Below are positions 1 through 35,672 of a stretch of 35,672 nt of DNA, piece after piece. Where the stretch lies: assembly GCA_030427925.1 (NCBI GenBank), contig JAUICJ010000027.1, positions 1 through 35,672 on the forward strand, written 5' to 3'. The position numbers and the translations under genes are program-made. Source of the DNA: Bacteroidia bacterium. GTDB taxonomy: Bacteria > Bacteroidota > Bacteroidia > Flavobacteriales_D > Sanyastnellaceae. Below the pieces are notes generated by a model, which saw nothing but the letters and a program-made list of their open reading frames with translations, ran no database searches and was not told where the DNA came from. The first letter of the stretch is position 1; every line of letters starts with the position of its first letter.

Positions 1-1
1 G

Positions 2-709
2 TATTTTGTGGGCTCGGTGGTCCAAATTCCCCAACGCGCCATGAACCAAATCTTCTCGGGTTTGATTTCAAAGCGGATGGCCAACGAAACCGCAACCGAT
101 TTGGAGCCGTTTGTGCAACAAGCCACCCGGGTTACGTTGATCCTCGCCTTGACCGTCTTCATCGGCGTAGCAGCGGGGCTGCATCCGCTCATCAGCGCAT
201 TGCCCGCCGCATACCTTGGCATCACAGGCATCGCCTTGGCCATCGGAATGCAAAAGATCCTGTTGGCCGTGTCGATGATTCCAGGCCAAGTACTGGCCCA
301 CACTAACCATTACCGGTTGGGCCTGCCGCTCAACGTGGGACTGCTCATCACCACCGTCATCACGAACTGGTTCTTGATGTCCTTCCTGGAGCTGGGGGTG
401 CTGGGCGCAGCCTTGGCGACTTTGTTCACCGCTGTTTGGAACGGAATTTGGCGACTCGTCATCACCTACCGAAAAATCGGCATCAAGCCACTAACCCGTT
501 CAATGGGCCTGATGACCGTGGTCGCCGCAGTCCTCTTCGGTGCGGTCCAATTCATGCCCCAAGGTTGGTCAGGCGGGCACGGCTACATCGAAGCCACGAT
601 CAACGGGGGCATAGCAGCAAGCGCCATGATGGGGACCGCCTATGCCTTCGGCTGGTTTCCCGAGTTCAAAACGGCGTTGAACAAATACGTGTTGAGTCGG
701 TTCAGCTGA
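2..709 (+). CDS. Polysaccharide/lipopolysaccharide flippase, C-terminal part (5' end outside window)
   Basis: The frame is open to the left edge, so the N-terminus lies outside the window; the GTG at 8 is internal to the frame and is probably not the start. The visible 230 or so residues are a hydrophobic protein with about six membrane segments, for example around residues 40-60, 67-85, 103-128, 130-150, 165-180 and 200-220. This resembles the second half of a MOP-superfamily exporter (Wzx/MATE-like oligosaccharide flippase), an inner-membrane protein that moves lipid-linked sugar units for surface polysaccharide. The family call rests on overall composition and on the pattern of an R-M-A-N type cytoplasmic loop followed by paired helices; no catalytic motif exists to confirm it. 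The stop overlaps the stop of the converging DUF2147 gene by 8 bp. Confidence 0.7.
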   Translation, partial: YFVGSVVQIPQRAMNQIFSGLISKRMANETATDLEPFVQQATRVTLILALTVFIGVAAGLHPLISALPAAYLGITGIALAIGMQKILLAVSMIPGQVLAHTNHYRLGLPLNVGLLITTVITNWFLMSFLELGVLGAALATLFTAVWNGIWRLVITYRKIGIKPLTRSMGLMTVVAAVLFGAVQFMPQGWSGGHGYIEATINGGIAASAMMGTAYAFGWFPEFKTALNKYVLSRFS

Positions 710-1145
710 CCCGATGCCATTCTTGGGTCCTGAACAGAAACAGGATGTAACCGCGGACATACAGGGTGTTGGGTTCGTCCTCTTCGATCCACATTTCGCA
801 ATCGTACACCTTCCCGTTCTTCGGGTCGCAAATCGTGCCGTCCTCCCATTCGAGCGCCTCGCCGTCGCGGAACATGTCGCGGACGATTTCCATGCCGAGC
901 GCCGGCTGGTCTTTGCGGTCGTCGTCGCACTCGGTGCATTTGGGATTCTGATCTTCGTCCGGGAGGCGGAACAGTTCCACGATTTGGCCAAAATAAGCCC
1001 CATCGCGCTCCGTGATTTCCACCACACTTTTCACACGGCCCGTTTCATCATCAACGGTCTTCCACCGCCCCGTAAGGGAGGGCTGCTGCGCGCTCGTCCA
1101 AGCAGCCAAGAACAAGAACGCACACGTCGTCAGTCGTTTCATCAT
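702..1145 (-). CDS. DUF2147 family secreted protein
   Basis: A 147-residue protein with a signal peptide (two Met, Lys-Arg, then a hydrophobic stretch ending in TSAQ near residue 20). The mature part matches the DUF2147 pattern: GRWKTVDDETG near the start, VVEI, a GQIVEL strand, a CTEC pair within the DDRKDQP loop, GMEIVRDM, WEDGTICDPKNGK and a closing RGY strand. DUF2147 proteins are small beta-rich periplasmic or secreted proteins of unknown function. The frame extends upstream to 1247, but the signal peptide places the start at the double ATG (1145 or 1142). It lies 49 bp after yihY on the same strand and could be its operon partner. The 3' end overlaps the converging flippase gene. Confidence 0.85.
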   Translation of the reverse strand: MMKRLTTCAFLFLAAWTSAQQPSLTGRWKTVDDETGRVKSVVEITERDGAYFGQIVELFRLPDEDQNPKCTECDDDRKDQPALGMEIVRDMFRDGEALEWEDGTICDPKNGKVYDCEMWIEEDEPNTLYVRGYILFLFRTQEWHRVS

Positions 1146-1194
1146 CGATGCAGGTCTTTGATTCGTCGGCAAAATAAGCCGCGCAACCGACAAC

Positions 1195-2142
1195 TCAACG
1201 CCCCAACTTCCGAGCCCGATGAATGGCGGCGTCCAATTCGAATCCAAGCAACAACACCGAACTGTTCGAATTGAGCCAAACCAACGTCACCAGCAGCGTC
1301 CCCAACGAACCGTACAGCCGGTTGTACGAATTGAATTGCTCAATGAAATAGGAGAACCCCAACGAAAACAAGACGATCAGCACCGTCGCCATCGACGCCC
1401 CCACGGAAAACGCAAACCGCCGATCCCGCTCCCGATTCCCCGCGTGATACAGGATGTTCACGCTCGTGTACACCAGGGCCAGCGAAACCATCCACCGGGC
1501 CACCGTCAGCCACGGCAACGCCTCGGCATCCAGCCAATTCCGTGACTCCGCCCAAACCAGCACATCGCCGGCGAACCCCGCCAGCAACACCGCCACCCCC
1601 AACAACAACGACAGCACCAGCAACAGCAACACCGAAAGCAAACGGAACACCACCCAATCGGGCCGCCGCTCCATGTGAAACGACTCCCCAAACCCCGTCA
1701 AAATCGCATTCACACTGCTCGACGCATAAAACAACAACAACACAAAACCCACACTCAACAGCGCCCCCTGCCGCTGATCCAGCAAATCCGTGACGGTTTG
1801 TTCAAACAGTTCAACGGTTTCGCCTGGGAACAGAAGCTCAAGGCTCCCCAGCACATCCTCCGTGGAAAGCGGCGTGTACGGCACGATGCTCAAGAGCACG
1901 ATCATGGCCGGGAAAAACGCGAGAAACAGCCGAAAACTGATGGCCGCCGACCGCGTGGCCACCGATCCATTCAGGATGCCCACCGCGAAGTACCGGACGA
2001 CGTCGTACAGGTTCATCTCCTTCGGTCCCCACGGGTGAACCCGCCGCAACATCCGACGCGCACGCAGGAATGCCTTCCGCTTGCTGATCCACTTAAACAG
2101 CGGCCGGTTGTCGAGGTCGAAGGTGTACGGATTCTCTGGCAT
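1195..2142 (-). CDS. YihY/UPF0761 (BrkB-like) inner-membrane protein
   Basis: A 315-residue integral membrane protein. After a basic cytoplasmic N-terminus (many Lys and Arg at 20-40) there are about six membrane segments, near residues 66-89, 127-150, 165-197, 212-232, 243-265 and 275-300. The family signature is seen as AAISFRLFLAFFPA in the first segment, the YASSSVNAI stretch near 140 and a YGSLGTLLVTLVWL segment near 277-290. YihY/BrkB proteins are widespread; they were once annotated as ribonuclease BN and the transport role is not settled. The start lies only 6 nt after the nadC stop, so it is probably co-transcribed with nadC. The last segment carries a run of Asn and Ser (WLNSNSSV) at a point where many relatives have small residues and Tyr; the importance is unknown. 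Confidence 0.88.
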   Translation of the reverse strand: MPENPYTFDLDNRPLFKWISKRKAFLRARRMLRRVHPWGPKEMNLYDVVRYFAVGILNGSVATRSAAISFRLFLAFFPAMIVLLSIVPYTPLSTEDVLGSLELLFPGETVELFEQTVTDLLDQRQGALLSVGFVLLLFYASSSVNAILTGFGESFHMERRPDWVVFRLLSVLLLLVLSLLLGVAVLLAGFAGDVLVWAESRNWLDAEALPWLTVARWMVSLALVYTSVNILYHAGNRERDRRFAFSVGASMATVLIVLFSLGFSYFIEQFNSYNRLYGSLGTLLVTLVWLNSNSSVLLLGFELDAAIHRARKLGR

Positions 2143-2148
2143 CCCCTT

Positions 2149-3030
2149 TCAGGCCAAATCCACGCTCTTCAAACTCAAATCCAAGCTCGGCACGCTGTGC
2201 GTCAACCACCCCATGCTCACAAAGTCCACGCCCGCCTCGGCATACGCCCGCGCGTTGTCGGGGGTGATTCCACCGGACGCCTCCAACGCAATGCGCCCGC
2301 CAAGCCGCCGCACCTGCTCGGCAGCCTCCTTGGGGCTGTGGTTGTCCAGGAGCAACCGATCGACCAACGCCTCCCCCGACGCCCTGCGCAACCGGTCGGA
2401 TGCCGCAAGGGCCTCGTCCGCCTCACCGGCATCCCGCACCTCCACGACCACCGGCACCTCCAACTGCTGCTCCGCGAGGTAGCGGTGCACGCCCTCCAAT
2501 GCGGCAGTCATCGATCCGGCGTAATCCACGTGGTTGTCCTTGATGAGGATCATGTCGTCCAAGGCCATGCGGTGGTTCACTCCCCCACCGATGCGCACCG
2601 CCCACTTCTCAAATGCCCGCAAACCCGGCGTGGTCTTGCGGGTATCCAACACCCGGCACCCCGTCCCCTCAAGTTGCTGCACCACCGCGGCCGTGCGCGT
2701 CGCAATCCCGCTCATCCGCTGCATGAAATTCAGCGCCAACCGCTCCCCCATCAAAATGCTCCGAGCGGCTCCGCGGATCCGCATCACCTCATCGCCCGGC
2801 ACCACCGCCTCCCCATCGGCCTTCAACACCGTGCATTCCAACGCCGCATCCACCACGGCAAACACCTTCACCGCGACTTCCACCCCGGCCACCCGACCCG
2901 CTTCCTTCGCGCGGATGACGCCTTCGCGCTGCAGGCCCTTTGGCACGCTCGAAGCCGTGGTGTGATCGCCACGACCGAGGTCTTCATCCAAGGCCAAGTC
3001 GATCAAGGCCAACATTCGGTTTGTCCACAT
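2149..3030 (-). CDS. nadC: Nicotinate-nucleotide pyrophosphorylase (carboxylating), quinolinate phosphoribosyltransferase
   Basis: A 293-residue NadC. It converts quinolinate and PRPP to nicotinate mononucleotide, CO2 and pyrophosphate, the third step of de novo NAD synthesis in the cytoplasm. Family motifs are clear: LDEDLGRGDHT at the N-terminus, ERLALNFMQRMSGIAT, DTRKTTPGLR, KWAVRIGGGVNHRM, IKDNHV and the C-terminal EASGGI followed by DFVSMGWLTHS. The frame is open up to 3114, but the family N-terminus begins near the chosen ATG at 3030 (3048 is a possible alternative). The box TATCTTCG lies four nt before this ATG. It is divergent from rlmH (48 bp between starts) and followed at 6 nt by yihY. 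Together with pnuC and the NadR-like kinase at 7-8 kb, the window holds both de novo and salvage NAD genes. Confidence 0.96.
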   Translation of the reverse strand: MWTNRMLALIDLALDEDLGRGDHTTASSVPKGLQREGVIRAKEAGRVAGVEVAVKVFAVVDAALECTVLKADGEAVVPGDEVMRIRGAARSILMGERLALNFMQRMSGIATRTAAVVQQLEGTGCRVLDTRKTTPGLRAFEKWAVRIGGGVNHRMALDDMILIKDNHVDYAGSMTAALEGVHRYLAEQQLEVPVVVEVRDAGEADEALAASDRLRRASGEALVDRLLLDNHSPKEAAEQVRRLGGRIALEASGGITPDNARAYAEAGVDFVSMGWLTHSVPSLDLSLKSVDLA

Positions 3031-3034
3031 GAAG

Positions 3035-3042
3035 CGAAGATA
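3035..3042 (-). promoter_or_regulatory. TAnnTT-type box 4 nt before nadC start
   Basis: Reads TATCTTCG on the minus strand, one base from the Bacteroidota -7 consensus TAnnTTTG, and ends 4 nt before the ATG at 3030. If it is a promoter the mRNA would be leaderless or nearly so. No TTG is seen at the usual 19-21 nt spacing upstream, so this remains tentative. Confidence 0.35.
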
Positions 3043-3066
3043 CGCCATGCCCTGAAGCCGCGGCCT

Positions 3067-3074
3067 TACCTTTA
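3067..3074 (+). promoter_or_regulatory. TAnnTT-type box 4 nt before rlmH start
   Basis: Reads TACCTTTA, one base from TAnnTTTG, and ends 4 nt before the GTG at 3079. It has the same geometry as the nadC box on the opposite strand. No -33 TTG is visible. Confidence 0.35.
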
Positions 3075-3078
3075 TCAC

Positions 3079-3561
3079 GTGCAACTTTCCCTCATCGCCG
3101 TAGGCAAAACCCAAGCCGCCTGGATCCGCTCCGGCACGGACGAATACGTCAAGCGGCTGAATCGTTACACCCGTTTCCAGTTCGTGGAAGTGCCCGACAT
3201 CAAGCCACGTTCAGGAAAACCCGATCCCGCTTGGGTCCGGGCTGAGGAAGGCAAAGCCCTCGCTCGCCACCTGGACAGTGCAGGTGTAGACCACCTCATC
3301 CTTTTGGACGAACGCGGCAAGTCCTTTACCTCCATCGCCTTCGCCAAGCACCTCGAAAACCTGCACGTCCGCGGACTGAAGCACCTCGCCTTCGTCATCG
3401 GCGGCCCCTACGGCTTCGACGCCGCCATCCGCGACCGCGCCCACGGCCAGTGGAGCCTCGGCCCCATGACCTTTTCGCACCAAATGATCCGGCCGTTCGC
3501 CGCCGAGCAACTCTACCGCGCCCACACCATCTTGCGCAACGAGCCCTACCACCACGAATGA
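3079..3561 (+). CDS. rlmH: 23S rRNA (pseudouridine1915-N3)-methyltransferase RlmH
   Basis: A 160-residue protein, close to the usual length of about 155-160. RlmH is a small SPOUT-class methyltransferase that methylates pseudouridine 1915 in helix 69 of 23S rRNA on the assembled ribosome. Visible family features are the N-terminal LSLIAVGKT strand, the LLDERGKSFTS segment, FVIGGPYGFD (the SAM-binding trefoil-knot loop) and the C-terminal ending LGPMTFSHQM...RAHTILRNEPYHHE. The frame is open far upstream, but that part is antisense to yihY and nadC; the family N-terminus places the start at GTG 3079. No Shine-Dalgarno is seen. It ends at a strong bidirectional terminator. Confidence 0.96.
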   Translation: MQLSLIAVGKTQAAWIRSGTDEYVKRLNRYTRFQFVEVPDIKPRSGKPDPAWVRAEEGKALARHLDSAGVDHLILLDERGKSFTSIAFAKHLENLHVRGLKHLAFVIGGPYGFDAAIRDRAHGQWSLGPMTFSHQMIRPFAAEQLYRAHTILRNEPYHHE

Positions 3562-3566
3562 GCACG

Positions 3567-3597
3567 AAAAAAGCCACCCGTTGAAGGTGGCTTTTTT
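3567..3597. terminator. Bidirectional intrinsic terminator between rlmH and atpC
   Basis: A perfect 12-bp stem, AAAAAAGCCACC paired with GGTGGCTTTTTT, around a 7-nt loop. It gives a T-run on both strands, so it can end rlmH transcripts (stop at 3561) and atpDC transcripts (stop at 3617). Confidence 0.92.
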
Positions 3598-3616
3598 CAT
3601 GGCAGTGCCGTGCGAA

Positions 3617-3850
3617 TTATTCCGCCAACACGGTCACCACGTTGTTCAACACCTCAACCGTTCCGCCTCCCACGGTGAACCGCTCTTCGCTTGAACCGTT
3701 CTTCACAACCACATCGCCCGCCTGCAAGGTCGTGATGAGGGGAGCGTGGCTGTTCATGATGCCCAAGCTGCCGTCTGCCCCGGGCAACCCCACGTAAGTG
3801 GCTTCGCCGGAGAACAGGGTGGTGTCTGGGGTGAGGATGTCTACTTTCAT
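3617..3850 (-). CDS. atpC: F1 ATP synthase epsilon subunit, short form
   Basis: A 77-residue protein that corresponds only to the N-terminal beta-sandwich of the epsilon subunit: MKVDILTPDTTLFSGEA at the start, GSLGIMNSHAPLIT in the middle and FTVGGGTVEVLNNVVTVLAE at the end. Epsilon sits on the central stalk and links gamma to the c-ring. The C-terminal helical hairpin that inhibits ATP hydrolysis in E. coli and Bacillus (total about 130-140 residues) is missing, as is common in Bacteroidota. Residue GSLGIMNSHAP keeps the fold signature, so the gene is probably intact and not broken. It follows atpD by 17 nt and ends before a bidirectional terminator. Confidence 0.95.
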   Translation of the reverse strand: MKVDILTPDTTLFSGEATYVGLPGADGSLGIMNSHAPLITTLQAGDVVVKNGSSEERFTVGGGTVEVLNNVVTVLAE

Positions 3851-3867
3851 CGGAGTCGAATTCCAGG

Positions 3868-7035
<3,168 letters not shown>

Positions 7036-7052
<17 letters not shown>

Positions 7053-7587
7053 GCGGTGGGAAGAGCCGGTGGCGGCGGGGTTGAATTTGGGGTACACCGT
7101 GTTGTACTTGCAGGAGTCGGCTTGGGCGTTTCCCGTGGCTGCAGTCGGAGCGGTGCTCTTTTTCTTCGTGTGTGCGCGCCGGGGGATGTTGGCTGAAGCG
7201 GGCCTGTGGGTCTTCTATTTCGGGTATGCGGTGTATGGGGGCTTTGCGACAGCGGGCGATTGGCCGGAGCCGCGGTTTGCGGGGTGGGGGCCGCACGCGC
7301 TTTCGTGGGTGGGGGTGGCGGTCGGAACGTGGGCGCTGACGCGTGGATTGAAGCGATGGGGCGAACGAACGGCGGTGGGGTTGGACGCGTTCACCACGGT
7401 GGGCAGCTTGGTGGCCACGGGGTGGATGCTGGCGTTTGACCCGGTGAATTGGTGGTATTGGGTGGTCATCGATGCGGCCGCGGTCGTGCTGTATTGGCGG
7501 AATGGCTTGCGCTGGGGCGCGGCGCTGTTCGTGGTGTACACGCTCCTCGCTGTGGAGGGATGGTTCAACTGGCTTGCTTGGCCATGA
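7036..7587 (+). CDS. pnuC: PnuC-type nicotinamide riboside (vitamin) transporter
   Basis: A 183-residue membrane protein with about seven hydrophobic segments. PnuC proteins are facilitators that bring in nicotinamide riboside, with trapping by an intracellular kinase. The C-terminal half is diagnostic: FDPVNWWYWVVIDAAAVVLYW followed by a YTLLAVEGWFNW stretch, matching the W-W-Y-W and final Y-x-x-L-A-x-x-G-x-x-x-W patterns of the family. The N-terminal YLQESAWAFP segment matches the first family helix. It begins with GTG at 7036, inside the 3' end of the LRR gene, and its stop overlaps the ATG of the NadR-like kinase gene. That pairing supports nicotinamide riboside rather than thiamine as substrate. 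Codons are strikingly G-ending, unlike the following gene. Confidence 0.9.
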
Positions 7588-8108
7588 ATTCAGGCCAAAT
7601 CGTCATCACCGGCGTCGAGTCGTCCGGAAAAACCACCCTCAGCCACCTCCTGGCCGACGCCACGGGCTGGCCCCTCCTTCCCGAACGCGCCCGCACCGAT
7701 CCCGCCGTCCTGGCAGGCACCCACGGTCCGGCCGACCTCCAGCGCCTCCTGACCGAACAATCCATCGCCGCGCATGCGGCCGGACCCGGTCCCATCCTGT
7801 GCGACACGGGCGCGATCGTCCTGTCGATTTGGTCAGAAGTCCGCTTCCAACATCCCCTGCCCGCCGCCCAATCCGTCGCCCGCGAAGCCGCCCTCTACCT
7901 CCTGTGCACCCCGGACCTCCCCTGGGAACCCGACCCCTTGCGGGAATCCCCTGACCTTGCGGAACGCCTTGCCCTGCACGAGCGGTACCTCGCCCGCCTC
8001 GCCGCGTGGCAACTCCCCCATGCCCAAATACGCGGAAACGCCCTCGAGGGGCGTTTCCAACAAGCCGTTTCGGCCTTGCGTCAATTCGGTTTCTCCATCA
8101 ACGGATGA
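7584..8108 (+). CDS. NadR-like AAA ATPase / ribosylnicotinamide kinase
   Basis: A 174-residue P-loop protein. Walker A is GVESSGKTT (residues 10-18), followed by PERAR near residue 35, which matches the pattern in the kinase domain of NadR, and an ILCDTG strand (about 70-76) as Walker B. Only the kinase domain is present; the adenylyltransferase and HTH domains of full NadR are missing, as in many Bacteroidota. It probably phosphorylates nicotinamide riboside to NMN, which traps what PnuC brings in. The ATG overlaps the pnuC stop (ATGA). The frame opens earlier at 7449, but that part overlaps pnuC. The 3' end overlaps the converging tonB-like gene by 11 bp. Codons are mostly C-ending. The exact substrate is inferred from context. 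Confidence 0.85.
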   Translation: MNSGQIVITGVESSGKTTLSHLLADATGWPLLPERARTDPAVLAGTHGPADLQRLLTEQSIAAHAAGPGPILCDTGAIVLSIWSEVRFQHPLPAAQSVAREAALYLLCTPDLPWEPDPLRESPDLAERLALHERYLARLAAWQLPHAQIRGNALEGRFQQAVSALRQFGFSING

Positions 8109-8802
8109 TGAACTTCACCGGAATGGTGTACTGAACGCTCACCGCCTTCCCGCGCTGCTCACCCGGCTCAAAGTCCGGCAAGCTCTCCACCACACGCACC
8201 GCCTCTTTGTCCAAACGGGGATCCACCTCGCGCAACACCTTCACATCCCGAACCTTCCCGTCCTTGCCGACGACGAAGTAAACGAACACGGTGCCTTGGA
8301 TGCCCGCGTCCTTCGCGATGGGTGGGTATTTCGTGTTCGTGGAGACGTACCGAATGATTTCCATCTGGGTGCACGTGTGGCGCTCATCACCGCGCATGGA
8401 CTTGCAGTCGCCCAAAGCTGGCATATTCTCGACCACCATGAAGGGGATGTCCTCTTCCAATTCCTCTTCCACCTCCTCGATGATTTCGATTTCGGTGTCT
8501 TCGTCGAGTTCGATGTCCTCGATTTCGAGTTCTTCCTCGATTTCTTCCTCATCGTCCACGATCTCAATCACCGTCGTTTGCTGCGGCGGGGGAGGCGGGG
8601 GCGGCGGCTGAACAATGTTCACGGGAATCTCCTCGTCTTCGAGCAAATCCGCTTCGAAATCGATGGCTTGGATGATGGCCACATCGTACGATGTCCACGC
8701 CAAAGCCGACAAGAGGAGCGACAACGAAGCCACGAATCCCAAGGCCCGCCACGCGGTGCGCTTGTTCTCCAAATCGGCTTCTGGGGTTTTACGACTCAAC
8801 AT
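8098..8802 (-). CDS. TonB-family energy transducer
   Basis: A 234-residue protein. An N-terminal anchor helix (about residues 19-37) is followed by a periplasmic linker with eight Pro in a row near residue 66, then a strongly acidic stretch (about 78-120, mostly Glu, Asp and Ile), and a C-terminal TonB domain (about 145-234) with YPPIAKDAGIQGTVFVYFVV, DVKVLREVDPRLDKEAVRVV and the closing VQYTIPVKFII strand. TonB carries the inner-membrane proton gradient, via ExbB and ExbD, to outer-membrane receptors. No exbBD or receptor gene lies nearby. The Lys-Pro and Glu-Pro pattern of classical TonB linkers is replaced by an acidic one, which is common in this phylum. It lies 133 bp downstream of the vanZ-like gene on the same strand. 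Confidence 0.92.
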   Translation of the reverse strand: MLSRKTPEADLENKRTAWRALGFVASLSLLLSALAWTSYDVAIIQAIDFEADLLEDEEIPVNIVQPPPPPPPPQQTTVIEIVDDEEEIEEELEIEDIELDEDTEIEIIEEVEEELEEDIPFMVVENMPALGDCKSMRGDERHTCTQMEIIRYVSTNTKYPPIAKDAGIQGTVFVYFVVGKDGKVRDVKVLREVDPRLDKEAVRVVESLPDFEPGEQRGKAVSVQYTIPVKFIIR

Positions 8803-8935
8803 GCGTTTGCGTTTGTGCGCCCGAAATTAGGGATTCTTCCCGGATTGGAAGGCGCGATGAAGTGAAAATGCGCGGGCACGGACGGGGATTTAACGTTCGC
8901 GGCGCCCAAACGATTGTTCAAAAAGCAGGCCAAAA

Positions 8936-9343
8936 TCAAGCGAACCCCGGCCAAAACCGATACACCACGCGGAAACTCAGCCAAGCCAGCCCCACGCCCA
9001 CCGCATCGGCCACCGCATCCCACGCGTCGGGAAAGCGACCCGGGCACCACGCTCCTTGCATGCCCTCCAAGGCGATGCCCAACAAAACGCATCCGACCGT
9101 CGCCCAAACCCGTCCCATGCGGAGCATCCCCGACTTGCCCAGCCCCACAAACACGCTGTGAGCGAACGTCAGAAACAACCCCAAATGGACGAGCTTATCC
9201 ACGTGCAGCGCATCGAGCCAACTGGCGTGGGCGATGTCTTCCCCCGGCAGGGCGTGCAGGGCCACGATCAGCAGCAGCAACAAGCCCGGCACCACAGCGT
9301 GGCGCATCCGAGGACGTTTGGCGGTGGTCTTTGTGAGCATCAT
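8936..9343 (-). CDS. VanZ-like family membrane protein
   Basis: A 135-residue protein with about four membrane helices (near residues 15-30, 47-67, 74-94 and 105-127 from the chosen start). The pattern HVDKLVHLGLFLTFAHSVF, then a helix with ALEGMQ and the loop CPGRFPDAWDAVADAVGVGLAW, matches the VanZ-like family (HxxxYxxLG, E-x-x-Q, R-x-x-D-x-x-D-x-x-x-N/D-x-x-G). VanZ gives low teicoplanin resistance in enterococci; relatives in Bacteroidota have no proven role. The start at the double ATG (9343 or 9340) comes after the gcvH stop at 9363. The position next to gcvH and sprA is a recurrent order in the Flavobacteriia. Confidence 0.85.
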   Translation of the reverse strand: MMLTKTTAKRPRMRHAVVPGLLLLLIVALHALPGEDIAHASWLDALHVDKLVHLGLFLTFAHSVFVGLGKSGMLRMGRVWATVGCVLLGIALEGMQGAWCPGRFPDAWDAVADAVGVGLAWLSFRVVYRFWPGFA

Positions 9344-9362
9344 GGCCACCCGAACGCTGGAA

Positions 9363-9740
9363 TCAGCCGATGTGCGCGCCGTAGGCCGCGGCGTCAAGCA
9401 GGGCTTCCACCGCCGCAGGGTCGCTCACCTTCACCTTGATCAACCAGCCCGCCCCGTAGGGATCGGAATTGACCAAAGCCGGATCGTCTTCAACGGCGCT
9501 GTTGAACTCCAGCACCTCACCGGCACACGGCATGAACAGGTCGCTGACCGTCTTCACCGCCTCCACGGAGCCGAAAACCTCCTCCGCGTCCAGCGACTCC
9601 CCTTCGGTGTCCACTTCCACGAAAACAATGTCCCCCAACTCACCCTGAGCGAAGTCCGTGATGCCGATGGTGGCCACGTCGCCCTCGAGGCGCACCCATT
9701 CGTGCTCCTTCGTGTAACGCAATTCTGCTGGAATGTTCAT
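9363..9740 (-). CDS. gcvH: Glycine cleavage system H protein
   Basis: A 125-residue lipoyl carrier protein that shuttles the aminomethyl group between the P, T and L proteins of glycine cleavage. The lipoyl-lysine is K63 in [11 protein letters not shown]. Other family features are RYTKEHEW near the N-terminus, [18 protein letters not shown] and [14 protein letters not shown] near the C-terminus. It begins 16 nt after the sprA stop and is followed by the vanZ-like gene. No other gcv gene is in the window. A TAATTTAG box lies 4 nt before the ATG, so it may also have its own start of transcription inside the sprA-gcvH gap. Confidence 0.97.
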
Positions 9741-9744
9741 GCCG

Positions 9745-9752
9745 CTAAATTA
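9745..9752 (-). promoter_or_regulatory. TAnnTT-type box 4 nt before gcvH start
   Basis: Reads TAATTTAG on the minus strand, one base from TAnnTTTG, and lies inside the 16-nt gap after sprA. A TTG is present upstream at only 13 nt spacing. It is weak on its own; it is listed because the same spacing recurs at six other starts. Confidence 0.25.
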
Positions 9753-9756
9753 CACG

Positions 9757-12700
9757 TTACTGATTCAAGTTGAACCGCAGCGACACCCCGGAATTGATGT
9801 TCGAAGTCGCGAACGACGTCGAGATGTAGGGGTTCGTGATTTGGTGGTCGTAGAACGCCCGCAACGTGAGCTTCGACGACACCTCCAGGTCGGCGGAGAA
9901 CTTGATGGAAACGAGTTTCTGACCCGCCGTCACTTGATTCTGCCGCTCTTGCATCTTCCGGATGATGGTCGAATTGTCCCGGATGTTCACGTCGCAGCGC
10001 AGGACGAGGTCCGTTTCGTCGAGCATTTGGACCGGCAACTTGCCGTGCGTCCGGAGGAACGGATTGGGAATGTTCCGCAGCGTGTAACCCGTTCCGATGA
10101 CGAGGGTGTGGCTCTTCGTCTCCGTGATTTGGTAATTCGTCAAGCCAAACACCACATTCCGATCCCGCTTGATTTCCACCTTCACCTGCGGCTCGCTTTC
10201 GTTCGCGGCATTCAACGTCATGTCGAACCCGATGAGCGGAGCCAACTGCTCGGAAATCGAGACGGTGTTGTACTGGCGCGGCGTGATGAAGTTCCCGAAA
10301 TCGCTTTGGTCAAACGCCGTGGGCAAGCCCGTCAACGGGTCTTCCTCATAGCTCAAGTTCGTCAAGTAGCTCGTGGTCAATGTGGACCGGTAGCTGTGGT
10401 TGATGTTGAACCGCTTGAAGTACTGTTTGAAGAACGGCGACTTCGTCAACCCGTCGAACGTCACCCGCCAGTTCGGGGCGATCGGCGTATTGAACACGTC
10501 GAGCTCCACGTTGTCCGGATCCAGTCCCATGTAGGCCGCCATGAATGCGGGAATGGTCACTTCCTGCGACGTTGGGCCCCAACCGATGTAGTAGCCGTTG
10601 GCTTCCGGCTCATCGAGTTGGTAGCTCTGGTCGTTCAACCGGCTTGAGATGGTCCGGCGGTAGTTCAGGAAGTTGCCCCAAATGTCCGAGTCGAAGCTCT
10701 CGTCGTCGTTCACGAAAGCGGTCGGCCACGTGAAGATGGTGGCACTGTATTGCCCCGTTTCGTTGGGCGTATCGTTCAGCCACTCTTGCAGGTCCTCGTT
10801 GTAGCGGTAGAAGCTCTGGTAGTTTCGGGTGATGTTCCGATTCGCCGTCAATTCGACCTTCATGTGCTTGAACGGCTGCAGGTTCGCCCGGGCATTGAAC
10901 GTCTCCGTGTACGTTTCCGTAAACTGTTGGTTCAAATTGGGTTGTTGGACGAGCCAACCTTGATCCGCCGCAAACTGGGCGAAGTCGCCCGTGCGGTCAC
11001 CAAGGACGTTCGTGTTTTGGTGACCCAAGAGGAACTCCCAACCGGGCGCTCCGAAGTCTTCATCAAATCCCGCATAACGCGCCCGCTGCGCATAGCCCGG
11101 CAACAGCATGCCCTCGTTGCGGCTGTATGTCGCGCTCACGTTTTCAATCATCATGATCAAGCGCAGCAGGTGTTCGACCGGATTGATTTCGAGCTTGATC
11201 TTCTCATCGTCCGTGTTGCCAAACCCATCGCGGTCCTCGTTGTTGATGTCCCGAGTCGGGCGGCGCGGCGCGCGCGGCGGCGACAACACGTCCTTCAAAA
11301 ACGGCACCTTGTTGTACAGGTTGAGGAAATTCGCTTGGTAGTTCAAGCTCAACTTCCGCGAGTTTTGGATGGTGTTGCCGAGGGTGTCCTGCGAGAACGG
11401 CGCGCGATCCCACCGGTACGTGCCTTCGTATTGTGCGTCTCCCGTCATGAAGTTCACGAGCGGCAACTTGTCGAACGGCAAGCGATACCGCCCATTGAGC
11501 GTGTGGTTGTAGGTCGTGACTTCACCGGCATCCCGCAGGTTGTTCAGGACCGTATCGCGGTAGGCATTGAACAAATCGATGTCCGTGCGATCGATGACGC
11601 CCACCGGCTCGCCCACGAGCGCCTGCGCCCCCGCATTGAAATCAAAGGTCAGCGCTTGCGTCAAGTCGTATTTCACCGTGTAGTTCCGCGTCCAGTTCCA
11701 CGTCTTCAGGACCTGCGTGTTGATGAGCAGGCCCGTGTTGACGCCCAAAAGCGCCTCGGTGTTGTTGCGCACGCGCTGGGTTTCGTACCGGCGATCCATT
11801 TGAGACGATGCCGTAAACTGCTTGATTCCCAGGTAGAAATTGAAGTCCGTGAGCCACTTGAAGAACGCCACATCCTGAAGGAAACCGATCTTGCCAAACG
11901 GCTTGAACTGGTGCGGTGAATTCGAGAAGTTGTAGGTCAATCCGCCATGGTGCTCCCGGTTGATCTGGAACTCCGTATTGACGTCGCGCCGGTACGTTTC
12001 GTTGAAGGTGTAGTTCCCGGTGAAATTGCCGGGCTTCAAGAAGTTGAACATGCGCAAGATGCCCGAAGACGTGCCGCCGCCACCGCCGCTGCCGCCGCCG
12101 CGTCCACCCCGAGCACTGCCTCCCCCTGCTGCCGCGCCGCCGCGCATGGAAGCGGAGACCGTCTCGCTGCCACCGCCCCGCTCCGCATTCCGGTCGGAAC
12201 TGCCGCCACCGCCGCGCAATTGCGGGTTGATCTTGATGCTGGAGAAGTTGACCGAGCGCAGCCGTTGCACGGATTTGGCCTGCTCCCGGCGCTCCGTCGA
12301 AAGGCCCTCCTGTTGGGCCATCTCCAAATCCGGACTCAGCGGATCATACTGCGGTGTCGAAATCTGCTCGCTGAAGCCCACGTACATCGGCAACGTCACG
12401 CCCAGACGCTTCGGCAGCACCTTGCCCAATTGGATGGTGCCCGATGCGTCGATCCCTTGAAGCGTCTCCTGCTGCCGATCCTGAACGCGGTCCTCCAGGC
12501 CACCGAAACCGGGAACGCTCATGTTGGCCGCCACGCTGACGTTCGCCAAATCCGCGAGCTTCGCGTTCATCTGCGCCACAACCGCCCAGCCGCCATCCTC
12601 GTTGAAGTCGGACAGGCGCAATTCGTTCACCCACACGACGGCGCATTTGTCCAGCCCATCGTCCTCGCCCCAAGGATTCGTGTCCTGGTCCGGGTTCCGA

Positions 12701-15700
12701 ATGCCCACCATCAACATGGTCACGTTCGCGAGGTTGGGATTACCGCGCACCGCGAGGCGCACGTTCCCGTCCATCACCGCGTATTCCTGCGACATGGGGA
12801 ACCCGGTGGGCCGCTCGATTTTGAGGTTCTGCCACTTTTGGAACTCGATGTCCATGTTGTTCGCCTCGGGCCAAATCGCGTTGTCATCCCCCGTATACCA
12901 CGGCGTCACTTCCAACGGAATCTCATACTCGTAGTAGTTCGACTCGAAGTCGCTCCCCAAGCGAATGAACGCCGTGAGGTCCCCGTTGTCGAGCGAGGTC
13001 CCGTTGGGGCCGGCCTCGGCGTGGACGAACATCTTCAACCGGCGGTACCGGCGCATGTCGTAATTGATGTTCCGGTAAGCGCCGCGGGCGTCGCCGTCCT
13101 CGAGTTCGCACACGGCAAGCTCAAGCGACTGCTCGTTCAGTCGGCGCTGGTTCGCTGTGCCCACATCGATCTCGCGGATGATGCCCGGAGGGGTCACGTA
13201 CGGCACCGGGTCGCGGTTGCCGTTCTCCTCGATGTTGACCGCGGAAAGCGCGAACGAGGTCGAGGCCGGATCGTCCGGTTCGAGCTCTTGCATGCCCGCC
13301 AGCGACTCCATGTACCGGCGCCACTCCCCGCGAATCAGCTCCAACCGCGCAAAACGCAACGTCACTTCCTCGCTCCAGCCCTTCATGAACATCCGGATGA
13401 ACCGAATCGACCGGAAATCGGTGATTCCCCCGACGCGGTTTTCAAATTCACGGACCGGAATCTTGAACTGGTACCACCGCACCGTCCGCTGCTCGTCGTT
13501 CGCTGTCGTGACCGTTTGCTCGAACGAGTCGGTGACGTAGTTTTTTCCGATGCTGTTGGGGCCCAAATCCTGCGGGCGCAACGAAACCCGGTATTGGTAG
13601 TAGCTCTCGATGGTCGACAGCGTGATGTCCTGGTTGATGTCCTCCGTGTTCGGAATGGTCGTGGACGTAATCGGGTAGCCGTCGGGCGCGCCGGTGTTCG
13701 AGTTGTTCTCGTAGCCGTTGAAGTCGGCGTAGCGCTCGAGGATGGTCGCTTCGTTCGCTTGCGCTTCGGGATTGCGGAAGTAGCGGAAGTTGTCCGCGGA
13801 GGGGTCGCTTTGGTATTCCGACAAGGCGGACGGATCCAACCAATCGGTCAGCGATTCCAACCACTCGGCGAAGTGCTCCTGCTCCCCGGCATCCGGCAAA
13901 CCGTCGAGGCCCACGTCCTGCAATACGTAGGAGCCGGACGAGTTGTCGAACGCATTGACCACGTTGAAGGTGGAAGGGTCGGGGTACAGCCCCCAAATCG
14001 ACTCCAAAACCGGCAATTCCGTATTGCTTTCGGAAGGCAAGCCGTTCTCATAGCTCAATTGGCTGTCGTTCAAGACGTCCTCCGACACGTTGCCCAAGTT
14101 GAAATACAAATCGCCCCCGGTGATGTTTTCCGAATCCTCGTTAAACGGATCCATCAGCCAGAACTGCACGTACTCGATGTTCGCGAGTTCAAAGTCGGTG
14201 GTGGTCAACGCGCGCTGGATGCCGCCCCAGCGGGACTCCGGCTCCAGCAGCGTCCCGTCCGGCGCGAGGCCCGAAGACAGGCCGTCCGCTCCAAGCGGCT
14301 CCTCGTAGTTATACGGCCCGCGCACATTCGGGCGGAACGTCAAGTCGAGGGTCGGTGTGTTGGGCGGCGTGCCCGTGGGCAGTTCCCGGTTCGGGAAGAC
14401 CTCGCCCTCGAGGACCTCGCGGGAACGGTGGTCGCTCTTGACGTCGGCCGAAACCTGCCCGTCCTGCAACCCCGAACCGCGGAAGAACTGCGGATCGATG
14501 GTGTACCAGCTCAGCTGCGCCCGATTGTAGTTGCTGACCAAGCTGTCTTCGAGCTGCGCTTCCGGAAACAGGTTGTTCTGCAAGCGCGGCGTCGAAGCCA
14601 AAAACCAACGCGACACGGAACGAATGTCGATGGCACTTTGGCTCCCCTCAAAATCGTCCACGTAAGCGTTTCCTTGATCCCCCACCGCACGGCTGTGTCC
14701 GGGAATGAGGTAGGCGCCTTCCGCCGAGATGTCGATGGATGAAGTGGCGGACGTTTCGTAGAACGGAAGTTTGTCCACAATTTCGGTCAACAGCTGGCTC
14801 TCGGTTTGCCAAGCGAAGTCAAGTCCGAGGATGGAGTTGTTCACCGGCTCGTTGCCGATGTTGACCTTCTGGGTCAATGGCCGTTCCCGCAAATTCAACG
14901 CCGTCGCGCCGAAAACGAGGTCATCGCTGACCACGTAGTCGAAGCGCGTGCCCAGCATCGTCTTCGTTTGGATGTTGAACAGGGAGTTGCTCTCGAGGCT
15001 GACCTTGATGGTTTGGCCCGACGAAAGGAGGCCGTCGTTGATGATGCGGACGCGGCCGAGGTTGTAATCGACCGTGTAATCTTGGTTCTCAATGAGGCGA
15101 ACGCCACCGGCAGTGACCGTCACCGAGCCTTCGGGCACGTTCAGCGCATTGAGGGCGATTTCCGAGCTGGTTTGGCTTTGGAACTGGCCTTTGATGCGGA
15201 AGCGGTTGAGCGCCGGAATCTGCTGAGCGGCCGTCTTCGTGCTGTCATAGAGCGCCTGGAAAACAATGGTTTCGATGAGGGATTGGGCCAAATCCGGATC
15301 GTCCACCCGCTCCTCGATTTCCCTCCGCAAATTCGATCCAAACGGCTCGGTCGACGGGAAGAAAATGCGCCCACTTTGGCTTTCAATCGTCCCCCCCATC
15401 GTGGCCGCGTTGTCCACAAAATCGAACACCCCATCCTGCACCGACTGCCCATTGATGTCCAGCCGGTCCATGCCCAACAGCTGCAACAGCAAGGTGCCAT
15501 CCAACGGCTCGCGCGGGATGTAATTCAAATCCACGCCCGTCGACGGGTCGTTGTACCACAGGTTTAACCGGAAATCCTCGCGCGAAACCCCAAACGCCTG
15601 CATGGAATAGACGTTCTTCATCATCACCCGCCACAGCGGCGCCGGATCTCCGTTGCTCAGCTGAACCTGGGTCACCGACGACTTCAGCATCTTCAGGATC

Positions 15701-17181
15701 AACGCGTCAGGCGCCACAAAACCGTCCTGCGACAACGTTCCCACCTTGTAGGTTTCCCCGCCCAGCGTGTATTCGTACGAAACGGCGAGCACCTCCGCGT
15801 TGTTCAGGGCTTGACGGAGCGAAATGAAGCCGAGTCGGCTGTTGAACGTGTATTCGGTCGGCGCCAGCTTCCGCGCATTGCCCACGCGCTCAAAGTGAAC
15901 GCCCTGGTTCAACCCCAACCCGGTGTTGCCGATGGCCGCAATCGCTCCCGTGAACCCCATCACTTCGGGATCTTGGACCATCAAATCGAACAGCTCGTTG
16001 TTCGCGTTCGACGGATTGCGCAACGCCGTGGGCTGCACTTCCGGCCCGTCCACGAGTTGCTGCACCGGGATGTTCGTCGAAATGTACTCCTCGTGCTCAC
16101 CCAAATCCGTGAAAGCGAGGACGTTCCGAACGTCCTGCGTGTTCGCCTGCATGTTGACGACCCACACCTCCAACCGCGTGATGTTCACTCCGGAATTCGG
16201 GACCGGCAAGCTCTTCATCGCATTGTCGTACGCGTCAACGAAGTACTGCGAAAGGAAGAAGTGGCGGTTCGCCTCGTAGTCGTCTGCGCGGATGTCGAAC
16301 GGCTGGGTTTGCGCGCCGCCCTCGACCGCAATTTCCTTGCGCTCCCCCTTCTGCTGGGAGAGCACGGTCGTGTTGTACAATCGGCCCCACTGCGTTTCGA
16401 GCTTGACCCCGAAAAGGCTTTGGCTTCCCGTGATGAGGGTTCCCGGAAGCGGCATGGAGATGTGACCCGCCTCCACGTTCTTCATGATGTCGTCCTCCTC
16501 GCCTTGGAAGCCGATGTTCATTTGGTTTTCAAAATCGAACAGCGCCTCGGTGTTGTACTGGGTACCGAGGTCGATTTTATCGCCGATTTTGCCCCCGATG
16601 TTCAGCTGGATGCGCTGGTCAAAATTGAAGGTCGTGATGCGGCGCTGCTGTTCCGGAATCCGCGGATTCTCGGTGTTGGACATGTTGAAGCCAAACGTCA
16701 ATTCAGCCGAACCCTGCGGCTTGATTTCGATTTCGTTGGACCCGAAAATCGACTCGAACAAATCGTTGTCAACCGTCAGCTTTGGCGCGAAAGCGCGTTC
16801 CGCTTCGTCCTCTTCGACCTGGAGTTGATCCCAGTATTCGGACAGGTTGCCCTGCATGTCGAAATCGAGGTATTCGTCGAGCGTGAAGTAGGTGGATGGG
16901 CGGAATTCGAGGGTGTCGCCGATGGTTTGTTGCACCACGTACTGGCCGGTGGCCTCGTCGTAGACAATGTTGTATTGAATGTTGGACGGCCAATCGAAAT
17001 CGAAGCCCGCGGGGGACTCCGATGGGTTGTAGGGGTTTTCACCTCCAAAAGGGAAGGGCAGGTTGATGGACGCGGTGTCGGTTTGGCCCCACACCCCCGC
17101 GCTTGTGCACAACACGCAAAGCGCCAACAGCGTGCGATTCCAACGGCTGCTCAAGCCCATTTTCATGCGATTCCTACCCAT
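9757..17181 (-). CDS. sprA: T9SS outer-membrane translocon SprA
   Basis: A 2,474-residue protein, similar to the roughly 2,400 residues of Flavobacterium johnsoniae SprA. SprA forms the very large beta-barrel pore through which type IX secretion cargo crosses the outer membrane, and is needed for gliding in gliding species. A signal peptide is seen at the N-terminus (basic start, hydrophobic core, ending VWGQ). Family features include repeated SprA N-terminal domains with ITGSQSLFGVKLETQWGR and the GDQGNAYVDDFEGSQ segment near residue 835. The C-terminal third is rich in alternating aromatic strands. An RGG-type glycine-rich insert lies at residues 1656-1705. It starts 1 nt after the ruvA stop (ATG 17181; ATG 17166 and 17160 are in-frame options) and is followed by gcvH. 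The partner Sov/Plug/PorV genes are not in the window. Confidence 0.97.
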   Translation of the reverse strand: MGRNRMKMGLSSRWNRTLLALCVLCTSAGVWGQTDTASINLPFPFGGENPYNPSESPAGFDFDWPSNIQYNIVYDEATGQYVVQQTIGDTLEFRPSTYFTLDEYLDFDMQGNLSEYWDQLQVEEDEAERAFAPKLTVDNDLFESIFGSNEIEIKPQGSAELTFGFNMSNTENPRIPEQQRRITTFNFDQRIQLNIGGKIGDKIDLGTQYNTEALFDFENQMNIGFQGEEDDIMKNVEAGHISMPLPGTLITGSQSLFGVKLETQWGRLYNTTVLSQQKGERKEIAVEGGAQTQPFDIRADDYEANRHFFLSQYFVDAYDNAMKSLPVPNSGVNITRLEVWVVNMQANTQDVRNVLAFTDLGEHEEYISTNIPVQQLVDGPEVQPTALRNPSNANNELFDLMVQDPEVMGFTGAIAAIGNTGLGLNQGVHFERVGNARKLAPTEYTFNSRLGFISLRQALNNAEVLAVSYEYTLGGETYKVGTLSQDGFVAPDALILKMLKSSVTQVQLSNGDPAPLWRVMMKNVYSMQAFGVSREDFRLNLWYNDPSTGVDLNYIPREPLDGTLLLQLLGMDRLDINGQSVQDGVFDFVDNAATMGGTIESQSGRIFFPSTEPFGSNLRREIEERVDDPDLAQSLIETIVFQALYDSTKTAAQQIPALNRFRIKGQFQSQTSSEIALNALNVPEGSVTVTAGGVRLIENQDYTVDYNLGRVRIINDGLLSSGQTIKVSLESNSLFNIQTKTMLGTRFDYVVSDDLVFGATALNLRERPLTQKVNIGNEPVNNSILGLDFAWQTESQLLTEIVDKLPFYETSATSSIDISAEGAYLIPGHSRAVGDQGNAYVDDFEGSQSAIDIRSVSRWFLASTPRLQNNLFPEAQLEDSLVSNYNRAQLSWYTIDPQFFRGSGLQDGQVSADVKSDHRSREVLEGEVFPNRELPTGTPPNTPTLDLTFRPNVRGPYNYEEPLGADGLSSGLAPDGTLLEPESRWGGIQRALTTTDFELANIEYVQFWLMDPFNEDSENITGGDLYFNLGNVSEDVLNDSQLSYENGLPSESNTELPVLESIWGLYPDPSTFNVVNAFDNSSGSYVLQDVGLDGLPDAGEQEHFAEWLESLTDWLDPSALSEYQSDPSADNFRYFRNPEAQANEATILERYADFNGYENNSNTGAPDGYPITSTTIPNTEDINQDITLSTIESYYQYRVSLRPQDLGPNSIGKNYVTDSFEQTVTTANDEQRTVRWYQFKIPVREFENRVGGITDFRSIRFIRMFMKGWSEEVTLRFARLELIRGEWRRYMESLAGMQELEPDDPASTSFALSAVNIEENGNRDPVPYVTPPGIIREIDVGTANQRRLNEQSLELAVCELEDGDARGAYRNINYDMRRYRRLKMFVHAEAGPNGTSLDNGDLTAFIRLGSDFESNYYEYEIPLEVTPWYTGDDNAIWPEANNMDIEFQKWQNLKIERPTGFPMSQEYAVMDGNVRLAVRGNPNLANVTMLMVGIRNPDQDTNPWGEDDGLDKCAVVWVNELRLSDFNEDGGWAVVAQMNAKLADLANVSVAANMSVPGFGGLEDRVQDRQQETLQGIDASGTIQLGKVLPKRLGVTLPMYVGFSEQISTPQYDPLSPDLEMAQQEGLSTERREQAKSVQRLRSVNFSSIKINPQLRGGGGSSDRNAERGGGSETVSASMRGGAAAGGGSARGGRGGGSGGGGGTSSGILRMFNFLKPGNFTGNYTFNETYRRDVNTEFQINREHHGGLTYNFSNSPHQFKPFGKIGFLQDVAFFKWLTDFNFYLGIKQFTASSQMDRRYETQRVRNNTEALLGVNTGLLINTQVLKTWNWTRNYTVKYDLTQALTFDFNAGAQALVGEPVGVIDRTDIDLFNAYRDTVLNNLRDAGEVTTYNHTLNGRYRLPFDKLPLVNFMTGDAQYEGTYRWDRAPFSQDTLGNTIQNSRKLSLNYQANFLNLYNKVPFLKDVLSPPRAPRRPTRDINNEDRDGFGNTDDEKIKLEINPVEHLLRLIMMIENVSATYSRNEGMLLPGYAQRARYAGFDEDFGAPGWEFLLGHQNTNVLGDRTGDFAQFAADQGWLVQQPNLNQQFTETYTETFNARANLQPFKHMKVELTANRNITRNYQSFYRYNEDLQEWLNDTPNETGQYSATIFTWPTAFVNDDESFDSDIWGNFLNYRRTISSRLNDQSYQLDEPEANGYYIGWGPTSQEVTIPAFMAAYMGLDPDNVELDVFNTPIAPNWRVTFDGLTKSPFFKQYFKRFNINHSYRSTLTTSYLTNLSYEEDPLTGLPTAFDQSDFGNFITPRQYNTVSISEQLAPLIGFDMTLNAANESEPQVKVEIKRDRNVVFGLTNYQITETKSHTLVIGTGYTLRNIPNPFLRTHGKLPVQMLDETDLVLRCDVNIRDNSTIIRKMQERQNQVTAGQKLVSIKFSADLEVSSKLTLRAFYDHQITNPYISTSFATSNINSGVSLRFNLNQ
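12064..12216 (-). other. Glycine/arginine-rich (RGG-like) low-complexity insert within SprA
   Basis: Encodes residues about 1656-1706 of SprA: several GGG and GGGG runs, RGG repeats and Ser. On the plus strand it reads as a CCGCCG-type low-complexity run. It is likely to be a disordered loop between strands of the barrel or cap. Confidence 0.85.
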
Positions 17182-17182
17182 C

Positions 17183-17776
17183 TTACAGCCGCTTCAAGGC
17201 CAATTTGATCAAGCCCTCCACCGGCAAGGCCGACGGAGACTCTGAGATGATTGTGTCCAACGTTCGTTCGCACCGGGCCCGGTCAAAGCCCAGCGTGGTC
17301 AGGGCAGTTAACGCATCCGTTCGCGCGTTATTGTGTCCTTCCCCGGCCACTTTACGCACAGATCCGCCCGGGGTTTCATTTCCGAGTCGATCCTGCAAAT
17401 CCACGATGATGCGTTGGGCCGTTTTCGCACCGATGCCTTTCACCGCTTTCATGGCATTGACATCGCCCGATTGAATGGCTGCCCGCGCCGTTTGGGCGTC
17501 CATTGCGCTTAAAATCATGCGGGCGGTGCTCGCCCCCACACCACTGACTCCGAGGAGGGCGAGGAACAGCTCGCGCTCCTCCGCATCGGCAAACCCGAAT
17601 AAAATTTGGGCGTCCTCGCGCACGACCAGGTGGGTCAAAAGCAGGAGGTCCTCCCCACTCCCGAGCCGTTCAAATGTCGTCAGGCTGATGTGGACCAAAT
17701 ACCCCACGCCCGCGCACTCCAACACCGCATGGGTGGGCTGCTTCTCAACAAGTCTTCCTCGGAGGTGGTGGATCAT
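17183..17776 (-). CDS. ruvA: Holliday junction branch migration protein RuvA
   Basis: A 197-residue protein of normal length. RuvA binds the four-way Holliday junction and loads the RuvB motor onto it for branch migration in recombinational repair. The N-terminal OB domain begins MIHHLRGRLVEKQPTHAVLE with the GVGYLVHIS segment. The helix-hairpin-helix pairs are seen as LLGVSGVGASTARMIL and MKAVKGIGAKTAQRIIVDL. The C-terminal domain III (about 150-197), which contacts RuvB, includes ALTTLGFDRA. The ATG overlaps the maeB stop (ATGA), and sprA begins 1 nt after the stop, so the three genes form a tight operon. Confidence 0.97.
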   Translation of the reverse strand: MIHHLRGRLVEKQPTHAVLECAGVGYLVHISLTTFERLGSGEDLLLLTHLVVREDAQILFGFADAEERELFLALLGVSGVGASTARMILSAMDAQTARAAIQSGDVNAMKAVKGIGAKTAQRIIVDLQDRLGNETPGGSVRKVAGEGHNNARTDALTALTTLGFDRARCERTLDTIISESPSALPVEGLIKLALKRL

Positions 17777-20046
17777 GTTGACGGCGTGTTTTGCGCATCG
17801 ACGACCGCCAACCGGATCATGTCCAGGATTTCACGCACCGACGATCCCATCTGAAGGATGTGAAATGGTTTGTCCATGCCCAGCAGCACAGGTCCCTGCG
17901 CCTCCAACCCCGCCATTTCCTGCAGCAACTTGTAGGCGATGTTGCCGGCACTGAGGTTCGGGAAAATTAAGGTATTCACCTGCCGACCGTGCAGCGTCGA
18001 GAACGGGAAGGTTTCCGAGAGGAGGTCTTCGTTCAAGGCAAAATTCGCTTGGATTTCACCGTCCACGATCAAATCCGGGTGCCGCTCCCGGAGAAGGGCC
18101 GCCGCCTCGGCCATTTTGCTGGCACCCGCGCCGCCCGAAGAACCGAAATTGCTGTAGCTCAGCAGCGCAATGCGCGGAACGATGCGCAGCTTCCGCACGG
18201 CCTCTGCGGTGAGCAGCGTGATGGCCACGATGTCTTCCGCTGTCGGATCGACGTTCACGGTCGTGTCCGCAAAGAACATGGGGCCGCGTTTCGTGATGAC
18301 GATGTACATGCCCGCAACCTTCGTCACGCCGGGAGCCTTGCCGAGAACCTGCAAGGCAGGCCGAATGACCTTCGGGTAGGTGCGGGTCAACCCGCTGATG
18401 AGGGCGTCCGCTCGTCCGGTTTTCACCAACATGGCCCCGAAGTAATTCCGCTGGCGCATGAGGCGCTCGCCTTCGCGAACGGTCAGCCCCTTGCGCTTCC
18501 GCACCGCGTGCAGCGCGGCCCCGAATTCGACCCGATCTTCCGCAACCGCGTCGGAACGCGGATCGATGATTTCTGCATGAGGAAGCTCCAGTTTGAATTC
18601 CTCGATGAGGGCCTCAATTTTCGAACGGCGACCGAGCAGAATCGGCACCGCAATGCCTTCGTCCACCGCTTGCTCGGCGGCTTTGAGGACTTTGTAATTG
18701 TCGGCTTCGGCAAACACCACGCGCTTCGGTGCTTTCTTCGCGCGTTCGGCGATGGTGCGCGAGAACGTGTTGTCGTGGCCGATCCGCGAACGAAGTTGGG
18801 CATCGTACTGCTCCCAATCCGCAATGGGTTCTTGAGCAATGCCCGACTCCATGGCCGCTTGGGCCACGGCAGGAGCGACCGTTGTGATGAGGCGCGGATC
18901 GAGCGGTTTCGGAATGATGAGGTCTCGACCGAAGTTCAGGGATTGGTTTCCGTAAGCCGAGGACACCTCATCGGGCACGTTTTCTTTCGCCAATTCTGCG
19001 ATGGCGCGGACCGCAGCGAGCTTCATGGCGTCGTTGATGCCCGTGGCGCGCACGTCCAATGCTCCCCGGAAAATGTAGGGGAAACCCAGCACGTTGTTGA
19101 CTTGGTTGGGGTGGTCGGAGCGCCCCGTGGCCATGATGACGTCCTCGCGGGAAGCGATGGCTTCGTCGTATCCGATTTCAGGGTCGGGGTTCGCCAGCGC
19201 GAACACGATGGGGTTGTCGGCCATCCGCTTCAAGTCCTCCCCCGTCAACAAGCCCCCCTTGCTCAGTCCCAAGAACACATCCGCGCCTTCAAGTGCCGCC
19301 TTCAAGTCGGGGTACGTCTCTTTCGTGGCGTAATGGGCTTTGCGTTCGTCGAGGCCGGTTCGTCCCGCGTGGATGTGGCCCTTCGAGTCGAACACGGCAA
19401 TCCGCTCCTTCATCACACCCAACTGTTCGTACAAGTCCAAGCACGACATCGCCGCCGCCCCTGCACCGCTCACCACAATGCGCACGTCCTCGATGCGCTT
19501 GCCCGCCAATTCCAGGGCATTGAGCAACGCCGCAGCGGAGATGATTGCCGTGCCGTGCTGGTCGTCGTGCATCACGGGAATGTTGAGCTCTGCCTTCAAG
19601 CGCCGCTCGATTTCAAACGCCTCGGGCGCCTTCAAATCCTCCAGGTTGATGCCGCCGAACGTCGGGGCGATCGCCTTGACCGTGTTGACGAACAAATCCA
19701 CATCCGAAGCGTCCACCTCGATGTCGAACACGTCAATGTCGGCGAACACCTTAAAGAGCACCCCCTTTCCTTCCATCACCGGCTTGCTCGCCTCCGGGCC
19801 GATGTCCCCGAGCCCCAACACCGCAGTCCCGTTGGAGATGACCGCCACGAGGTTGCCCTTCGCGGTGTACTTGTATACGTCCTCCTTCCGTTCGGCGATG
19901 GCGAGGCACGGCTCCGCTACGCCTGGGCTGTAGGCCAAACTCAAGTCCCGCTGTGAGCTGTACGGCTTCGTCGGTACGACTTCAATTTTCCCGCGTCGGC
20001 CGCGCGCGTGGTAGTCGAGCGCCTCTTGTTTGTTCGATGGGTTCAT
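17773..20046 (-). CDS. maeB: NADP-dependent malic enzyme with C-terminal phosphotransacetylase-like domain
   Basis: A 757-residue MaeB. The N-terminal part (about 1-420) is the malic enzyme that oxidatively decarboxylates malate to pyruvate with NADP. It shows YSPGVAEPCLAI, GDIGPEASKPVMEGK, INLEDLKAPEAFEIE, VMHDDQHGTAII and the nucleotide loop VSGAGAAAMSCLDLY. The C-terminal part (about 430-757) resembles phosphate acetyltransferase but in this enzyme class is thought to be regulatory, responding to acetyl-CoA. It heads the maeB-ruvA-sprA run, with its stop overlapping the ruvA start. A possible promoter and a 14-bp palindrome lie upstream at 20054-20111. Confidence 0.97.
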   Translation of the reverse strand: MNPSNKQEALDYHARGRRGKIEVVPTKPYSSQRDLSLAYSPGVAEPCLAIAERKEDVYKYTAKGNLVAVISNGTAVLGLGDIGPEASKPVMEGKGVLFKVFADIDVFDIEVDASDVDLFVNTVKAIAPTFGGINLEDLKAPEAFEIERRLKAELNIPVMHDDQHGTAIISAAALLNALELAGKRIEDVRIVVSGAGAAAMSCLDLYEQLGVMKERIAVFDSKGHIHAGRTGLDERKAHYATKETYPDLKAALEGADVFLGLSKGGLLTGEDLKRMADNPIVFALANPDPEIGYDEAIASREDVIMATGRSDHPNQVNNVLGFPYIFRGALDVRATGINDAMKLAAVRAIAELAKENVPDEVSSAYGNQSLNFGRDLIIPKPLDPRLITTVAPAVAQAAMESGIAQEPIADWEQYDAQLRSRIGHDNTFSRTIAERAKKAPKRVVFAEADNYKVLKAAEQAVDEGIAVPILLGRRSKIEALIEEFKLELPHAEIIDPRSDAVAEDRVEFGAALHAVRKRKGLTVREGERLMRQRNYFGAMLVKTGRADALISGLTRTYPKVIRPALQVLGKAPGVTKVAGMYIVITKRGPMFFADTTVNVDPTAEDIVAITLLTAEAVRKLRIVPRIALLSYSNFGSSGGAGASKMAEAAALLRERHPDLIVDGEIQANFALNEDLLSETFPFSTLHGRQVNTLIFPNLSAGNIAYKLLQEMAGLEAQGPVLLGMDKPFHILQMGSSVREILDMIRLAVVDAQNTPST

Positions 20047-20053
20047 GAGCGCG

Positions 20054-20084
20054 CAAAAATCTACAAAACTCGTTGAGTGTGCAA
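20054..20084 (-). promoter_or_regulatory. Possible promoter of maeB-ruvA-sprA
   Basis: On the minus strand TTG (20084-20082), an 18-nt spacer and TAGATTTTTG (20063-20054). This is near the TTG-N19-21-TAnnTTTG pattern but has two extra T in the -7 box. It ends 7 nt before the maeB ATG. Confidence 0.4.
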
Positions 20085-20097
20085 CACGGGAGCGTCC

Positions 20098-20111
20098 CCT
20101 GCTCGAGCAGG
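20098..20111. repeat. Perfect 14-bp palindrome upstream of maeB
   Basis: CCTGCTCGAGCAGG is fully self-complementary, with centre between 20104 and 20105. It lies just upstream of the possible maeB promoter and 25 bp after the stop of the T9SS-tail gene. It could be an operator for a dimeric regulator. No T-run follows it on either strand, so it does not look like a terminator. Confidence 0.6.
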
Positions 20112-20136
20112 AGCCATAAAAGCCGATTGGGTTCGG

Positions 20137-20892
20137 TCAGAAACCGCGGAAGAAAACCGATTCCGTGGCGCGTGCGACGGGGGTTTCGAGGACCACGATG
20201 TACGTGGCGGCGGGCCAGCCGAGCGTGGGCAACAGGATTTGGCCTGAAGGCGCGTTCAAGGCCTGCTCGAACACCACCCGACCCTGCACATCCACCACGC
20301 GGAAGGCGCCGACCGAAGCCCCCGCCAAATCGAACGCCCAACGTTGTTCATCCAAGCGGTTCAACGCGGGTTCCGCCGTGAATTCCGGCACTTCGAGCGC
20401 CTGTTCCACCCGGAACGTGATGTCGTGGCAGGAGCCCGCCTCGGGGTCTTGATCCACTTCGTGAATGCAGTAGCGCAAGGTGGACGTGCCGACCACGCCC
20501 GCGTGGTAGTAATCCGTGACGAGCGTGGTGTTCACTTCGCCCGGTTCCATGGTAACCAACAAGGAAGCATTCGTCGAAGACTGATCCGTGCCAAAGTTGT
20601 AGCACAACGGCCCCCAGCAGAACCGATCGTAGGCCCCTTCAGCGCCGAACATCCAGGGGTAATTGTACGGGCTCACGGTATCGACAAACAGCCGGGTAGC
20701 CATGAGGATGAGCGTGTCTTCGCTCGTGTTTTGAACGTCCAAATGAATCGACAGTTCATCATCCTCGGGGACATCGAGGTACGCGACGACCGTGTCGACG
20801 GGTTCGATGAACGTCACGGGAGCTTGAGCCAGCGCGCTGCCCATGGCGAAAAGCGTCGCGGCGGAGAAGATTGCGGATTTGGTACGATTCAT
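20137..20892 (-). CDS. Secreted protein with T9SS-type C-terminal sorting domain
   Basis: A 251-residue protein. A signal peptide (basic MNRTK, hydrophobic 7-20, ALAQ) sets the start at 20892 although the frame is open further upstream. The middle (about 25-165) is a beta-rich domain with Cys residues (CWGPLCYN, YCIHEVD, GSCHDITF) that I do not recognise; it resembles a C-type immunoglobulin-like or cell-adhesion fold only in general composition. The last 75 or so residues look like a type A sorting domain: FRVVDVQGRVVFE, LNAPSGQILLPTLGWPAATYIVVLE, ending FFRGF. It therefore is probably exported by the T9SS, whose translocon gene sprA lies 3 kb away. It is divergent from the tlpA-like gene. 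Confidence 0.75.
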   Translation of the reverse strand: MNRTKSAIFSAATLFAMGSALAQAPVTFIEPVDTVVAYLDVPEDDELSIHLDVQNTSEDTLILMATRLFVDTVSPYNYPWMFGAEGAYDRFCWGPLCYNFGTDQSSTNASLLVTMEPGEVNTTLVTDYYHAGVVGTSTLRYCIHEVDQDPEAGSCHDITFRVEQALEVPEFTAEPALNRLDEQRWAFDLAGASVGAFRVVDVQGRVVFEQALNAPSGQILLPTLGWPAATYIVVLETPVARATESVFFRGF

Positions 20893-20897
20893 GCGAC

Positions 20898-20905
20898 GCA
20901 AGATA
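20898..20905 (-). promoter_or_regulatory. TAnnTT-type box 5 nt before the T9SS-tail gene
   Basis: Reads TATCTTGC on the minus strand and ends 5 nt before the ATG at 20892. It keeps TAnnTT but not the final TG of the consensus. No TTG lies at 19-21 nt spacing. Confidence 0.25.
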
Positions 20906-20966
20906 CAACGCGCGGCATCAACCGCATCCGAGGAATTGCGTACATTCGCCCGACCTGTAAAACACC

Positions 20967-21482
20967 ATGAGCTACATCGACCACCCTGCATGGCGCGGCA
21001 TAGCTGCCTTTGCCTTCTTTACCGCCGTACTTTCCTTTGCCCACGCGCAGCAGACCGTTCCTTCGGTTGAGCTGGTGGATTTGGATGGCAAACTTGTCGA
21101 CACCGAAGTCCTTGCGGACGAACACGATGGGCCGACGTTGTTCTGTTTTTGGGCGACGTGGTGCAGCCCGTGCAAGCGGGAGTTGAACAACTACTTGGAT
21201 CTGTACCCCGATTGGCAGGACGAGACCGGGGTGGAGTTGGTCGCCGTGAGCATCGATGACCAGCGGAGCAAGAACCGGGTGGCGCCTTACGTGAACAGCG
21301 CGATGTGGGATTACACGGTGTTGCTGGATCCGAACCAGGAGTTCGCGCGGGCGATGGGCGTGGTGAACGTGCCGCACACCTTCCTCGTGAATGCGGAAGG
21401 CCAAATCGTTTGGCAGCACAACAACTACGCCGACGGCGATGAGGAAGAACTGTACGAGGAACTCCTGAAGCTCGCGGAATGA
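20967..21482 (+). CDS. TlpA-like periplasmic thioredoxin-fold protein
   Basis: A 171-residue thiol-disulfide protein. A signal peptide or anchor occupies about residues 10-28 (ending AHAQ). The redox site is WCSPC (C66-C69) after the family FWATW strand, and the cis-Pro loop is GVVNVPHTFLV. Such proteins reduce or exchange disulfides in the periplasm, for example in cytochrome c maturation or protein folding. Its stop overlaps the ATG of the DUF6029 gene (ATGA), so the two are co-translated. That context suggests it serves the folding or the cargo of the outer-membrane protein. The partner that gives it electrons is not in the window. Confidence 0.92.
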   Translation: MSYIDHPAWRGIAAFAFFTAVLSFAHAQQTVPSVELVDLDGKLVDTEVLADEHDGPTLFCFWATWCSPCKRELNNYLDLYPDWQDETGVELVAVSIDDQRSKNRVAPYVNSAMWDYTVLLDPNQEFARAMGVVNVPHTFLVNAEGQIVWQHNNYADGDEEELYEELLKLAE

Positions 21483-23158
21483 AGCTTCGGGTTGCACTCT
21501 TGATCGGGGCGTGTTGGGCGAGCGCGACGGGGATTTGGGCCCAAGACGAAGAAGACACCGGGCGCATTTCCGGAAATGTCCAAATCCTGTGGCAATCCTA
21601 CGCGGAAGACAGCCTCATCGGCGCGGTAGTTCCGCCTGAAAAAACGGGGTACAACGCCTACGCAAACCTCCTCTACCAACGCGGAAACTTCAGCGCAGGC
21701 ATGCGCTACGAGTCCTACCTGAACGCGGTCATCGGGTTTCCCGGTCGGTTCAAGGGCACGGGGCTCGGTTACCGCTACGCCCGCTACACCGACCGCGATG
21801 CCGGGGTCGATGTGACCATCGGCAACTTCTTCGAACAGTTCGGCAGCGGCATCGTCTTGCGCAGCTACGAGGCGCGGGCCTTGGGCATCGACAACGCGCT
21901 CGATGGATTCCGGCTCATTTTGACCCCGGTGCGCGGCGTGCAAGTGAAGGCCTTGTACGGCCGCATGCGCCTCGACTTCGATTCGCGGCTCATCAACTCC
22001 CCCAACCTCATCCGGGCCATCGACGGGGAACTCGACCTGAATGAGCTCGTGCCCCGTTGGTCCGACAAGGACTTGCGCGTGAAACTCGGCGCTTCCTTTG
22101 TCAGCCGCTACCAACCCGGCGGCACCATCATCAAGGACACCCTCGTCCTCCAGCTCCCCCAGAACGTCGGCGCCTGGTCCTACCGCTTGGGCCTTCAGCG
22201 CGGCGGCTGGATGGGCGACCTGGAGTACTGCGGCAAAATCAACGATCCGAGCGCGGACAACGGCTACACCTACCGGGGAGGCGAAGCGCTCCTCGCGTCC
22301 CTCGGCTATTCCACGCGCGGCCTCGGCATTTCCCTCAACGCGAAGACGGTGGACAACATGAGCTTCCGGGCGGACCGCGACCTCCTCCTGTTCGACGTGC
22401 CGGTGAGTTTCATTCCGGCGATCACGCAGCAGCACACGTACAACCTCGCCGCGACGCTGTACCCGTATGCCACGGTGATCAGCGGGGAATCGAGTGCAAG
22501 CGCGGAAGTGTTTTACCAAATCCCGAAAGACACCCGACTCGGCGGCCACTACGGCACGAAAATCGCCATCGGCTACGCGGCGGCCAACGCGCTCGACACG
22601 ACCCGACTGAGCGGGCGGGAAGGGCTCATCGACGGCTACACGCGGAACAGCTGGGGCTTCGGTCGGACGAAATTTGTCCGGGACCTCAACGTGAGCATCG
22701 AGCGCAAGCTGAACAAAAACTGGAAGCTCAAGTACACCTACTTCAACTTCCAATTCAACACGCTGGCCACGCCCGTGACGACCACCTACAAGGGCATCGT
22801 CTACGCGGACATCCACGTGCTGGAAACGCAAGTGAAAACCGCCCGTCGGCAAAGCTTGCGCACGGAACTTCAAGCACTCTTCACCGAGGAGGACAAGGGC
22901 GATTGGGCCACGGTGCTCGCGGAATATACGTGGAGCCCGCACTGGTTCGCGAGCGTCATCGACCAGTACAACTTCGGGAACCCCGATCCGAACTTGCGGG
23001 TGCATTACCTGTTCGGAACCGTGGGCTACATCAACGGAGCCCACCGGTTGTCACTCGGTTACGGCAAGCGGAGGGAGGGCATTTTCTGCATCGGCGGCGT
23101 CTGCCGGGCGGTGCCCGCATCGAACGGCTTCGAAGTGAGTTTTTCGACGCGCTTCTGA
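21479..23158 (+). CDS. DUF6029 family outer-membrane protein
   Basis: A 559-residue protein with a signal peptide (MKLRVALLIGACWASATGIWAQ). The rest is a long series of amphipathic beta-strands rich in Tyr, Phe and Gly, such as YNAYANLLYQRGNFSAGMRY, GLGYRYARYT and TIGNFFEQFGSGIVLRSYE, and it ends in an aromatic Phe followed by Arg-Phe (FSTRF), as expected for an outer-membrane barrel. It matches what is named DUF6029 in Bacteroidota. Function is unknown. It is coupled to the tlpA-like gene by ATGA overlap, and a long hairpin follows two nt after its stop. The pairing with a thioredoxin-fold protein is reported often in this phylum, as far as I recall. Confidence 0.8.
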   Translation: MKLRVALLIGACWASATGIWAQDEEDTGRISGNVQILWQSYAEDSLIGAVVPPEKTGYNAYANLLYQRGNFSAGMRYESYLNAVIGFPGRFKGTGLGYRYARYTDRDAGVDVTIGNFFEQFGSGIVLRSYEARALGIDNALDGFRLILTPVRGVQVKALYGRMRLDFDSRLINSPNLIRAIDGELDLNELVPRWSDKDLRVKLGASFVSRYQPGGTIIKDTLVLQLPQNVGAWSYRLGLQRGGWMGDLEYCGKINDPSADNGYTYRGGEALLASLGYSTRGLGISLNAKTVDNMSFRADRDLLLFDVPVSFIPAITQQHTYNLAATLYPYATVISGESSASAEVFYQIPKDTRLGGHYGTKIAIGYAAANALDTTRLSGREGLIDGYTRNSWGFGRTKFVRDLNVSIERKLNKNWKLKYTYFNFQFNTLATPVTTTYKGIVYADIHVLETQVKTARRQSLRTELQALFTEEDKGDWATVLAEYTWSPHWFASVIDQYNFGNPDPNLRVHYLFGTVGYINGAHRLSLGYGKRREGIFCIGGVCRAVPASNGFEVSFSTRF

Positions 23159-23160
23159 AG

Positions 23161-23205
23161 CCCCGTGTTATGAGCACGTTCGCGTGGGTAACTCATGTTA
23201 CGGGG
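23161..23205 (+). repeat. Long hairpin with TTCG tetraloop between DUF6029 and thioredoxin-like genes
   Basis: The outer stem is CCCCGT (23161-23166) with ACGGGG (23200-23205), the middle stem ATGAG (23170-23174) with CTCAT (23192-23196), and the inner stem CACG-TTCG-CGTG (23175-23186). A five-base bulge GGTAA lies on the 3' side. It starts two nt after the DUF6029 stop. The tail is AAATAAAATTTCG and not a T-run, so it is not a textbook terminator; it could stabilise the upstream mRNA or lead the next transcript. Confidence 0.6.
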
Positions 23206-23263
23206 AAATAAAATTTCGACTATTTTAGTCGTGCAAAATTGCAAACCAACCAATCCTTTTTTA

Positions 23264-24724
23264 ATGAAGCATTTTTACGCTCTCTTGGCGGCGCTCCTCG
23301 TGGGAACGTCTGCTTTCGCCCAGTTGCCTGATGGCAGCGTGGCTCCTGACTGGACGGTCACCGACTTGGACGGAACCGAATGGAACCTGCAAAGCTTGCT
23401 CGACGATGGAAAGACGGTGATCATCGACTTTTCTGCAACGTGGTGCGGCCCCTGCTGGAACTACCACAACACGCACATCTTGCGTGACTTGCACGACACG
23501 TTTGGTCCCAACGGAACGGACGATTTGGTGGTCTTCTTCTTCGAAGGCGACGATGCAACCACCAACGCGGATTTGAACGGAACGGGCCCATCCACTGCGG
23601 GTGACTGGGTGACCGGTACGACCTACCCGATCGTGGACAACACGGGCGGCATTTTCGACGACTACCAAGGGGCTTACTTCCCGACCATTTACACGATTTG
23701 CCCCGACGGCATCCTCGTGGAATCGGGACAAGCTTCGTTCGACGACCACGTGGCCATCGCGTTCGCTGACTGCGAAAACGACATCACGGGTGCGGCACCT
23801 CTCGTGGATTACACGGGCGATTTCGTGGCGTGCTCCAACGGATGGAACGCCTCCGTTGACATGACGAACTTCGGTTCTGCGGATGTGACGGCTGCTACGT
23901 TCTCCGTGACGGTGGGCGGTGTGGCTCAGCCGGACGTGGAATGGACCGGCACCCTCGCTGCGGGCGCTACGACCTCCGTCGACTGCGGTGCTTACACGGC
24001 AACCGGCGACGTGAGCATTGAGCTCTACTCCGTGAACGGCAACGCTTGGTCTTCTGCTGCTGATTTGTCTGTCGCTGCGGCGACCGAAGGCACGTCGCTC
24101 ATCAAGATCACCATCCTCACGGACAATTGGGGTGAAGAAACCGCTTGGGAAGTCATCGACGACATGGGCAACGTTTACGGAAGCGTGAACTTCAACACCT
24201 ACGGCGACGTCACGGAATACGTTGAGTGGGTCAGCGTTCCGAGCACGGGCTGCTACTCCTTCAAAATGTACGACCAATACGGCGACGGCTTGTTTGGTTC
24301 ACAATGGGGCGGTGGAGCCGTCAATGGCTCGGCTACCGTTGAAACCTACGACGACAACTTGGAGTTGGCCTCCACGATTTGGTCGTACAACGGATCCTAC
24401 AACTTCGGTGAAGCTGCTGCCGGCATGGAAATCACGTCGGTCAACGTCAGCGTCGAAGAAACTGCGGTTGCAACGACCATGGACGTGTTCCCGAACCCCG
24501 TGATCAACAACGCGACGATTGCCTTCAACATGCCGGAGGCAGGTGACGCTTCGATCACGGTGTACAACCTGGTCGGCGCACAAGTCATGAACCTCGGCTT
24601 GGGCACGGTACCTGCTGGTGAGCAACGCCACGTCCTCGACATGAGCAACTTGGAAGCGGGTGTGTACTTGGTGGCAGTGGAGGCTGCTGGCGAAATCAAC
24701 ACCTTGCGCGTTACGAAGAAGTAA
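23264..24724 (+). CDS. Thioredoxin-fold secreted protein with T9SS type A sorting domain
   Basis: A 486-residue protein. Signal peptide 1-20 (ending AFAQ); thioredoxin/AhpC-like domain about 21-185 with active site WCGPC (C61-C64) in an FSATW context and a FPTIYTICPDG cis-Pro loop; a beta-rich central part (about 190-405) with a DQYGDGLFGSQWGGG segment; and a type A sorting domain (about 412-486) beginning DVFPNPVINNATI and ending NTLRVTKK. The sorting domain predicts export and surface anchoring or release by the T9SS. The start at 23264 is set by the signal peptide. Codons favour GCT, GGT and GTT more than neighbours do, which suggests high expression. It is followed by a strong terminator and preceded by an AT-rich 58-nt leader. 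Confidence 0.9.
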   Translation: MKHFYALLAALLVGTSAFAQLPDGSVAPDWTVTDLDGTEWNLQSLLDDGKTVIIDFSATWCGPCWNYHNTHILRDLHDTFGPNGTDDLVVFFFEGDDATTNADLNGTGPSTAGDWVTGTTYPIVDNTGGIFDDYQGAYFPTIYTICPDGILVESGQASFDDHVAIAFADCENDITGAAPLVDYTGDFVACSNGWNASVDMTNFGSADVTAATFSVTVGGVAQPDVEWTGTLAAGATTSVDCGAYTATGDVSIELYSVNGNAWSSAADLSVAAATEGTSLIKITILTDNWGEETAWEVIDDMGNVYGSVNFNTYGDVTEYVEWVSVPSTGCYSFKMYDQYGDGLFGSQWGGGAVNGSATVETYDDNLELASTIWSYNGSYNFGEAAAGMEITSVNVSVEETAVATTMDVFPNPVINNATIAFNMPEAGDASITVYNLVGAQVMNLGLGTVPAGEQRHVLDMSNLEAGVYLVAVEAAGEINTLRVTKK

Positions 24725-24743
24725 TCGCAACGAAACGCATTGG

Positions 24744-24774
24744 AACCGCGCTCCTTCGGGGGCGCGGTTTTTTT
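24744..24774 (+). terminator. Intrinsic terminator after the thioredoxin-like T9SS gene
   Basis: An 11-bp stem (AACCGCGCTCC paired with GGGGCGCGGTT, one G-T pair) capped by TTCG and followed by a run of T, 20 nt after the stop codon. It separates the thioredoxin-like gene from the Omp28-like gene. Confidence 0.93.
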
Positions 24775-24829
24775 GTGCCCGGTCAGAACGTTCGGGTCGC
24801 CGTATATTGGAGGCTCAGAATTGGTCGAC

Positions 24830-25702
24830 ATGAAATTCCTTCCTTTGTTGCGCTCCGCTGCGGTCGTTTTGGTGGCGGTGTCCTTGAATCGGTGTGACGT
24901 CATTGAAGACCCTGTGCTCCCGCAACCTGCGGGTTATCGGGTCGATTTGTACGGAGAACCGCCCGTGTTCGATGCGGTCAGCAGCACCGTGCAGCGGGTG
25001 CTCGTCGAGGACTTTACGGCGCACCAATGCGGGAACTGCCCCGATGCCGCCATCATAGCGGAAGGGCTAGCGACCAATGATCGGGTGGCGGTCATGGCCA
25101 TCCATGCTGGGAATTTGGCCTTGACGGATGATGACCACTTCGATACGGATTGGACGACGGAAGAAGGGGATGTGTTCTGGAATCAGCTGGAGTTCCAGGC
25201 GAATCCCATCGGTCGAGTGAACCGACTGCCCAACCCCGGAAACTTCTTCGCGCCCGCCCAGTGGAGCGATGAGACGGCCGCTGCCCTGGCCATGGAGCCC
25301 GTGCTGCACCTGGAGGGCGAGACGGAGTTTGTTCCGGCCAATGGTCACCTCAACGTGCACGTGTACGGCCAAGCCTTTGCCCAAACGAGCAGCCCGGTCA
25401 ACCTCGCGGTGCTCGTGTTGGAATCGCACATCATCGACTACCAATTGAACTACAGCGCGGCGGGCGACCCGATCGTGCCCGATTACGAATTCAACCACGT
25501 CTTGCGCGGTTCCTTGAATGGGGCGTTGGGACTGGCCTTTGGGGACCTCGGAAACGGCATGGAAGTGGGCGAAACCGCCACTGCGTCGTTCACGTATTCG
25601 TGGCCGAGTGAGTGGAACATTGAAAACGCCACCCTCCTCGCGGTGGCCACCGACGCAAACGGCGTGGTCTTGAACGTCTTCGAAATGCACCCGGTGGAAT
25701 GA
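24830..25702 (+). CDS. Omp28-related outer-membrane/lipoprotein with CGNC motif
   Basis: A 290-residue protein of the Omp28 family, first described as a surface protein of Porphyromonas. The N-terminal hydrophobic segment (residues 3-19) is followed by Cys22 in the context LNRC, a poor lipobox because the residue before Cys is Arg and not small. The diagnostic segment is VLVEDFTAHQCGNCPDAA with a CxxC pair (C67-C70) on a thioredoxin-like fold, then a VAVMAIHAGN strand. The C-terminal part is beta-rich and ends near the stop without a sorting domain. The start at 24830 fits the signal segment, although the frame opens at 24740. Its stop overlaps the start of the barrel protein gene (ATGA). Confidence 0.85.
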   Translation: MKFLPLLRSAAVVLVAVSLNRCDVIEDPVLPQPAGYRVDLYGEPPVFDAVSSTVQRVLVEDFTAHQCGNCPDAAIIAEGLATNDRVAVMAIHAGNLALTDDDHFDTDWTTEEGDVFWNQLEFQANPIGRVNRLPNPGNFFAPAQWSDETAAALAMEPVLHLEGETEFVPANGHLNVHVYGQAFAQTSSPVNLAVLVLESHIIDYQLNYSAAGDPIVPDYEFNHVLRGSLNGALGLAFGDLGNGMEVGETATASFTYSWPSEWNIENATLLAVATDANGVVLNVFEMHPVE

Positions 25703-26316
25703 GGGCGGCGATTGCGGTGGTGGGAATGGCCTTCGCTTGGGCGGTGAACGCCCAGGAGCCCCTTCGGTTTTCCGGAGCCTTGTACACGGGAATCAGCGCC
25801 AGCCAAATCCACGGGGATGGGGTTTCAGGCTTCGATAAGTTCGGGCTGACCGCAGGCCCGTTGTTGGAAATCTCGCGCGGAGATGTGGCGTGGGAATGGG
25901 GGCTGTTGTACACCCAAAAGGGCAGCCGCAAGGTTCCCAATCCCAAGGCGGGTGACTACTCGACGTGGCGGTATCGGTTCACCTACCTCGATGTCCCGGT
26001 GGTCCGCAAGTGGCAACCGGAATCGTGGTGGTGGTTTGGCATCGGCATCCAACCGAGTCTGCTGCTCAATGCCGAGGAGGACTTTTTCAGCACCGGCTAT
26101 TCGCCCCTGACCACGCCGGACCTGAAGGGCATCGACCTCGGCGTTTTGGGGCTCATCGGAGTGGAGTACACCGACCTCCTTACGTTCGAATTGCGCATGA
26201 GCCAAAGTGCCTTGCCCATTTCCGAACGGCCCGAAGCGCCGGTGATGCGCTGGGACAACTTCCTGATGAACATGGCGCTCCAGTTGGGCCTGAAACTTCA
26301 GTTCAATTCGAACTGA
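25699..26316 (+). CDS. PorT-like outer-membrane beta-barrel protein
   Basis: A 205-residue protein with a signal peptide (ending AVNAQ near residue 19). The mature part has about eight amphipathic strands: FSGALYTGISASQI, FGLTAGPLLEI, WEWGLLYTQKGSRK, WRYRFTYLDVPVVRKW, WWWFGIGIQPSLLL, LGVLGLIGVEYT and a final MALQLGLKLQF. The YLDVPVV strand is typical of the PorT/OMP_b-brl_2 family of small barrels in Bacteroidota. The role is unknown. It is co-translated with the Omp28-like gene by ATGA overlap, and converges with the BNR-repeat gene, with only one base between the two stop codons. Confidence 0.82.
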   Translation: MRAAIAVVGMAFAWAVNAQEPLRFSGALYTGISASQIHGDGVSGFDKFGLTAGPLLEISRGDVAWEWGLLYTQKGSRKVPNPKAGDYSTWRYRFTYLDVPVVRKWQPESWWWFGIGIQPSLLLNAEEDFFSTGYSPLTTPDLKGIDLGVLGLIGVEYTDLLTFELRMSQSALPISERPEAPVMRWDNFLMNMALQLGLKLQFNSN

Positions 26317-26317
26317 A
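26297..26317. repeat. 8-bp stem hairpin at the convergent gene junction
   Basis: TTCAGTTC pairs with GAACTGAA around AATTC, lying over the stop codon of the barrel gene and next to the stop of the BNR-repeat gene. No T-run follows on either strand. It may slow or end transcription from both sides, but is not a standard terminator. Confidence 0.45.
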
Positions 26318-29300
26318 TCACTCGACCTGCCCTGCCGCGTTGAAGATCCGTTCGGGCGACCGGTCCAATTCGCTCACTGCCGCCAACCACGTGGCCCACA
26401 TGTTCGCCATCACGTCGTTCACGGCCTCCTCGAGTTCAGTCGTTTCTGAATCGAGGATTTCCGCTGCTCGAAGTGCGTTGGTGCCCAAGGCCTGACCCGA
26501 GTCGATGCGGCCCAATGCCGTCCACAATTCGTCGCTGAGGCGGCGGGTGACGTGGTCGTAGCCTTTGAATCCGCGCGGCGTGGTCCAGCGCTCTTCGACG
26601 CGGTGGAGTTCGGTGCGCAAGGAATCGGAGAGCTCGTCGAGGGATTCGCGATCGGACTTGGGAAGGTGCGCCCATGAAGGCGCCACCGCGTCGATGGTGG
26701 CGAGTGCGCGGGCAACCTCCTGGAGGGCCTCGTCGGCGCGGGCGGCAATGGCGTGCACGGCGCGGATTTGGGCTTGAGCTGCCCGAGCGGATTCTTCATC
26801 GTACGGAACGCGCGGGTCGGGGCGAACGGTGAGGGCCTGTCGGCTCACGTTGGATCCGAGTTCCATCACCACTTCGTACGTTCCGGGCAAGGCATCGGGA
26901 CCGCTGCCGGGCACCTCATCGCTGAGTTCCCGCAATCCGCGACGCGGCCAGTGAATCCCGTCGGTGGAAAGGCCCCAACGCCCTTGCTGGAGACCGGGTT
27001 CGACATCCCATTGCATGCGGCGGATGGTGTCTCCGGCGGCATCGAGGATGAGCACGCGCAAATCCCCGTCGCTGTAGGCTGCGGCCGTGTCGGGAGCGAT
27101 GTAGTAGGGCCAGAGGGCTCCGCTGCTTCGGTTTTGGCCTTCCCAAATCGGGTCACCCGGGAAACGCGCCCCCGCAGGACGCGCACGGTTCACCGCGAAC
27201 GCATCCCGCGGTTCAAAGGCCCGCAGCCCCGCCTCGAACACCCCATTTCCTTCCGTGGCCAACGCGCGCAACGGCTGCAAGTCATCGATGACGTACGCCG
27301 CCCGGCCGAACGTGCCGAGGACCAAATCGCCCCACTCCGGGTGAATGACCAAATCCCGTACCGGCACACTCGGCAAATCGTGGGTCCAGCGCCGCCAATT
27401 CACCCCCCGGTCAAAGCTGACGTACAACCCTCCTTCCGTGCCGAGGAAGAGCAACGACTCAGCCACCGGATCCTGGGCAACGCACAGCGCGTGACCCTGA
27501 ACACCGCTCCCTTCGAGCACCAACCGCTCCCACGTATTCCCCGAATCCGTGGTGCGGTAGAGGTACGGCTGGTCGTCGCCGCGCCGGTAGTCGTTGACGA
27601 CCACGTAGACCTCGCTCGGGCGGTGCGGGCTGACGTGAATTTGGGGAATCCATGCGCCTTGCGGAAACCGCTTGATTTCGGCGGCGTGGTCGCGCCACGT
27701 GGCACCGCCATCCGTGGTATGCTGCAGCCGCCCGTCATCCGTGCCGACCCAAATCTCATCCGCACTCGCAGGCGCGATGCACAAGATGGTGCAGTGGTTT
27801 TCCGCCTGAGTCGCGTCGATCGTCAGGCCGCCCGAAGTCGCCTGGTGGAGCTTCTCCGGATCGTTCGTCGTCAAATCCGGGCTCAGCACCCGCCAGCTCG
27901 CCCCCCGATCGTTCGAATGGTGCAGGAACTGCGAGCCGAAGTACAGCCCGTCGGCGTTGTTGGGATCCAAGCTCAGCGCCGCATTCCAAGCGAAGCGCAA
28001 GGGCACTGAATCCGGGCGCACCGGCTGAATCGACTGCGTCCGCCCCGTCCGCCGGTCGATGCGGGAAATGGAGCCGCCTTGGTACATCGCGTACACCGTG
28101 TGCTCATCCACGGGCTGCACATCGAACCCGTCCCCGAACAGCACCTCCTGCCAATCCTCGTTCCGGATGCCGCCCTGGTGCCACACCTCACTCGGCCCCA
28201 CCCACGACCCGTTGTCCTGCATGCCCCCGTAGATGTTGTACGGCGTAGCGTTGTCCACCGCGATGTGGTAAAATTGGCCCAAAGGCAGGTTCTCCACGAA
28301 GTCCCAGGTCTTGCCCCCGTCGCGGCTGATGTTCAAGCCGCCATCGTTCCCGTCGAGCATGAAGTCCGGGTCGTCCGGGTGGATGAAAAACGCGTGGTGG
28401 TCCGGGTGCACCCCGCTGTACGGCAGGATGGTTTCGAAGGTCCGCCCGCCGTCCGTGCTCTCATCGACCATGCTGTAGAGGTTGAACAGGTGGTCGGCAT
28501 CGGTCGGATCGGCATGAATTTCAGCGTAGTAGAACGGGCGGTTGCCCACCGCGTTGTCTTGGACCAAATCCCATTTCCGCCCCCCATCCTCTGACCGGTA
28601 CAAGCCCGTTCCCGACTCCGCCTCAATCAACGCGTACACGATGTCGGGATCCGCCGCGCTCATCGCCAGTCCCATTCGGCCCAACTTCCCACCCGGCAAG
28701 CCGGCCTCCTCGTCCAACCGCGTCCACCCGTCTCCCCCATCGTGCGTCACGTACAGCCCGCTGCCCGCCCCGCCGCTCGTGAACGTCCACGGCTTGCGAT
28801 GAAAGCTCCACATCGCCACGAACAGCTTGTCCGGGTTTGACGGGTCGAGCACCATCTCGGCCACCCCCGTCGAGTCGTCCACGAACAGCACGTGATCCCA
28901 GGTCTTCCCCCCATCCGTGGTCTTGTACACCCCGCGATCCGGGCCCGGCGCCCAAGCCGACCCCGTCGCCCCTACCCAAACCGTCTTCGGGTCGTCCGGG
29001 TGCACAATGACCCGGTGGATGTTGCGCGTCGCCTCCAGCCCCATGCAGTCCCAGCTCGCCCCGCCGTCGAGGCTCCGGTACACCCCAAGCCCGCTCGAAT
29101 GCGAGTTCCGCGGGTTCCCCTCGCCCGTCCCGACCCAAATCGCATCCGGATTCGAAGGCGCGATCGCCACGGCCCCAATGCTCTGCGTCGGCTGCTCGTC
29201 GAAGAGCGCTTCCCAGGTCAGCCCCGCACTCTCGCTCCGCCACAACCCGCCGCTCGCCGTACCCGCATAGATCACCTCCGGCCGATCGCGCTCCACGGCA

Positions 29301-29434
29301 ATCGCCGTCACCCGGCCGCTCATCGTGCCCGGCCCCACGTGCCGAACGGTCATGCCCTCCAAGAAGGATTCCACGTCTTGCGCCGAAACCAGCAGGGGTG
29401 CTGCCAGGAGGGCGAGGAAAATGCGCTGCTTCAT
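26318..29434 (-). CDS. Secreted VPS10/BNR-repeat (sortilin-like) beta-propeller protein
   Basis: A 1,038-residue protein with a signal peptide (MKQRIFLALLAAPLLVSAQ). Residues about 30-720 hold at least ten Asp-box (BNR) repeats of the S/T-x-D-G-G-x-T-W type, for example SLDGGASW, TTDGGKTW, SEDGGRKW, SRDGGKTW, SNDRGASW and TTDSGNTW, which form large beta-propellers as in sortilin VPS10 domains and sialidase or xyloglucanase-like proteins. The C-terminal 250 residues (helical, Arg and Glu rich at about 900-1000) carry no sorting domain that I can see. Family members of this layout in Bacteroidota are annotated as glycosyl hydrolases but the catalytic residues are not evident. It is the third gene of a minus-strand operon; its ATG overlaps the stop of the LEA-like gene. 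Confidence 0.85.
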   Translation of the reverse strand: MKQRIFLALLAAPLLVSAQDVESFLEGMTVRHVGPGTMSGRVTAIAVERDRPEVIYAGTASGGLWRSESAGLTWEALFDEQPTQSIGAVAIAPSNPDAIWVGTGEGNPRNSHSSGLGVYRSLDGGASWDCMGLEATRNIHRVIVHPDDPKTVWVGATGSAWAPGPDRGVYKTTDGGKTWDHVLFVDDSTGVAEMVLDPSNPDKLFVAMWSFHRKPWTFTSGGAGSGLYVTHDGGDGWTRLDEEAGLPGGKLGRMGLAMSAADPDIVYALIEAESGTGLYRSEDGGRKWDLVQDNAVGNRPFYYAEIHADPTDADHLFNLYSMVDESTDGGRTFETILPYSGVHPDHHAFFIHPDDPDFMLDGNDGGLNISRDGGKTWDFVENLPLGQFYHIAVDNATPYNIYGGMQDNGSWVGPSEVWHQGGIRNEDWQEVLFGDGFDVQPVDEHTVYAMYQGGSISRIDRRTGRTQSIQPVRPDSVPLRFAWNAALSLDPNNADGLYFGSQFLHHSNDRGASWRVLSPDLTTNDPEKLHQATSGGLTIDATQAENHCTILCIAPASADEIWVGTDDGRLQHTTDGGATWRDHAAEIKRFPQGAWIPQIHVSPHRPSEVYVVVNDYRRGDDQPYLYRTTDSGNTWERLVLEGSGVQGHALCVAQDPVAESLLFLGTEGGLYVSFDRGVNWRRWTHDLPSVPVRDLVIHPEWGDLVLGTFGRAAYVIDDLQPLRALATEGNGVFEAGLRAFEPRDAFAVNRARPAGARFPGDPIWEGQNRSSGALWPYYIAPDTAAAYSDGDLRVLILDAAGDTIRRMQWDVEPGLQQGRWGLSTDGIHWPRRGLRELSDEVPGSGPDALPGTYEVVMELGSNVSRQALTVRPDPRVPYDEESARAAQAQIRAVHAIAARADEALQEVARALATIDAVAPSWAHLPKSDRESLDELSDSLRTELHRVEERWTTPRGFKGYDHVTRRLSDELWTALGRIDSGQALGTNALRAAEILDSETTELEEAVNDVMANMWATWLAAVSELDRSPERIFNAAGQVE

Positions 29435-29880
29435 TTGGTCAGTCCAATTTGCTCAACGGCGCGCACGGGCACGGTCACGGGAATGCCCCACGCCTTGCCC
29501 GTGACGGTGCCTTCCGCGCGAAGCTCCACCTCGCCGCCCGTCAAAAAGTTCATCAATTCGTTCTTCAAAATCGCGGCAATGGCCCCCGGCTCACTCGCGA
29601 CTTCGAGCGAAATCGTCGACTCCGCCTGAGCCGGCAACTCCACGGGCTCCGACAAGTCCACCTTGCCCACCCGCTGATCGCGCACGAACAGGTAAACCTC
29701 GCTGTCGAGCGCCTTCACCGGGTAGCGGTTCGGATTGAACAACCGCACGTCCATCGTTCCGTTGAAACCCTGGAGCGTGAGCTGCCCATCGGTCAGGCCG
29801 CTGACTTCGCGCACCTCCAATTCCTGGTAGCAACCCGTCAGGCCGACCACCACGAGCACCGCCCAAAGCCACCGCATCAT
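29431..29880 (-). CDS. LEA type 2 (WHy domain) family lipoprotein
   Basis: A 149-residue lipoprotein. The signal has a clear lipobox, LTGC, with the lipidated Cys at residue 17. The rest is a single beta-sandwich like LEA type 2 proteins: LQGFNGTMDVRLFNPNRYPVKALDSEVYLFV, then TISLEVASEP and a closing WGIPVTVPV strand. The pattern N-P-N-R-Y-P-V is the family mark. Function is unknown; in plants such proteins relate to stress, and in bacteria they sit in the envelope. The start ATG at 29880 overlaps the stop of the peptidase gene, and the stop overlaps the start of the BNR-repeat gene, so all three are co-translated. Confidence 0.85.
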   Translation of the reverse strand: MMRWLWAVLVVVGLTGCYQELEVREVSGLTDGQLTLQGFNGTMDVRLFNPNRYPVKALDSEVYLFVRDQRVGKVDLSEPVELPAQAESTISLEVASEPGAIAAILKNELMNFLTGGEVELRAEGTVTGKAWGIPVTVPVRAVEQIGLTK

Positions 29881-31268
29881 TTGGCCGCGTGCAACGCCGC
29901 AAAGTGCTTGTGAAACAGCGGGATGGTCTCGATGCCCTTGAAGTAGTTGAAGACGCCGTAATGCTCGTTGGGCGAGTGAATCGCATCGCTGTCGAGGCCA
30001 AATCCCATCAGCACCGTCTTCAATCCCAAGATCTGCTCGAAGCTCGCCACGATCGGAATCGACCCGCCCCCACGGAACGGCACCGGCTTCCGCCCAAACG
30101 TCTCCTCCATCGCCGCCGACGCGGCTTGGTACGCCGCCGAATCCGTCGGCGTCACCGCGGGCTGCCCGCCGTGCATCGGCGTCACCTTGATCTTCACGGA
30201 CGGGGGCGCAATGCGGTGGAAGTGGTCCACGAACTTCTTCGTGATGTCCTCGGGATCCTGGTTCGGCACGAGGCGCATCGAAATCTTCGCGGTTGCCTTG
30301 CTCGCGATGACGGTCTTCGCCCCATCGCCCGTATATCCGCCCCAAATCCCGTTCACGTCCAGCGTCGGCCGAATGCTCATCCGCTCCGCCGGCGAGTACC
30401 CTTTCTCCCCTTCCACCGCTCCGATGTCGATGCTCCGCTTGTACTCCTCCTCGCTGAACGGCGCCTCCGCCATCGCCGCCCGCTCCTCCGCGCTCAACTC
30501 GACCACGTCGTCGTAAAAGCCCTCCACCGTGATGCGCTGGTCCTCGTCCTTCAACGACGCAATGAGCTCGGCGAGGATGTTGATGGGGTTCGGAGCCGCG
30601 CCGCCATAGAGGCCCGAGTGCAGGTCCCGATTGGGTCCGGTCACTTCGACCTCCACGTAGCTCAGGCCGCGCAACCCGACGGTGATCGACGGGATGTCGT
30701 TGGCGATGATGCCGGTGTCGCTCACGAGCACGATGTCGGCCGCCAGCCGCTCCTTGTGCGCCTCGAGGAACGGCTCCAGGTGCGCACTGCCGACTTCCTC
30801 TTCGCCCTCGATCATGAACTTGATGTTGCAGGCCAAACCACCCGTTTGTGCCATCACCTCCAGCGCCTTCACGTGCATGAAGAACTGCCCCTTGTCATCG
30901 CACGCACCGCGCGCAAAAATCGCCCCCTCGGGATGCAATTGCGTCTTCTTGATGACCGGCTCGAACGCGGGGCTGTCCCACAATTCGAGCGGATCCGCCG
31001 GCTGCACGTCGTAGTGCCCGTACACGAGCACCGTCGGAGCGGCCGGATCCACCAAGCGCTCCCCGTACACCACGGGATACCCTTCCGTCGGAATGATCTC
31101 CACCCCGGTCGCGCCCGCCTTCGTCAAGTGATCCGCCACCGACTGCGCGCAGCGCTGAACATCGCCGGCATAAGCCGGATCCGCCGAAACCGACGGAATG
31201 CGGAGCAGGTCAAACAATTCTTCCAAGAACCGGTCGCGGTTCGCTTGCAGGTATTCGGATGCGTTCAT
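29877..31268 (-). CDS. M20 family dipeptidase
   Basis: A 463-residue metallopeptidase of the M20 (dipeptidase/carnosinase-like) family, which usually carries two zinc ions and cleaves dipeptides in the cytoplasm. Metal-site motifs are VLVYGHYDVQPAD (His and the catalytic Asp), RGACDDKGQ (bridging Asp), IEGEEEVGS (catalytic Glu then zinc Glu), VSDTG and the C-terminal SPNEHYG His. The lid domain begins with TVGLRGLSYVEVEVTGPNRD followed by LHSGLYGG. The start at 31268 is preferred over 31286, as a TAACTTGC box lies 5 nt before it; both are in frame. It heads an operon with the LEA-like and BNR-repeat genes, and is divergent from the Fic gene, 149 bp apart. No signal peptide. Confidence 0.93.
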   Translation of the reverse strand: MNASEYLQANRDRFLEELFDLLRIPSVSADPAYAGDVQRCAQSVADHLTKAGATGVEIIPTEGYPVVYGERLVDPAAPTVLVYGHYDVQPADPLELWDSPAFEPVIKKTQLHPEGAIFARGACDDKGQFFMHVKALEVMAQTGGLACNIKFMIEGEEEVGSAHLEPFLEAHKERLAADIVLVSDTGIIANDIPSITVGLRGLSYVEVEVTGPNRDLHSGLYGGAAPNPINILAELIASLKDEDQRITVEGFYDDVVELSAEERAAMAEAPFSEEEYKRSIDIGAVEGEKGYSPAERMSIRPTLDVNGIWGGYTGDGAKTVIASKATAKISMRLVPNQDPEDITKKFVDHFHRIAPPSVKIKVTPMHGGQPAVTPTDSAAYQAASAAMEETFGRKPVPFRGGGSIPIVASFEQILGLKTVLMGFGLDSDAIHSPNEHYGVFNYFKGIETIPLFHKHFAALHAAK

Positions 31269-31273
31269 GGGAT

Positions 31274-31281
31274 GCAAGTTA
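31274..31281 (-). promoter_or_regulatory. TAnnTT-type box 5 nt before dipeptidase start
   Basis: Reads TAACTTGC on the minus strand and ends 5 nt before the ATG at 31268. It keeps TAnnTT but not the final TG of the consensus. No TTG at 19-21 nt spacing. Confidence 0.3.
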
Positions 31282-31345
31282 ATCACAGACTTCCGCTGTC
31301 CGGCACGGACGTGAGGCTCCAGCGCTTCGGTAGATTTCGAGTCGG

Positions 31346-31418
31346 TGAGCCGCAGAGTGGATTAAATCGGCTCATAATTATCGTATATTTGAGCCGATTC
31401 AAAGCGGCAATCGGCTCA
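31346..31418 (+). promoter_or_regulatory. Fic gene promoter with repeated operator half-sites
   Basis: AATCGGCTCA (31365-31374), its exact reverse complement TGAGCCGATT (31390-31399), and another direct AATCGGCTCA (31409-31418) that ends on the A of the first ATG. A partial copy TGAGCCG lies at 31346-31352. The box TATATTTG (31384-31391) is an exact -7 match, with TTA (31362-31364) at 19 nt as a weak -33. The repeats thus cover the -33 to -7 region, the likely start of transcription and the start codon, a layout fit for autorepression. Confidence 0.75.
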
Positions 31419-32524
31419 TGATGTACAATTGGCAGCAACCCGACTGGCCCTTTTTCCAGTTTGACACCCAAGAAATTGAACCGCTTTTGCAGTCCTATTT
31501 GCACGAGGCGGGCAAACTGGAAGGCATGATCGGTGCACTCAGCGATGCAGACCGAGAACAAACCGTCTTGGAATTGATGATTGCAGAGGCGTTGAAGACC
31601 TCGGCCATCGAAGGAGAATTCATGAGCCGGGCCGACGTGGCATCCTCCATTCAGAATCGCCTCAACCCATCAGCAAATCAACCGGTTGCGGACCGCAGAG
31701 CCATCGGCGTCGGGGAATTGCTTGTCGCTGCACGATCGACGTTTCGGGAACCGCTGACCGAAACGATGCTGCAGGAATGGCACGCCGCATTGCTTGCACA
31801 TGAAACCCGACTGAATTTGGGCCGATGGCGATTCCACGAAGAACCCATGCAAGTCGTTTCGGGCACCGTGGGAAAGGAAACCGTTCACTTCGAAGCGCCT
31901 CCCTCCTCGCAGGTTCCCTTTGAAATGAAACGTTTCATCGCCTGGTTCAACAACACAGCCCCTGGACAGGCGGAGGCCATGACCCATGCTCCGGTTCGCG
32001 CAGCCGTTGCCCACCTGTACTTTGAAAGCATTCACCCGTTTGAAGATGGCAATGGGCGCATCGGGCGGGCGGTGGCCGAAAAGGCTTTGGCCCAAACAAC
32101 CGGATTTGCAGGGCTCAGCAGCTTGTCCCAAACCCTAGAACGCGACAAGAAAAGCTATTACCAGCAGCTTGAGACCGCCCAGCGTTCGAACAACATCACG
32201 GCATGGGTAAGGCACTTCGTGAACGTTGTTTTGGCCGGTCAGCAACACGCGAAGGCCACGATCGAATTCACCCTGAGGAAGGCTCGATTCTTTGACCGCT
32301 TGCAGCCTGAGCTGAACCCTGCGCAGCGCAAAGTCATCTTGCGGATGCTCGATGAAGGGCCCGATGGATTCCAAGGCGGCATGAACGCAACCAAATACAG
32401 CCGCATCACAGGCGTGTCCAAAGCCACGGCAACGCGTCATTTGCAGGATTTGGTGAAGGTGGGTGCCTTTTCCGTGGAAGGAGCGGCGCGAGCAACCCGC
32501 TACCACTTGGCGCTGGAAGGTTAA
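31418..32524 (+). CDS. Fic family protein with DUF4172 N-terminus and C-terminal winged helix
   Basis: A 368-residue protein (367 if ATG 31421 is used, which fits the family start MYNWQQPDWPFF). Residues about 1-85 match the DUF4172 domain, which holds the inhibitory helix: TSAIEGE (61-67) fits the (S/T)xxxE(G/N) motif of class II Fic proteins, where Glu blocks ATP binding. The Fic core has HPFEDGNGRIGR from His206, a full active-site motif, so AMP transfer (AMPylation) is expected. The C-terminal 70 residues form a winged helix with TGVSKATATRHLQDLVKVG as the recognition part. The promoter is covered by repeats that this domain could bind. Base use is lower in GC than in the neighbours, which suggests acquisition. 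Targets are unknown. Confidence 0.92.
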   Translation: MMYNWQQPDWPFFQFDTQEIEPLLQSYLHEAGKLEGMIGALSDADREQTVLELMIAEALKTSAIEGEFMSRADVASSIQNRLNPSANQPVADRRAIGVGELLVAARSTFREPLTETMLQEWHAALLAHETRLNLGRWRFHEEPMQVVSGTVGKETVHFEAPPSSQVPFEMKRFIAWFNNTAPGQAEAMTHAPVRAAVAHLYFESIHPFEDGNGRIGRAVAEKALAQTTGFAGLSSLSQTLERDKKSYYQQLETAQRSNNITAWVRHFVNVVLAGQQHAKATIEFTLRKARFFDRLQPELNPAQRKVILRMLDEGPDGFQGGMNATKYSRITGVSKATATRHLQDLVKVGAFSVEGAARATRYHLALEG

Positions 32525-32538
32525 GGGAAGGGCTGGAG

Positions 32539-32546
32539 TATATTTG
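32539..32546 (+). promoter_or_regulatory. TAnnTTTG box upstream of proline dehydrogenase
   Basis: TATATTTG is an exact -7 match, 11 nt before the ATG at 32558 and 15 nt after the Fic stop. No TTG is found at the right spacing, so its use is uncertain. Confidence 0.4.
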
Positions 32547-32557
32547 TGCCACTTCAC

Positions 32558-33700
32558 ATGGCACCGGATTTCAACAACACCGAGCAGGCCTTTCGCCACC
32601 TGAGCGATGCCGAACTGCGCAAGGCCCTTTTGCTGTTTCGCACCGTCGGCAGCCCGACGCTCGTGCGCCTCGGCAAGGTGCTGATGAACGTGGCGCTCGC
32701 GCTGCGCATTCCGGTGGGGTGGGCGATCCGGCCGACGGTGTACGCGCATTTTTGTGGCGGGGAAACGATTGCGGAGTCGGAAGGAACCGTGGCGCAGCTC
32801 GCGCGGGGCCGGGTGCACACCATCCTCGATTACAGCGCCGAGGGGAAGGAGAGCGAAAAGGAACTCGATGCCACGCGGGACGAAGTCCTCGCGGCCATCG
32901 ACGCGGCGCAGGGCGATGAGCGGCACGCGTTCAGCGTGTTCAAGGTCAGTGGGGTGGCGCCGACGCCGGTGTTGCGCGACCCGGGGAGTGACCCCGCGGC
33001 GTGGGAGCGCGTGAAGGCGCGGGTGGCCGCGTTGTGTGGGCGGGCCGCGGAAACGGGCGGCCGCATTTTCATCGACGCGGAAGAAACGTGGTTCCAAGGG
33101 GCGATCGACGCGCTTGCGGAGGAACAGATGAGCCGGTTGAACCGGGAGCGAGCCGTGGTGTTCAACACCGTGCAGTTGTACCGCCACGACCGGTTGGCCT
33201 ACCTCAAGGCGCTGACGGAACGGGCGCAGCGTGAAGGCTGGCACCTGGGCGTGAAGCTCGTGCGCGGGGCGTACATGGAAAAGGAACGCGAAAAGGCCGC
33301 CGAAGCGGGCAAGCCGTCGCCCATCCAGCCCGATAAAGCCGCGAGCGACCGCGATTACGACGCCGCACTCGCGTGGTGCATCGACCACGGCGTCAGCGTG
33401 TGCAGCGGGAGCCACAATGTCGCCAGCAATGCGCTGTTGTGTGAGCTGATGGAGCGGGCGGGCTTGGAGCCGGGGGATGATCGGGTTTGGTTCGCGCAGT
33501 TGCTCGGGATGAGCGACCCCATCAGCTTCAACCTCGCGGCGAGCGGTTACAACGTGGCGAAGTACGTGCCGTATGGGCCCATTCGGGAGGCGATTCCGTA
33601 CTTGATTCGGCGAGCGGAGGAGAACACGTCCGTGGCCGGCCAAACCTCGCGGGAGCTGTCGCTCCTCCGGGCCGAAGTGCAGCGGCGAAAAGCGACATGA
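32558..33700 (+). CDS. Proline dehydrogenase (FAD-dependent)
   Basis: A 380-residue single-function proline dehydrogenase, which oxidises proline to pyrroline-5-carboxylate with FAD and passes electrons to the membrane quinones. The (beta-alpha)8 barrel shows ILDYSAEG, FSVFKVSGVA, IFIDAEETW, FNTVQLYRHDRL, GVKLVRGAYMEKER and the C-terminal segment YGPIREAIPYLIRRAEENTS, where the two Arg of the YLxRRxxE motif bind the proline carboxylate. The start is set to ATG 32558; GTG 32546 is also in frame. No pyrroline-5-carboxylate dehydrogenase gene is in the window. The stop overlaps the ATG of the dioxygenase gene. Confidence 0.95.
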   Translation: MAPDFNNTEQAFRHLSDAELRKALLLFRTVGSPTLVRLGKVLMNVALALRIPVGWAIRPTVYAHFCGGETIAESEGTVAQLARGRVHTILDYSAEGKESEKELDATRDEVLAAIDAAQGDERHAFSVFKVSGVAPTPVLRDPGSDPAAWERVKARVAALCGRAAETGGRIFIDAEETWFQGAIDALAEEQMSRLNRERAVVFNTVQLYRHDRLAYLKALTERAQREGWHLGVKLVRGAYMEKEREKAAEAGKPSPIQPDKAASDRDYDAALAWCIDHGVSVCSGSHNVASNALLCELMERAGLEPGDDRVWFAQLLGMSDPISFNLAASGYNVAKYVPYGPIREAIPYLIRRAEENTSVAGQTSRELSLLRAEVQRRKAT

Positions 33701-34581
33701 ACCGCGCCGAGTTTTTCAAGGCGCTGGGGTTGGGGGTCGTTTCGTGGGATGGGGCGTTGCAGCGGTTGGGCGCGTTGTTGCCGCCATCGGACCCGTTGCC
33801 GGCGCTGTTCTTCGGCCACGGGAGTCCGATGAATGCGATTGAGGAGAACGCCTTTGTGGCCGGTTGGCGGGAGCTGGCCGGGCGGCTGGAGGTCACGCCG
33901 CGGGCCGTGTTGTGCATTTCGGCGCATTGGGAGACGGTGGGGACGCGGGTGACGGCGGTGGCGCAGCCGAGGACGATCCACGATTTCGGGGGCTTTCCGA
34001 AGGCGCTGTACGAGGTGGAGTATCCGGCGCCGGGGCATCCGGGCTTGGCGGAGCATTTGGCGGCGGGGCTGCCGGGGCAGGTGACGGTGGACCACGAATG
34101 GGGGCTGGATCATGGGACGTGGAGCGTGTTGCGCCACGTGTTCCCGAAGGCGGATGTGCCGGTGTTGCAGCTGAGTTTGGACCGCCGGATGGGCGCTGCG
34201 GCTCACTTCGCATTGGGCCAAACCCTGGCCGACCTCCGCACCCGGGGCGTCCTCCTGGTGGGCTCTGGGAATTTGGTCCACAACCTCGGCCAAGTCGCCT
34301 GGAACCACCTCAACGACCTCGGCTACGCCCACCACTGGGCCGCTACGGCGCGCGAACTGCTCAACGGCTGGATCCTCGACGGCAACCACGCGGACCTCAT
34401 CGCCGCGCCCACCCGCAGCGACCACGCCCTCCGGCTCGCCATCCCGACGGCCGAGCACTACCTGCCCCTGCTGTACGTCCTCGGCACCCAGCGACCGGGC
34501 GAATCCCTTGAGCTCTTCAACGACCACGCGGTGGCCGGCGCCATCACCATGACGTCCGTCGCCCTCGGCCTCAGGGCCTGA
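33697..34581 (+). CDS. 4,5-DOPA dioxygenase extradiol-like protein (LigB superfamily, YgiD-like)
   Basis: A 294-residue protein of the YgiD/DODA family. E. coli YgiD can cleave L-DOPA between carbons 4 and 5 in an extradiol manner; the natural substrate in most bacteria is not known. The metal-site pattern is present: FFGHGSPMNAI, CISAHWET, VGSGNLVHNL and EHYLPLLYVLG, plus the DHEWGLDHGTW loop. The N-terminal 30 residues are mildly hydrophobic and carry no clear twin-Arg or lipobox. It begins at the ATGA overlap with the proline dehydrogenase stop, so the two are co-translated. Third-position use changes sharply near 34200, from G-ending codons to C-ending ones, within the one gene. Confidence 0.92.
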   Translation: MNRAEFFKALGLGVVSWDGALQRLGALLPPSDPLPALFFGHGSPMNAIEENAFVAGWRELAGRLEVTPRAVLCISAHWETVGTRVTAVAQPRTIHDFGGFPKALYEVEYPAPGHPGLAEHLAAGLPGQVTVDHEWGLDHGTWSVLRHVFPKADVPVLQLSLDRRMGAAAHFALGQTLADLRTRGVLLVGSGNLVHNLGQVAWNHLNDLGYAHHWAATARELLNGWILDGNHADLIAAPTRSDHALRLAIPTAEHYLPLLYVLGTQRPGESLELFNDHAVAGAITMTSVALGLRA

Positions 34582-34614
34582 CCACCACTCCGCGCAACTT
34601 TAAGCCGTTCAGCG

Positions 34615-34622
34615 TAAATTCA
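34615..34622 (+). promoter_or_regulatory. TAnnTT-type box 4 nt before the mntA-like gene
   Basis: TAAATTCA ends 4 nt before the ATG at 34627. It differs from TAnnTTTG at the last two bases. No -33 TTG. Confidence 0.25.
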
Positions 34623-34626
34623 CAGC

Positions 34627-34917
34627 ATGCGAACGCGTGAACAATTGCTGGAACAACTGCGACGATTGAAGGGTGAACTCGTTGAGCGTTATCCCATTGC
34701 TCGGTTGGCCCTGTTCGGCAGTTATGCGCGGAACGACCAACGCGAAGGAAGTGACTGCGACCTGTTGGTGGCCTTCAATCAACCCGTGGGCATGGAGTTC
34801 TTGAAGCTCGCAAATGAATTGGAGGAGCGCCTTGGGATGAAGGTGGATTTGGTTTCGATGAGCGGGGTGAAGGCTCGGTATTTGGAGGCCATTCGTGAAG
34901 AGTTGATCGATGTCTAA
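34627..34917 (+). CDS. mntA: Minimal nucleotidyltransferase antitoxin (MntA-like)
   Basis: A 96-residue minimal nucleotidyltransferase. The catalytic motif GSYARNDQREGSDCD fits GSX10DXD (G31, S32, D43, D45), with a third acidic residue likely at D74 in KVDLVS. In studied type VII toxin-antitoxin pairs MntA silences the HEPN toxin by adding AMP units to a Tyr next to its active site. All residues needed for this are present. The stop overlaps the HEPN start by 8 nt, so the two proteins are made together, antitoxin first. Base composition is less GC-rich than in the preceding dioxygenase gene, in line with mobile defence or stability modules. Confidence 0.93.
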   Translation: MRTREQLLEQLRRLKGELVERYPIARLALFGSYARNDQREGSDCDLLVAFNQPVGMEFLKLANELEERLGMKVDLVSMSGVKARYLEAIREELIDV

Positions 34918-35230
34918 GCGCGACGACCACCATTTGGTTTGGGACATGCAGGAGGCGTGCGAGCGCATTTTGGAGTATACCCAAGGGCTGAAAGCATTGG
35001 AAAGCCAAATCGTGCGCGACGCCGTCGCCCGAAACCTCGAAATCATCGGTGAAGCCGCAAACCGCCTATCGGATGCGGGGAGAGCGGCCCATCCGCACGT
35101 GCCTTGGAATGAAATCCGAGGGTTTCGGAATCGGTTGGTGCACGAGTACTTCGGTGTGGACTACGATTTGGTCTGGGTCATCGTGAAGCAGGACATCCCC
35201 GAGCTCCTTGAGGTCCTGAAGCATTGGTAA
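34910..35230 (+). CDS. hepT: HEPN-domain toxin (HepT-like, DUF86)
   Basis: A 106-residue helical protein of the HEPN/DUF86 family. The RNase site RX4HXY is intact: R73, H78 and Y80 in RNRLVHEYFGVD. In known HepT proteins this site cuts RNA, such as tRNA, and the Tyr is the residue AMPylated by MntA. Other family traits are the N-terminal LVWDMQEACERILEY helix and the RNLEIIGEAANRLS helix. It overlaps the mntA-like gene by 8 nt and converges with a decayed AbiEii gene, whose recognisable sequence begins within a few bases of its stop. Confidence 0.93.
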   Translation: MSKRDDHHLVWDMQEACERILEYTQGLKALESQIVRDAVARNLEIIGEAANRLSDAGRAAHPHVPWNEIRGFRNRLVHEYFGVDYDLVWVIVKQDIPELLEVLKHW

Positions 35231-35535
35231 AGCCCGTCCACCGGCTCGAGCATGGACGGCATGGCTTCTTGCTCCGCGTCGTCGAAGTAGGTCAGGATTT
35301 TGCGCACGAGGAATGCATTGCCATCGGAGTATTTGGTCTCTTAGAATCCCATCATTTGGTCCAAACTGAAAGTGCGCAACAATAAGTACAAGTCGATGTC
35401 AATGGCAAGGGGATGGCCAATTCTCAGTGCAAGCGATGTACCACCGGCCAAACAAAATCCGTCGAACGCCGCACTGGCCATGCAGCCCCTCAGGATTTCC
35501 AAAAGTCGTTCGGAGACGGATTCGTAGTGTAGCAT
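35231..35535 (-). pseudogene. Remnant of an AbiEii-family nucleotidyltransferase toxin gene
   Basis: The start is intact: MLHYESVSERLLEIL, then LAGGTSLALRIGHPLAIDIDL (G31, G32, T33, S34; D46, D48), the nucleotidyltransferase motif of AbiEii toxins. The next residues are YLLLRTFSLDQMMGF, which in full proteins lie about 100 residues further on, so the middle seems deleted in frame at a DIDL/DLYLLL junction. A TAA (35343-35341) then stops the frame, but the same frame goes on with ETKYSDGNAF, LVRKILTYFDDAEQEAMP and SMLEPVDG, typical of the family C-terminus, up to the HEPN stop. The gene is thus broken twice and is very likely inactive as a toxin. Confidence 0.8.
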
Positions 35536-35672
35536 CGGAATTCAGTCCGTTCGGTCTTGAAAAAATGCGCAAGGAAGGCGAGGGAAACCGGGTCGAGGGA
35601 CCGAATGGAAAGCGCCCAGTTCCTCAGTTGTTCCCGATCGACGGCAGCCACAATTCGATCCCAGTCGGCTTG
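35490..35672 (-). CDS. DUF6922-like antitoxin, C-terminal part (5' end outside window)
   Basis: A frame open to the right edge, of which 60 residues are visible: WDRIVAAVDREQLRNWALSI, RSLDPVSLAFLAHFF and TEFRCYTTNPS, ending at TGA 35492-35490. The R-x-L-D-P and final E-F-R-C-Y pattern fits the tail of the small antitoxin-like proteins (DUF6922-type) that often precede AbiEii toxins in Bacteroidota. It overlaps the toxin start by 46 nt in another frame, a usual layout for co-translated pairs. The call rests on the tail and on context only. Confidence 0.55.
   Translation of the reverse strand, partial: QADWDRIVAAVDREQLRNWALSIRSLDPVSLAFLAHFFKTERTEFRCYTTNPSPNDFWKS

Follow-up and report, generated by a model that had tools for sequence, protein, structure and literature searches.

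Reducing power is carried by protein thiols across the inner membrane by DsbD/CcdA, and to our knowledge the known protein-thiol carriers act at that membrane only. Past the outer membrane, the routes that we know of for reducing power are heme proteins and small molecules. Porin-cytochrome (MtrAB-type) conduits combine a large barrel with a redox partner in the periplasm and a redox lipoprotein at the surface. HBP35 of Porphyromonas gingivalis has a published thioredoxin activity and surface form; the available part of that report gives PG0615 as its neighbour and names no source of electrons for it (PMC2907840). A literature search on DUF6029 found only PMC9603273, the available part of which ties some Wzi-like barrels beside polysaccharide export genes to DUF6029 via HHpred. 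Judged by title or abstract start, no publication on a relay from TlpA to the outer membrane was found, and among the matches listed for Omp28 and thioredoxin none corresponded to the module proposed here. A search on Omp28 with TlpA returned only works unrelated by title, and a search on surface reduction found nothing.

The window analysed here is a stretch of 35,672 nucleotides from a Bacteroidia bacterium (contig JAUICJ010000027.1), which encodes a cluster that can be compared with each of these systems. The window TlpA has the WCxPC motif, cis-Pro, signal peptide, and fold family in common with TlpA/ResA/CcmG, however, it belongs to a subgroup that co-occurs with DUF6029 and that is fused to the barrel in one genome. 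The window Omp28 and HBP35 (5y1a) both feature a thioredoxin domain with CxxC and an Ig-like domain, but the former is a lipoprotein and has no type IX tail, and the profile similarity is modest (E 1.1e-6). DUF6029 is predicted to form a 24-strand barrel, like the FimD/PapC ushers that are its best solved-fold matches, however, its model is without their N- and C-terminal periplasmic domains. The relay proposed below would resemble DsbD/CcdA in using protein thiols to move reducing power through a membrane, but this would be the outer membrane, and the carrier would be a β-barrel bearing a CX4C hairpin; a sequence relationship is not claimed. It would have the same three-part layout as the MtrAB-type conduits with thiols in place of heme.

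Gene layout and genome context

Features of the redox cluster, in window positions
Feature	Position	Strand	Characteristics
Divergent small protein	20137-20892	-	251 aa; signal peptide; weak type IX tail; Cys pair C92/C97 (C-W-G-P-L-C)
TlpA-like thioredoxin-fold protein	20967-21482	+	PF00578 73.2 bits; signal peptide; WCSPC at 21162-21173; cis-Pro136
ATGA stop/start overlap of the tlpA and DUF6029 genes	21479-21482	+	Read from sequence
DUF6029 outer-membrane β-barrel	21479-23158	+	PF19494 532 bits; 24 strands predicted
Codons of C537-I-G-G-V-C542 in the DUF6029 barrel	23087-23104	+	Last hairpin, strands 23-24
CGPC thioredoxin carrying a type IX sorting tail	23264-24724	+	CGPC residues 61-64; PF18962 44.7 bits; TIGR04183 42.7 bits
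Intergenic terminator-like hairpin and U-tract (CGPC gene/Omp28 gene)	24742-24775	+	-28.4 kcal/mol
Omp28-family lipoprotein	24830-25702	+	PF11551 66.5 bits; lipobox Cys22; CGNC residues 67-70 (25028-25039); Ig-like domain
Small outer-membrane β-barrel (OMP_b-brl_2)	25699-26316	+	PF13568 31.2 bits; 0 cysteines; start ATGA-overlaps the Omp28 gene

A preliminary description of this DNA had listed genes with CSPC, CGPC, and CGNC active sites, and the open reading frames and profile matches place all three as described. It had also joined the small barrel gene to the Omp28 gene, which the ATGA overlap bears out. The same overlap is present between tlpA and the DUF6029 gene, but these genes overlap only and are not fused as had been written. 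The genes of the + strand are probably not one transcript, because the strong terminator-like hairpin (24742-24771 without the rest of the U-tract; z -5.17, equalled by 0/200 shuffles) lies between the CGPC and Omp28 genes. This hairpin is absent from the list of a terminator scan that was run alongside a promoter scan; the latter found 0 sites versus 1.3 expected from shuffling, with a consensus that does not cover Bacteroidota promoters.

The 2.95-Mb genome has one copy each of DUF6029 and Omp28 and one DsbD_TM match. It has 14 AhpC/TSA-type matches, of which 2 are inside the cluster, and 53 type IX tails, of which 50 are above the cut-off. The adjacency of the cluster genes repeats across the phylum, and neighbour maps of DUF6029 loci display tlpA and omp28, for example in the Hymenobacter loci L201, L208, and L215.

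Conservation of the TlpA, DUF6029, and Omp28 proteins

The window DUF6029 protein matches PF19494 over residues 15-559 (cut-off 27 bits), which is its sole Pfam match at E 0.1. Its AlphaFold2 model (pLDDT 93.4, pTM 0.86) has strands spanning residues 29-558 of 559, counted manually as 24 from DSSP, and contains no extra periplasmic domains. Within the fold lists the best solved matches are the FimD pore (Z 18.2, 375 aligned, 4.5 Å) and PapC (Z 17.2). C537 and C542 (C-x-x-G-x-C) are the one pair of cysteines conserved in the barrel, a pair which the preliminary description had missed; this C-terminal CX4C is a feature found here and lies outside the curated PF19494 definition. C537 is present in 111/111 aligned sequences and C542 in 110/111, and in the sole exception (L137) a frame break cuts the sequence there. 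The CX4C was found in 79 of the 80 named loci, the remaining one (L186) ending at a contig edge.

The window TlpA features CSPC at residues 66-69, matches PF08534 (67.5 bits) in addition to PF00578, and has a signal peptide that was judged by eye. Its Cys pair is present in 90/90 aligned rows and cis-Pro136 in 89/90. The tlpA gene lies just upstream of DUF6029 in 162/185 loci, in locus sets that overlap. On the same strand and at most 1.3 kb upstream it was counted in 43/50, 46/59, and 73/76 loci of three sets that share some genomes; these counts are domain-based, as picking non-overlapping ORFs misses tlpA under long spurious ORFs. No tlpA occupies this position in 7/50, 13/59, and 3/76 loci. 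Among these 7 loci, TlpA is farther downstream in three (L033, L048, and L084), divergent in L073, and elsewhere in the genome in L056 and L058; five of the 13 carry tlpA divergently. Genomes with a non-adjacent TlpA encode it elsewhere at 222-233 bits in 7/7 checked. One locus, L121, features a natural in-frame TlpA-DUF6029 fusion (L121:6530-8530) without a second signal peptide, the sole fusion found.

DUF6029 is present in 80 of the 296 sampled Bacteroidota genomes. A model of the window TlpA scores at least 126 bits in 79/80 genomes with DUF6029 versus 0/216 without it (best negative 114.8 bits), in a search limited to 12 scored candidates in each genome, so that a weak relative in a DUF6029-negative genome could be overlooked. 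SprA was found in 79/80 genomes with DUF6029 versus 149/216 without. The one DUF6029-positive genome without SprA, G287, encodes the core, in which Omp28 is a lipoprotein; the core therefore seems independent of the type IX system.

The window Omp28 (P0005) is above the PF11551 cut-off of 34.9 bits and below that of NF033782, the Omp28 outer membrane lipoprotein subfamily (95.9 versus 150 bits). NF033782 matches are missing in 21/80 genomes with DUF6029 and were found in 13/216 without it. The model of the window Omp28 aligns with HBP35 with Z 23.8 (217 aligned, 2.4 Å), and a profile alignment puts its CxxC on that of TlpA. The Omp28 Cys pair is intact in 88/88 aligned rows. A separate assignment, of Omp28 in the f35 genomes to the solved P. 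gingivalis Omp28, was unsupported for L128 (29 bits to 2r2c).

Linked Omp28 proteins carry one of two anchoring signals. Those without a lipobox match the type IX tail model in 10/10 cases, 9 of them above the cut-off, and those with a lipobox have such a tail in 0/39 scanned; the window protein has a lipobox and no TIGR04183 or PF18962 match. Acidic residues after the lipid Cys number 2.27 in Omp28 versus 1.10 in 61 other lipoprotein-like ORFs, and 68/78 lipobox rows have at least two in the six positions after it. They resemble a Bacteroidetes export signal described in the available part of PMC5080379. The C-D-V-I-E-D of the window protein gives no literal match after the lipid Cys to the published K-(D/E)2, Q-A-(D/E)2, SDDDD, or SDDFE. 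Omp28 is probably located on the cell surface. The preliminary description had placed one redox protein in the periplasm and the CGPC protein as the one exported through the type IX system; to the latter Omp28 should probably be added as a surface protein. An Omp28 above 40 bits within 5 kb is missing in 12/60 phylum loci. In 4 of these the barrel adjoins another CxxC thioredoxin-like protein that carries a lipobox or a type IX tail, and in the remaining 8 the search found no further CxxC neighbour of surface type.

The other genes are less widespread. The CGPC protein has the type IX tail attributed to it (cut-off 23 bits), and matches above 100 bits are near DUF6029 in 34/55 order loci versus 1/60 phylum loci. 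Its CxxC is retained in 31/43 aligned rows. As the centre of the system this thioredoxin was rejected, since it is frequent only close to the order to which the window belongs and both its Cys are replaced in the orthologues L073 and L081. Small-barrel matches above 30 bits occur in 45/55 order, 0/60 phylum, and 25/80 named loci. By these comparisons the CGPC thioredoxin and the small barrel are lineage-specific additions and not core, although the small barrel is common in the order. Of the co-occurrence suggested for five genes, that of TlpA with DUF6029 is far beyond chance.

The divergent protein was given as a second type IX tail protein, for which the match is weak (TIGR04183 15.0 bits, under the cut-off of 23), with the P-N-P of the tail conserved in 81-86 of the 93 aligned rows. 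Its C92/C97 pair, also missed before, is present in 93/93 rows, which were chosen by a model of that protein. A member of the family lies no more than 5 kb from DUF6029 in 36/44, 25/56, and 48/68 loci of three sets with more than 3.5 kb available upstream, and C-x(2-4)-C is present in 103 of all 114 family matches near DUF6029. An identity of this protein with PorA found no support from a sequence search of solved structures: neither the L128 tail protein nor profile A2 matched a solved PorA domain, in a searched set in which the PorA entry is unconfirmed.

A candidate thiol-disulfide relay and its alternatives

Sequence comparison gives good support to tlpA (CSPC), DUF6029, and an Omp28/HBP35-type protein (CGNC) forming one envelope redox module. 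The preliminary description had guessed at a thiol relay, to be refuted if the genes did not co-occur beyond chance or if the Cys residues were not conserved in orthologues. The guess passes both at the sequence level, and its membership was partly wrong, as the CGPC protein is not core. A relay from the periplasm through the DUF6029 barrel to a surface thioredoxin is the best reading of the sequences and models, at about even odds. It builds on the conserved gene order, on the co-occurrence and Cys conservation, on the single natural fusion, on predicted folds, and on the alternative of lipobox or type IX tail.

In such a relay TlpA would take electrons from the inner membrane, where the one DsbD-type carrier encoded could supply them, and would dock on the periplasmic mouth of the 24-strand barrel. 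The barrel itself would be the central redox element, with its CX4C hairpin on the outer side or folded into the lumen, and the hairpin would swap thiols with TlpA and with a surface thioredoxin-fold protein placed as a lipoprotein or via the type IX system. The latter may reduce clients on the surface, of which the divergent CX4C type IX protein could be one. We infer the electron passage through the barrel, the reducing direction, the surface location of Omp28, and the clients. Against the relay it counts that TlpA and the DUF6029 hairpin may be on opposite sides of the membrane and that the CX4C pair could form a structural disulfide that does not change state. Also counted on that side are the loci without tlpA in the counted position or without a nearby Omp28, the NF033782 mismatch, the lack of a literal export signal, and the single fusion.

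LptD is an established case of a large barrel whose assembly depends on disulfides, a precedent for a second, less probable explanation, in which DUF6029 is a pore for another substrate (polysaccharide or small molecules) and TlpA and Omp28 only make, repair, or switch the C537-C542 disulfide, for maturation or gating and not electron export. The fold of DUF6029 resembles large pores, and the Wzi-like barrels near polysaccharide export genes (PMC9603273, in its available part) point the same way. However, a reductase found in nearly every genome with DUF6029, and once fused 1:1, is likelier to be a lasting partner than a one-time folding catalyst, and the third member is usually a thioredoxin whose anchoring is of the surface type.

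It is improbable that DUF6029 acts as a translocation pore of the usher type, exporting either the CX4C protein or the surface thioredoxin, with the thiol pairs as a redox latch in the passage. The 24 strands, the FimD and PapC matches, and the cargo-like neighbours would fit such a pore, but the cargo already has other export signals (lipoprotein or type IX), the model is without usher-type extra domains, and a family in 80/296 genomes is too rare for a general lipoprotein exporter.

Still more doubtful is a reversed flow, in which surface or periplasmic oxidation puts disulfides into surface and type IX proteins and TlpA is an acceptor or isomerase partner. The invariant Cys pair of the divergent protein would suit it; however, WCxPC TlpA-type proteins are mostly reductants where studied. 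The available part of the HBP35 report bears on both sides, as an hbp35 plasmid complemented an E. coli dsbA mutant but the protein reduces insulin in vitro (PMC2907840).

That the genes are historical neighbours doing unrelated envelope tasks is very unlikely and close to refuted: the neighbours sprA, ruvA, and maeB are likewise linked within the order, but the tlpA/omp28 linkage lasts in phylum loci where maeB is near in 0/60, and the near-exact co-occurrence of TlpA and DUF6029 and the fusion also argue against it.

Implications for surface thiols in Bacteroidota

The wider proposal is that many Bacteroidota may have an outer-membrane thiol-disulfide conduit of a TlpA reductase, a redox 24-strand CX4C barrel, and a thioredoxin on the surface, as a lipoprotein or as type IX cargo, which together would take cytoplasmic reducing power outside the cell; this is put forward tentatively, at a little under even chances. 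If true, DUF6029 would gain a function, and a barrel with a redox hairpin together with a periplasmic reductase would supply an electron source for surface thioredoxins such as HBP35. Such a conduit could also explain how type IX-secreted proteins have the right thiol state outside the cell.

Gene layout of the cluster

The preliminary description concerned a cluster at 20137-26316, and reading frames together with curated models confirm six genes there. The genome carries a single DUF6029 gene and a single Omp28 gene, 14 AhpC/TSA-type matches, two of which lie within the cluster, and 53 type IX tails, of which 50 score above the cut-off of the tail model (TIGR04183, 23 bits). The order of the flanking genes sprA (type IX translocon), ruvA, and maeB is maintained in many relatives, and the BNR/sortilin-Vps10-like protein occupies the same place in 20/55 loci near the window's order and in 0/60 phylum loci.

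Features of the cluster and its flanks
Feature	Position	Strand	Placement
sprA, ruvA, maeB	9757-20046	-	immediately upstream of cluster
251-residue protein, weak type IX tail	20137-20892	-	diverges from tlpA
TlpA-like protein, WCSPC		+	upstream end of + strand run
DUF6029 barrel	21479-23158	+	start overlaps tlpA stop via ATGA
CGPC thioredoxin with type IX tail		+	3' of DUF6029
Terminator-like hairpin (z -5.2)		+	between CGPC gene and Omp28 gene
Omp28 lipoprotein, CGNC	24830-25702	+	3' of hairpin
Small barrel		+	3' of Omp28 gene, second ATGA overlap
Large BNR/sortilin-Vps10-like protein	26318-29434	-	adjoins cluster end

Conservation of the linkage and of the cysteine pairs

Among 60 genomes, comprising the window's own and those of 59 relatives, 58 contain DUF6029; a phylum-wide sample of 296 that also includes the own genome has 80 positives, 78 of them above the cut-off. 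The neighborhood survey comprised three sets, 55 loci from near the window's order, 60 from across the phylum, and 80 on named public contigs; the sets overlap in genomes (L174 and L049 appear to be one such case) and are not independent. Counted by domain over loci with enough flank, DUF6029 is preceded by a same-strand tlpA at no more than 1.3 kb in 43/50, 46/59, and 73/76 loci (order, phylum, named). Of the seven order-set misses, L033, L048, and L084 carry tlpA further downstream, L073 has a divergent tlpA, L056 and L058 encode it elsewhere in the genome, and the seventh is L069; tlpA is divergent in five of the phylum-set misses. Omp28 lies on the same strand within 5 kb downstream in 50/51, 37/60, and 67/71 loci, and at either side in 53/55, 48/60, and 73/80. 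The redox linkage mostly outlives ordinary synteny, since maeB is near DUF6029 in 31/55 order loci and in 0/60 phylum loci. Some single loci are unusual. L249, on a contig titled Bacteroidales, has sprA, ruvA, and maeB all beside tlpA-DUF6029-omp28, and L180, L200, and L228, on contigs titled Euryarchaeota archaeon, Chitinophaga pinensis, and Sphingomonadales, names that look doubtful, carry DUF6029 clusters closely resembling those of Flavobacteriales. Genome G237 has two tlpA-DUF6029-omp28 modules (L155/L156). In G049, a second DUF6029 copy adjoining tlpA is broken across several frames (L066, G049:C3:213886-215559), and the intact one is on a different contig together with tlpA and omp28 (L076).

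A profile model of DUF6029-linked TlpA (32 rows), run on the same 296 genomes as the DUF6029 search, scores at least 126 bits, a line chosen post hoc with the scores already known, in 79 genomes, every one of them DUF6029-positive; by row-list count, 16 of the 79 contributed a row to the model and 63 were unseen by it. The sole DUF6029-positive genome not reaching that line, G284, has a DUF6029 match that falls below the cut-off, and the top score among DUF6029-negative genomes is 114.8 bits, with at most 12 candidates scored per genome. Seven genomes were picked for lacking an adjacent TlpA, and all seven encode one elsewhere, scoring 222-233 bits. Omp28 (NF033782, E ≤1e-5) occurs in 59/80 DUF6029-positive versus 13/216 negative genomes and SprA in 79/80 versus 149/216; like those for TlpA, these are raw counts that ignore shared ancestry.

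Both cysteines are present in 90/90 TlpA rows (cis-proline in 89/90) and in 88/88 Omp28 rows. DUF6029 features only one conserved pair, C537 (111/111 rows) and C542 (110/111), in an alignment for which 110 of the 115 order and phylum loci had a sufficiently long reading frame; the exception is L137, where a frame break cuts DUF6029. The pair is mostly spelled CVGGVC, CIGGVC, or CVGGIC, more rarely CTNGVC or CTSGIC, and the motif is found in 79/80 named loci, the remaining locus being truncated by the contig end. The C92/C97 pair of the divergent tail protein is present in 93/93 rows retrieved with its own model. Its family lies near DUF6029 in 36/44, 25/56, and 48/68 loci with enough upstream sequence (order, phylum, named), just 14 of the 26 phylum-set hits being actually divergent, and C-x(2-4)-C is found in 103/114 hits overall, where a second family model was derived from the hits of the first. 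The CGPC thioredoxin retains its cysteines in 31/43 aligned rows; of the remaining twelve, two are orthologues with WDSYAW and WDGYSW at the site, and ten belong to more distantly related proteins. Tandem duplication of this gene between DUF6029 and omp28 occurs in loci of the window's close relatives (L046, L049, L050, L057, L060, L174, L176, L181).

Predicted barrel, TlpA fusion, and probable surface partner

AlphaFold2 modeling of the window's DUF6029 protein with 67 homologues (pLDDT 93.4, pTM 0.86) gave 24 strands, counted manually from the strand list. Most short turns of the model fall on one side, an arrangement under which the hairpin of strands 23-24, with the CX4C pair, would face outward. 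Among solved folds, usher pores match best (FimD, Z 18.2, 375 aligned, 4.5 Å), and other barrels score nearly as high (OccK3, Z 16.8), so the likeness identifies DUF6029 as a large barrel and no more. The Omp28 model (pLDDT 93.8) resembles HBP35, the Porphyromonas surface thioredoxin (PDB 5y1a), in both fold (Z 23.8, 217 aligned, 2.4 Å) and profile (E 1.1e-6). The next matches are 2axo (Z 18.9) and a solved piece of P. gingivalis Omp28 (Z 9.5), and unrelated folds start at Z 7.2 and below. Profile comparison aligned the Omp28 CxxC with that of TlpA (probability 84).

In a single case, L121 (G349), TlpA (residues 1-159, 156 bits) and DUF6029 (162-667, 463 bits) share one open frame. The DUF6029 portion starts without a signal peptide, so the fusion is more than the loss of a stop codon. 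The N-terminus of such a barrel sits in the periplasm, and the fused TlpA is therefore on the periplasmic side.

The lipobox cysteine of linked Omp28 is in the aligned column in 78/88 rows, one of which (L066) is a broken frame, and absent in 10/88. Each of the ten proteins lacking it scores against the type IX tail model, L166 with 19.2 bits and the other nine above the cut-off. Among lipobox proteins, the window's and 38 of 77 others were scanned, and none of these 39 has a tail. Both routes, as a lipoprotein or through the type IX system, end at the cell surface. The six positions after the lipobox cysteine hold a mean of 2.27 acidic residues versus 1.10 in a background of 61 other lipoprotein-like, pattern-picked ORFs. 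Acidic residues after the cysteine belong to the mark of Bacteroidetes surface lipoproteins described in PMC5080379, and the literal export motif given there has no match in Omp28 after its lipobox cysteine. Twelve of the 60 phylum loci lack an Omp28 match above 40 bits. Four of these carry an alternative CxxC neighbor beside the barrel, a protein with a type IX tail in L171, L172, and L167 and a lipoprotein thioredoxin starting C-S-G-D-D-S in L173; in L120, L134, L136, L142, L145, L146, L149, and L164 the models applied detected no surface-type thioredoxin within 3.5 kb. The omp28 frame of L133 (3390-5459) encodes a double Omp28 with CINC and CGYC sites and CAGGQC between them, in G287, the sole SprA-less genome among the 80 DUF6029-positive ones. 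L135 (G336) has Omp28 genes in tandem, with CGPC. In L144, L147, L148, and L150-L153 (families f27 and f45), tlpA and DUF6029 are preceded or separated by several proteins that are Omp28-like or bear a type IX tail, which looks like a multiplication of the surface partner.

A proposed thiol relay across the outer membrane

The window's genome encodes one DsbD-type inner-membrane carrier, which would reduce TlpA, an electron step that is standard for TlpA-like proteins. From linkage and conservation, we infer that TlpA may pass electrons to the CX4C pair of the DUF6029 barrel, the barrel to the surface thioredoxin, and the thioredoxin to surface clients. The main alternative is that the TlpA- and Omp28-type redox proteins merely mature or gate the barrel. 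A dedicated reductase co-occurs near-exactly with the barrel and is once fused to it 1:1, which speaks for continuous thiol exchange, short of proof.

The literature covered, which includes few subscription journals, mentions DUF6029 in a single paper, as a possible polysaccharide pore (PMC9603273). It contained nothing relevant linking Omp28 with TlpA or a surface thioredoxin with reducing equivalents, and nowhere describes a thiol relay spanning an outer membrane. HBP35 is reported to be on the surface and to require both cysteines for thioredoxin activity, and its mutant to grow slowly without heme (PMC2907840); a 2026 preprint proposes that surface thioredoxins protect Muribaculaceae (PMC13404670). 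The passages covered from these two name no electron source for the surface thioredoxin. The module of carrier, TlpA, barrel CX4C, and surface thioredoxin would offer such a source.
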